Shown: positions 1 to 40,000, counted from the first letter of the stretch. The stretch: DNA of 40,000 bases from Candidatus Omnitrophota bacterium (GCA_029564765.1 JAKQPK010000056.1:1-40000), one strand, 5' to 3'. Numbers and translations are program-made. The notes: generated from the letters alone by a model not told the origin.

Positions 1-1
1 C

Positions 2-571
2 AAAGAAGAGATCTATGAGCATCTTGCTCAAGTCTACTTAGGCAAGAAAACTCAAGATAAACCGGATATTAAAAAGAAGTTCTCCGTTGCAAAACATGCC
101 AAGGTGATCTTGACGCTGTTAGCTGTTTGCGTGATCTTTTACAGCTTGACCGCGTTCCTTTCAAAACGGCATGATTTTAGGGCGAGCATTATCTTCGCGC
201 TGAATAATTCTCCGATCCGCGTAAAGTACGACCTTAACGATCCATTCCCTCAGGTCAAAGATTTTTCCATCACGATCCCGCCAACGGCTGATATCGCAAG
301 ATATAAGAATCTTAATTTTTCCATCCGAGGGCTGGAAGAAGGCTATCCAGATGTCGTGCGGATCGTCCTGAAGAATAAAAAGAATGAAACAGCTTTTCAG
401 TATATCAAGGATGTGAACCTAAAATGGCAGCAGGCGAGTATGCGCCTAGAGGATTTTTCTGGGATCTCAGACTGGTCGACTCTAAGCGAGGTATCCTTTG
501 TCCTGGAAGGCTGGAACGTGAAGAAGAAAAAAGGGATCATCTTAATTGATGACATTTGTTTCTCAAAGTAA
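2..571 (+). CDS. Membrane-anchored CBM11-like carbohydrate-binding protein (5' end cut by window)
   Basis: The reading frame is open from base 2, so the start codon lies upstream of the window; the GTG at 104 is internal. About 30 charged residues (beginning KEEIYEHLAQVYLGKK) precede one hydrophobic membrane segment (roughly bases 104-160). A beta-rich domain of about 130 residues follows. Its pattern (NLNFSIRG, then WQQASMRLEDFSGISDWS, then GIILIDDICF at the end) is that of CBM11-like/galactose-binding-like carbohydrate-binding domains. This suggests an inner-membrane anchor displaying a sugar-binding domain outside the cytoplasm. The ligand is unknown. The stop overlaps the small ORF starting at 549. 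Family assignment is by pattern only. Confidence 0.7.
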   Translation, partial: KEEIYEHLAQVYLGKKTQDKPDIKKKFSVAKHAKVILTLLAVCVIFYSLTAFLSKRHDFRASIIFALNNSPIRVKYDLNDPFPQVKDFSITIPPTADIARYKNLNFSIRGLEEGYPDVVRIVLKNKKNETAFQYIKDVNLKWQQASMRLEDFSGISDWSTLSEVSFVLEGWNVKKKKGIILIDDICFSK

Positions 572-677
572 CCCTGCTTCAGCGCGATGGGGTTATTTTC
601 CAAAAGAATACAAGAGATTTTTAGGCAAAAATGAGCTGCGTAAGCAACCGGAGCTAAAAAGAAGGGGAAAGATCTAA
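549..677 (+). CDS. Small basic hypothetical protein (42 aa), translationally coupled
   Basis: A 42-residue ORF starts at ATG 549, inside the end of the preceding gene. It ends with TAA 675-677, whose last base is the A of the parA start codon (TAATG). The translation looks protein-like and basic, with the core WGYFPKEYKRFLGKNELRK. Overlap with both neighbours is typical of the tight operons elsewhere in this window and suggests translational coupling. I recognise no domain. A Shine-Dalgarno site is not obvious, so reinitiation from the upstream stop would be needed. It could be a chance ORF, but otherwise this ~100-base stretch would be the only gap in a packed operon. Confidence 0.45.
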   Translation: MTFVSQSNPASARWGYFPKEYKRFLGKNELRKQPELKRRGKI

Positions 678-1762
678 TGCGCATTATCAGTATCGCTAAT
701 CAAAAGGGTGGGTGCGGCAAAACGACAACCGCGATCAATCTGTCTTCAAGCCTTGCGCTCAATGGCAGAAAGGTCTTGCTCGTAGACCTTGATCCCCAGG
801 CGCATGCCTCATTGGGGCTTAATGTTCAGTCACAGCACAGTATCTATAACGTGATCTCGCGCATTGCTCCCCGCAAGCTATCCTTAGAGCAGATCATTGT
901 TCGTGTTCAAGGTCAGTTCGACTTAGCGCCATCTAATGTCCTCTCCGGCACGCTTGAGCAGGAGTTGGCGGATGAAATTGGCCGAGAGCTGAAGCTAACA
1001 ACTATTTTGTCAGGATTAAAAGGATATGATTATGTCATCATCGATTGTCCGCCTAATTTGGGATTTTTAACGATCAATGCCTTGCGCGCTAGCAGTGAGG
1101 TGATCATTCCGGTGGAGGCAAGCCGGTTTTCCATGCAAGGGGTTGAGCGGCTTATTGATATCATCCAACTGGTCAAGGACAGGTTGAATCACGCCATCGA
1201 ATACCGTGTACTTGTCACGATGTTCGATTCGCGGCTTCGCCACTCGTTCGATATGCTGGAAAAGATCAGAACGGATTTTGCCAGGAATCTTTTAGGAACG
1301 ATCATTCACGTGAACGTCAAGCTCAAGGAGTGCGTTGCCAACGGCTCGACTGTGGACGCGTTCGACAAATACTGCCGCGGCGCTAAGGATTATTATAGTT
1401 TAGCTAAGGAGCTGATCACTATGGAAAAAAAGCCAGCTGAAGTTTCTTTTAGCCCTCTGTCAACACAGATGAAGCAAGTTGTCAAAGAAAAGGTAAAGGA
1501 CTTGATCTCAACGACATTTTCTTTTGTCGCTCCTGAAGCCCAATCTGTCTATGTGGCAGGTGATTTTAACAATTGGTATATCGATGAATCCTCGCGATTG
1601 CAGAAAAACGGTGACCGCTGGCAAACCAAGTTTGATCTTAAGCCAGGAGTCTATCAATATCGCTTCATTGTTGACGGTCAATGGCAGGAGGATCCGCGCA
1701 ATCCTCGCTGTATCAAGAATATTTTTGGTGATTCCAATTCCATTATCGAGGTGAAAGCATGA
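677..1762 (+). CDS. ParA/Soj-type ATPase fused to C-terminal CBM48 glycogen-binding domain
   Basis: Residues 1-255 are a full ParA/Soj/MinD-family ATPase. The deviant Walker A QKGGCGKTTT has signature lysines K10 and K15; Walker A' is LVDLDPQA, and Walker B lies in YVIIDCPPNLG. Such ATPases dimerise on ATP and position cargo (chromosome, plasmid, carboxysome, chemosensory array) on the nucleoid or membrane. After a short linker, residues 278-361 form a CBM48/AMPK-beta type domain (VYVAGDFNNW, GDRWQTKFDL, VYQYRFIVDGQW), which in known proteins binds glycogen or starch. No parB follows, so chromosome segregation is not implied. AAGGGGA lies about 8 nt before the ATG. It overlaps the next gene by ATGA. 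A glycogen phosphorylase lies 10 kb downstream. Cargo positioning on glycogen is inference. Confidence 0.88.
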   Translation: MRIISIANQKGGCGKTTTAINLSSSLALNGRKVLLVDLDPQAHASLGLNVQSQHSIYNVISRIAPRKLSLEQIIVRVQGQFDLAPSNVLSGTLEQELADEIGRELKLTTILSGLKGYDYVIIDCPPNLGFLTINALRASSEVIIPVEASRFSMQGVERLIDIIQLVKDRLNHAIEYRVLVTMFDSRLRHSFDMLEKIRTDFARNLLGTIIHVNVKLKECVANGSTVDAFDKYCRGAKDYYSLAKELITMEKKPAEVSFSPLSTQMKQVVKEKVKDLISTTFSFVAPEAQSVYVAGDFNNWYIDESSRLQKNGDRWQTKFDLKPGVYQYRFIVDGQWQEDPRNPRCIKNIFGDSNSIIEVKA

Positions 1763-2076
1763 CCCATCCAGAACAAGAACAGCAGATCAAGGAAGGCAAG
1801 GTTTTCGCGATCTTAGGGTATCTGTGGATCTTGTGCATTATCCCGCTTGTCTTCAAGAAAGAGAACTTTTTTGTCCTTGATCATGCGCGTCAAGGCTTGG
1901 TGATCTTCATCGGGGTCGTGGCGATCTTTATCTTCAGCATCGTCTTTCCTTGGCTGTTAAGGCCAGGCCTTTTCTTTTTTGGGGTGTTGTCATTGTGGGG
2001 CATCTTAGAATCCTTGCAGGGCAAGGATCTGCGCATCCCGATCATTCGTGATTATGCGGATAAGATCACTCTATAG
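1759..2076 (+). CDS. Small polytopic membrane protein (DUF4870-like)
   Basis: This 105-residue protein has a short charged N-terminus and two to three hydrophobic segments (VFAILGYLWILCIIPLVF, GLVIFIGVVAIFIFSIVF and LFFFGVLSLWGILESL). The arrangement, with a charged FVLDHARQG loop between segments, resembles DUF4870/Tic20-like small membrane proteins, whose function is unknown. Its ATG overlaps the ParA stop by four bases, so it is probably translationally coupled to ParA and could be its membrane partner. That last point is only contextual. Confidence 0.65.
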   Translation: MTHPEQEQQIKEGKVFAILGYLWILCIIPLVFKKENFFVLDHARQGLVIFIGVVAIFIFSIVFPWLLRPGLFFFGVLSLWGILESLQGKDLRIPIIRDYADKITL

Positions 2077-2091
2077 CGAGGCCTAGAGATC

Positions 2092-2601
2092 ATGCCGGAT
2101 CTAAAAAGGCTTTTTTCTTTCCCTCCATCGCGAGATTATGTTGATGTGACCCACGCGCGTGTGCCTGGAAAAAAGAAGAAAGCAAGATCTTTGAAGACCA
2201 AAAAGAGCAAGCTTATCGTCAAGCCTATTATCCGCAAGATAAAAAGAACCATCAAAGCCGCTTCAGTGCTGCACAGCGCCAAGAATAAAAGACCAGAAAA
2301 GATCCCAGCGCCTTCCCAGAAGCCTAAACCGTTAAAAATAAAGAAGCCGATCGTTGTTGCAAAAGTGACCCATTTTTTTGATAAGATCCAGGTCGCGATC
2401 CTCAGCGTAAAGCAACCTATCAAGGTAGGTGACAGGGTCCGCTTTAAAGGCGTCAGGACCGATTTTACACAGCGCTTGGATTCTCTGCAGATCGACCATA
2501 AGCCCGTTCTCGCAGCGAAGAAAAAAGATGAGATCGGTGTTAAGGTTAGATCCCTTGTCCGTGTTGGGGATATGGTGCTTTCTGAAGGAGACGCGAAGTA
2601 G
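2092..2601 (+). CDS. Lys-rich protein with C-terminal EF-Tu-domain-2-like beta-barrel
   Basis: This 169-residue protein has two parts. Residues 1-85 are extremely Lys/Pro-rich and probably disordered (runs such as KKKKARSLKTKKSK). Residues 90-169 match the small translation-elongation-factor-like barrel seen in archaea and some bacteria: VTHFFDKIQVAILSV, IKVGDRVRFKG, DFTQRLDSLQIDHKPV, IGVKVRSLVRVGDMV. Such barrels normally occur alone or at the end of U32-type peptidases. The basic tail suggests nucleic-acid or ribosome binding. Its stop overlaps the GTG start of the next gene by one base. The domain call is by motif; the cellular role is unknown. Confidence 0.7.
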   Translation: MPDLKRLFSFPPSRDYVDVTHARVPGKKKKARSLKTKKSKLIVKPIIRKIKRTIKAASVLHSAKNKRPEKIPAPSQKPKPLKIKKPIVVAKVTHFFDKIQVAILSVKQPIKVGDRVRFKGVRTDFTQRLDSLQIDHKPVLAAKKKDEIGVKVRSLVRVGDMVLSEGDAK

Positions 2602-3107
2602 TGGAAGCGTTGACTGACCTTCTTTCTCAGAGTATCGTTTTTATGCTCCCGGTGTGGGCGGCTAATATTGTTTGTAATCTTCTGCACTTTGCAAAAAAGC
2701 ACTTTAAGGTCTATGATATTGCAGCGGATCTCGGGAGAGTTTTTTATGATAACAACCGGATCGTTGGCGACGGCATTACCTGGATAGGGCTTATTTTGTG
2801 TTTTTTATCGGCAGGAAGCATAAGCTGGCTGCAAGGCCGTGGCGCAGAGGGGATCTTGTTGGGGCTTGGCGTCTGGCTTGGGGGAGGGGTGGGAAGCTTT
2901 ATCAAAAGACGTTTCTCGCTTTCGCAGGGAGATTTTTTCCCCATTCTGGACCATAGCGATTATGTCATTGGCGCTTTTGCGTTTTACGCGCTTGTTCAAC
3001 CCCTTGATCTTCGCATGGTCGCCGTGAGCCTTTTTATTACTCTCGTTTTTCATCCTGTTTTTTGCGTTATCGGCTATTTTCTTGGGATCAAAGACCATCC
3101 ATGGTGA
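2601..3107 (+). CDS. CarS/DUF46-family CDP-archaeol synthase-like membrane protein
   Basis: A 168-residue polytopic protein starts at GTG 2601, overlapping the preceding TAG (TAGTG). It carries the DUF46/CarS signatures: RIVGDGITWIG early, KRRFSLSQGD in the middle, then FFPILDHSDYVIGA, equivalent to the LPLLDQLDF motif of CarS. In archaea CarS transfers CMP from CTP to a digeranylgeranylglyceryl phosphate. Bacterial members are widespread and their lipid substrates are mostly untested. About five hydrophobic segments are visible. No archaeal-type GGGP or DGGGP synthase lies nearby, so making archaeal lipids is not implied. A CDP-alcohol lipid precursor enzyme is the safer reading. Confidence 0.7.
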   Translation: MEALTDLLSQSIVFMLPVWAANIVCNLLHFAKKHFKVYDIAADLGRVFYDNNRIVGDGITWIGLILCFLSAGSISWLQGRGAEGILLGLGVWLGGGVGSFIKRRFSLSQGDFFPILDHSDYVIGAFAFYALVQPLDLRMVAVSLFITLVFHPVFCVIGYFLGIKDHPW

Positions 3108-3111
3108 TAGC

Positions 3112-3140
3112 TTCTTTTACTCTTTTAAATATGATATACT
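3112..3140 (+). promoter_or_regulatory. Weak candidate promoter for the pilin-like gene
   Basis: A good -10 (TATACT, 3135-3140) lies 19 nt before ATG 3160, with a Shine-Dalgarno AAAGGAG at 3147-3153 in between. The -35 (TTCTTT, 3112-3117, 17-nt spacer) is poor. It falls between two operon-like groups, which makes a promoter plausible. Confidence 0.35.
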
Positions 3141-3159
3141 ACAAACAAAAGGAGTTGAT

Positions 3160-3594
3160 ATGAGGCGAACAAAAGGTCAAAGCGCTGTCGAATACATCTT
3201 GCTGGCGGCTTGTTTTATCGCTTTCTTGATCGTATTTCTTTCGCCCAATGGTCCAATGAAAAACACTATCGAGCTTAATATCAACAGAAGTGTTAATCAG
3301 ATAGGAGCCATGGTTAATGCCACCGATTTTGCTTCAGGATTGATTCCGGATCCTGCTGGCGGGGGAACACCGCCGCCAGTGAACTGTGCTCAATATAGTA
3401 GTAACGAGGCGGCTTGTTGTGGTCAGAGCCAGTGCCTTTGGAGAGAGTATTATCATCTCAATAATGTTACAACATCATGTATTTCCAAGAGTTCCGCATC
3501 GTCATCCTGTGATAGCTATAATTTAAATTCTTGTTGTTGTGTTAAAGAGGTTGGCTATAGCGGAGGAGGGCCCATTCCAGTTTGTCCACAGTAG
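3160..3594 (+). CDS. Class III signal peptide (type IV pilin-like) Cys-rich secreted protein
   Basis: I place the start at ATG 3160, not further upstream, because AAAGGAG lies 6 nt before it and because it gives a canonical prepilin leader: MRRTKG, then QSAVEYILLAACFIAFLIVFL. The KG/QSAVEYI boundary is the class III prepilin signature, common in archaea and some bacteria, and is cut by an EppA/PibD-type or PilD-type peptidase. The mature ~138 residues contain a Pro/Gly-rich linker (PAGGGTPPP) and then ten cysteines in the last ~70 residues, including CC and CCC clusters. This suggests a disulphide-rich extracellular domain. A minor pilin or surface adhesin is plausible; the exact role is unknown. 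Confidence 0.7.
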   Translation: MRRTKGQSAVEYILLAACFIAFLIVFLSPNGPMKNTIELNINRSVNQIGAMVNATDFASGLIPDPAGGGTPPPVNCAQYSSNEAACCGQSQCLWREYYHLNNVTTSCISKSSASSSCDSYNLNSCCCVKEVGYSGGGPIPVCPQ

Positions 3595-3611
3595 TTATTA
3601 CCGTTAAAAAG

Positions 3612-4037
3612 ATGAGAAGAAAAAGATCAGAAGATAACCTTATTCGCCGCTATCTTCTCTGGTGCTATAAGATGACCAAAGAAGAGTTAGAGCGCATTGA
3701 CCGTAAATTTACACAGCTTGAGGTCGATGATTTTGTTTTGCATGACTTTCATGGACAGATAAAGGCTTTGAAAGGAAAAGACAGGGAAGAATTTTCAAAG
3801 AAGATCGATGAATTCAAAGTATATATGGCAAAGAAGAAACAAAATGCTGACTTAGAAAAGTTTAGCGATATAGAGACAAAGAAACTTAAACCGCATTATT
3901 TTTACCTTGAGAAGCGCCTTAGTGCTATTGAAAAAGCGATCACATTTTTTTTAGGCGCAGGCGATCTGAAAAAGATCCGCAATCTTTACGACCAAGAAAT
4001 GACCCGCCGCATCTTGGAGTCGAGAGAACATACCTAA
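3612..4037 (+). CDS. Charged helical hypothetical protein
   Basis: I do not recognise this gene. The frame is open from a TTG at 3582, but ATG 3612 (MRRKRSEDNLIRRYLLW) or ATG 3672 (MTKEELERIDRKF) are likelier starts. None has a strong Shine-Dalgarno, so the start is uncertain. The product is about 120-142 residues, rich in Lys/Glu and apparently all-helical, with no signal peptide or membrane segment. It is convergent with the minus-strand gene ending at 4065 and follows the pilin-like gene closely. A cytoplasmic structural or accessory protein is all that can be said. Confidence 0.5.
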   Translation: MRRKRSEDNLIRRYLLWCYKMTKEELERIDRKFTQLEVDDFVLHDFHGQIKALKGKDREEFSKKIDEFKVYMAKKKQNADLEKFSDIETKKLKPHYFYLEKRLSAIEKAITFFLGAGDLKKIRNLYDQEMTRRILESREHT

Positions 4038-4064
4038 AACAAGCACCAAGAACGAATTTTATAT

Positions 4065-4364
4065 TTAAAGTTTGTTCATTCTTTGCATATCCCGTATTTG
4101 CCGCTTCTGATCTTCCATGAAGCGTTTTTGCTGTTCTTGCTGGGATTGCTGAGAGGATTGTTGACTTTTGTAATCTTTAAGCTGTTGGCGGTAATCATCC
4201 ATTGCCTTTTTGCGTTCAGCATCAATTTTTTTTGGAGAGAAATCGCCGTATTTAGGTTTGATGCCTATAAGATCTCGATGTTTTTGTTGTAGATAGCTCA
4301 TCGACATGCCGAGCCCCCAGACAAAAATGAACGTGCAGATAAAAAGTATGATCAGTCCACGCAT
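4065..4364 (-). CDS. Gln-rich single-pass membrane-anchored small protein
   Basis: A 99-residue protein begins MRGLIILFICTFIFVWGLG, a signal anchor. It is followed by a hydrophilic region that becomes strongly Gln/Ser/Lys-rich (DYKSQQSSQQSQQEQQKRF) and probably forms a coil in the periplasm. I recognise no family. What makes it believable is a near-consensus minus-strand promoter (TTGCCA, 17 nt, TATACT) whose -10 ends only 6 nt before the ATG. The transcript would then start at or beside the start codon. It is the only clear minus-strand gene in the window. Confidence 0.55.
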   Translation of the reverse strand: MRGLIILFICTFIFVWGLGMSMSYLQQKHRDLIGIKPKYGDFSPKKIDAERKKAMDDYRQQLKDYKSQQSSQQSQQEQQKRFMEDQKRQIRDMQRMNKL

Positions 4365-4370
4365 ACTTAA

Positions 4371-4399
4371 AGTATAGACAAAAGAATAAGTTATGGCAA
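4371..4399 (-). promoter_or_regulatory. Minus-strand promoter, probably leaderless
   Basis: On the minus strand, TTGCCA (4399-4394), a 17-nt spacer, then TATACT (4376-4371). Five of six bases match consensus in each box. The start codon begins at 4364, so +1 would fall on or beside the ATG. Confidence 0.6.
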
Positions 4400-4422
4400 C
4401 TGAAACCTAATTTTCAATTGAA

Positions 4423-4451
4423 TTGACTGGAAATTTATGAAATACTAATAT
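4423..4451 (+). promoter_or_regulatory. Promoter of the methyltransferase/GT-C cluster
   Basis: TTGACT (4423-4428), a 17-nt spacer, then TAATAT (4446-4451), 24 nt before ATG 4476. It is divergent from the promoter at 4371-4399; the two face away from each other within ~110 nt. Confidence 0.55.
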
Positions 4452-4475
4452 TGTTTTTATACCATCTATCAAAAA

Positions 4476-5114
4476 ATGACACAGGACAAAACCTTTTTAA
4501 AACTTAATTTAGGCTGTGGCGCTAAAAAGCTGCCTGGCTTTGTCAATATCGATTCTGTTAAGGAATTCGATCCAGATCTACTGCATGATGTCAGCCAGCC
4601 TCTGCCGTATGGGGATGGCGTTGTCGATGAGATCGTTGCTGATGGGCTACTGGAGCATTTTGATAAATATGTCCGCTTTCTTGTTTTTTATGAATGGGCA
4701 AGGGTTCTGAAGATAGGCGGAACGGTCAATGTCAGCGTTCCTAATATGAAAAAGTTGTTATTTCGCTATTTTAAGTTTGGGTTTGAGAAATTTGTTGATA
4801 CGGTCTTTGGAGAGACCATGCTTGGTTCCGAAACTTACATCGGACATTTCGGCAATCATAAATGGGCTTACTCTAAGGGATCGCTGGAAACATTCATGAG
4901 GTTTTTTGGTATCGAACCTGTTAAGGTGGAGACGAATTGCCTTGTGTTGCGTGTGATCGGCCGTAAGACAAGGCATATTACCAAAGACCAGATCGATCAG
5001 ATCAAGATCTATTCTTCCGCTAATGATTGTGGAGTTGGCAAGGCGCACACGTCCGTGGGTGAGGCACGCCAGAAAATAAAGATCTTCAACGGATGCCATG
5101 AACAGCCCTCTTAA
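4476..5114 (+). CDS. SAM-dependent methyltransferase (class I, Methyltransf_11-like)
   Basis: This 212-residue Rossmann methyltransferase has motif I LKLNLGCGAKKLPGFVNID near the N-terminus, where LNLGCG binds SAM. An acidic motif II (VNIDSVKEFDP), LPYGDGVVDEIVADGLLEHF in the DxxLEH position and VLKIGGTVNVSVPN as the post-motif complete the family pattern often found in surface-polysaccharide and glycan clusters. The following gene encodes a GT-C-like membrane protein and overlaps it by 17 nt, so the two are cotranscribed. The substrate is probably a sugar or lipid-linked glycan, but the sequence alone does not decide this. Confidence 0.8.
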   Translation: MTQDKTFLKLNLGCGAKKLPGFVNIDSVKEFDPDLLHDVSQPLPYGDGVVDEIVADGLLEHFDKYVRFLVFYEWARVLKIGGTVNVSVPNMKKLLFRYFKFGFEKFVDTVFGETMLGSETYIGHFGNHKWAYSKGSLETFMRFFGIEPVKVETNCLVLRVIGRKTRHITKDQIDQIKIYSSANDCGVGKAHTSVGEARQKIKIFNGCHEQPS

Positions 5115-6801
5115 GTCGTTTCGTAACCTTGACGTCGCCATTCTTTGCACTTTCGCTGCTCTTATTACCTTCCAGCCGTTTTTTCTTCATGGGGAAGTGA
5201 TCATGATGGAAACCGGTATCCATTTGCCGGCGTTGAGCGCACTATTTCATGGTGCTGTTCCTTATAGGGATTTCTTTTATCTGCGAGGGCCTTTGGAGCT
5301 TTATGTTCCGGCAGCCCTGATGATGCTGTTCGGAAAGAATATGGCCTTATTACCGGTTTTTTATTATGCAGGAACGATCCTTACTCTTTTTGTCTGCGTA
5401 CTCGTCGCAAGAAATCTCTATCGCGTGCGTTTTGTTCTTTACCTGGCTATCGTTGTCCTTATCGCAAGGACATTTCCAAGGGTTTCCTATAATTATTGGG
5501 GAGGGATGCGGTATGCACTAGGGCTTTTATCAGTTTTCTTCGCGATTATTTATTTTAAAAAGCCGCGGGCGCGCTGGATATTCCTGGCGGGGGTTCTTTC
5601 GGCGTTAAGTTTTCTAACGACAATTGAAGCTGGGCTTTCAGCTAGCCTTGCGATCATTGCGGCTTTTATTTTTGCGATGGCCTTTAAGGTCCTAGAACGA
5701 AAAGAATTGATGAGGCCTTTTGGATGTTATGTTTTAGGCGGCCTTACCGTTATTGTGCCCGTTGCTGTCTATTTTTATCTTTCTGGAGCCCTTGTGCCTT
5801 TTCTTGAGACATCATGGGCTGTTGCTACGCGTTTAACGAAAACATTCATTGATGCTCCAGGCAATCATCCAGAATCCCCTGGGCAGTTCTTTGCGGCGCT
5901 TGTTCCCTCAAGCCCGTATTTTAAGTTCATGACACCTGTTTATTTCTACGCAGCCTTTCTTATTTATCTTTTTTGGCGAATCCGGCGAAAAGCATTCTCC
6001 GATGACATTGTGGGATTGGTCTGCTTGGCAGTTTATGGAATCATTTTGTATATTGCTGCTTTTCGTAAGATCGAAGGGCATCATTTTGAGATGGCGCTCC
6101 AGCCGGAAAAACTTCTTTTCTTTTATCTAGCGCAAGAGATCGTTCTTCATCTGAAAGCCTGGAAAGACACGACCCAAAGGTCATCTGTGGAGATCTTTGG
6201 AATGACGGGCTCGATACGCGCAGCCATTGCCTATTGTTTTATTTTTGTCTTTATCGCGTCTTCTGTTGGCTATTCTGTTGCTCGCTACAATAGTCGATTT
6301 CCTGCCTTTCAGCTGATGAGAAATTTTATCTCCGGCAAGCATAAGGACCTTTCACCATTGGCGGGGCAAGAGAAAGCCGTTCTTGATCTTGATAGGGCAA
6401 AAGGGTTGGTTGTCCCAAGGTGGCAAGAGGAGGAGATGAGGGGCGTGACAGATTTTCTTCTTCGGCATTCACGGCCGGGTGAGCGTGTTTTTACTTTTCC
6501 AGAGCTCGGAGACTATAATTTTCTAGCGGACCGTCCTTTTATTGGAAAATTCCCGATCGCGACATTTTCTTGGATCCAGCCTTCTTGGAGCGAGGAGCTT
6601 ATCAAGCAGCTGCAAGATAATTCTCCCCGGTATATTGTTATGACCAAGCTCGGGCACCGCACATTCCCGGAAGTTTGGTATTTTAGGAATCCAGAGAACA
6701 AGGAATATTTCCAGCGAGTGACGAGCTATATCCTCGCGCATTACAAAGCTGTACAAACGTTTGACTCCGTCGAAATCTATCAACTTAATAAACATAACTA
6801 A
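5098..6801 (+). CDS. Polytopic GT-C-type glycosyltransferase-like membrane protein (copy 1)
   Basis: This 567-residue protein has about 10-12 hydrophobic segments in the first 400 residues and a soluble C-terminal region of about 150 residues. The first loop contains acidic and aromatic residues (METGIHLPALSALFHGAVPYRDFFYLRGPLE, shown in part), the position where GT39/GT83-type GT-C enzymes keep their catalytic Asp/Glu. HFEMALQPEKLLFFYL recurs in the paralogue downstream. GT-C enzymes transfer sugars from polyprenyl-phosphate donors outside the inner membrane. It overlaps the upstream methyltransferase by 17 nt and is followed 5 nt later by a diverged copy. Family is by architecture; donor and acceptor are unknown. 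Confidence 0.7.
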   Translation: MNSPLKSFRNLDVAILCTFAALITFQPFFLHGEVIMMETGIHLPALSALFHGAVPYRDFFYLRGPLELYVPAALMMLFGKNMALLPVFYYAGTILTLFVCVLVARNLYRVRFVLYLAIVVLIARTFPRVSYNYWGGMRYALGLLSVFFAIIYFKKPRARWIFLAGVLSALSFLTTIEAGLSASLAIIAAFIFAMAFKVLERKELMRPFGCYVLGGLTVIVPVAVYFYLSGALVPFLETSWAVATRLTKTFIDAPGNHPESPGQFFAALVPSSPYFKFMTPVYFYAAFLIYLFWRIRRKAFSDDIVGLVCLAVYGIILYIAAFRKIEGHHFEMALQPEKLLFFYLAQEIVLHLKAWKDTTQRSSVEIFGMTGSIRAAIAYCFIFVFIASSVGYSVARYNSRFPAFQLMRNFISGKHKDLSPLAGQEKAVLDLDRAKGLVVPRWQEEEMRGVTDFLLRHSRPGERVFTFPELGDYNFLADRPFIGKFPIATFSWIQPSWSEELIKQLQDNSPRYIVMTKLGHRTFPEVWYFRNPENKEYFQRVTSYILAHYKAVQTFDSVEIYQLNKHN

Positions 6802-6806
6802 AAGGT

Positions 6807-7517
6807 ATGAGCATGGTGAAACGATTTTTAGGATTCTGGCATGAGGCGCCCAAGTCGTGGGATACGGCCGTTCTATCACTTTTTACTTTCTTGATCACAT
6901 TCCAGCCGTATTTCTTGCATGGACGGATCAATATCTTTGAGGTCGGGCTTTATCTTCCCGGGATCAACGCGATATTGCATCATGCGATTCCGTTCCGTGA
7001 TTTTTTCCACCTGCGAGGGCCTTTTGAGCTTTATATCCCTGCCGCGTGGATGCAGATCTTCGGCGCGCATATTGGCGTATTGTACGTGTATTTTTACGCA
7101 GGGACTGTCCTTGGCCTTATCCTCTGTGTTTTGATCGCGAGAGAGCTCTATCAATCAAGGTATGTGTTATATCTTTTTGTTCCTGTTTTGGTGGCACGAA
7201 CCTTTCCGAGGGTTGTTTATCATTTCTGGGGAGGCTTGCGGTATGCGGCAGGCCTTTTGGCTATTTTCTGCGCGATACGTTTTTTTAAGAAAGAACGGTA
7301 TTTCTGGATGCTACTTGCAGGCGTGTCCACAAGCATTGGATTCTTTATTAGCGCTGAGATCGGATTTTGTTCAGCGGCAGGGATCATTGCCGCGCTCTTT
7401 TTTTCGTTCGTTTTCAAGCTTCAGAAGCGATCAATTGTCCTTAAGGGGTTTGGTTTCTATGTTCTAGGCGTTGGACTTGTGACGGTCCCATTCGTGCATT
7501 ATCTTTGGTCGCATTAG
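6807..7517 (+). CDS. GT-C-like membrane protein (copy 2), N-terminal part before in-frame TAG
   Basis: A paralogue of the 5098-6801 product. Shared segments include ITFQPYFLHG, DFFHLRGPFELYIPAAW, VLVARTFPRV and GGLRYAAGLLA. It stops at TAG 7515-7517 after 236 residues. The homology resumes in the same frame immediately after the stop: ALSFYFESVY aligns with ALVPFLETSW of copy 1, with no gap. The TAG sits where copy 1 has a Gly codon. Alone, this half has only the first membrane segments and would lack the C-terminal domain. Interpretations: recent nonsense mutation (pseudogene), sequencing or assembly error, or readthrough. Confidence 0.65.
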   Translation: MSMVKRFLGFWHEAPKSWDTAVLSLFTFLITFQPYFLHGRINIFEVGLYLPGINAILHHAIPFRDFFHLRGPFELYIPAAWMQIFGAHIGVLYVYFYAGTVLGLILCVLIARELYQSRYVLYLFVPVLVARTFPRVVYHFWGGLRYAAGLLAIFCAIRFFKKERYFWMLLAGVSTSIGFFISAEIGFCSAAGIIAALFFSFVFKLQKRSIVLKGFGFYVLGVGLVTVPFVHYLWSH

Positions 7518-8552
7518 GCTCTTTCTTTCTATTTTGAGTCTGTATATGCGATCGTGACCAATATGCAAAATGTGATCGATCCTCATCTTGTTTCGGTTTA
7601 TCCTTGCAATTTGACCGAAGCGATCGCGGCAATGATCAATCCCGCGTCAAAGAATTTCCGGCATATGACCCCAAGCTATCTTTATCTTTTCTTGCTCGGA
7701 TTGCTTTTTTACCGCGCAAAAACAAAGAAATTAACACAGGTGGACGTGGGCCTTGTTTGCTTGGGGGTTTATGGGATCATCATGTACAATAGTTCGTTTC
7801 GCGGGATATGGGCGGCACAGTTTGAAATGGCGCTGCAACCTGAGAAAATATTGTTCTTTTTCATCCTTGAAAAGATCTATTTATTTTTGACCACGCGAAA
7901 AGATCATCTGATAGGGCGTATGGCTCAGCCAGTAGCTTCAGAAAAGAGTAAGTTGCGCGCAAAGCTATCGATAGGGGTGATCTATTTTCTGTTTGCTGCA
8001 TTTTTTATGTCATGCCTTTTTTATTCGATGGAGCGATACTCCAAGCGATTTACGGCATATAAAGTATTGCAAAGGTTTCTTATCGGAAAATCAACAGCAG
8101 GCCTTGTGCCATGCGCTAACGAACCTCATCAAGCGCTTACCATTGGCCGCGCGAAAGGCGTTATCGTTCCAAAAGACCAGGCGCAAGAGCTTGAAGAGGC
8201 AATTCCTCTTATCGAGCGCTTAACAAAGCCAGGAGAGGTCGTCTTTACTTATCCTGAGGTCGGAACATATAATTTTCTTGCGGACAGGCCTTTTTTAGGG
8301 AAATTCCCTCTTGTGACCCTGTCGTGGTTTAGTGACCGTTGGCACCAAGAGATCGTAAACGAGCTTAAGGTCAACCCGCCAAAGATCATCATTATGACAA
8401 AATATTTACCGGATGACTGGAAGGCGGTCTATCTTGGCCTTGAGAAGAACCGTCAAAAATACCAGGAGGTTATGACGTTCGTTGAGGTGCATTATCAAAA
8501 GGTAGCAACGACAGAGCAATCAGATATCTATCAGCGCAAGGGTAAGCAGTGA
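7518..8552 (+). pseudogene. GT-C-like membrane protein (copy 2), C-terminal part after in-frame TAG
   Basis: This continues the copy-2 frame from the codon after TAG 7515-7517. The first internal starts are GTG/ATG codons near 7554-7563. It carries the remaining membrane segments and the soluble C-terminal domain. HFEMALQPEKLLFF of copy 1 corresponds to QFEMALQPEKILFF here, and TYNFLADRPFLGKFPLVTLSW to DYNFLADRPFIGKFPIATFSW. No further stop or frameshift occurs through to TGA/TAA at 8552. With the first half it gives 581 codons, against 567 in copy 1. No convincing Shine-Dalgarno precedes the internal starts, so independent translation is doubtful. Confidence 0.6.
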
Positions 8553-8573
8553 TCTTAAAAGAAGGAGAGTGGT

Positions 8574-9299
8574 GTGGGAAATAAAAAGAGCGTGCTCCAA
8601 AAGCGGGTCATAAAAATTAAAGGAGCCCTTAAATTTTTTTATTCGGCTGTATGTTTGCGGTTCACTCGCTTGAATCAGCGATGGCTTTTGGATCGATCGC
8701 AAAAACTTAAGATCGACAGGCTTCATGTTGGCTGCGGGAACATTTTATTGCGCGGCTGGCTCAATATTACCTTTGAGCCACGTGAAGAATATGGCATTAT
8801 CCGGAAAAAGGGCGAGGCGCTGTGGCTGAACTACAATCTTCTTAAGAAATGGCCTTTCGTGGACCGGTCCATTCAATTTGTTGCTGGAAGTCATTGTATC
8901 GAGCATCTTGACCTCAACGGCGGGATTTTTTTCTTTAAGGAAGCCTACCGCGTGATGAGAGAAGGGGGAGTGCTTCGCATCAGCTGTCCTGACCTTCGGA
9001 CGTACGCGGAAAATTATATTAAAAATAATCGGGAATTTTTTGACGATCCTTTCATTCGTGAGGCGTGCACATTTAAGAACGCGCTGACGCCTGGAGAGAT
9101 CTTTGCCGCGAAAGCCTATGATAGCGGAGGAGCTCACAAGTGGTTCTATGATTTTGATTCTTTAAAGCACTTGATGGAGCTTGCTGGGTTTCGTCGGATC
9201 GAAAGAACAACGCGCCGCGCAGGCAATATCCCTGATATCGATCAGATCGAGTTCTCCGCGCGGGAGATCGAATCAGTCTACGTCGAAGCGATAAAATAA
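8574..9299 (+). CDS. SAM-dependent methyltransferase (class I)
   Basis: This 241-residue protein starts at GTG 8574, chosen because GAAGGAG (8561-8567) lies 6 nt upstream. Motif I is DRLHVGCGNILLRGWLNI, followed by FVAGSHCIEHLDLNGGIFFFKEAYRVM and VMREGGVLRISCPDL. This is the same general family as the 4476 enzyme and common in glycan clusters. A basic N-terminal stretch of ~45 residues precedes the Rossmann core, which could place it at the membrane. The tandem GT-C pair lies directly upstream, so the four genes form a methyltransferase-GT-GT-methyltransferase block. The substrate is unknown. Confidence 0.78.
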   Translation: MGNKKSVLQKRVIKIKGALKFFYSAVCLRFTRLNQRWLLDRSQKLKIDRLHVGCGNILLRGWLNITFEPREEYGIIRKKGEALWLNYNLLKKWPFVDRSIQFVAGSHCIEHLDLNGGIFFFKEAYRVMREGGVLRISCPDLRTYAENYIKNNREFFDDPFIREACTFKNALTPGEIFAAKAYDSGGAHKWFYDFDSLKHLMELAGFRRIERTTRRAGNIPDIDQIEFSAREIESVYVEAIK

Positions 9300-9306
9300 A
9301 CAATTC

Positions 9307-10185
9307 ATGAGCAAACGTCACGCACCTTTTCTTTTTGAGCTATTCTGTCTTCTGGCGGATAATCGTCGAGGCGAGGCGGAAGTCCTGCGGGAATTTCTTT
9401 CGAGTCTTGGCATTAACCCTTTTGATATCATTATCGTTGAGAAAGCTGGCCTTTTGCGTGTCCTCGTTTATTTTACGGACCGGATTCTTGCTCAGAAAGC
9501 GCGTCGAAAAGCCAATACCTTTTTGCACGGGAAGGTACGCTTTAAGGTCCGCAAGATCCGCAACGAGAGCTGGAAGGTCAAGACCGCCAAGAACTTTTCT
9601 ATCTTTGCTTTAACAAAAAGATTCGATGTTGTTCCTTCCTGGAGGCGCAGGGCGTATCGTAAGACCTCTCGGACGCCGATCATCATCGATTCTATCAATG
9701 CCTTCGGGACGGGTTTGCACGAAACAACCAGCTTCATGGCTCAGCTTGTGGAGCGCCAGGCGCAGAGGTTCCAAACTTTTCTGGACATCGGGACAGGGAC
9801 GGGCCTTTTGGCGATGATCGCGCTTCATTGCGGCGCAAAGAAAGTTGTAGGGATCGATTTTGATCGAGATGCTGTCGTTGCGGCTCGGCGGAATCTTAAA
9901 GTGAACGGGTTTGATCCCATGCAAGCCAGACACGGCAATATTGAGACATATCATACTCAAAAGCCTTTTGAGTTCGTTGCGGCCAATTTGATCACGCGTG
10001 ATCTGATAAAGTATAAGCGACAGATCCTTGCCACAGTTTCTAGGGGTGGTTTTTTAGCGATCTCCGGCATCATGATCGAGAACGCGCCGCTTGTCCGCAA
10101 GGCCTTTCATGCGCGTCGGCTGCGGTGCATAAAAATATGCAAAGGCGAACAGTGGGTTGCCTTTCTTTACCAGAAAGCCCTGTAA
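9307..10185 (+). CDS. prmA: Ribosomal protein L11 methyltransferase (PrmA)
   Basis: PrmA trimethylates amino groups of ribosomal protein L11 in the cytoplasm using SAM. The 292-residue length and two-part layout fit: a divergent N-terminal substrate-recognition region (residues ~1-110), then the methyltransferase domain. That domain has the PrmA-specific [11 protein letters not shown] motif followed by [27 protein letters not shown] (motif I) and [14 protein letters not shown], where the canonical motif is VANILADxL. The N-terminal part is more basic than usual. Its stop overlaps the ATG of the GGQ protein (TAATG), so the two translation-related genes are coupled. Confidence 0.82.
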
Positions 10186-10616
10186 TGTCATTTGCTAACG
10201 TGAATTCCTCTAAAGAGCAAGAACTTTATCGGCGCATGCAGCAGCTTCGTGTCCAGGAAAAGGATATTGAGGAAAGCTTTGTGCGTTCTTCAGGCCCTGG
10301 AGGACAAAATGTCAACAAGGTTTCTACCTGTGTTGTCCTTGTGCATCGTCCCACAGGGATCATCGTTAAATGTCAAGAGTCACGCCTGCAAGGCCTGAAT
10401 CGCTTTTTGGCCCGTCGCATTTTATTAGATAGGATTGAGCGAAGGCAAAAAGGATTTGTTCAGGCTGAGCGCGACCGCGCTGAAAAGATCCGCCGCCAGA
10501 AACGTCAACGTTCTAGGCGCGCAAAAGAAAAAATGTTAGAGCACAAACATAAGCATTCAGAAAAGAAAGATATGCGCAAGCGTTTGTCTCCCGCTCGGCT
10601 TGAGGCCCATTTTTAA
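10185..10616 (+). CDS. Release-factor-like GGQ peptidyl-tRNA hydrolase (RF-1 domain, ArfB/PrfH type)
   Basis: I place the start at ATG 10185, one base overlapping the prmA stop. The 143-residue protein has the class I release factor catalytic loop [17 protein letters not shown], with GGQ at residues 39-41. [12 protein letters not shown] and a long basic C-terminal helix ([20 protein letters not shown]) follow. It lacks the codon-recognition domains of RF1/RF2. Proteins of this shape rescue stalled ribosomes by hydrolysing peptidyl-tRNA, with the basic tail lying in the mRNA channel. Whether it acts like ArfB or like PrfH cannot be decided here; no RtcB partner is adjacent, which mildly favours ArfB-type rescue. 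Confidence 0.8.
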
Positions 10617-10619
10617 TCC

Positions 10620-11669
10620 ATGCTATCTATCGATCGGACCCCAAAAAGTATATTCGTTATCACCTTGATCCTTTTTGCGGGAGGGGTTTCTTATTACGGC
10701 CACTCTTTTTTCTCCCGGCAAAGGATACATTATCATCAGGAGCAGTTTTTGCTGGGCACGGTCGTTCGCGTTAATATTTGCGGCACGCGTCAAAACAAGC
10801 AAAAAGTTCTTGATGCCTTCGACAGGGTATGGCAGCGTGTCCAAACGATCAATGACCGCTTAAGCGTTTACTGTGCACATAGCGATATCACGCGGATCAA
10901 TGAGTCATACCCTAAGACGGTGAAAGTCCACTCTGAGACAGCTGCTGTTTTGCGCATTGCCAAAGATCACTGTCAGAGAACGGATGGTGTTTTTGATATC
11001 ACTGTGGCGCCGTTTTTGGAACTGTGGAGAACGGCCCAAGAAAAGAAGCAATATCCTTCACAAGGGTTGGTCAGTGTCATTTCGGCAGCGGTTGGGTGCG
11101 ACAAGGTCGAGATCCTGTCGGGAGATTATGTGCGCTTGACACATCCACAGACAAGGATCGATCTTAGTGGTATGGGTCAGGGCTATGCTGCGGATGAGGC
11201 CGCGCGGATCCTTCAACAGCAGGGATTTCAGGATTTCTTAGTTGATATGGGAGGGGAGATCGTTGCCCGCGGACGCAATGCGCGTGGCCAGCCTTGGCGT
11301 GTGGGCGTTAAGGATCCTGTCGATCCTTATAAGCTTATGAGCACCGTGACCATAAGCGATAAAGCCGTATCTACATCCGGCAACTATGAGAAGTATTTTG
11401 AGATCGCGGGAACAAATTATTCCCATATTATTGATCCAAGGAGCGGCTATCCTCAACAAGAGATCATGAGCGCGACCGTTGTAACCCAGAACGCGACCCA
11501 GGCAGATATTTTTTCAACAGTGATCTGCGCGCTTGGGCGAGAGCAGGGCCTAAAGCTTCTTCAGCGCCTGGATCCGAGCGCTGGTGTTTTGATCGTTGAA
11601 AAAAGCGCTGGAGAAAATGTCAAGCTATACCAGAACCGCAGCTATAAAAACCTATCGGCCCATCCTTAA
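10620..11669 (+). CDS. apbE: FAD:protein FMN transferase (ApbE)
   Basis: ApbE transfers FMN from FAD to Thr residues of proteins such as RnfG/NqrC, outside the inner membrane. The 349-residue protein has an N-terminal hydrophobic anchor (SIFVITLILFAGGVSYY). The ApbE core includes FLLGTVVRV, DGVFDITVAPFLELW, IDLSGMGQGYAADEAARIL, FLVDMGGEI, STSGNYEKYF and YSHIIDPRSGYP, then a metal-site region QADIFSTVICALG. The GMGQGY variant replaces the more usual GGIAKGY. There is no lipobox Cys, so anchoring is by the N-terminal helix. No rnf or nqr genes are in the window. Confidence 0.88.
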   Translation: MLSIDRTPKSIFVITLILFAGGVSYYGHSFFSRQRIHYHQEQFLLGTVVRVNICGTRQNKQKVLDAFDRVWQRVQTINDRLSVYCAHSDITRINESYPKTVKVHSETAAVLRIAKDHCQRTDGVFDITVAPFLELWRTAQEKKQYPSQGLVSVISAAVGCDKVEILSGDYVRLTHPQTRIDLSGMGQGYAADEAARILQQQGFQDFLVDMGGEIVARGRNARGQPWRVGVKDPVDPYKLMSTVTISDKAVSTSGNYEKYFEIAGTNYSHIIDPRSGYPQQEIMSATVVTQNATQADIFSTVICALGREQGLKLLQRLDPSAGVLIVEKSAGENVKLYQNRSYKNLSAHP

Positions 11670-11740
11670 GATCTGTCTGCGTTCTTCTGGCCGCTGATCC
11701 TTGGCAGGGGACGCTTGAGGCAAAAAACCAGGATATAACA

Positions 11741-11768
11741 TTCCAACAGATAAGTTTTCTGCTATAAT
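11741..11768 (+). promoter_or_regulatory. Promoter upstream of glgP
   Basis: A perfect -10 (TATAAT, 11763-11768) with a weak -35 (TTCCAA, 11741-11746; 16-nt spacer) lies in the 147-nt gap after apbE. The predicted leader is ~40 nt, ending in a GGGAG Shine-Dalgarno 5-6 nt before ATG 11817. Nothing else was recognised in the gap. Confidence 0.5.
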
Positions 11769-11816
11769 ACACTCGCTCGCATACCTTCTGAAATATTATA
11801 AAACCCGGGAGATATT

Positions 11817-13853
11817 ATGTCTGGATCGCAGAACGAAAAGAGCTTTTCTTACGAAGATTTTGTTGGTGGTATTGAATCGTTTCAAGAAAAGTATCAGAAC
11901 GAGATCAACGAAAAGGAATATTTTGGCTTCCCTCTAAAGCCGATCTTGGCGGCGGAAGAACGGCTTTACCGCAAGAGTATCCCTTCTATCGCTTATTTTT
12001 CCATGGAGTACGGCCTCGCGCCCAGTATTTATAATTCATTTCAGCTCAAGAAACCTTTGAGCGAGCAAAATAAATTTTATCAGCATGAGGTCTTTTCGAA
12101 CCATTGGCTTTGTGATTATATCTTCCGCGTTGAGATCAACAAGCTTTTAGATATCCCTATCTATGGCGGAGGCTTGGGTGTCCTAGCGGGCGATACCCTT
12201 AAGAGCGTCGCAGATCTTGGATTCTCTTTGGTGGGTATTGGTATTTTGTGGGGAAAAGGATACTTTAAGCAGAACTTTTGGTATAAGCACGGTCAAGTCC
12301 CCGAGGAGCTTCAATGGGATCCATGGACGTACCCTGGCCTGATCCCTTTAAAGAATATCGTAACGTTTAACACAAAGGAAGGGCCGATCTATCTGCGCGT
12401 ATGGAAATATTATGTTTACAGTTTTGATAAAAAACAGGCCATGCCTCTTATATTGCTTGATTCTAACCTGCCGCAGAATAAGGAGTATTTTCGTCAGCTG
12501 ACCGGACAGCTGTATCGTAGTGATAACGCCTGGTGGAAGATCATCCAGCGTACCATCCTTGGGATCGGTGGCATGAAATCACTGGACAGCCTAGGCTATT
12601 CCATCGATCGTTATCATCTCAACGAAGGCCACGCGGCTTTCGCGATCCTTGAAAAATATATGCAGTTATCAGATAAGAACAATTTGGAACCGATCCGTAA
12701 TAATTTTATCTTTACATGTCATACGCCGGTTGCCGCCGGGCATGACCGATTCGCGATCTCTGACGTTGCCAACGTGCTGGAGCCGCATTACGTGCAGGCG
12801 GCGGAGATGTTTGGCAAGGAGAGCTATCAGTCTGGGGAGATTAACTTGACGTACATGGCGCTGAACAATTGCAACAAGGTCAATGCCGTCGCCCAAAAGC
12901 ATGGGGAGGTCATGCGCATCCAATTCCCGGGTTATGCGCAGAAGATCCAGGCGATCACCAATGGTGTCCACGCGTACACATGGTCTTCCGACAGCTTCCA
13001 GAAACTATTCGACAAGTACAAAGCGAGCATCGGTGATTGGGATAAGAATCCTTGCTGTCTTGAGAATGTCCGCAAGCTTTCCAAGGACGCGCAATTCCGT
13101 AAGGATCTTTTCGATGCTCACCAAGTGAACAAGCGCAATCTTCTGAGCTTGATCCGCCGATGGCAATTGCGAGATGATGTTTTCACGATCTGTTGGGCGC
13201 GTCGTATCGCTAACTATAAACGCCCAGCTCTTGTTTTGCATAAGATAGAGCATCTTATTGAGCTTGCCAGAGAAGTTGGCCCGATCCAGATCATCATGGC
13301 TGGCAAGGCTCATCCCAATGACAATATCGGAGGCGTGCGCATTGATGAGATCTTTGATCAGATCGACAAACTCAATCATTATAAGGAGATCATCCGCGTG
13401 CTCATTCTGGAAAACTATGATACCTATTTCGGAAAGTTGTTGACGAATTCCGTTGACGTTTGGCTGAACAATCCTTTGCCGCCTTTTGAAGCCTCAGGAA
13501 CAAGCGGTATGAAGGCGATCATTAATGGTGTGCTACAGATGACGACATCGGATGGCTGGGTCGTGGAAGCGGAGAATGATGATATCGGCTGGATCTTTGG
13601 GTATCGTCATCAGGGAACTGATATCGGCAGCGAATCGGATCTTCGCCTCGATGAGGATTCAGACGCCTTGTACGATGTCTTGGAGCAGGCGATGCGGTTA
13701 TACTACCAGACAATAAAGAACGGGCGTATCAATTGCGAGACCGCATGGATCGATAAAATGATCAACTGCATTGCCAAGAGCGCTTTTTTTAATACGCATC
13801 GCATGGTGGAAGAATACAACGCCAAGATGTGGCAAACAGCCCGGGAGCGATGA
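11817..13853 (+). CDS. glgP: Alpha-glucan (glycogen) phosphorylase
   Basis: This PLP-dependent GT35 enzyme releases glucose-1-phosphate from glycogen in the cytoplasm. At 678 residues it is a short form, with a reduced N-terminal regulatory region compared with ~800-residue enzymes. Family motifs run in order: [30 protein letters not shown] (glucose site), [60 protein letters not shown] and [28 protein letters not shown]566 in GTSGMK is at the PLP lysine position. It has its own promoter and leads thyA-folA. A ParA with a glycogen-binding domain lies upstream in the window. Confidence 0.92.
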
Positions 13854-13863
13854 GAGCAAGATC

Positions 13864-14679
13864 ATGAAGCAATATCTTGAATTGATCCAGCATGTTCTGG
13901 ACCATGGCGAGCGAAAAGAGGATCGGACAGGAACAGGGACCCTTTCACTGTTTGGTTGCCAGAAAAAATACGATTTGCGTCAAGGGTTCCCGATCTTGAC
14001 AACAAAAAAAGTTCTCTTCGATGCTGTTGTCCGAGAGCTGTTATGGTTTTTGAAAGGCGCGACCAATATCAATGATGGCCTTAAGGCCTATACGCCTATT
14101 TGGAACGCGTGGGCCGATCCTCAAGGGGAGCTGGGACCGGTCTATGGTTATCAGTGGCGTCAATGGGAAAAGTTCGTATTAGATCCTGCGACTGGGCAGT
14201 ATCGCAAAGAGCATGTTGACCAGATCCAGGAAGCTATTGACCTGATCAAAAACAACCCAGATTCCCGACGGATCATTGTCAACGCTTGGAATGTGGCTGA
14301 TATTGAGCGCATGGCCTTGCCGCCATGTCATATGATGTTCCAATTTTATGTTGTCAATGGCCGTTTGGATTGTCAGCTTTATCAGCGCTCAGCGGATCTT
14401 GCCCTCGGCGTCCCTTTTAACATCGCCAGCTATGCGCTTTTGATGACCATGGTCGCTCAGGAGTGTGGCTTGCAGCCGGGTATCTTTACGCATACCATTG
14501 GCGATGCGCATATCTATCTTAACCATGTTGACGGGCTCAAGATACAGTTGGCCAGGGTGCCAAAACCGCTGCCCCAGCTGAAGGTCGCTTTCAAACCGAT
14601 CTTCGATATCCAATTTGAGGACATTGTCCTTGAGAATTATCAATATGACCCTTTTATTAAATTTCCTATCGCCGTTTAA
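13864..14679 (+). CDS. thyA: Thymidylate synthase (ThyA)
   Basis: ThyA makes dTMP from dUMP with methylene-tetrahydrofolate as methyl donor. I choose ATG 13864, 10 nt after the glgP stop, because [15 protein letters not shown] is the canonical N-terminus and gives the usual 271 residues. Visible active-site elements are R21 (DRTGTGT), the RR pair at 135-136 (phosphate), catalytic C155 in [13 protein letters not shown], and the [13 protein letters not shown] substrate loop. The C-terminus PIAV is canonical. The downstream folA regenerates tetrahydrofolate from the dihydrofolate produced, which explains the pairing. Confidence 0.95.
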
Positions 14680-14684
14680 GTGCT

Positions 14685-15224
14685 ATGTTGAAAACATTTG
14701 ATATTATCGTAGCGGCAGACCAAAACAACGGTATCGGCAAGAATGGCGTTCTTCCGTGGGATTTGCCGGAAGATATGAAGCATTTTAAAACCATAACACT
14801 TGCAGTTGCAGATGCGACGCGGAAGAATGCTGTCATTATGGGGCGAAAAACTTGGGAGTCGATCCCAGAAAGATTCCGCCCCTTATCAGGCCGACTGAAT
14901 GTCGTTTTGACAACGAGCCGTGATTATCCGTTACCTTCATCGGTTTTTAGGGCTTACAGCCTTGATGTCGCGCTTGATGAGCTTTCAAGCGAGCAGTATG
15001 ATTGTCTGATCGATCACGTGTTCGTCATTGGCGGGGCAAGTGTTTATGCTCAAGCCATCGAGCACCCACAATGCCGCAAGATCTTTCTTACGCGTATTGG
15101 ATCAGATTTTGGTTGTGACGCATTTTTCCCTTTGATCGATCAAAGATTTCATCTCATTGATCGCTCCTCCACGCATGGACAAGGAGCTGTCCCGTACCAA
15201 TTTCTGGTCTATGAACGGCAGTAA
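14685..15224 (+). CDS. folA: Dihydrofolate reductase (FolA)
   Basis: FolA reduces dihydrofolate to tetrahydrofolate with NADPH. The 179-residue protein shows IVAADQNNGIGKNGVLPWDLPEDMKHFK, with the acidic active-site residue in LPEDM. NAVIMGRKTWESIP (NADPH site), LNVVLTTSRDY and HVFVIGGASVYAQAI follow, with IFLTRI near the end. It lies 5 nt after thyA. It is slightly longer than the ~160-residue E. coli enzyme, mostly from insertions around residues 35-45 and 100-110. Confidence 0.95.
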   Translation: MLKTFDIIVAADQNNGIGKNGVLPWDLPEDMKHFKTITLAVADATRKNAVIMGRKTWESIPERFRPLSGRLNVVLTTSRDYPLPSSVFRAYSLDVALDELSSEQYDCLIDHVFVIGGASVYAQAIEHPQCRKIFLTRIGSDFGCDAFFPLIDQRFHLIDRSSTHGQGAVPYQFLVYERQ

Positions 15225-15263
15225 ATTCTTTGGAACGCCGTAGATTTTTTCGACGTTCTCTTT

Positions 15264-15269
15264 TATAAT
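15264..15269 (+). promoter_or_regulatory. Candidate -10 element before the REC-EAL gene
   Basis: A perfect TATAAT, 43 nt before ATG 15313, lies in the 88-nt gap after folA; no good -35 is visible. A loose GAACG/CGTTC stem precedes it but has no clean U-tract. Confidence 0.35.
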
Positions 15270-15312
15270 AAATTAATAGTAATAATGAAAAAGATAAACT
15301 TTGGGATCTTAA

Positions 15313-16464
15313 ATGAAAAAGAAAAAAGTTTTAATTGTCGATGATGAAAAAAATGTAGCTAAGACACTCGTTCTGCTCTTAGAAACGCGTGGCTATGCGA
15401 TAGATGTCGCCGAGACAGGACAGCAAGCGCTCCAGAAAGCCACGCAGAAACCTGACATTATCTTGCTTGACCTCGTTTTGCCGGATATTTCTGGATTTGA
15501 GATCTGCCGTAAGTTGCGCGAACAGAAAGATACAAAACAGATCCCTATCATCATTCTTTCGGTGCGTTATCTTTATGAAGACAAGATCGAGGGATTGTAC
15601 CTAGGCGCTGATGACTACATCACGAAGCCTTTTGAATATGAAGAGTTGTTCGCGCGGATGGAAGCGGTCATGCGTCGACGGGAGGCGTTCGATTCAGACA
15701 CCGAGGAACAGAACGCCATGATCGTGGAGTTGCGCACGATCATCGATAAACAGCTTTTGATCCCGTTCTTTCAGCCGATCTTTTATCTTAAGCCATTCCG
15801 TCTTTGCGGGCTAGAGGTCCTGAGCCGCCCACCTGCGAAAAGCATCTTAGCGAATCCAGAGGTTCTTTTTGCCGCGGCTTTACGCTTCGGCGTGTATTAT
15901 GATCTGGAGATCCTAGGTTGGCGCAAGGCCATGCAGGAGATATTGCGCAGTGATTACCAGGATAAGATCTTTCTGAATTCAAATCCGTATTTGGTTGAAA
16001 GTACTGAGTTTTCTCGTATCCGTACCCTCATTGAAAGCTTTAACATCGACAAGCATCGCATCGTATTTGAGATCACAGAGAGATCAGCGATCAAAGACTA
16101 CCGCATCTTTTTTGACCGCTTAAAAGAATATCAGCGGACGGGCTTTGGCGTCGCGATCGATGATATCGGAGGCGGTTACGCGAGCTTAGAATCGATCGTT
16201 GAGATCTTACCGCAATTCGTCAAGATTGATATGAGCATCATCCGAGACTTGGACACGAATTCGCTTAAGCGCAGCATGGTTCGTTTTATCGTTGGGCTCT
16301 GCAAGGAGAACAATATTACCTGTGTCGCTGAAGGGATCGAGCGCCAAGAAGAGCTCAATGTTCTTCTTGAGCTTGGTATTGACGCTGGCCAAGGTTATTT
16401 ATTAGGCATGCCATCTCCGGTGATCAATATTCAAGAAATTTCTCGGCGGGATCTTTCGATTTAA
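15313..16464 (+). CDS. REC-EAL response regulator (c-di-GMP phosphodiesterase)
   Basis: Residues 1-120 are a receiver domain: acidic pair D10-D11, phosphoacceptor D53 in LLDLVLPDISG, and Lys in DDYITKPF. Residues ~138-383 are an EAL domain that hydrolyses c-di-GMP to pGpG. The EAL signature reads LEVLSR (ExLxR intact). Other catalytic positions are visible: NSNP, ITERS, the IDDIGGGYASL loop, FVKIDMSII and CVAEGIER. All metal and catalytic residues look intact, so activity is likely. No GGDEF domain is present and no histidine kinase is adjacent, so it is an orphan regulator with its own probable promoter. Confidence 0.9.
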   Translation: MKKKKVLIVDDEKNVAKTLVLLLETRGYAIDVAETGQQALQKATQKPDIILLDLVLPDISGFEICRKLREQKDTKQIPIIILSVRYLYEDKIEGLYLGADDYITKPFEYEELFARMEAVMRRREAFDSDTEEQNAMIVELRTIIDKQLLIPFFQPIFYLKPFRLCGLEVLSRPPAKSILANPEVLFAAALRFGVYYDLEILGWRKAMQEILRSDYQDKIFLNSNPYLVESTEFSRIRTLIESFNIDKHRIVFEITERSAIKDYRIFFDRLKEYQRTGFGVAIDDIGGGYASLESIVEILPQFVKIDMSIIRDLDTNSLKRSMVRFIVGLCKENNITCVAEGIERQEELNVLLELGIDAGQGYLLGMPSPVINIQEISRRDLSI

Positions 16465-16514
16465 TAGATTAAATCCTTGATCAAACCCTTAGCAATCAAC
16501 AACAACCTTTTGTC

Positions 16515-17486
16515 ATGGCAACATTAGCTTTTCTCTCTGTCGGCGTTTTATTGGGTTCTTTTCTCTGCTCGTTGAGCGAAGCCGCGATCTTAAGCCTGCC
16601 ATTTGTCCGCGCGAGGATCCTGCTAGAGCAAGGCCGGCGTCACGCTAAGGACCTGTTGTATTTAAAAGAGAACATGGATATGGCCTTATCCGCGATCGTG
16701 ATCGTAAACAATACGATCAATATCGCAGGTTCCATCTTTATCGGGCAGCATGCGGCTATGGTTTTTGGCAATCAATGGCTTGGATTAGTGTCGGCGATCT
16801 TGACCTTCACGATCATTGTTGTGGCGGAGATCATCCCTAAGACCATTGGTGAGCGTTATAAAACAACAGTGTCCCTTCTTGTCGCTAAGCCTGTTCGATG
16901 GCTTGTCTGGGGCATGCGTCCTGTTGTGCGTATCACTGCTGGCGCGGCAAAGCCGTTCTTAAAAAAAGGCAGCCTTCCAAAGATCACGGAAGAAGAGATC
17001 AAGATCATGCTCAAGCTTGGTCGCGACGCGGGTACGGTCGAGCATGATGAAGAGATTTTGTGCAATCGGGTCTTCCGCCTTAATGATCTTCGCGCTTTGC
17101 AGATGATGAAACCGATTAGCCAGATCCTTGCTTTGCCTGCGAGTGCTACTTTAAACGAGTCACGGGACGTCGTCATCAACTCACGATTTAGTCGCATCGC
17201 GGTTTACGATCAGAACGCTTTTGATATCGTTGGCATTGTCCAACAGCGTGTTTTGCTTCGGGAGATCGCGAAAGATAATGACAGCGCCAGCGTAAGAGAT
17301 TTCATGACAGAGCCTATTTTTATTAGCCACACGGCGAGAGCTGATACGCTGTTGGAGAAATTTCAGACGTACCATCAGCATCTTTTTATCGTTCAAGATG
17401 AAAAAGGTAAGAATATCGGGCTGATCACCATGGAAGACGTCTTAGAGGAGCTTTTTGGTGAGATCTATGACGAGAAAGATATGTAG
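16515..17486 (+). CDS. CNNM/CorB-type DUF21-CBS membrane protein
   Basis: The N-terminal ~170 residues form a DUF21 (CNNM) membrane domain. Typical signatures are SLSEAAILSLPFVRARIL, VNNTINIAGS (small-residue loop), ILTFTIIVVAEIIPKTIGERYKT and the acidic helix KITEEEIKIMLKLGRDAGTVEHDEEIL (in part). A pair of CBS domains follows (residues ~190-320), which in relatives bind ATP. The usual C-terminal CorC/HlyC domain is absent. Relatives transport or sense Mg2+/Co2+, or were annotated as haemolysins from one early study. Cation export or homeostasis at the inner membrane is the best guess. Confidence 0.85.
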   Translation: MATLAFLSVGVLLGSFLCSLSEAAILSLPFVRARILLEQGRRHAKDLLYLKENMDMALSAIVIVNNTINIAGSIFIGQHAAMVFGNQWLGLVSAILTFTIIVVAEIIPKTIGERYKTTVSLLVAKPVRWLVWGMRPVVRITAGAAKPFLKKGSLPKITEEEIKIMLKLGRDAGTVEHDEEILCNRVFRLNDLRALQMMKPISQILALPASATLNESRDVVINSRFSRIAVYDQNAFDIVGIVQQRVLLREIAKDNDSASVRDFMTEPIFISHTARADTLLEKFQTYHQHLFIVQDEKGKNIGLITMEDVLEELFGEIYDEKDM

Positions 17487-17515
17487 TTCTTTCGTTTTTC
17501 TTCAATGGAATTCTG

Positions 17516-17544
17516 TTGCGAGAGGGTTTTAGGCATGTTAAGAT
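17516..17544 (+). promoter_or_regulatory. Weak candidate promoter before the lipoprotein gene
   Basis: TTGCGA (17516-17521), a 17-nt spacer, then TAAGAT (17539-17544), four of six matches in each box. The -10 ends 11 nt before ATG 17556, so the leader would be only a few bases. Confidence 0.3.
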
Positions 17545-17555
17545 TTTCTAGCTTT

Positions 17556-18098
17556 ATGAAAATAAAATACATTTTTATCCTTTTTTCCGCTGCTGCCATA
17601 GCATCATGCGCTCGCGCATCTGTTCGGGAGCCTAAGCCGGGGATGACCTTAAACTTTAAGGCGCAGATCGTTGAGAACGCGCCTGCGCTGAAGGGAAAGG
17701 TGGTCATGCAACCGTTTAGGCCAGGAGAGGGCGTCGCATCAAATGCCGTCACGGATCAAGCGTCGTTAATGCTGGTCAAAGGATTTACAGAGAGGTTAAA
17801 TCAAGGATCGTCCGATCTTCTGGCGGTAACAGATGACAGCGTCAGCGATGCGCATTTTTTTATTAAGGGCTATGTGACGCAAAGCGAGGTCCCTGAAGGA
17901 CTGATGAAGCGATTGCGTAAAAAATTAAGCGTTTTCTCAGTTGAAGGAAAAATGATCGATCTTTCAACGGAGCGAGTCATTATTAGCTTTTCAGTATCGG
18001 CTCAATCTTTTGAAAGGCCAAGTCCCTCTGATCTCGCGTATCAGGTCGGTACCCGGATCGCTGCCTATTTTATCGGTCAAGATAAGGAGTCTCCGTGA
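17556..18098 (+). CDS. Putative lipoprotein
   Basis: I choose ATG 17556 because it gives a textbook lipoprotein signal: MKIKYIFILFSAAAIASC, where the Cys after AIAS would be acylated. In-frame ATGs at 17535 and 17505 are possible, and 17535 has a weak GAGAGGG upstream. The mature ~160-residue domain has no family I recognise. It has mixed alpha/beta character, with the run GKVVMQPFRPGEGVASNAVTD resembling lipoproteins that assemble on the outer membrane. Its TGA overlaps the GTG of hldD, so the two are cotranscribed, which suggests an envelope role. Confidence 0.7.
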   Translation: MKIKYIFILFSAAAIASCARASVREPKPGMTLNFKAQIVENAPALKGKVVMQPFRPGEGVASNAVTDQASLMLVKGFTERLNQGSSDLLAVTDDSVSDAHFFIKGYVTQSEVPEGLMKRLRKKLSVFSVEGKMIDLSTERVIISFSVSAQSFERPSPSDLAYQVGTRIAAYFIGQDKESP

Positions 18099-19060
18099 TC
18101 GTCTTGACAGGTGCCGCCGGATTTATTGGAAGCTGTCTATTGGAAGCGTTAAACGCCTGCGGCCGGACAGATATCTTGATCGTGGATCATTTGGATAGCG
18201 ATCTGAAACCCAAAAATCTTCATGGTAAGAAATTTATTGAGTACCTCGATAAAAAAGATTTCTTGGGCCTTGTAACCTCGCGCCAACTCTCTTCTAGCGT
18301 GGACTGCATTATCCATATGGGCGCGTGCAGTTCGACCATCTTGCAGGATGAGCAATATTATGAAGAGAATAATTTTTTGTATACCCGGATCTTAGCCCAA
18401 TGGGCGCTAGAGCGCCGTGTACAATTTATTTACGCGAGCTCCGCGGCGACCTATGGAGACGGATCCCGCGGGTATAGTGATGACCACGATCTGATCAAGA
18501 AATGCCAGCCGCTTAATCTCTATGGAGCCTCTAAGCAAAAATTTGATATGTGGGCGCTCAATGAGGGCGTCTTGGACCAGATGGTTGGCCTAAAGTTTTT
18601 CAATGTCTTTGGGCCCAACGAATACCACAAGGGGCCGATGCGCAGCGTGATCCTAAAAGCATATAAGAAGGTCATTGAAGAAAGCAAGATGCTGCTTTTT
18701 AAATCATATAAAAAAGAATACGCTCATGGTGAGCAAAAAAGAGATTTTATTTACGTCAAGGACGCTGTTGATGTTGTCATGTTCTTTCTTGCGCACCCTG
18801 AGCTTTCGGGCATTTATAATGTGGGGACAGGCAAGGCGCGCACATGGAACGATGTGGCCCATGCGTTATTCGCAGCCGTTGGCAAACAGCCGAGCATCGA
18901 ATATATCGAGATGCCTGCTGAGATCAGGGGACAATACCAGTATTTTACTGAAGCGCGCATGGAAAAGCTACGCAGCGTCGGATACGCAAGGCCATTTACG
19001 ACCCTCGAGAACAGTGTCGCGGACTATGTGTACTATCTTGAGCGAAAGGCGTATATTTAA
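18095..19060 (+). CDS. hldD: ADP-L-glycero-D-manno-heptose 6-epimerase (HldD)
   Basis: HldD epimerises ADP-D,D-heptose to ADP-L,D-heptose for LPS inner core. It starts at GTG 18095, overlapping the previous TGA. The extended-SDR signatures are TGAAGFIGSCL (NAD(P) binding), IIHMGACSSTI, YASSAATYG and NLYGASKQKFD (the YxxxK pair). HldD-specific segments are FFNVFGPNEYHKGPMRSV, KRDFIYVKDAVDV, GIYNVGTGKARTW and IRGQYQYFTEA. Length is near the usual ~310-330. Other hld genes are not in the window. Its presence implies an LPS-bearing outer membrane. Confidence 0.92.
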   Translation: MIVLTGAAGFIGSCLLEALNACGRTDILIVDHLDSDLKPKNLHGKKFIEYLDKKDFLGLVTSRQLSSSVDCIIHMGACSSTILQDEQYYEENNFLYTRILAQWALERRVQFIYASSAATYGDGSRGYSDDHDLIKKCQPLNLYGASKQKFDMWALNEGVLDQMVGLKFFNVFGPNEYHKGPMRSVILKAYKKVIEESKMLLFKSYKKEYAHGEQKRDFIYVKDAVDVVMFFLAHPELSGIYNVGTGKARTWNDVAHALFAAVGKQPSIEYIEMPAEIRGQYQYFTEARMEKLRSVGYARPFTTLENSVADYVYYLERKAYI

Positions 19061-19075
19061 TCAAAGGAGCCTTTT

Positions 19076-20158
19076 ATGATAATTTTTATTTTAAGCGGGA
19101 TCGCGATCGTATGCTTGTTGGTCGGTGTTTCTCTTTTGTGGAAGGCCTTTAGCGGTCTTCCAAAGCCAGAGCAGTTCGTTTCTCGCCAAGAATTTGAAGA
19201 GAAGCAAGAGGCGTTAGAGCAGGCGCTGAAAGCGGAAGAAAAAGCAAAACGTGAGCTGCATTTGCTTAAAAGCGAGCTTGCATCCGCAAAAGATAGCCTT
19301 GAGCTGACGCGCAAAGAAGCGGAGGCGATCGCGAATCAGTTGAAAGAGATCAATGCTAAGACCAAGGAATCAGAAGAAAAGTCCAAGCAGCAGATCGCGC
19401 AATATGAAAAAGAGATCGCTGATATAAAGAATGAAAGCGAGCAGTACAAGCGCGAAGCCTCCCAGGCTCCTTCCCAGATCAAAACCCTTGAAGATAAGAT
19501 CGCTGAAGTTGTGCGGCGCGCTAACGAGCAAGCTAATGATAGCATTGAGGTTGTTGGCAATTTGCAAGATCAACTAGCGCAGTTAAAGCAAAAAGAAGAT
19601 CTTTATCAGCAACAGATACGCTCTTTGGAGGAAAAGACCTCCGATTTACAACAAGCGACCCAGCAGCTTGATCAGTTAAGCCAGGAAAATCAACGCTTGC
19701 AAACGGAAAATCAATTATTGCAATCGCGCTGCCAGACAGATATTTCATCACTGCAGGGTATAGAAAGCCATCTCGCTCAGTTGCGCGCAGAGAACGAGGC
19801 TCTTGAGCAAAAAGTTAGAGCTGAGGAGGGGAGAACGCAGATCTTTGAGCAAGAAGCGCAGCGTCTAAGGTCCCAGATCGAGAACCAAGAACGCGAAATT
19901 TCTCAGAAGATCCAGCATCTTGAAAAAGAACGGACGGTGCTGCAGACGCGCGCGGAACAAGCTGGAAACGTGAGCGCTCACGAAACCGAAGACCTGAAAA
20001 AAGTGAACCAACAGTTAGCGGAGCAAAGCAAGCTAGTACAGGCAGAACTTGTTAAGGCAAGGGCCAGAGCCCAAGGCCTTGAAAGGATCTGCGCGGACTA
20101 TCAAGCGCAACTTGAGGAAATGATCAAGAAACCTCAGAGCGGCATGGTAAATCCTTGA
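19076..20158 (+). CDS. Membrane-anchored long coiled-coil protein
   Basis: This 360-residue protein has one N-terminal membrane helix (MIIFILSGIAIVCLLVGVSLLW). A nearly uninterrupted heptad-rich coiled coil follows from residue ~40 to ~350, strongly enriched in Gln, Glu, Lys and Leu. A strong AAAGGAG precedes the ATG by 7 nt. No catalytic domain is visible. Such architecture fits envelope or cell-shape scaffolds, but low complexity makes homology unreliable. It ends one base before the hemerythrin-like gene starts. Confidence 0.75.
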   Translation: MIIFILSGIAIVCLLVGVSLLWKAFSGLPKPEQFVSRQEFEEKQEALEQALKAEEKAKRELHLLKSELASAKDSLELTRKEAEAIANQLKEINAKTKESEEKSKQQIAQYEKEIADIKNESEQYKREASQAPSQIKTLEDKIAEVVRRANEQANDSIEVVGNLQDQLAQLKQKEDLYQQQIRSLEEKTSDLQQATQQLDQLSQENQRLQTENQLLQSRCQTDISSLQGIESHLAQLRAENEALEQKVRAEEGRTQIFEQEAQRLRSQIENQEREISQKIQHLEKERTVLQTRAEQAGNVSAHETEDLKKVNQQLAEQSKLVQAELVKARARAQGLERICADYQAQLEEMIKKPQSGMVNP

Positions 20159-20159
20159 T

Positions 20160-20585
20160 ATGGACCTAAGGTCGGCACAAGCGTTGCAGAGCCTGCGGCT
20201 TGGTCACCAGTCCATCGCTGATTCTATCGATAGCCTACGGCCTTTTCTTCGCTCCTATCTTCACGCGAAGCCTCACTTGCGGGAATTTCATCAAAGGTTG
20301 CTGACATTTTTTTCAAGGCAAGATGATATTTTCTTTGGAGCGCTATATCAATCTTTTCAGGATGATCGCAACGCGACAAAGATCATTGACTTCTTAGCGC
20401 ACGACCTTAAGGATCTGAAAATACAGTTTTTGATCTTTTTTGAAAAACATTCTGGAGAGGTTTTGGACCAGAACGCAGCTACTTTTCCGAAAGATTTTTC
20501 AGATTTCTGCGCGCTTTTGATCGCGCGTATCAAGATAGAAGAAGAACGTCTTTTTCCTCTGCTGGAGAAAATGGAAAGCAGGTAA
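20160..20585 (+). CDS. Hemerythrin-like (HHE) four-helix protein
   Basis: A 141-residue all-helical protein. LGHQSIADSI near the N-terminus, FLAHDLKDLKIQFLIFFEKH in the middle and ARIKIEEERLFPLLEKME at the end mimic HHE-domain helices, where His and Glu residues bind a di-iron centre. Not every ligand is obvious: the usual HxxxE pairs are partly replaced by Asp or Lys, so metal binding may be altered. It starts one base after the coiled-coil gene, so the two are coupled. Possible roles are oxygen, NO or iron sensing. The assignment is moderate. Confidence 0.55.
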   Translation: MDLRSAQALQSLRLGHQSIADSIDSLRPFLRSYLHAKPHLREFHQRLLTFFSRQDDIFFGALYQSFQDDRNATKIIDFLAHDLKDLKIQFLIFFEKHSGEVLDQNAATFPKDFSDFCALLIARIKIEEERLFPLLEKMESR

Positions 20586-20586
20586 G

Positions 20587-20614
20587 TTGCATTCAGGACT
20601 TTTTTTGTTATAAT
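20587..20614 (+). promoter_or_regulatory. Promoter of lipoprotein-padR operon, probably leaderless
   Basis: TTGCAT (20587-20592), a 16-nt spacer, then a perfect TATAAT (20609-20614). The ATG at 20622 comes 7 nt after the -10, so transcription should start on or beside the start codon; no Shine-Dalgarno is present. Confidence 0.65.
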
Positions 20615-20621
20615 ACCCGAT

Positions 20622-21080
20622 ATGAGAAGATTCTTATTGATCATTATTTCTATCCTCTTTCTGTCCGGTTGTGCCCATATCCAGGAAGTAGCGAAATCTA
20701 TCTGGGGATCCTCGACTAAGGCGCTTGAGGAAGCCCGCGACACAGCTACTGTTAAGATGTATGAGTGCTTTCCTGGTGCTTGCTTTAACAAGATCCTTGA
20801 GATCGCGGCCAAACAAGAATATGAGCCCTTTATTAAGGATCGCAAAAGGAATATTATCGTTGTTGTGAACACGAGGCCTATGGCGGCTATGGTCGGAGGC
20901 GAGACCCCTGTTGGGGCAGACACCACCGAGGTAGGCATCTTTATCACGCCATTAAAGCTGAAGGAAGTGAAGGTCGAGATCGTTTCCTTAAGTTCTTCAG
21001 CCCAGCAAAGAGTATCCAATGTCATATTCTCCGGACTGGATAGCGCTTTTCCTGAGATAAAAGAAATTCCCTTGTTATGA
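20622..21080 (+). CDS. Putative lipoprotein upstream of PadR regulator
   Basis: This 152-residue protein has a clear lipoprotein signal: MRRFLLIIISILFLSGC, with LSGC as lipobox. The mature part includes two cysteines (YECFPGACFNKI) and a beta-rich C-terminal half (NIIVVVNTRP, VGIFITPLKLKEVKVEIVSLS). I recognise no named family. It has its own strong promoter with no room for a leader. Its stop overlaps the padR start by ATGA, so the regulator is expressed with it. Location would be a membrane facing the periplasm. Confidence 0.75.
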   Translation: MRRFLLIIISILFLSGCAHIQEVAKSIWGSSTKALEEARDTATVKMYECFPGACFNKILEIAAKQEYEPFIKDRKRNIIVVVNTRPMAAMVGGETPVGADTTEVGIFITPLKLKEVKVEIVSLSSSAQQRVSNVIFSGLDSAFPEIKEIPLL

Positions 21081-21589
21081 TCGAACATGAACTTCTTTTT
21101 TTGGGGCTTTTGATGGAAGGGCCGAAGCATGGCTACGAGATCAAGCGCCAGATCGAAGAAGAGCTTTTTCCTTTTCTTGGCCTTAAGATAAAATCAATTT
21201 ATTATCCGCTGAAAAAGATGGAAAAACTTGGCCTTATCAGCAAGGACTCAGGCCGGGAAGGGAATTTTCCTGAGAAATTCGTTTATAGTATCACGCCGAA
21301 AGGAAAGAAGATCTTTGACCATCTTTTGACAGAGAGCTTTCTTTCTATCGAGCGGCCTTATTTCAATATCGACCTTTCATTATACTTCTTGCCTTATGTA
21401 GATAAAAAGATAGCTCAGCGACGCCTGCGTGCACGCGTTATTTTCCTCAAACGCATCCAAAGAGATCTTGATTCGATCGAAAAGAATCTTAAATCTCCCT
21501 CAGGGCATTTGAAGATCATTCTTGAGCATGATCTTGATCTGGTCAACGCAGAAATTCGGTCCATCACAAAGCTTATCAACACCCTTTAA
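21077..21589 (+). CDS. PadR-family transcriptional regulator
   Basis: Residues 1-90 form the PadR winged helix: FLGLLMEGPKHGYEIKRQIEEEL, then IKSIYYPLKKMEKLGLISKD (recognition helix region) and FVYSITPKGKKIFDHLL. The C-terminal ~80 residues are helical, as in the dimerisation domain of PadR-s1/s2 proteins. PadR proteins classically repress phenolic-acid or multidrug-efflux genes and are released by aromatic ligands. Directly after its stop lies a 25-nt AT-rich palindrome abutting a strong promoter for the acyl-CoA ligase/PKS region. It is therefore a good candidate controller of that region, with an aromatic product or intermediate as possible ligand. The ligand is inference. Confidence 0.88.
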   Translation: MIEHELLFLGLLMEGPKHGYEIKRQIEEELFPFLGLKIKSIYYPLKKMEKLGLISKDSGREGNFPEKFVYSITPKGKKIFDHLLTESFLSIERPYFNIDLSLYFLPYVDKKIAQRRLRARVIFLKRIQRDLDSIEKNLKSPSGHLKIILEHDLDLVNAEIRSITKLINTL

Positions 21590-21613
21590 GAATATATAAT
21601 ATTATTATATTCT
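21589..21613 (+). promoter_or_regulatory. 25-nt AT-rich palindrome, candidate PadR operator
   Basis: The arms AGAATATA (21589-21596) and TATATTCT (21606-21613) are perfect reverse complements around a 9-nt A/T centre. The last base is the first base of the -35 (TTGACT, 21613-21618), so a bound dimer would block RNA polymerase. Size and position suit a PadR-type winged-helix dimer. Confidence 0.45.
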
Positions 21614-21640
21614 TGACTTTCGGCTGTTTTCTATTAAAAT
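21613..21640 (+). promoter_or_regulatory. Promoter of the acyl-CoA ligase/salvage/PKS region
   Basis: TTGACT (21613-21618), a 16-nt spacer, then TAAAAT (21635-21640); five of six matches in each box. CTATTAAAAT is repeated at 21631-21640 and 21645-21654, so a second -10 lies 14 nt downstream. Confidence 0.65.
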
Positions 21641-21702
21641 CAGACTATTAAAATTTCACTACTTTATTCCTTTAGTAAGTTTGCTTTTTTGGAAGGAAAG
21701 TA

Positions 21703-21750
21703 GTGCGTCAAGATTTGATTCTAAAGCGATACGCAATTTCTTACATATAG
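21703..21750 (+). CDS. Possible leader peptide 1 (15 codons, GTG start)
   Basis: GTG 21703 lies 6 nt after GGAAGG and reads VRQDLILKRYAISYI, then TAG. Its start codon lies in the 3' arm of the first hairpin, so access could be structure-controlled. Very short; conservation is needed to believe it. Confidence 0.22.
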   Translation: MRQDLILKRYAISYI

Positions 21751-21785
21751 CTTTACTTTTGTTTTCTTTGGAAGGTGAAAGTAGT

Positions 21786-21830
21786 ATGCCGATCCCAGCT
21801 GATATGAAGATCGGCTCCCTATCTGCTTGA
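21786..21830 (+). CDS. Possible leader peptide 2 (14 codons, ATG start)
   Basis: ATG 21786 lies 10 nt after GGAAGG and reads MPIPADMKIGSLSA, then TGA. It spans the GCCGATC/GATCGGC hairpin, so translation would unfold that stem, as in attenuation-type leaders. Very short; conservation is needed to believe it. Confidence 0.22.
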   Translation: MPIPADMKIGSLSA

Positions 21831-21887
21831 TAGAAATGAACTTATAAGGTCCCAGGCACCATCTACTATATTTAAGGGAGTCATCAA

Positions 21888-23390
21888 ATGGATATCAAAC
21901 AACTTCTAATTGACAAAGCAAATGTTTATTCTGGCAAAGCCGCTATTATCTTTAAAGACCAAAAGATAAGCTTTTCTAATCTTTCAAAAGAAGTCTTTCG
22001 CCTTGCTCACGCCTTGAAAGGCCTGGGTGTCGGCAAAGGGGACAAAGTCGGCATATACTTGCCAAATTGTCCAGAGTACGTTTATAGCTATTTGGCTGTT
22101 TTCTGTCTTGGCGCGACAGGCGTCCCTCTTGATTTTATGCTTAAGGAAGACGAAATTGTTTCATGCCTGTCTCATTGTGAGGCAAAGTATTTGATCTATG
22201 TCCCTAAAGAAAATTTATTGCCGCAGCAGTTAAAAAGCGTTGTCCCTACCCTCAAAGAGATCATCAGTCTTCAACCGCAAGTTGCGGGAAGCCGTTTTTA
22301 TCAAGAATTTGTGAGCCAGGCAAAAACCGATGCCATAAGCACTGAGACTTCCCAGAAAGACACCGCGCTTATTATGTATACCTCTGGGACCACGGGAAAG
22401 CCAAAAGGCGTTGTTCTCAACTATAAGCATCTTGATGGTTCGCCCGCCGCGATGCACCACTTTGTTGACCTAAGCGATAAAGACACCAAGCTTTGCGCTC
22501 TTCCGCTAAGCCATATCGCTGGACTTATTTATATCCAAAACAGCATCCTCTTTGGTATTACACTTGTTTTGATGGAACGATTTAATCCAGTTGATTTCTT
22601 GCGTAATGTCCAGGAGTATAAGATCACGTGCTTCCATGTCGTTCCAGCTATGTACATGGCTTTCTTGACACTTAAGAATATCGATAAGTTCGATCTTTCA
22701 TCCATTCGCTGGATGGTTGTTTTTGGCGCGCCAAGCTCGCCGGATATGATGCGGCTTTTTAAAGCGCATTGTCCTAACGCCCGGCTTTTGAACGGCTGGG
22801 GAATGACAGAGACATGTCCTCCTAATACTGTTACACCTTTAGATAGCGACAAGATCGAAAGTGTAGGCAAGGTCGCTCCGCATTGCGAGATACGTATTTT
22901 TGATGAGGAAGAAAAAGAGCTCGCGCCTGGCGAGATCGGCGAGATCGTCATCCGCGGCTGGGTCGTGATGGATGGTTATTACAAGGATCCGGAAACCACC
23001 AAAAGTCTTATTTGGAATGGATGGTTTCACACCGGGGACTTGGGGCGATTTGACGAAGAAGGATTTTTGTATATCGTTGGGCGCAAGAAAGAAATGATCA
23101 AGGTTGCCGGACAAATTGTCTACGCGCCAGAAGTTGAGACGGCGCTTCATAAGCATCCTGCTGTCGCCGAGGTCGCGGTGATCGGTATCGCGGATAAGCT
23201 GCGCGGGGAAGCGGTCAAGGCATTTGTCACGCTAAAACCCGGCGTTCCCGCAGACGCTCAAGAGCTAAGATTCTTCGCCAAAGATCATTTGGCGAGCTTT
23301 AAAGTCCCGCAGGAGATCTTGATCTTGCAGGAGTTACCAAAGAATAGATTAGGGAAAATCGATAAAGAAGCGTTAAAGAAAGGAAATTAA
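21888..23390 (+). CDS. AMP-forming acyl-CoA ligase (ANL superfamily)
   Basis: This 500-residue adenylate-forming enzyme activates a carboxylic acid to its CoA thioester via an acyl-AMP. Motifs run in order: the phosphate loop MYTSGTTGKPKGV (residues 163-175), PLSHIAGLIY, GWGMTETCP (adenine/acyl motif), WFHTGDLGRFDEEGFLYIVGRKKEMIKVAG and, near the C-terminus, catalytic lysine K490 in KNRLGKIDKE. It is the first gene after the regulated promoter and structured leader. It could activate a polyketide starter acid, or an acid released by the downstream aldehyde dehydrogenase. The substrate is not readable from the sequence. Confidence 0.88.
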   Translation: MDIKQLLIDKANVYSGKAAIIFKDQKISFSNLSKEVFRLAHALKGLGVGKGDKVGIYLPNCPEYVYSYLAVFCLGATGVPLDFMLKEDEIVSCLSHCEAKYLIYVPKENLLPQQLKSVVPTLKEIISLQPQVAGSRFYQEFVSQAKTDAISTETSQKDTALIMYTSGTTGKPKGVVLNYKHLDGSPAAMHHFVDLSDKDTKLCALPLSHIAGLIYIQNSILFGITLVLMERFNPVDFLRNVQEYKITCFHVVPAMYMAFLTLKNIDKFDLSSIRWMVVFGAPSSPDMMRLFKAHCPNARLLNGWGMTETCPPNTVTPLDSDKIESVGKVAPHCEIRIFDEEEKELAPGEIGEIVIRGWVVMDGYYKDPETTKSLIWNGWFHTGDLGRFDEEGFLYIVGRKKEMIKVAGQIVYAPEVETALHKHPAVAEVAVIGIADKLRGEAVKAFVTLKPGVPADAQELRFFAKDHLASFKVPQEILILQELPKNRLGKIDKEALKKGN

Positions 23391-23391
23391 T

Positions 23392-24144
23392 ATGTCGCAG
23401 ATGAAAAAAGAGATCCATCTTACTGGTCAAGATCTGATCAATATGGTTCAGTTAAGGCCTCAGGATGTCGGCAAGTATGCCGTTGTTCCCGGGCCGCGTG
23501 ACCGCTGCGAAGCGTTCATAAAGAAGATCGAGGAACCGGTGAAGAACTTTTCCTTTATGGAGTATTCGATGTATACCGGGACTTTCGCGGGAACAAAGGT
23601 GACCGCGATCAACGGAGGCCGTTTTTCCGCGGATACGTCGATCACAACAGAGCTGTTATGTAACGCCAAGATCCCTACACTTCTTCGTATTGGGAGTTGT
23701 GGTTCGCTTCGCGAAGATATAAAGGTTGGAGATCTGATCATCGCTGAAACAGCCATGCGCGGTGAAGGTGTCACGCCATATTATGTCGACGCAAATTTCA
23801 AGACTCAGGCGGACGCGTCTCTGACAAGATCTTTGGAGGAAGTTGCTCAAGGGACAGGCCTTAAGATCCATAAGGGCCGCGTCTGGTCTACAGACGCGAT
23901 CTTGCGGGAAACACGCGAACATGTTAGCAAGGCCGTCAACGACGGCTGTATCGGCGTTGACATGGTCACATCGGTTTTTTTGACCATTGCCCAGCTTTAT
24001 AATGTAAAGGCTGCGGTCATCCTGGCCGTGAGCGACAATATCATGACAGGAGAGATGGGCTTTATGGATCCCACATATTATATGGCCGAAGGATCTATGA
24101 TCGGAATGGCGTTGAATTTGATCAAAAAACTTGAAGGAAAATAA
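23392..24144 (+). CDS. Nucleoside phosphorylase (PNP/UDP family)
   Basis: This 250-residue enzyme cleaves nucleosides with phosphate to give base and (deoxy)ribose-1-phosphate. Family marks are YAVVPGPRDRCEAF (phosphate loop), PTLLRIGSCGSLREDIKVGDLIIAE (the core GxxG segment), GCIGVDMVTSVFL (EMET-like region, here VDMVTS) and AVILAVSDN. Length and motifs are closest to uridine phosphorylase/DeoD-like hexamers. It starts 2 nt after the ligase gene and overlaps the next gene by TAATG. With the MtnA-type isomerase and class II aldolase that follow, a 5'-methylthioadenosine or 5'-deoxyadenosine phosphorylase role is attractive, but specificity is not proven. Confidence 0.85.
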   Translation: MSQMKKEIHLTGQDLINMVQLRPQDVGKYAVVPGPRDRCEAFIKKIEEPVKNFSFMEYSMYTGTFAGTKVTAINGGRFSADTSITTELLCNAKIPTLLRIGSCGSLREDIKVGDLIIAETAMRGEGVTPYYVDANFKTQADASLTRSLEEVAQGTGLKIHKGRVWSTDAILRETREHVSKAVNDGCIGVDMVTSVFLTIAQLYNVKAAVILAVSDNIMTGEMGFMDPTYYMAEGSMIGMALNLIKKLEGK

Positions 24145-24836
24145 TGACAAAACGGTTATTTGTTATTTTAGGGCTGTTTGTGATCGCAAGCGGTATTATT
24201 TGCCCTGCAGCTTTTTCCTGCATTGATTTCAGTGTTGGATTCTCGGCAGAAGTTTTACTGACAAAGCCTTCTATCGCTTATGATATGGCAAAGCTCGCTG
24301 AGGCGATCGATGTCAAACATCAGAAGGTCCATTTTGATTCTGTGGAAGGCCTGGCATATGTTTCGCATTACAATAGCAAGGTCGTCGTGATCGTTGCCGA
24401 AGATGTTTTGCGCGAGCCTGTTCGCAAAGCCCAGGGGATCGGCTATGATTATGTCGAGACAAAGGGCTTGGATGTTATGGTCCAGATCCCTTACGCGTTG
24501 ACCGATCGTGGAGCCAAGGAAGTCGTTCAGGTGGATCGCAAGACATTTGATTTTGGCGCGGCGATGGCGCAAGAATTGCGCTGGCTTCTTAAGGTAGGCG
24601 TTATCCAGTCGCTCTCTGACGAAGATATCACCCAGATCGTTTCGCAGTTGACTGGATTTTCATCAGGAAAAGGCGGCCGCATTGTTTTTCTTAAAGAAAG
24701 ATGGATGCCGTCGGGTAGCGTGGAAGGGTTGGAACAAGCGCTTGATATCCCTAAGGGCGCCGAAGACATTTTTCGCGGTGGGTCGTGCTCAGGCCGCGGT
24801 CTTGACCCTGAACAATTATTGGAGCTTGTAAAATAA
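24144..24836 (+). CDS. Exported hypothetical protein in the salvage operon
   Basis: I do not recognise this 230-residue protein. It begins with an N-terminal hydrophobic signal (MTKRLFVILGLFVIASGIIC) and then CPAAFSCIDFSVGFSAE, so it is probably exported. There is no clean lipobox. Cysteines occur at the N-terminus and near the C-terminus (RGGSCSGRGL). The centre is mixed alpha/beta (VVVIVAEDVLREPVRK, LDVMVQIPYAL). It overlaps both neighbours by TAATG, so it is coupled to the phosphorylase and MtnA genes although those are cytoplasmic enzymes. A sensor or an uptake component for a nucleoside-derived compound is possible but unsupported. Confidence 0.65.
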   Translation: MTKRLFVILGLFVIASGIICPAAFSCIDFSVGFSAEVLLTKPSIAYDMAKLAEAIDVKHQKVHFDSVEGLAYVSHYNSKVVVIVAEDVLREPVRKAQGIGYDYVETKGLDVMVQIPYALTDRGAKEVVQVDRKTFDFGAAMAQELRWLLKVGVIQSLSDEDITQIVSQLTGFSSGKGGRIVFLKERWMPSGSVEGLEQALDIPKGAEDIFRGGSCSGRGLDPEQLLELVK

Positions 24837-25807
24837 TGTCTGTTGAATCACCACTTTTTTGGCCGGCGAAATTCGAGGGCGACACTTTGTTTGTCTTGGA
24901 TGAAACGCTTCTGCCAGAGAAGATTCGTTATGTCAAGGTCAAGAATGTTGCTCAAGCGGTCAAGGTTATTCGAGACATGAAAACACGCGCCTTTGGGCAG
25001 TTTCTGGTTGTCTTAAGCGCGTTTTTGCTGGTTTTGGCATCGAATAAAAAAAGTAATGACAAGGTATTGGTCGCGCAGCTCGAGGCCGCAGCGCTTGCCC
25101 TTAACAAAAGCCGTCCTACATTTCCTTTTGCCGAAGTGACATCGATGGTGGTGGGCTGGGCGAAAAAATGCTTAGCAGAAGGTGTTGATGTTAAAAGTTC
25201 TTTGGAAAAGAATATTCAAGGGTTTTTGATGGCGATCCGCGGCCGACGATTAGAACGTGTGCGCAAACTCGCGGAGGCCTTGAAGAGCCACGCAAGTATT
25301 TTGACTCATTGCAATGTCAGCGGTGAGTTGGCGATGGCGGTCGCGATCTGCAAAGCGGAAGGAAAAGAGCTTAAAGTTTTTGCAACAGAAACCCGGCCTT
25401 ATTTTCAGGGAGCCAAGCTGACGGCCTGGGAACTTCGTGCGGTAGGCGTCCATATAACGCTTGTTGCGGATAACGCGGTCGCAACATTACTAAGCCAGGG
25501 CAAGGTCAATGCCGTTGTTATTGGTTCTGACCGCAACTGCGCCAATGGCGATATCGCCAACAAGATCGGCAGTTATCAGATCGCGGTTGTCGCTAAAGAA
25601 TTTGGTGTTCCGGTCTATGTCCTCACGCAGCCCTCCAAGGGAATCGCGACGGGGCAAGACATCCCGATCGAGATCCGTGACGAAAAGGAGTTGTTGGTCT
25701 TTCAGGGAAGGCGCATCGCGCCTAAAGGCGTAAAAGGGTTTTATCCAGGGTTTGACGTTGTCTTTAGTGAACTTATTACACAGGCAATACCGATCAATGT
25801 CCAGTAG
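24836..25807 (+). CDS. mtnA: Methylthioribose-1-phosphate isomerase-like (MtnA/eIF2B family)
   Basis: MtnA converts 5-methylthioribose-1-phosphate, or 5-deoxyribose-1-phosphate in DrdI-type relatives, to the ribulose form. Of the 323 residues, the C-terminal ~180 carry the diagnostic motifs. ILTHCNVSGELA contains C159, ETRPYFQGAKLTAWEL binds phosphate, and VIGSDRNCANGDIANKIGSYQ contains catalytic D232. These correspond to Cys and Asp of characterised enzymes. The N-terminal half is more divergent than usual, with a hydrophobic stretch FLVVLSAFLLVLAS. The phosphorylase upstream and aldolase downstream support a pentose-phosphate salvage step. R15P isomerase or regulatory eIF2B-like roles are alternatives. 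Confidence 0.8.
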   Translation: MSVESPLFWPAKFEGDTLFVLDETLLPEKIRYVKVKNVAQAVKVIRDMKTRAFGQFLVVLSAFLLVLASNKKSNDKVLVAQLEAAALALNKSRPTFPFAEVTSMVVGWAKKCLAEGVDVKSSLEKNIQGFLMAIRGRRLERVRKLAEALKSHASILTHCNVSGELAMAVAICKAEGKELKVFATETRPYFQGAKLTAWELRAVGVHITLVADNAVATLLSQGKVNAVVIGSDRNCANGDIANKIGSYQIAVVAKEFGVPVYVLTQPSKGIATGQDIPIEIRDEKELLVFQGRRIAPKGVKGFYPGFDVVFSELITQAIPINVQ

Positions 25808-26282
25808 ATCATCGCAACCCACAGTTATGCTGCACGGAAATTTTCATTCATCTTTTTTTGCTCTTTTAAAAGAGCAAAAGATAAAAACTGCTTTTGTGCT
25901 CGAAGGCCGTCCGGGATTGGAAGGCGCTAAGATCTTATGCGCGCAATTATTAAAACAGCGCATTCAGCCTGTTTTGATCGCGGATAATATGGCAGGGTTT
26001 TGTTTTTTGCAAGGGCACATCAAACAAGCCTGGATCGCGTATCAGGAAGACCAAGGGGAAAGCCTGCTTTGCGTGATCGGTAGTTTGATCGTGAGCATTC
26101 TGGCAAAACGTCACAAGGTCGCTGTCAAAGCTTTTCCAGCTGCCAAAAAGAGTGCTGCCACTGCATCCCAGGCCAATATTTTTTATTTCGCTGGAAAGCG
26201 AGTGGCCGCTAAGGGTGTGAAAGGGTTCGTCCCTCTGACGGAAAGCGTTTCGAAGAACTATTTAACGGAGATCTACTTATGA
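25797..26282 (+). CDS. Half-size degenerate MtnA-like protein
   Basis: I place the start at ATG 25797, inside the end of mtnA (11-nt overlap). The 161 residues align with the C-terminal Rossmann-like half of the preceding enzyme. FVLEGRPGLEGAKIL matches FATETRPYFQGAKL, IQPVLIADNMAGFCF matches HITLVADNAVATLL, and FAGKRVAAKGVKGFVPL matches FQGRRIAPKGVKGFYPG. The Cys-containing HCN loop is absent. The GSDRxxANGD segment has become CVIGSLIVSILAKRH, so the catalytic Asp is lost. It cannot be an isomerase alone. A regulatory or structural partner of the full-length enzyme, as in eIF2B-type heteromers, is a reasonable guess. Confidence 0.7.
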   Translation: MSSRSSQPTVMLHGNFHSSFFALLKEQKIKTAFVLEGRPGLEGAKILCAQLLKQRIQPVLIADNMAGFCFLQGHIKQAWIAYQEDQGESLLCVIGSLIVSILAKRHKVAVKAFPAAKKSAATASQANIFYFAGKRVAAKGVKGFVPLTESVSKNYLTEIYL

Positions 26283-27274
26283 TGGCATGTGGCATGAAAA
26301 AAGACATGATCGAGATAGGCAGCCTTCTCTGGGAAAAGGACCTTGCCTCAGGGCTAAACGGCAACATCAGCTGTCGCGTTGACGCGCAAAAATATTTGAT
26401 CACAGGCCGCGGCACATGCTTGGGCCGGCTGAGCGGCAATGATCTTGTTATGACTGACATGGAAGAAAAAGTTTATGGCAAAGGGCAGCCATCCTCGGAG
26501 AAGACCTTGCACGCGGCGATCTATCAGAATTTTCCTGATGTTAAGGCCGTGATCCACACTCATTTAACCTATGCGAGTGGATATTTCCACGTCAACGACA
26601 AGCTGACGCCCAGCACGTTCGAGTCGCGGCTCTACTTAGGTGAAGTCACATGCGTTGAGCAGTTTACGCCAACCGTGACCGATGTGAAGCCTGTTATTGA
26701 AGCCTTAAAAAAGAATAATATTATGGTCCTCAAGGATCATGGCGTTTTGGCTATGGGAAAGAATTTGTTCGATTGCTTCTTGTTGATCCAGTGCTTGGAA
26801 GAATCAGTCAAGATGGATGTTGTTAGCCGGATCTACGCACAAGACCCAAAAAGCAAAACGCAGGACACAGTATCAAAAGAAAATGGATCTGCGGGAAAGC
26901 GATTTAAATTATTTTCTCAAGAGCAGATCGATGAGATCGTGCGCCTTGTGAACGCTGATGAACAGCTTAAGAAACTTGGCACGGCGACCAATATGACGAT
27001 GCAGTTGGCGGTGAAACTTGATGAGACAAATCAGGCTTATTGCTTTAATTTTGAAAAAGGTGTGATCAAAGATGTGAGTAGCAGCGAAACGGCTGAATTT
27101 GTTGTTTCGGCCTCAGAAAAGGTTTGGCGCGCGGTTTTTGCTCGGGAAATTGATCCATTTGTCGCCACAACACAAAAGAAAATGGTCCTTAAGGGCGATT
27201 TTGCCAAGATCTCAAAATGGTACGCGCCGTGTTCACGTCTTTTTGAACTTTGGCAGCAAGCGCCGGTTGAGTAA
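26279..27274 (+). CDS. Class II aldolase fused to SCP2-like lipid-binding domain
   Basis: Residues 1-190 are a class II aldolase/adducin-type zinc enzyme. LNGNISCRVD binds phosphate, SSEKTLHAAIY supplies E74, IHTHLTY supplies H93 and H95, and LKDHGVLAMG supplies H154. Such enzymes split ketose-1-phosphates to DHAP and an aldehyde (fuculose-1-P, 5-methylthio- or 5-deoxyribulose-1-P). Residues ~211-331 look like an SCP2 sterol-carrier domain (SASEKVWRAVFAREIDPF, KKMVLKGDFAKISKW), a fold that holds hydrophobic molecules. The start overlaps the upstream stop by ATGA. The domain fusion is unusual. MtnB dehydratase is less likely given the aldolase-type neighbours. Confidence 0.8.
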   Translation: MMACGMKKDMIEIGSLLWEKDLASGLNGNISCRVDAQKYLITGRGTCLGRLSGNDLVMTDMEEKVYGKGQPSSEKTLHAAIYQNFPDVKAVIHTHLTYASGYFHVNDKLTPSTFESRLYLGEVTCVEQFTPTVTDVKPVIEALKKNNIMVLKDHGVLAMGKNLFDCFLLIQCLEESVKMDVVSRIYAQDPKSKTQDTVSKENGSAGKRFKLFSQEQIDEIVRLVNADEQLKKLGTATNMTMQLAVKLDETNQAYCFNFEKGVIKDVSSSETAEFVVSASEKVWRAVFAREIDPFVATTQKKMVLKGDFAKISKWYAPCSRLFELWQQAPVE

Positions 27275-27278
27275 ATTT

Positions 27279-28754
27279 ATGAACGAATACAAATTATTTA
27301 TTAATGGTGAGTGGATAGCGCCTCAGTCGGGTGAGTCGATCATTTCCATTGACCCTTCGACAGGGGAATCGATCGCCAAGATCGCCAAGGCAAGCGCTTT
27401 GGATGCGCAAAAAGCGATCGCAGCAGCAAGGCGCGCATTTGACGCGGGCGTTTGGAGCGCGCTATCACCTGAGAAACGTGGACAAGCCCTTGAAAAGATC
27501 GCTCAAACGATCCGTTCTCACGCCAAAGAGCTTGCCGAGATCGAAAGCCGAGATACCGGAAAAACCATCAAGCAGGCCACTTTTATTGATGTGCCGACAT
27601 GCGCGGATACGTTCTCGTATTTTTCAAAGATCAAGCATGAGCTCGAGGCTAAAAAATTAAATATCGTAGCACCGGTTGACAGCAAGATTTGCTGTGAGCC
27701 TGTTGGCGTTGTCGCAGCGATAGCCGCGTGGAATTATCCTTTGATCTTTTTTGGCTGGAAAGTCGCGCCCGCCTTAATGGCAGGCAACTGTGTTGTCTAT
27801 AAGCCTTCGAGCGTGGCAAGCCTTTCTATTGTGCGTGTTTTTGAGATCATTGCGGATGTTTTACCTGCGGGGGTTTTGAATCTCGTCACTGGCGGCCGTG
27901 AAGTAGGCGAAGAGCTTGCGCGTTCAGTTGATGTTGACATGCTGACTTTTACAGGCGGCACGTCGACGGGCCAAGAGATCATGAAGATGGCTTCTGTGAA
28001 CGCGAAAAAGCTTTGTCTTGAGTTAGGCGGGAAGTCGCCTAATATTGTTTTTGCTGATTGTGATATGGATGCGGCCTTAGGTGGCGCGATGTCCGCGATA
28101 TTCATGAATCAGGGACAGATGTGTGTAGCGGGCTCAAGGCTTTTGCTGGAAGACAAAATTTATGACGAATTTATCGCAAGGCTTGCTAAAGAAGCTCAGC
28201 GTTTGAAGATCGGCAATGCCCTTGATTACACGACGGAATTTGGGCCGCTAATAAGTCGTGAACATCGGGATGCGGTCCTGAAATTTATCGATCAAGGGAA
28301 AAAAGAAGGCGCAAGACTTGTTTGCGGAGGCAAAATCGGCGACGTCGCCGATTTTGATAAAGGTGCTTTTTTAGAGCCAACTATTTTTGTGGACGTTAAA
28401 AGTTCCATGGCTATAGCTCAAGAGGAGATCTTCGGGCCAGTTTTATCCGTGATCAAGTTTTCGGGGGTTGATGAGGCTGTAAAGATCGCTAATGATAGCA
28501 AATATGGTTTAGCCGCGATGATCTGGACTAAAGACAAAGAAAAGGCGGAAAACGTCTCACGATCTTTACGCTGCGGAACGGTGTGGATCAATACTTACGG
28601 CGGATTTTATAACGAAGCTCCGTTCGGTGGCTACAAACAAAGCGGTTTTGGGAGGGAGTTAGGCGTTGAAGGGCTTTTGGAATACACGCAGGCTAAGCAT
28701 GTCTGTCGCGATACGACGCCGGGCGGAAAGTCGTTAGCCGCAAGCTGGTTCTGA
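27279..28754 (+). CDS. NAD(P)-dependent aldehyde dehydrogenase
   Basis: I place the start at ATG 27279, four bases after the aldolase stop, giving 491 residues (MNEYKLFINGEWI, the usual ALDH N-terminus). Catalytic marks are N152 in WNYPLIFF, cofactor segment KPSSVASLS, FTGGTSTGQEI, general base E248 in LELGGKSP and nucleophile C282 in NQGQMCVAGSR. IFGPVL and APFGGYKQSGFGRE close the fold. It oxidises an aldehyde to the acid. By position it would remove the aldehyde released by the upstream aldolase (methylthioacetaldehyde or acetaldehyde). It could also serve fatty aldehydes. Confidence 0.9.
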   Translation: MNEYKLFINGEWIAPQSGESIISIDPSTGESIAKIAKASALDAQKAIAAARRAFDAGVWSALSPEKRGQALEKIAQTIRSHAKELAEIESRDTGKTIKQATFIDVPTCADTFSYFSKIKHELEAKKLNIVAPVDSKICCEPVGVVAAIAAWNYPLIFFGWKVAPALMAGNCVVYKPSSVASLSIVRVFEIIADVLPAGVLNLVTGGREVGEELARSVDVDMLTFTGGTSTGQEIMKMASVNAKKLCLELGGKSPNIVFADCDMDAALGGAMSAIFMNQGQMCVAGSRLLLEDKIYDEFIARLAKEAQRLKIGNALDYTTEFGPLISREHRDAVLKFIDQGKKEGARLVCGGKIGDVADFDKGAFLEPTIFVDVKSSMAIAQEEIFGPVLSVIKFSGVDEAVKIANDSKYGLAAMIWTKDKEKAENVSRSLRCGTVWINTYGGFYNEAPFGGYKQSGFGRELGVEGLLEYTQAKHVCRDTTPGGKSLAASWF

Positions 28755-28931
28755 CTAAACCACCCAAAGACAGGAATTATTTTTTTAGCAACAAGTTTCA
28801 TCAAGTTTTTTAAAAGGTTTTTTTGCGTCAGCAGAAGTAATTGAAGTTTTATTGCCAATCTTGATGACCGTTAGCTCTATCGAGTTCTCAAGTTTTGGTC
28901 AGCTTTCAACAGGTTAAAAAAAGGAGGGCAT
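28755..28931 (+). other. Intergenic region between ALDH and SPFH genes
   Basis: A 177-nt gap, the largest in the region after the leader. I see no convincing promoter, hairpin terminator or ORF; only poly-T runs and, at its end, a strong AAAGGAGG Shine-Dalgarno for the SPFH gene. Transcription may continue through it. Confidence 0.4.
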
Positions 28932-29861
28932 ATGCAGGGTTTTGGTTTCTTTCTTTTTATTTTAATGGTCATTTTTATTGTCGCCATGAGTAATTGGCGC
29001 GAGAATCGACGCGGGTCAAAGATCATTGATGTGGATCCGGATATGACAGCATTCTTGCGCAAAAGCCGTAATTTAGCGATCGTTATTGTTATCGCGGTTA
29101 TTGGCGTGATCGTCCTAGCTCGCTCCATTCGCATCGTGCCTGCGGGTACGGTTGGCGTGTATGATATTTTTGGGCGAGTTTCTGAAGATGAACGCCAGCC
29201 CGGTCTTAATTTTATCAATCCCTTGGCTAATTTGGTTATCATGAACGTTAAGACCGAAGAAGTTGCGGAAAACATGCCGGTACCTTCGCAAGAAGGATTG
29301 ACGATCAACCTGGACGTCTCTGTGCTCTATCGCCTTGATCCTTCTCGAGCAAGCGATATTTATAAGACAGTGGGTATGAATTACCGCCAAGTGGTCATTT
29401 TGCCGCAATTTCGTTCTGCTTGCCGAGACGCCACAGTAGGGTATGAGGCAAAAGCGCTTTACACTCTAAGCCGTGAAGCCATTTCTGGAAAAATATATGG
29501 AGAGCTGCAAAAAATGCTGTCCGAACGCGGGATTATCCTTGAAAAAGTATTGCTTCGCGCGATTAAATTGCCGCAGACGGTAGCTCAGGCGATCGAGCAG
29601 AAGTTGAAGTTTGAGCAAGAGTCCGAACAGATGAAATTTATTTTACAAAAAGAGAAACAAGAAGCTGAGCGGCGGGTGATCGAAGCGGAAGGTATCGCGA
29701 AAGCGCAAGAGATCATTAACGAGACCCTGACCCCGGCCTATTTGCAACTGGAAGCGATCCAGGCGCAGAAGAAAATGGCGGAAAGTCCAAACCACACGAC
29801 GGTCTATATTCCGTCGGGTGACAATGGTATTCCGCTGATCCGTAATTTAGGCATTAAGTAA
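28932..29861 (+). CDS. SPFH/prohibitin-like membrane protein
   Basis: The 309-residue protein has two N-terminal hydrophobic segments (FGFFLFILMVIFIVAM and NLAIVIVIAVIGVIVLA). A band-7 domain starts at RIVPAGTVGVYDIFGRV and runs through EGLTINLDVSVLYRLDP, FRSACRDATVGYEA and ILEKVLLRAIKLP. A charged coiled coil follows (FEQESEQMKFILQKEKQEAERRVIEAEGIAKAQ, shown for position only in part). SPFH proteins form large cage-like membrane assemblies that organise membrane proteins or proteases. Its place just before the polyketide synthase genes could mean a membrane scaffold for them, but this is contextual. Confidence 0.88.
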   Translation: MQGFGFFLFILMVIFIVAMSNWRENRRGSKIIDVDPDMTAFLRKSRNLAIVIVIAVIGVIVLARSIRIVPAGTVGVYDIFGRVSEDERQPGLNFINPLANLVIMNVKTEEVAENMPVPSQEGLTINLDVSVLYRLDPSRASDIYKTVGMNYRQVVILPQFRSACRDATVGYEAKALYTLSREAISGKIYGELQKMLSERGIILEKVLLRAIKLPQTVAQAIEQKLKFEQESEQMKFILQKEKQEAERRVIEAEGIAKAQEIINETLTPAYLQLEAIQAQKKMAESPNHTTVYIPSGDNGIPLIRNLGIK

Positions 29862-29881
29862 AAGAAGTGAGGCAAAGATCC

Positions 29882-30136
29882 ATGCAATGGGAAGAGAAGA
29901 CACAACAAAAATATGAGGATATGATCAGAAAGATCCCTTTATTTCACCGGGAGATCACAAAAAGGGTTGTACCGCAGAAAGCAGAAGAGAATGCGAAGGC
30001 AAGAGGTTCTTCCGTCATCGAAGAGGGGGATGTTGTCCAGGCGTTCTTAACTGAAGTCCCTAAAGCGTTTTACAGTTTGATGATCCGCTTGATGGATGAT
30101 GTGAAATTCAATTATCGCCCATTTATAGGAAAGTAA
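29882..30136 (+). CDS. PCP_red-domain-like small protein
   Basis: I choose ATG 29882 over GTG 29867, as the former starts right at the conserved MQWEEKTQQKYEDMI. The 84 residues follow the pattern of the C-terminal 'proto-chlorophyllide reductase 57 kDa subunit' (PCP_red) domain: RKIPLFHREITKRVVPQKAEENAKARG, then IEEGDVVQAF. That small helical domain occurs in many non-photosynthetic bacteria with unknown function. There are no chlorophyll genes nearby. The extra C-terminal ~25 residues are not part of the domain. A protein-interaction or DNA-binding helper is possible. Confidence 0.6.
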   Translation: MQWEEKTQQKYEDMIRKIPLFHREITKRVVPQKAEENAKARGSSVIEEGDVVQAFLTEVPKAFYSLMIRLMDDVKFNYRPFIGK

Positions 30137-30137
30137 G

Positions 30138-31136
30138 ATGAAGGTTTCTGTTATTGGAGCTGGTGCGATTGGGTCTGTTGTCGCCGCGTATTTAGCGAAG
30201 GCCGGCGCTGATATAACTTTGATCGGCAAGCCGTCGCAAGTAGAGATGATCCAAAGAGATGGCTTAACGGTCCGCGGCATTCGCGGCGAAGAAGTATTTC
30301 GCCTGAAAGCCCTTACGCGTCTTGATCAATACTATGATCTAAATATTTTTACCGTTAAGACCCAAGACTTGGAAGATGCATATCAAGCCAATCATGAATT
30401 TTTGGACAAAGGATGGATCCTGACCAGTCAGAATGGCGTGCAGGCGGATAATATCTTGAGCGTTCATTTTGACCGTGAAAAGATGTTGTCCAGTATTGTG
30501 ATGTTTGGTGCGACTTATGCGCAATCAGGAGAGGTTTTGTTTAACTTTGAAGGGGATTGGATCATCGGAAAGCCGTTCTTTCCCGTTGACCAAAGCACGC
30601 ATGAGATCGCAGGCCTTTTGGGAAAAGCTTTTAAGACCGTGGTTTCCAATAATATTATCGGCATGAAGTGGCTTAAGGTCTTTGTGAATTTTAACAATTG
30701 TATCTGCGCGGTTTTGGGAACATCCATGCAAGAGACTTTTAGCGATATGGATTGTTGTCGTTTGAGCGTCGCACTCTTAAGGGAAGGTGTTGCGGTCATT
30801 CAAAAAGCTGGTATTGAATTAGTTTCGTTGCCGCAATTTCCCGTCGACAGGGTGTTTGGGCTGGCAGCCATGCCTGAAGGTCAGGCCGCAGGCATCATCA
30901 ATAAAACCTTGACGGGATTAAGCAAGGAGCCCGTATACGGGTCGATCTTACAAAGCATCATGCGGGGGCGCTCCAGTGAGATCGACTTTATTAACGGTGA
31001 GATCGTGAGTATCGGCAGGCAGATACATGTTGCGGTGCCGCTGAACGAAAAGATCGTCGATCTGGTACACAAGGTTGAGCAGAGCGGGAAGTTTTTAGCT
31101 GTTGATCAATTAAAGCAAGAATTAAATTTTGTTTAA
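30138..31136 (+). CDS. Ketopantoate reductase-like NADPH enzyme (PanE/ApbA family)
   Basis: The 332 residues include VIGAGAIGSVVAAYLAKAG (Rossmann NADPH loop), FTVKTQDLEDAY, LTSQNGVQADNIL, GMKWLKVFVNFNNCICAVLGT (catalytic Lys region) and RGRSSEIDFINGEIVSIG (PanE C-terminal signature). Ketopantoate reductase makes pantoate, the precursor of CoA and of the ACP phosphopantetheine arm. Alternatively, family members in biosynthetic clusters reduce other 2-keto acids. It lies one base after the PCP_red gene and directly before KS-alpha, so either cofactor supply or tailoring is possible. No other pan genes are in the window. Confidence 0.82.
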   Translation: MKVSVIGAGAIGSVVAAYLAKAGADITLIGKPSQVEMIQRDGLTVRGIRGEEVFRLKALTRLDQYYDLNIFTVKTQDLEDAYQANHEFLDKGWILTSQNGVQADNILSVHFDREKMLSSIVMFGATYAQSGEVLFNFEGDWIIGKPFFPVDQSTHEIAGLLGKAFKTVVSNNIIGMKWLKVFVNFNNCICAVLGTSMQETFSDMDCCRLSVALLREGVAVIQKAGIELVSLPQFPVDRVFGLAAMPEGQAAGIINKTLTGLSKEPVYGSILQSIMRGRSSEIDFINGEIVSIGRQIHVAVPLNEKIVDLVHKVEQSGKFLAVDQLKQELNFV

Positions 31137-31165
31137 TTTGGATCATGAAAAGAAGGGAAGTTGAC

Positions 31166-32425
31166 ATGAGAAGACGAGTGGTGGTCACAGGCGTAGGCGT
31201 TATCGCACCCAACGGCATTGGCAATGAAGCCTGTTTTAATGCTATGGTCAATGGTGTCTCAGGGATCAAGCGTGTCACGGAATTTGATGTGTCGATGTTC
31301 ATGACCCAGGTCGCGGCCCAGGTCAGGGATTTTGATCCATTAAAGCTAGGGCTTACCAACGATGAAGCGCTTCGCATGGATCGTTATGTCCAGTTTGCCG
31401 TTGTCGCCGCCCGCATGGCGCTTGAAGATTCAAAGATGGATCTAAGTAAAGTCAACAAAGAGCGCGCAGGGGTATCGCTTGCTAACGCGATCTGCGGGAC
31501 CAAATATATGGAGGAAGAGTTTGCTCTCGTAACCGATAGCGGTAAAGAGGCTATTGATCCTGCAAAGGTTCGTCCGGACCTTTACGACGCGGCGATGTTT
31601 AATACGCCGTCGAGCGAGATCTCTGCAAAATATGGACTTCAAGGGATCTGCAACACTATTTCGACCGGATGCACCGCCGGAACAGACTCGGTTGGATTCT
31701 CATTCGAGACGATCCGTGATGGGGATGCGGATATTATGATCACAGGAGCTTCTGAAGCGCCGATCACGCCCATTACCTTTGGCGCTTTTGATGTGGTGAA
31801 TGTCTTGGCCGTGCGCAATGATGAACCAGAAAAAGCGTCACGTCCATTTGACAATCAGCGAAACGGATTTGTTATTTCGGAAGGATGCGGTATTTTGATC
31901 TTAGAGGAGCTTGAGCACGCCAAAAAGCGTGGCGCCAAGATCTACTGCGAGGTGATCGGTTTTGGAACAACCTGCAATGCTTATCACATGACAGATCTTC
32001 CTTCCGACGGGGAACCGATGAAGGATTGCATTGTCCTTGCGATGGAAGATGCTGGGATAAAGCCGCAGGATATTGATTATATTAACGCTCATGGATCCTC
32101 CACGAGACAAAACGATGTTTTTGAAACAAATGCTTATAAAATGGCGTTAGGCGAATGGGCATACAAGATTCCGATCAGCTCCTTGAAGTCCATGATCGGA
32201 CACCCCTTGGCGGGCGCTAATGGTGTTGAGCTTGCGATTGGGGCATTGATCTTTGAGCGTAATATTTTACCTCCGACGATCAACCAGGAATTTCCAGATC
32301 CGCAGTGCGATTTGGACTATGTGCCGAATGTGGCACGGGAAAAGAAAGTCAACTGCATGCTTAAGACCAGTAGCGGTTTTTCCGGCGTGCATTCGTCAAT
32401 GGTTTTAAGACGCTATAATGGATGA
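31166..32425 (+). CDS. Type II PKS ketosynthase alpha (KS-alpha)
   Basis: I choose ATG 31166 (AGAAGGGA 7 nt upstream) over 31145; it gives 419 residues starting MRRRVVVTGVGV. The condensing-enzyme triad is intact: C169 in STGCTAGTDSVG, H309 in INAHGSSTRQND, K341 and H346 in SLKSMIGHPLAGA. The STGCT nucleophile box and NAHGS(S)TxQND box are those of type II polyketide KS-alpha rather than housekeeping FabF. The numbering coincides with what I recall for the actinorhodin KS. It extends acyl chains with malonyl-ACP. KS-beta follows 14 nt later, as in classical minimal PKSs. No malonyl transferase is nearby; FabD probably serves. Confidence 0.9.
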   Translation: MRRRVVVTGVGVIAPNGIGNEACFNAMVNGVSGIKRVTEFDVSMFMTQVAAQVRDFDPLKLGLTNDEALRMDRYVQFAVVAARMALEDSKMDLSKVNKERAGVSLANAICGTKYMEEEFALVTDSGKEAIDPAKVRPDLYDAAMFNTPSSEISAKYGLQGICNTISTGCTAGTDSVGFSFETIRDGDADIMITGASEAPITPITFGAFDVVNVLAVRNDEPEKASRPFDNQRNGFVISEGCGILILEELEHAKKRGAKIYCEVIGFGTTCNAYHMTDLPSDGEPMKDCIVLAMEDAGIKPQDIDYINAHGSSTRQNDVFETNAYKMALGEWAYKIPISSLKSMIGHPLAGANGVELAIGALIFERNILPPTINQEFPDPQCDLDYVPNVAREKKVNCMLKTSSGFSGVHSSMVLRRYNG

Positions 32426-32439
32426 AAGGTAGATAGAGA

Positions 32440-33675
32440 ATGAAACGAATTGCTATTACAGGAATGGGGATCGTGTCCCCAAGCGGGATCGATGAAAGAA
32501 AATTCTGGGCCAATATCAGCCATGGCCGCTCAGCGGTTAAGAAAATAGAACGGTTTGATGCGTCCAAATATCCATCGCGCATCGCCGGCCAGGTCCATGA
32601 ATTGGATGCGTACAGTAACGTATCATCGCGTCTTTTAAAGAAGATCGATGTCTTTTCGCATATGGCGCTGGTGGCTTCACAGATCGCTATTCAGGACGCC
32701 AAGATCGATATGGAAAAAGAAAATTTGAAACGCGCCGGTATTTTTGCCGGTAATGCGATCGGTGGTTGGCTCTATGCTGAAACAGAGCTTCGCGACATGT
32801 ATCTGGAGGGGCGTGAAGGCGTGAGCCCTTTTATGGCTTCAGCGTGGTTCCCGGCAGCGCCTCAAGGACAGATTTCCATTAATTACAAGATCAAAGGTTA
32901 CAGTAAAACGATCGTATCAGACCGCGCGAGCGCCTTGATGGCTATTGCTTATGGCGCAAAGAATCTTAACGATGGAAAGAATGATTTTATTTTGGCTGGC
33001 GGTATGGAAGCACCGGTTTCGCCTTATGGGTTACTGTGCTGTAACACATCCGGCGTTCTCACGCAGCGCAATGATACGCCAGAGACAGCGTATCGGCCAT
33101 TTGATAAAACACGTGATGGGATGGCTGTTGCCGAAGGTGCAGGTATCTTGATCCTTGAAACAGAAGAACGTGCTAAAAAACGAGGCGCACCGATCAACGG
33201 CTATATCATTGGCTATGGGACGACAACTGATGGGGTTGATCGTATTGAGCCGGCAGAGGATGGAGCTGAGCTTTCACGCGCCATTACAATGGCGCTTGCG
33301 GACGCAGGCCTTGAGCCGAATCAGATCGATTATATTTGCGCAGATGGTGCCGGAACACAGATCGGTGATATCTCGGAAACTCGAGGCATTAAGAAAGCTT
33401 TGGGTGCCTACGCAAAGAAAATACCGGTTTCCGCGCCCAAATCCGTTTTTGGGAACATGTTGGGAGCTTGCGGTGCGGTGGATGTGGCGGCGACGATTCT
33501 CGCCATGGAGCATAGCATGGTGCCTCCCACGATCAATTTGAATACGCCTGATCCGGACTGCGATCTGGATTATTGTCCGAATAAAGCGCAAAGCAAGGAA
33601 ATAAAGAACGCCCTTGTTATCAATCGTGGACGCGGCGGGATCAATTCGGTCCTTGCTTTGCAGAGGGGCAGATAG
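32440..33675 (+). CDS. Type II PKS KS-beta / chain-length factor
   Basis: A 411-residue thiolase-fold partner of KS-alpha. All catalytic positions are lost. The nucleophile Cys is R162 (KTIVSDRASALMA), the first His is D302 (YICADGAGTQIGD), and the second is N339 (KSVFGNMLGACGA); K334 is kept. Loss of the nucleophile defines KS-beta/CLF, which heterodimerises with KS-alpha and sets chain length. Actinobacterial CLFs usually have Gln at the nucleophile position, so Arg is unusual. Overall fold marks remain (ITGMGIVSPSG, FAGNAIGG, AEGAGILILE). The protein is not a decayed pseudogene: the frame is clean and the glycine motifs are preserved. Confidence 0.87.
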   Translation: MKRIAITGMGIVSPSGIDERKFWANISHGRSAVKKIERFDASKYPSRIAGQVHELDAYSNVSSRLLKKIDVFSHMALVASQIAIQDAKIDMEKENLKRAGIFAGNAIGGWLYAETELRDMYLEGREGVSPFMASAWFPAAPQGQISINYKIKGYSKTIVSDRASALMAIAYGAKNLNDGKNDFILAGGMEAPVSPYGLLCCNTSGVLTQRNDTPETAYRPFDKTRDGMAVAEGAGILILETEERAKKRGAPINGYIIGYGTTTDGVDRIEPAEDGAELSRAITMALADAGLEPNQIDYICADGAGTQIGDISETRGIKKALGAYAKKIPVSAPKSVFGNMLGACGAVDVAATILAMEHSMVPPTINLNTPDPDCDLDYCPNKAQSKEIKNALVINRGRGGINSVLALQRGR

Positions 33676-33677
33676 AA

Positions 33678-34007
33678 ATGAATTTTTTTAACTTTAAACG
33701 TAAGCATTGGGTGATGGTCGGCATTTTTCTGGCAGCTATGATCGCCATGGTTGTATGGTTTGCGTATTTCATGGAGCGTCAGTCGCAAAATGTCATTGCG
33801 GAGGTTCGCGGATATTTGGTCCCAGAGCAATTCCAGCTATCAGTGGATGAAGAAAAAGATCTTGCAAATGATGATATGGATGATAATTTTTTGTCGGTTC
33901 AGGCTGGCGGGCCTGCAAGGGTCCCGAAAAAGGATTCTTGCGCGTCGTGCGTTCAGAAGCTAGATTTGACCCCAGAAATATTAGATCCAGCTGCTCAGGA
34001 TCAGTGA
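33678..34007 (+). CDS. Single-pass membrane protein between KS-beta and ACP (109 aa)
   Basis: I do not recognise a family. A short basic cytoplasmic start (MNFFNFKRKH) is followed by one membrane helix (WVMVGIFLAAMIAMVVWFAYF). About 75 acidic, Pro-containing residues follow, with a CASC motif (KKDSCASCVQKLDL). It starts two bases after the KS-beta stop. The CxxC could be redox-active or bind metal on the outer face. Position inside the minimal PKS, with a second small membrane protein next to it, suggests a membrane anchor or export accessory for the synthase. Confidence 0.65.
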   Translation: MNFFNFKRKHWVMVGIFLAAMIAMVVWFAYFMERQSQNVIAEVRGYLVPEQFQLSVDEEKDLANDDMDDNFLSVQAGGPARVPKKDSCASCVQKLDLTPEILDPAAQDQ

Positions 34008-34039
34008 GAGATAAAAAGGTTCGTTAAAAAGGAGTTTTT

Positions 34040-34276
34040 ATGGGATCGAAACCGTTTGTTTTTGTGACCTTTGTTTTTATCCTTTGCTTGATGGTTGTTG
34101 GCTGGTATTTCTTTGAGGTTTTTGCGAACAAGGCCCCTGTAGCAGCGACCAAAGGCTTTGAATACGCTTTAGGGGAAGATCCGCGCGCGTCAATACAGCA
34201 GAAAGATTTTCTTAGCTGGGTACAAGGTAAGGCTTCAGCGCTGGCAGATCATATTGGTATAAAAGTAAAAAAATAA
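34040..34276 (+). CDS. Single-pass membrane protein between KS-beta and ACP (78 aa)
   Basis: A strong AAAGGAG lies 5 nt before the ATG, so this small gene is well supported. MGSKPFVFVTFVFILCLMVVGWYFF forms one membrane helix. A ~50-residue exterior part (GFEYALGEDPRASIQQKDFLSW, in part) ends in basic KVKK. No family is recognised. Together with the 109-residue neighbour it separates KS-beta from the ACP, where actinobacterial clusters have nothing. It may be the partner subunit of the upstream membrane protein. Confidence 0.68.
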   Translation: MGSKPFVFVTFVFILCLMVVGWYFFEVFANKAPVAATKGFEYALGEDPRASIQQKDFLSWVQGKASALADHIGIKVKK

Positions 34277-34299
34277 TCCTAAAATCAGGGAGGTTGTTC

Positions 34300-34536
34300 A
34301 TGAGCTTGGAAGTAAAGGTCAAAGAAGTTTTTAAGGATGTTCTGGACATTGGCCCAGATGAGATCAAAGAAAATGAAAAGTTGGATGTGTGCCTAGGCAT
34401 TGACTCGACGGAGATGGTCGAGATCACGGTCGGGCTTAAAAAAGCCTTCAATCTTGATATTCCAAACAATGGATTCAAGAAGACCCAAACATTCAATGAG
34501 ATCGTGGAATTTATTAGATCTAAAGAGGCGCAATAA
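34300..34536 (+). CDS. Acyl carrier protein of the type II PKS
   Basis: ATG 34300 is chosen because of GGGAGG 6-7 nt upstream. The 78-residue protein has the carrier-protein pattern EVKVKEVFKDVLDIGPDEI, then LGIDSTEMVEITVGLKKAF with S36 as the phosphopantetheine attachment residue (IDSTEMVE in the DSLxxVE position), and a C-terminal helix. Thr rather than Leu follows the Ser, unlike most fatty-acid ACPs. It completes the KS-alpha/KS-beta/ACP minimal synthase. A phosphopantetheinyl transferase is not in the window. Confidence 0.88.
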   Translation: MSLEVKVKEVFKDVLDIGPDEIKENEKLDVCLGIDSTEMVEITVGLKKAFNLDIPNNGFKKTQTFNEIVEFIRSKEAQ

Positions 34537-34550
34537 CGTATCTCGTCGCT

Positions 34551-34607
34551 CGTGAAGCGTGAAGCGATAAAGTTTTTGCGGAATACGTTTCACGAATGAC
34601 GCTTCAC
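34551..34607. repeat. Intergenic palindromic GTGAAGCG repeat
   Basis: GTGAAGCGT (34552-34560) and ACGCTTCAC (34599-34607) are perfect reverse complements 38 nt apart. Inside them lie a second GTGAAGCG (34559-34566) and CGTTTCACG (34586-34594). It fills the ACP-cyclase gap. It looks like a dispersed repetitive (MITE/REP-like) unit or a transcript hairpin rather than a terminator, since no T-run follows. Confidence 0.5.
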
Positions 34608-34625
34608 AGAAAAAAGGATTTTACC

Positions 34626-35429
34626 ATGAAGATCATAGACCTAAGCCTGCCGATCGACGATAGCTTAGTGGAAACACATGCGGCCAAGATCGCACGTATC
34701 ACACATGCGCAAGGCGTTGAGCATTTCAACGAGATCATGATGAGCAAAAAACCGAACGGCCAGGAACGTTTCGCCAAAGGCGAGCGTGTGGCAACCGCGG
34801 ATGAGATTCCCGACGGAGAATTACTTTCGTTGGAAATTGTCAATTCATCGGTTCATATGGGAACACATGTGGATGCGCCATTTCATTACGGCAGTAAATG
34901 CGCCGGAAAGCCCGCCAAGATGATCGAGGATGTGCCGCTTGAATGGTGTATTGGCCCGGGGGTTGTTTTGGATTTTACACATATGAAATTTCCTGATGTG
35001 ATCAAAAAAGACGACATCGTTGCCGCGCTCAAAAAGATCAATTATAAAATCAAGTCGATGGACATTGTTCTTATTTATACCGGTGGCGACAAACTTTTAG
35101 GAACCGATGATTACGTCAATAAATATGTCGGTATGATGCCGGATGCCGTGGAATATCTTTTGGATCAAGGGGTCAAGATGATGGGTGTTGACACGATTGG
35201 CTTGGATAGACCGTGCTTTGGCATGTTCAAAGAATTCCTGGACACAAAAGATAAGAGCAAGATTTGGCCAAGCCATTTTCTCGGACGTCGTCGGGAATTC
35301 TGCCACATGGAGCGCATGGGAAATCTTGGCGCAATCCCGAAACCCTTTGGGTTTACGGTGCAATGCTTTCCGGTGCGAGTTAAGAATGCCGGGGCGGGAT
35401 GGACACGCGCAGTGGCTATCGTAGAGTAA
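34626..35429 (+). CDS. PF04199-type metal-dependent polyketide cyclase
   Basis: I place the start at ATG 34626 (AAGGA 8 nt upstream), which gives MKIIDLSLPIDDSL, the canonical family N-terminus, and 267 residues. The metal-binding signature HMGTHVDAPFHYG supplies H77, H81, D83 and H87. GVDTIGLDRP, and near the end MERMGNLGAIPKPFGF, match the cyclase/kynurenine-formamidase fold. Members occur in aromatic polyketide pathways as cyclases and elsewhere as KynB. Here, between the ACP and the SRPBCC cyclase, a second- or third-ring cyclase or lactone-forming role is most likely. The exact reaction is inference. Confidence 0.85.
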   Translation: MKIIDLSLPIDDSLVETHAAKIARITHAQGVEHFNEIMMSKKPNGQERFAKGERVATADEIPDGELLSLEIVNSSVHMGTHVDAPFHYGSKCAGKPAKMIEDVPLEWCIGPGVVLDFTHMKFPDVIKKDDIVAALKKINYKIKSMDIVLIYTGGDKLLGTDDYVNKYVGMMPDAVEYLLDQGVKMMGVDTIGLDRPCFGMFKEFLDTKDKSKIWPSHFLGRRREFCHMERMGNLGAIPKPFGFTVQCFPVRVKNAGAGWTRAVAIVE

Positions 35430-35480
35430 GAGGCAGGATGGCGACCGAGTCCGGTTAAATCAATTAGGAAAAATTTATAG

Positions 35481-36206
35481 ATGAAGAATTATCCCATGCA
35501 AAGGATGAAGCGAATTAAATATTGCCAATCTTGGATTGCTTGCTTTGACATTCTTGGTTTTAGTGAATTCATAAAAAGTACACAGCATGCTTTAGTCGTA
35601 AAACTGCTATATGATGATGTATTAAGCGAATTATTAGGTTCATGTAATGTGTATAGCCGGATGTGTTTACGGATAGCGTGGTTCTCAGATACTTTTATTA
35701 TTTACAGCGTTGGCAATCAGAAGCATGGCTATACTTGTCTTCAGGGCGCAGCTAAACTTTTTTTTAAAAAATGTTTATTTGCAAATATTCCCACAAGAGG
35801 TGCTATTTCTTTTGGAGATTTTTACGCCAATAGAAAGGAAGGGATTTATTATGGCAAAGCTCTTCTTGATGCCTATGGTACAGCAGAAAATCAGGATCAA
35901 ATTGGTCTTGTTATGACAAAAGTAGCGGTTGACAAAGCTAACGAATATAACGTACACCCAGAGAATCATGGTTTTTCTTCAAACTATAAGGAGGTTTCTT
36001 GGAAAGAAAACAAACCAATTATAATAGATGCGAGGGTATATGATTATTGTTGTTCTCAGAGCGTCTTTAATTCTCTGTTAAGCAGTTTAGATTCTATGAA
36101 AAAACAAGCCCCATGTTCTGCAAAGAAGAAATATGATAACACAATCGAATATCTTAGAATTTTAAAGAAAAAACGGCTCTTACATAAGGTTAAATTTAAA
36201 AGATAA
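35481..36206 (+). CDS. Divergent class III nucleotidyl cyclase-like protein
   Basis: This 241-residue protein resembles adenylate/guanylate cyclase catalytic domains at several points. ACFDILGFSEFI has the first metal-binding Asp position, IAWFSDTFIIYS the second, and IPTRGAISFGDFY and YYGKALLDAYGTAENQ the later core elements. No Shine-Dalgarno is clear, and ATGs at 35481, 35496 and 35505 all fit. Base use is strikingly AT-rich: 34% G+C in four 60-base lines I counted, against a visibly higher G+C content in the flanking cyclase genes. It breaks the polyketide operon functionally. A horizontally acquired signalling or defence-type cyclase is plausible; activity is not certain. Confidence 0.55.
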   Translation: MKNYPMQRMKRIKYCQSWIACFDILGFSEFIKSTQHALVVKLLYDDVLSELLGSCNVYSRMCLRIAWFSDTFIIYSVGNQKHGYTCLQGAAKLFFKKCLFANIPTRGAISFGDFYANRKEGIYYGKALLDAYGTAENQDQIGLVMTKVAVDKANEYNVHPENHGFSSNYKEVSWKENKPIIIDARVYDYCCSQSVFNSLLSSLDSMKKQAPCSAKKKYDNTIEYLRILKKKRLLHKVKFKR

Positions 36207-36218
36207 CAGGAGGTTGTT

Positions 36219-36671
36219 ATGGGACACACACGAAATTCAATAGTAATAAATGCTCCTTATGATTTAGTTTTTGATATCTCTAACCACATCGAGCGCTGGA
36301 CAGAGCTTTTTGGTAAGGAATATGTCAAAGCCGAAGTCCTAGAGCGCAAGGGAAATGAAATTACCTTTCGCCTGACCGACGATGAAAACAAAAGCTGGGT
36401 CTCCAAGCGTTGGCTTTTTAAGGATCTTAAGTTCGCTGTGGCCTCGCGCCATGAGCCAATGTTCCCGTTTAAATACATGAAGATCGTTTGGCTTTATACT
36501 GAAGTTGAAGGCGGCATCTTGATGACATGGATCCAGGATTTTGAGATGGACCCAGGGTTCACAAAGTTCACCGCAGAACAGATTGAAGGCTTTATTAATC
36601 GTCATTCCCAAGACAACCTGAAGATCTTCAAAGATCTCATTGAAAAAGAGGCAGGAAATCAGAAATCGTAA
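36219..36671 (+). CDS. SRPBCC polyketide aromatase/cyclase (TcmN/WhiE-ORFVI type)
   Basis: This 150-residue helix-grip protein has an excellent Shine-Dalgarno (AGGAGG). The whole length follows TcmN ARO/CYC and WhiE ORFVI. The parallels are NSIVINAPYDLVFDISN, IERWTELF (Trp27), VLERKGNEITFRL, SWVSKRW, FKYMKIVWLY, GGILMTWIQDFEMDP and, near the end, INRHSQDNLKIFKDLI. Such enzymes fold the poly-beta-ketone held on the ACP and make the first aromatic ring(s). This is the strongest single indicator that the locus makes an aromatic polyketide. It overlaps the MFS start by about 32 nt. Confidence 0.9.
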   Translation: MGHTRNSIVINAPYDLVFDISNHIERWTELFGKEYVKAEVLERKGNEITFRLTDDENKSWVSKRWLFKDLKFAVASRHEPMFPFKYMKIVWLYTEVEGGILMTWIQDFEMDPGFTKFTAEQIEGFINRHSQDNLKIFKDLIEKEAGNQKS

Positions 36672-37794
36672 GTTCGTTTTTGGCCTGTTGTGCCTAAACT
36701 GTTTTACTATATCGTTCAATGTCGCGGCCATTGAGGCCGCGATCCCGTCGATCGCTCGTGATCTGCAGCTGCCTATTTTTGCGGTCTCACGTATCATACC
36801 GGCCTATCTTATCCCTTACGGGTTAGGCGCTCTTATTTACGCGCCTCTGGCCCGCTATATTAATTTTAGGATGCTGATGACCGTTACGATGGCGGTTTTC
36901 GCTGTCAGTAATTTTCTTTGCGCCCAAGCGACCGATGTCGGATATTTTTTTCTGCCTCGCCTTCTAACAGGTATCGTGGGATCAGCCGCGATCCCTTTAG
37001 GGCTTATCCTCATAGGGAAAATGTTCGAAAAAGATGTCAGGGGAAGGCTCGTAGGATTGTTCTTTGGCTTTAGCTTTGTGGCGTCCATCGTTGGCGTTGC
37101 TTTAAGCGGGGTAGCGGACTGGCGGTGGCTTTTTTATCTGCCTTCAGCCCTAGGCCTGATCGCCGCAATCGCTGCCTTTGGGGTGCCCTCAGCAGATCTG
37201 GACGCCAAAGAAAAAAATCCTGTCAATTATCTTAATCTTATATATAATAATAAAATCCGAAATATATTTATATTTATATTTATTATTAGTTCCTTATATT
37301 ATGGTGTCCATAAATGGTTCGGTGTTTATTTAAGCCGTGTATATGAGTTGAATCAGTTGACGATCAGCTCATTCTTTGTTCTAACAGCTGTTATGGGTTT
37401 TTCAGGGCAGATCTTAGGGGGCTATGTTTCGGATAAAAAAGGACGCGTGTTGGCCTGTTTGGTCGGGATCATTATTTTGGGGGCTGCATCGGCTCTTTTG
37501 GTAGGAAAATATCCTTTGGGTATGCTCGCGGTAATTTTGTCGTTAACAGCTATGGGATGGTCGATAGGGCACAACGGGGCTTCCACCGTTCTGACGGATT
37601 TTCCAGAAGAAAACCGCGCGGAAGTGGCAAGCCTTAATTCTGCGGTTCGGTTTCTGGCAGGAGGACTTGGGTTCGTTGTCAGCGCGCCGTTTGTCCAGAA
37701 AAGCTTCAGCATGACGTTTTTTGTTTTGGGGATCTTAATATTAGTATTATCTTTTTTTGTTAAAAAAGCAGTTCCTTTAGACACGAAAGGATGA
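36640..37794 (+). CDS. MFS transporter, probable product exporter
   Basis: A 384-residue protein with about 12 membrane helices. The first in-frame start is TTG 36640, overlapping the aromatase/cyclase gene by 32 nt; the start is therefore uncertain. MFS marks include the RPLLTG-like segment FLPRLLTGIVGSAAIPLG and GYVSDKKGRVLA, the loop 8-9 equivalent of GxxxDRxGRR. Between the two halves, bases ~37230-37300 are unusually AT-rich (many ATA/AAT codons). By location it would export the polyketide and so give self-protection. The substrate is inferred from context only. Confidence 0.83.
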   Translation: MKKRQEIRNRKFVFGLLCLNCFTISFNVAAIEAAIPSIARDLQLPIFAVSRIIPAYLIPYGLGALIYAPLARYINFRMLMTVTMAVFAVSNFLCAQATDVGYFFLPRLLTGIVGSAAIPLGLILIGKMFEKDVRGRLVGLFFGFSFVASIVGVALSGVADWRWLFYLPSALGLIAAIAAFGVPSADLDAKEKNPVNYLNLIYNNKIRNIFIFIFIISSLYYGVHKWFGVYLSRVYELNQLTISSFFVLTAVMGFSGQILGGYVSDKKGRVLACLVGIIILGAASALLVGKYPLGMLAVILSLTAMGWSIGHNGASTVLTDFPEENRAEVASLNSAVRFLAGGLGFVVSAPFVQKSFSMTFFVLGILILVLSFFVKKAVPLDTKG

Positions 37795-37798
37795 GTTT

Positions 37799-38575
37799 AT
37801 GAATGTGAATTTACAAGGGAAAAACGCGATCATTACCGGCGCGAGCAAAGGCATTGGAAAGACCATTGCGCTTCGCTTAGCTGAGCGTGGTGTTAATCTA
37901 GCGCTCGCCGCGCGTACCCAGGCAACACTGGATGAGACGATCAGAGAGATCAAGAAGGATCACAAGGTCAAGGTCATTGGTGTTGCGACAGATGTCAGCA
38001 AGTTGGAGGATCTGCAGAATTTAGCGAATACAGCTATGAAGGAATTAGGACCTATTGATATCTTGATCAACAATGCCGGCGTTTCCAGTCAGTATCCTTT
38101 TGAAAAGCAACCGCTCGAGGATATTGAGCGCTTGGCGCATACAAATTATTTAGGATATGTTCGCTTGATCCGCCTTATCATCCCGCATATGATCGAACGC
38201 AAGCAGGGTGCGATCATTAATATGGTTTCGGGCTCGACGCTTTGTGATCCGATCCCAAAAACATTTGTCACATACAGCTCGCTAAAGGTTGGGTTACGCG
38301 CATTTTTAAAAGGGTTGTTCTGGGAAATGCGCGATCACAATATCAAGATCACGTCTATTCTGCCTGGCGTTGTGGACACAGGTTTGACGGATAAACTAGA
38401 CAACATCGCGCAAGAACAGCGTGACCGCCTGATGGCGCCTGAAGCGGTCGCGGACATGGTTTTGTTCGCGCTATCGGTTCCGGCCAATACATGTCCTCTT
38501 GAGTTGGCGGTCATTAATCAAAAGACCCCATGGACAAAGCCGGTGATCGATTATACGCAGGCCCAGGCAAAGTAA
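37799..38575 (+). CDS. Short-chain dehydrogenase/reductase, probable ketoreductase
   Basis: This classical SDR of 258 residues has TGASKGIG (residues 13-20, NADP loop), NNAG (91-94), the catalytic Ser in MVSGST, Y159 and K163 in YSSLK, and the PG motif in ILPGVVDTG. FabG-like enzymes in type II PKS loci reduce a keto group of the nascent chain, often at C-9, before cyclisation. It starts four bases after the MFS stop, so the genes are coupled. Reduction of a released aromatic is also possible. Cofactor preference is probably NADPH (Arg39 in AART). Confidence 0.87.
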   Translation: MNVNLQGKNAIITGASKGIGKTIALRLAERGVNLALAARTQATLDETIREIKKDHKVKVIGVATDVSKLEDLQNLANTAMKELGPIDILINNAGVSSQYPFEKQPLEDIERLAHTNYLGYVRLIRLIIPHMIERKQGAIINMVSGSTLCDPIPKTFVTYSSLKVGLRAFLKGLFWEMRDHNIKITSILPGVVDTGLTDKLDNIAQEQRDRLMAPEAVADMVLFALSVPANTCPLELAVINQKTPWTKPVIDYTQAQAK

Positions 38576-38602
38576 TTTAAAAGAGAAAGGAGGCGAGACG
38601 GT

Positions 38603-38836
38603 ATGGATAAGACTGTTAAGACCTTCAAGAAAAATAAATTCCAAGAGATCCGCGTCGGGATCCGCGAATACAAGGGCAACGACCTTATTGATATTCGCAC
38701 GTGGACAATGACCCAGGGGACAGATGAAATGGTCCCTACTTCCAAAGGTGTTTCAATGAACGTGCATTTGATCACCGAACTTAAGGAAGCTCTTGGCGAA
38801 GTAGAAAAGATCCTTAAAGAAAATTTAATGTTATAA
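38603..38836 (+). CDS. PC4/p15-like transcriptional coactivator family protein
   Basis: This 77-residue protein is preceded by a perfect AAAGGAGG. The PC4 fold pattern is clear: EIRVGIREYKGNDLIDIRTW (two beta-strands), then PTSKGVSMNVHLITELKEAL (strand-turn-helix). PC4-type proteins form dimers that bind single-stranded DNA or RNA; bacterial members are small and poorly characterised. In this operon it may be a local regulator or a bystander. It follows the SDR by 27 nt and precedes the amidohydrolase by three bases. Confidence 0.78.
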   Translation: MDKTVKTFKKNKFQEIRVGIREYKGNDLIDIRTWTMTQGTDEMVPTSKGVSMNVHLITELKEALGEVEKILKENLML

Positions 38837-38839
38837 CCT

Positions 38840-39757
38840 ATGGCTGGGATCATCGATTTTCACAGTCACTATATTCCTCCGGAAATAGCGGCCCATACAG
38901 CATTTTTTAAAGTGAACTGGTCCAATGTGGACAAGCATTTGGAGTCCATGGACGCCTTAGGCATTGAAAAAGCTGTTCTCTTTTATCCAACCACAGATGC
39001 CCACATGAACCTTGGTGGATGGGATCAGGTTTGCCGGGTTTACAACCAGAAGATCTCCGACTTGGTGAAGAACCATCCTGATCGTTTTATTGGCGCCGGG
39101 ATCATTTCTATCGAAAATCCTTACACGATCGTTGGGCAGCTTAAGAATGTTCAGAATTTAGGGTTATCGATCATCTCTCTTGCGTCAAGTTATAATGGCC
39201 ACTATCTGGACGAGGAAGTCTTCTTTCCGCTCTATGAGTTTGTTGGAAAGCACCATATGCCTGTTCACGTTCATCCGCAGATCATCCATCCGATCGGTGA
39301 GGAGCGCGTTAAGGACCCATTGTTAACGCCAGTGCTGGAGTACGTCTTTGATGTATCGATGTGTATCGGTAAAATGATGATGGCTGATGTCTTTCATCGA
39401 TTTTCTGATGTCAGATTTATTTTTGCGCATTATGGCGGTGTGCTGCCATTTGTTAAGGAGCGATTCGATAATACGTATCAGATGCTGCGCGGCCGTGATC
39501 TGGTGAAAGATCTTGGTGCGGCTCCAAGCACATTTTTTAAAAATTTATATTTTGATACAAGCGGATCTCAATCTCCGGCGGCCTTGCAGTGCGCCCTAGA
39601 GGTCGTGGACGCCGAGCATATTTTATTTGGCAGCGATTTTCCCGCCAATCAAAAGATCCCTGCCGCGATCGAAGTCATTGAAAAATCAGGGCTTTCCGCC
39701 CAAGAGCGCGATGCCATTCTTTTTGCGAACGCGCAAAAATTAATACTTGCAAAATAA
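38840..39757 (+). CDS. Amidohydrolase-2 family decarboxylase-like enzyme
   Basis: A 305-residue TIM-barrel metalloenzyme of the ACMSD/gamma-resorcylate/6-methylsalicylate decarboxylase group. H8 and H10 lie in DFHSHYIPPE, H145 in PVHVHPQ, H197 in FAHYGGVLPF and the catalytic Asp D266 in LFGSDFPAN. The family hydrolyses or decarboxylates aromatic acids using one metal ion. As the last gene of the polyketide region, it could decarboxylate an aromatic carboxylic acid formed after cyclisation, or hydrolyse a lactone. No clear terminator follows before the rRNA promoters. Confidence 0.84.
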   Translation: MAGIIDFHSHYIPPEIAAHTAFFKVNWSNVDKHLESMDALGIEKAVLFYPTTDAHMNLGGWDQVCRVYNQKISDLVKNHPDRFIGAGIISIENPYTIVGQLKNVQNLGLSIISLASSYNGHYLDEEVFFPLYEFVGKHHMPVHVHPQIIHPIGEERVKDPLLTPVLEYVFDVSMCIGKMMMADVFHRFSDVRFIFAHYGGVLPFVKERFDNTYQMLRGRDLVKDLGAAPSTFFKNLYFDTSGSQSPAALQCALEVVDAEHILFGSDFPANQKIPAAIEVIEKSGLSAQERDAILFANAQKLILAK

Positions 39758-39774
39758 GAATTATCGTGTATACT
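39747..39774 (+). promoter_or_regulatory. Candidate upstream rRNA promoter (P1)
   Basis: TTGCAA (39747-39752), a 16-nt spacer, then TATACT (39769-39774). The -35 overlaps the amidohydrolase stop. Two promoters before a 16S gene are common. Confidence 0.45.
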
Positions 39775-39791
39775 AACACTCTATCTTACGA

Positions 39792-39822
39792 TTTGTTTCT
39801 ATGCGTTCTTTCGTAGTACAAA
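39792..39822 (+). terminator. Weak hairpin after the PKS operon
   Basis: TTTGT (39792-39796) pairs with ACAAA (39818-39822), with inner CTA..CG/CG-TAG pairs and a TTCTTT loop. It is followed by TTTAAAAAATTTT, not a clean T-run. It could be a terminator for the polyketide operon or simply AT-rich DNA. Confidence 0.25.
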
Positions 39823-39836
39823 TTTAAAAAATTTTC

Positions 39837-39865
39837 TTGACAATTCTAAAGTGTTCTGTTAATCT
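39837..39865 (+). promoter_or_regulatory. Candidate main rRNA promoter (P2)
   Basis: A perfect -35 TTGACA (39837-39842) with AT-rich DNA upstream (UP-element-like), a 17-nt spacer, and a poor -10 (TAATCT, 39860-39865). It sits 110 nt before the 16S start. Confidence 0.5.
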
Positions 39866-39898
39866 TTGGAATCAAATTTTTAAAGGATCATTCCAAAG
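39864..39898 (+). repeat. Perfect inverted repeat in the rRNA leader
   Basis: CTTTGGAAT (39864-39872) and ATTCCAAAG (39890-39898) pair perfectly over 9 bp with a 17-nt loop. They lie at the predicted transcription start of P2, so the nascent pre-rRNA would fold here, or a dimeric protein could bind. Confidence 0.5.
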
Positions 39899-39922
39899 CT
39901 GTTATAGATTTTTGTTTTTTTC

Positions 39923-39933
39923 GTTCTTTGAGA
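39923..39933 (+). promoter_or_regulatory. boxA-like antitermination element
   Basis: GTTCTTTGAGA lies ~15 nt before the 16S start. It resembles the boxA-type elements in rRNA leaders that recruit the Nus antitermination complex. Confidence 0.4.
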
Positions 39934-39947
39934 TATTTGCCAAGTTT

Positions 39948-40000
<53 letters not shown>

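Follow-up and report, generated by a model that had tools for sequence, protein, structure and literature searches.

A conserved, predicted DHAP-shunt-like module tied to an aromatic polyketide cluster and a radical-SAM enzyme in Omnitrophota

The window analyzed here, a stretch of 40,000 nucleotides, is contig 18 of a 1.86-Mb Omnitrophota genome (G000) near Candidatus Aceula; the genes described below, from padR to an amidohydrolase gene, all lie on its + strand. ORFs and Pfam matches agree that a nucleoside phosphorylase, an isomerase, a class II aldolase and an aldehyde dehydrogenase (ALDH) stand in pathway order at 23392-28754, as the first-pass annotation of this DNA had proposed. Upstream are genes for a PadR-type transcriptional regulator (21077-21589; Pfam PadR 2.7e-12), which synteny places directly 5' of the ligase gene in many relatives, and for that AMP-forming acyl-CoA ligase (21888-23390; Pfam AMP-binding 1e-90), whose best models are long-chain/FadD-like, the top NCBIfam model, PRK06187, giving 469 bits with a cut-off of 476. 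The block is tightly packed: one base separates the ligase from the phosphorylase gene, which overlaps a 230-aa ORF by one base; that ORF overlaps the isomerase gene by one base; a truncated IF-2B paralog and the aldolase have an ATGA in common (26279-26282); and four bases separate the aldolase from the ALDH gene, all of which bears out the tight or overlapping junctions described earlier. Terminator-like sites show no excess over chance, and the + strand gap at 28755-28931 holds none. The first-pass annotation made no mention of the 230-aa ORF, the half-length IF-2B paralog, the SCP2 domain on the aldolase, the radical-SAM partner, the aromatic type of the polyketide synthase (PKS), or the LsrF and alcohol dehydrogenase genes of some related loci.

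The order of the block is found again in relatives, identities of the phosphorylase, isomerase, aldolase and ligase being roughly 50-76%, and because of this recurrence the arrangement is far beyond chance. A public-genome scan queried with the phosphorylase alignment only returned 165 relatives, Candidatus Aceula lacicola being the top match; the best 80 of these 165 were inspected and nearly all are labeled Omnitrophota, the exceptions (labels as recorded) being two Planctomycetales and one 'bacterium', and there may be kin in other phyla. The 230-aa ORF (24144-24836), which has an N-terminal hydrophobic stretch, a weak TIGR04292-like stretch and no Pfam match, is not found between phosphorylase and isomerase in relatives (L033 and L034 included) and is probably a lineage-specific insertion.

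The phosphorylase (23392-24144; Pfam PNP_UDP_1, E 3e-35) belongs to a distinct NP-I subfamily of its own and scores under every NCBIfam cut-off among the models listed. It retains the phosphate residues Arg38 and Arg99 and the base residue Asp215. The EME motif with the Glu that we take to hold the ribose diol in its relatives has become DMV, D190-M191-V192 being present in 127 of 127 phosphorylase sequences, with Val at the diol-Glu position in every one; the position that aligns with the O5'-binding His in Streptococcus uridine phosphorylase is Met in 113 of the 127. These motif changes may bear on the choice of substrate.

The isomerase (24836-25807; IF-2B/MtnA-like Pfam match, E 3e-51) retains Arg51, Arg93, Cys159, Asp232 and Lys243, although three loops near Arg51, Arg93 and Cys159 are shorter than in housekeeping MtnA. 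Its score with TIGR00512 is 226.9 against a cut-off of 279, and a 100/100 branch separates the block isomerases, as a distinct clade, from housekeeping MtnAs in the tree. Adjoining it, in a position conserved in the window's gene order, is the truncated IF-2B paralog, corresponding to the C-terminal half (approximately 25797-26282, 25797 being the first ATG, with a TTG start at 25752; Pfam IF-2B 1.6e-6, and 3.4e-14 for an ortholog). It has Gly at the catalytic Cys position and lacks the GSDR motif, and its role is probably structural or regulatory.

In the aldolase (26279-27274; Pfam Aldolase_II 2e-38), Glu74, His93, His95 and His154 are invariant, and a Foldseek search with its AlphaFold model (pLDDT 90, pTM 0.61) finds fuculose-phosphate aldolases and the Bacillus DrdA structure 6btg. 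At 331 residues it is longer than the solved FucA, DrdA and AraD chains (200-231 aa) and has a C-terminal SCP2 domain that is carried in gene orders A, B and D (defined below), although SCP2 scores are only slightly above the Pfam cut-off and the orientation of the domain in the model is uncertain. The dehydrogenase (27279-28754; Pfam ALDH 8e-171) resembles betaine and phenylacetaldehyde dehydrogenases and scores under the NCBIfam cut-offs. The order of chemistry suggested by the annotation, namely phosphorolysis, isomerization, retro-aldol cleavage, oxidation and CoA activation, is what these families would be expected to perform, and their catalytic residues are retained.

Downstream, an SPFH/Band 7 protein gene (28932-29861; Pfam Band_7) fills the slot held in most relatives by a gene for a cobalamin-binding radical-SAM protein; L039, L068 and L119 likewise have no radical-SAM gene in that slot. 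In relatives this 490-aa protein combines cobalamin-binding and radical-SAM domains; its best models are BchE and HpnJ, with scores under their cut-offs, and its gene is within the cluster in most relatives, including four loci that have no PKS. The genome of the window encodes a 55% radical-SAM paralog elsewhere, adjoined by a TetR-like gene (by eye). Near this genome's second radical-SAM gene, L167 278-1075 encodes what by eye resembles a class D beta-lactamase.

The polyketide genes follow: a small, cluster-conserved PCP_red/DUF2621-like protein (29882-30136; weak Pfam matches and synteny), a PanE/ApbA-family reductase (30138-31136; Pfam ApbA), a KS-alpha with Cys176, His316 and His353 retained (31145-32425), and a KS-beta, or chain-length-factor-like, partner (32440-33675) that appears inactive, its catalytic Cys/His positions being replaced (DRAS, ADGA, GNML). 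Next are an acyl carrier protein with its phosphopantetheine Ser (DSTE; 34300-34536; Pfam PP-binding 1.6e-8), a PF04199 cyclase/metal-dependent hydrolase (34596-35429), a TcmN/WhiE-type aromatase/cyclase (36219-36671), an MFS transporter (36640-37794; Pfam MFS_1), a ketoreductase-like SDR (37799-38575) and an amidohydrolase-2 protein (38840-39757). The aromatase matches TcmN (2rez, 1.9e-25) and S. coelicolor polyketide cyclase chains (3tl1, 2.8e-26), with E values of about 1e-25, and the solved chains nearest to the amidohydrolase are 5-carboxyvanillate decarboxylase and related aromatic-acid decarboxylases. Its KS/CLF pair, ACP and TcmN/WhiE-like aromatase place the PKS among the aromatic type II systems. 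It shares with the TcmN and WhiE systems the KS/CLF pair, ACP, aromatase, SDR and PF04199 cyclase, and differs from them in its FabF-like KS, its radical-SAM and nucleoside module, and its occurrence in an uncultured phylum. KS-CLF pairs of Omnitrophica are listed in a 2023 catalog, the consulted part of which makes no mention of the nucleoside module (PMC10132072). A TIGR04076 protein (two matched stretches) is encoded 5' of KS-alpha in gene orders B and C (L141 2093-2698 and relatives); none was seen in the window.

The joining of the block to a PKS, also claimed in the first-pass annotation, is real and conserved. Among 285 mutually related Omnitrophota genomes, the phosphorylase is found in 101, the KS in 98 and both in 93, and the two genes lie within 14 kb of each other in 75 of 77 same-contig pairs. 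The Fisher p value for co-occurrence is 1.5e-58, which overstates independence given the kinship of the genomes; more weight falls on the separate gene orders. Order A, that of the window, recurs in genome after genome and places the nucleoside block before the PKS: padR, ligase, phosphorylase, isomerase, truncated IF-2B, aldolase, ALDH, radical-SAM and PCP_red-like genes, then PanE, KS-alpha, KS-beta, ACP, cyclase, aromatase, MFS, SDR and amidohydrolase. Order B, in other families, has the PKS part followed by the nucleoside part, and order C has ligase and phosphorylase, the PKS, and then isomerase, aldolase and ALDH; of 27 genomes checked, 26 have the aldolase, frequently some 10 kb 3' of the KS. 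The linkage thus survives at least three gene orders, and that the two gene sets stay together through several reshufflings suggests one pathway rather than ordinary recycling. Independence of the two blocks, which would have told against a joint pathway, holds for a minority only: the phosphorylase is without a KS match in 8 of the 101 genomes, and four inspected loci have no PKS beside the module. These four loci, in four genomes, show order D (ligase, radical-SAM, phosphorylase, isomerase, truncated IF-2B, aldolase) with RND transporter, LolA-like and DUF1302 proteins after the aldolase; ALDH is present in two of them (L184, L187) and was not seen in the remaining pair. In six loci an RND transporter gene comes after the module, together with genes for LolA-like and DUF1302 proteins. 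Genes for accA-like and L,D-transpeptidase-like proteins (by eye) stand upstream of padR in L184, L185 and L177.

Some related loci carry what may be an alternative exit from the pathway. An LsrF homolog lies inside the aldolase-ALDH-ligase segment in 13 loci, in most of them with a Zn alcohol dehydrogenase, and in three further loci (two genomes) LsrF and alcohol dehydrogenase genes stand upstream of padR (LsrF-bearing loci: L042, L051, L082, L089, L093, L094, L098, L100, L104, L108, L118, L120, L123, L142, L196, L200). The one homolog tested scored 370.8 bits against a cut-off of 297, so that a likeness to LsrF of AI-2 degradation (3-hydroxy-5-phosphonooxypentane-2,4-dione thiolase) is evident within a related locus; it differs from that system in standing with the Zn alcohol dehydrogenase and the aldolase, and the window has no LsrF. 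The known substrate of LsrF is the C4-oxidized form of 5-deoxyribulose-1-phosphate. By this chemistry, 5-deoxyribulose-1-phosphate could be oxidized at C4 to the LsrF substrate and then converted to DHAP and acetyl-CoA.

Radical adenosylation followed by base removal by an NP-I enzyme is known from the HpnH/HpnG pair of hopanoid side-chain formation and from the MqnE/MqnB pair of the futalosine pathway. The module proposed below would follow the same logic, differing in that its radical-SAM protein is BchE/HpnJ-like and in that it would go on to isomerize and cut the ribose; squalene-hopene cyclase was found in 0 of 16 genomes, with two control genomes positive, and a hopanoid link was discarded. 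A quinone link was also set aside, UbiA presence being mixed among cluster-bearing genomes (absent, for example, from G003 and G171). Ladderane-type cluster calls have been reported in Omnitrophota (PMC9902471); the radical-SAM enzyme matches BchE and HpnJ far better than the ladderane model, and this link too was rejected. A close likeness is to the published DHAP shunt (MtnP or MtnN+MtnK, MtnA or DrdI, Ald2 or DrdA) and drd clusters, which consist of the same enzyme families: a phosphorylase, an IF-2B-type isomerase and a class II aldolase cluster in one operon, with the isomerase Cys and Asp and the aldolase Glu and three His among the catalytic residues retained (PMC6079011, PMC10986504). 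Unlike the shunt, the block has its own phosphorylase subfamily, shortened isomerase loops and a truncated isomerase paralog, and adds an ALDH, an acyl-CoA ligase, a radical-SAM partner, PKS linkage and an SCP2-fused aldolase in place of a single-domain one of about 200-230 residues.

We interpret the locus as a conserved, dedicated, predicted DHAP-shunt-like module with ties to the aromatic PKS and the radical-SAM enzyme. The proposal draws on the families, gene order, linkage, catalytic residues, changed motifs and separate MtnP/MtnA pair that we observe; the reactions of the module, the nature of the group R and the use of the product by the PKS are predictions. Our preferred reading, held tentatively, is that the module works with the cobalamin-binding radical-SAM enzyme on a substrate with a hydrophobic R, as part of the aromatic-polyketide cluster. 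The radical-SAM enzyme would generate a 5'-deoxyadenosyl product, R-CH2(5')-adenosine, from which the phosphorylase would remove adenine to give R-CH2-ribose-1-phosphate; the isomerase would convert this to the corresponding ribulose-1-phosphate, which the SCP2 aldolase would cleave to DHAP and R-CH2-CHO; ALDH would oxidize the aldehyde to R-CH2-COOH, and the ligase would form R-CH2-CO-CoA as a primer or building block. Use of the ligase product as a polyketide primer, as envisaged in the first-pass annotation, is possible. Three features, namely the altered isomerase loops, the acyl ligase and the SCP2 domain on the aldolase, incline us to a hydrophobic substituent, which seems more likely as R than H. 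The radical-SAM gene in the clusters of most relatives and the RND transporter after the module in six loci also speak for this reading. Against this reading stand the absence of a radical-SAM gene from the window's cluster, the marginal SCP2 scores and the LsrF loci, and we know of no cobalamin radical-SAM enzyme with a stable 5'-adenosyl adduct of a lipid or polyketide as its established product.

Two of the alternatives fare poorly. Salvage of 5'-methylthioadenosine (MTA), one of the substrates named in the first-pass annotation, set next to the PKS by an accident of gene order, would suit an isomerase whose fold and sequence are nearest MtnA. The block phosphorylase and isomerase, however, fall below the curated MTAP and MtnA cut-offs and form subfamilies of their own, whereas housekeeping copies pass: the genome of the window has its MtnA ortholog elsewhere, in a housekeeping run with alr, tsaB, tsaE, thiL and metG, and its MTAP (MtnP) ortholog between proC and ileS (both by eye). 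The MTAP cut-off was tested in four genomes, including G006, which is without the block, and G014 and G020, both also without the block, have a family-level MTAP-type match. With the PKS linkage kept over three gene orders and 93 genomes besides, MTA salvage is largely refuted, and we consider it very improbable. General nucleoside or ribose-1-phosphate catabolism, in which ribose-1-phosphate would pass through ribulose-1-phosphate to DHAP and glycolaldehyde and on to glycolate, is improbable as well: DeoD, uridine-phosphorylase and ribulose-1-phosphate-aldolase models do match, under their cut-offs, but other residues have taken the place of the diol Glu and, at the aligned position, of the uridine-phosphorylase His, and the tight linkage to an aromatic PKS is left without explanation.

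A close rival, possible though somewhat doubtful in our estimation, is plain recycling of 5'-deoxyadenosine (R = H), in which the radical-SAM enzyme would make free, inhibitory 5'-deoxyadenosine and the module would turn it into adenine, DHAP, acetaldehyde, acetate and acetyl-CoA; in some species, by known chemistry, LsrF and the alcohol dehydrogenase could yield acetyl-CoA and DHAP directly. This LsrF exit is its best point, since the homolog scores over the curated cut-off and adjoins the aldolase or ALDH, and the LsrF loci favor R = H. The radical-SAM gene also travels with the module even where there is no PKS, which would suit a substrate shared by the two settings, and published accounts of the DHAP shunt and of drd clusters (PMC6079011, PMC10986504) describe matching families. 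Recycling, on the other hand, would not require the SCP2 domain, the shorter loops of the isomerase or a ligase of FadD-like type; MTAP and MtnA orthologs are present already, and both enzymes are known elsewhere to handle 5'-deoxy substrates (for MtnA, PMC10986504); and G006, without the block, still has eight radical-SAM relatives. The lost ribose-diol Glu is accounted for by neither a hydrophobic R nor H.

Retained in many families of an uncultured phylum and accompanied by nucleoside enzymes of its own, this aromatic PKS cluster is unlike the usual patchy natural-product clusters, which suggests that it serves a conserved component of the cell. Should the module act on an adenosylated intermediate, it would provide a new route by which a molecule gains a two-carbon acid; should free 5'-deoxyadenosine be its substrate, it would amount to a shunt of the DHAP type, linked to one radical-SAM enzyme and emptying into acetyl-CoA. 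A bolder version of our preferred reading, which we regard as unlikely, is a phylum-wide pathway with the ribose of SAM as a two-carbon donor, in which a cobalamin radical-SAM enzyme would attach 5'-deoxyadenosyl to a molecule that is hydrophobic or derived from a polyketide, and a remodeled DHAP shunt would trim it to R-CH2-CO-CoA, feeding a cell-envelope aromatic polyketide.

Apart from the cluster, the window encodes at 677-1762 an AMPK1_CBM (glycogen-recognition) domain fused to a ParA/MinD-type ATPase.
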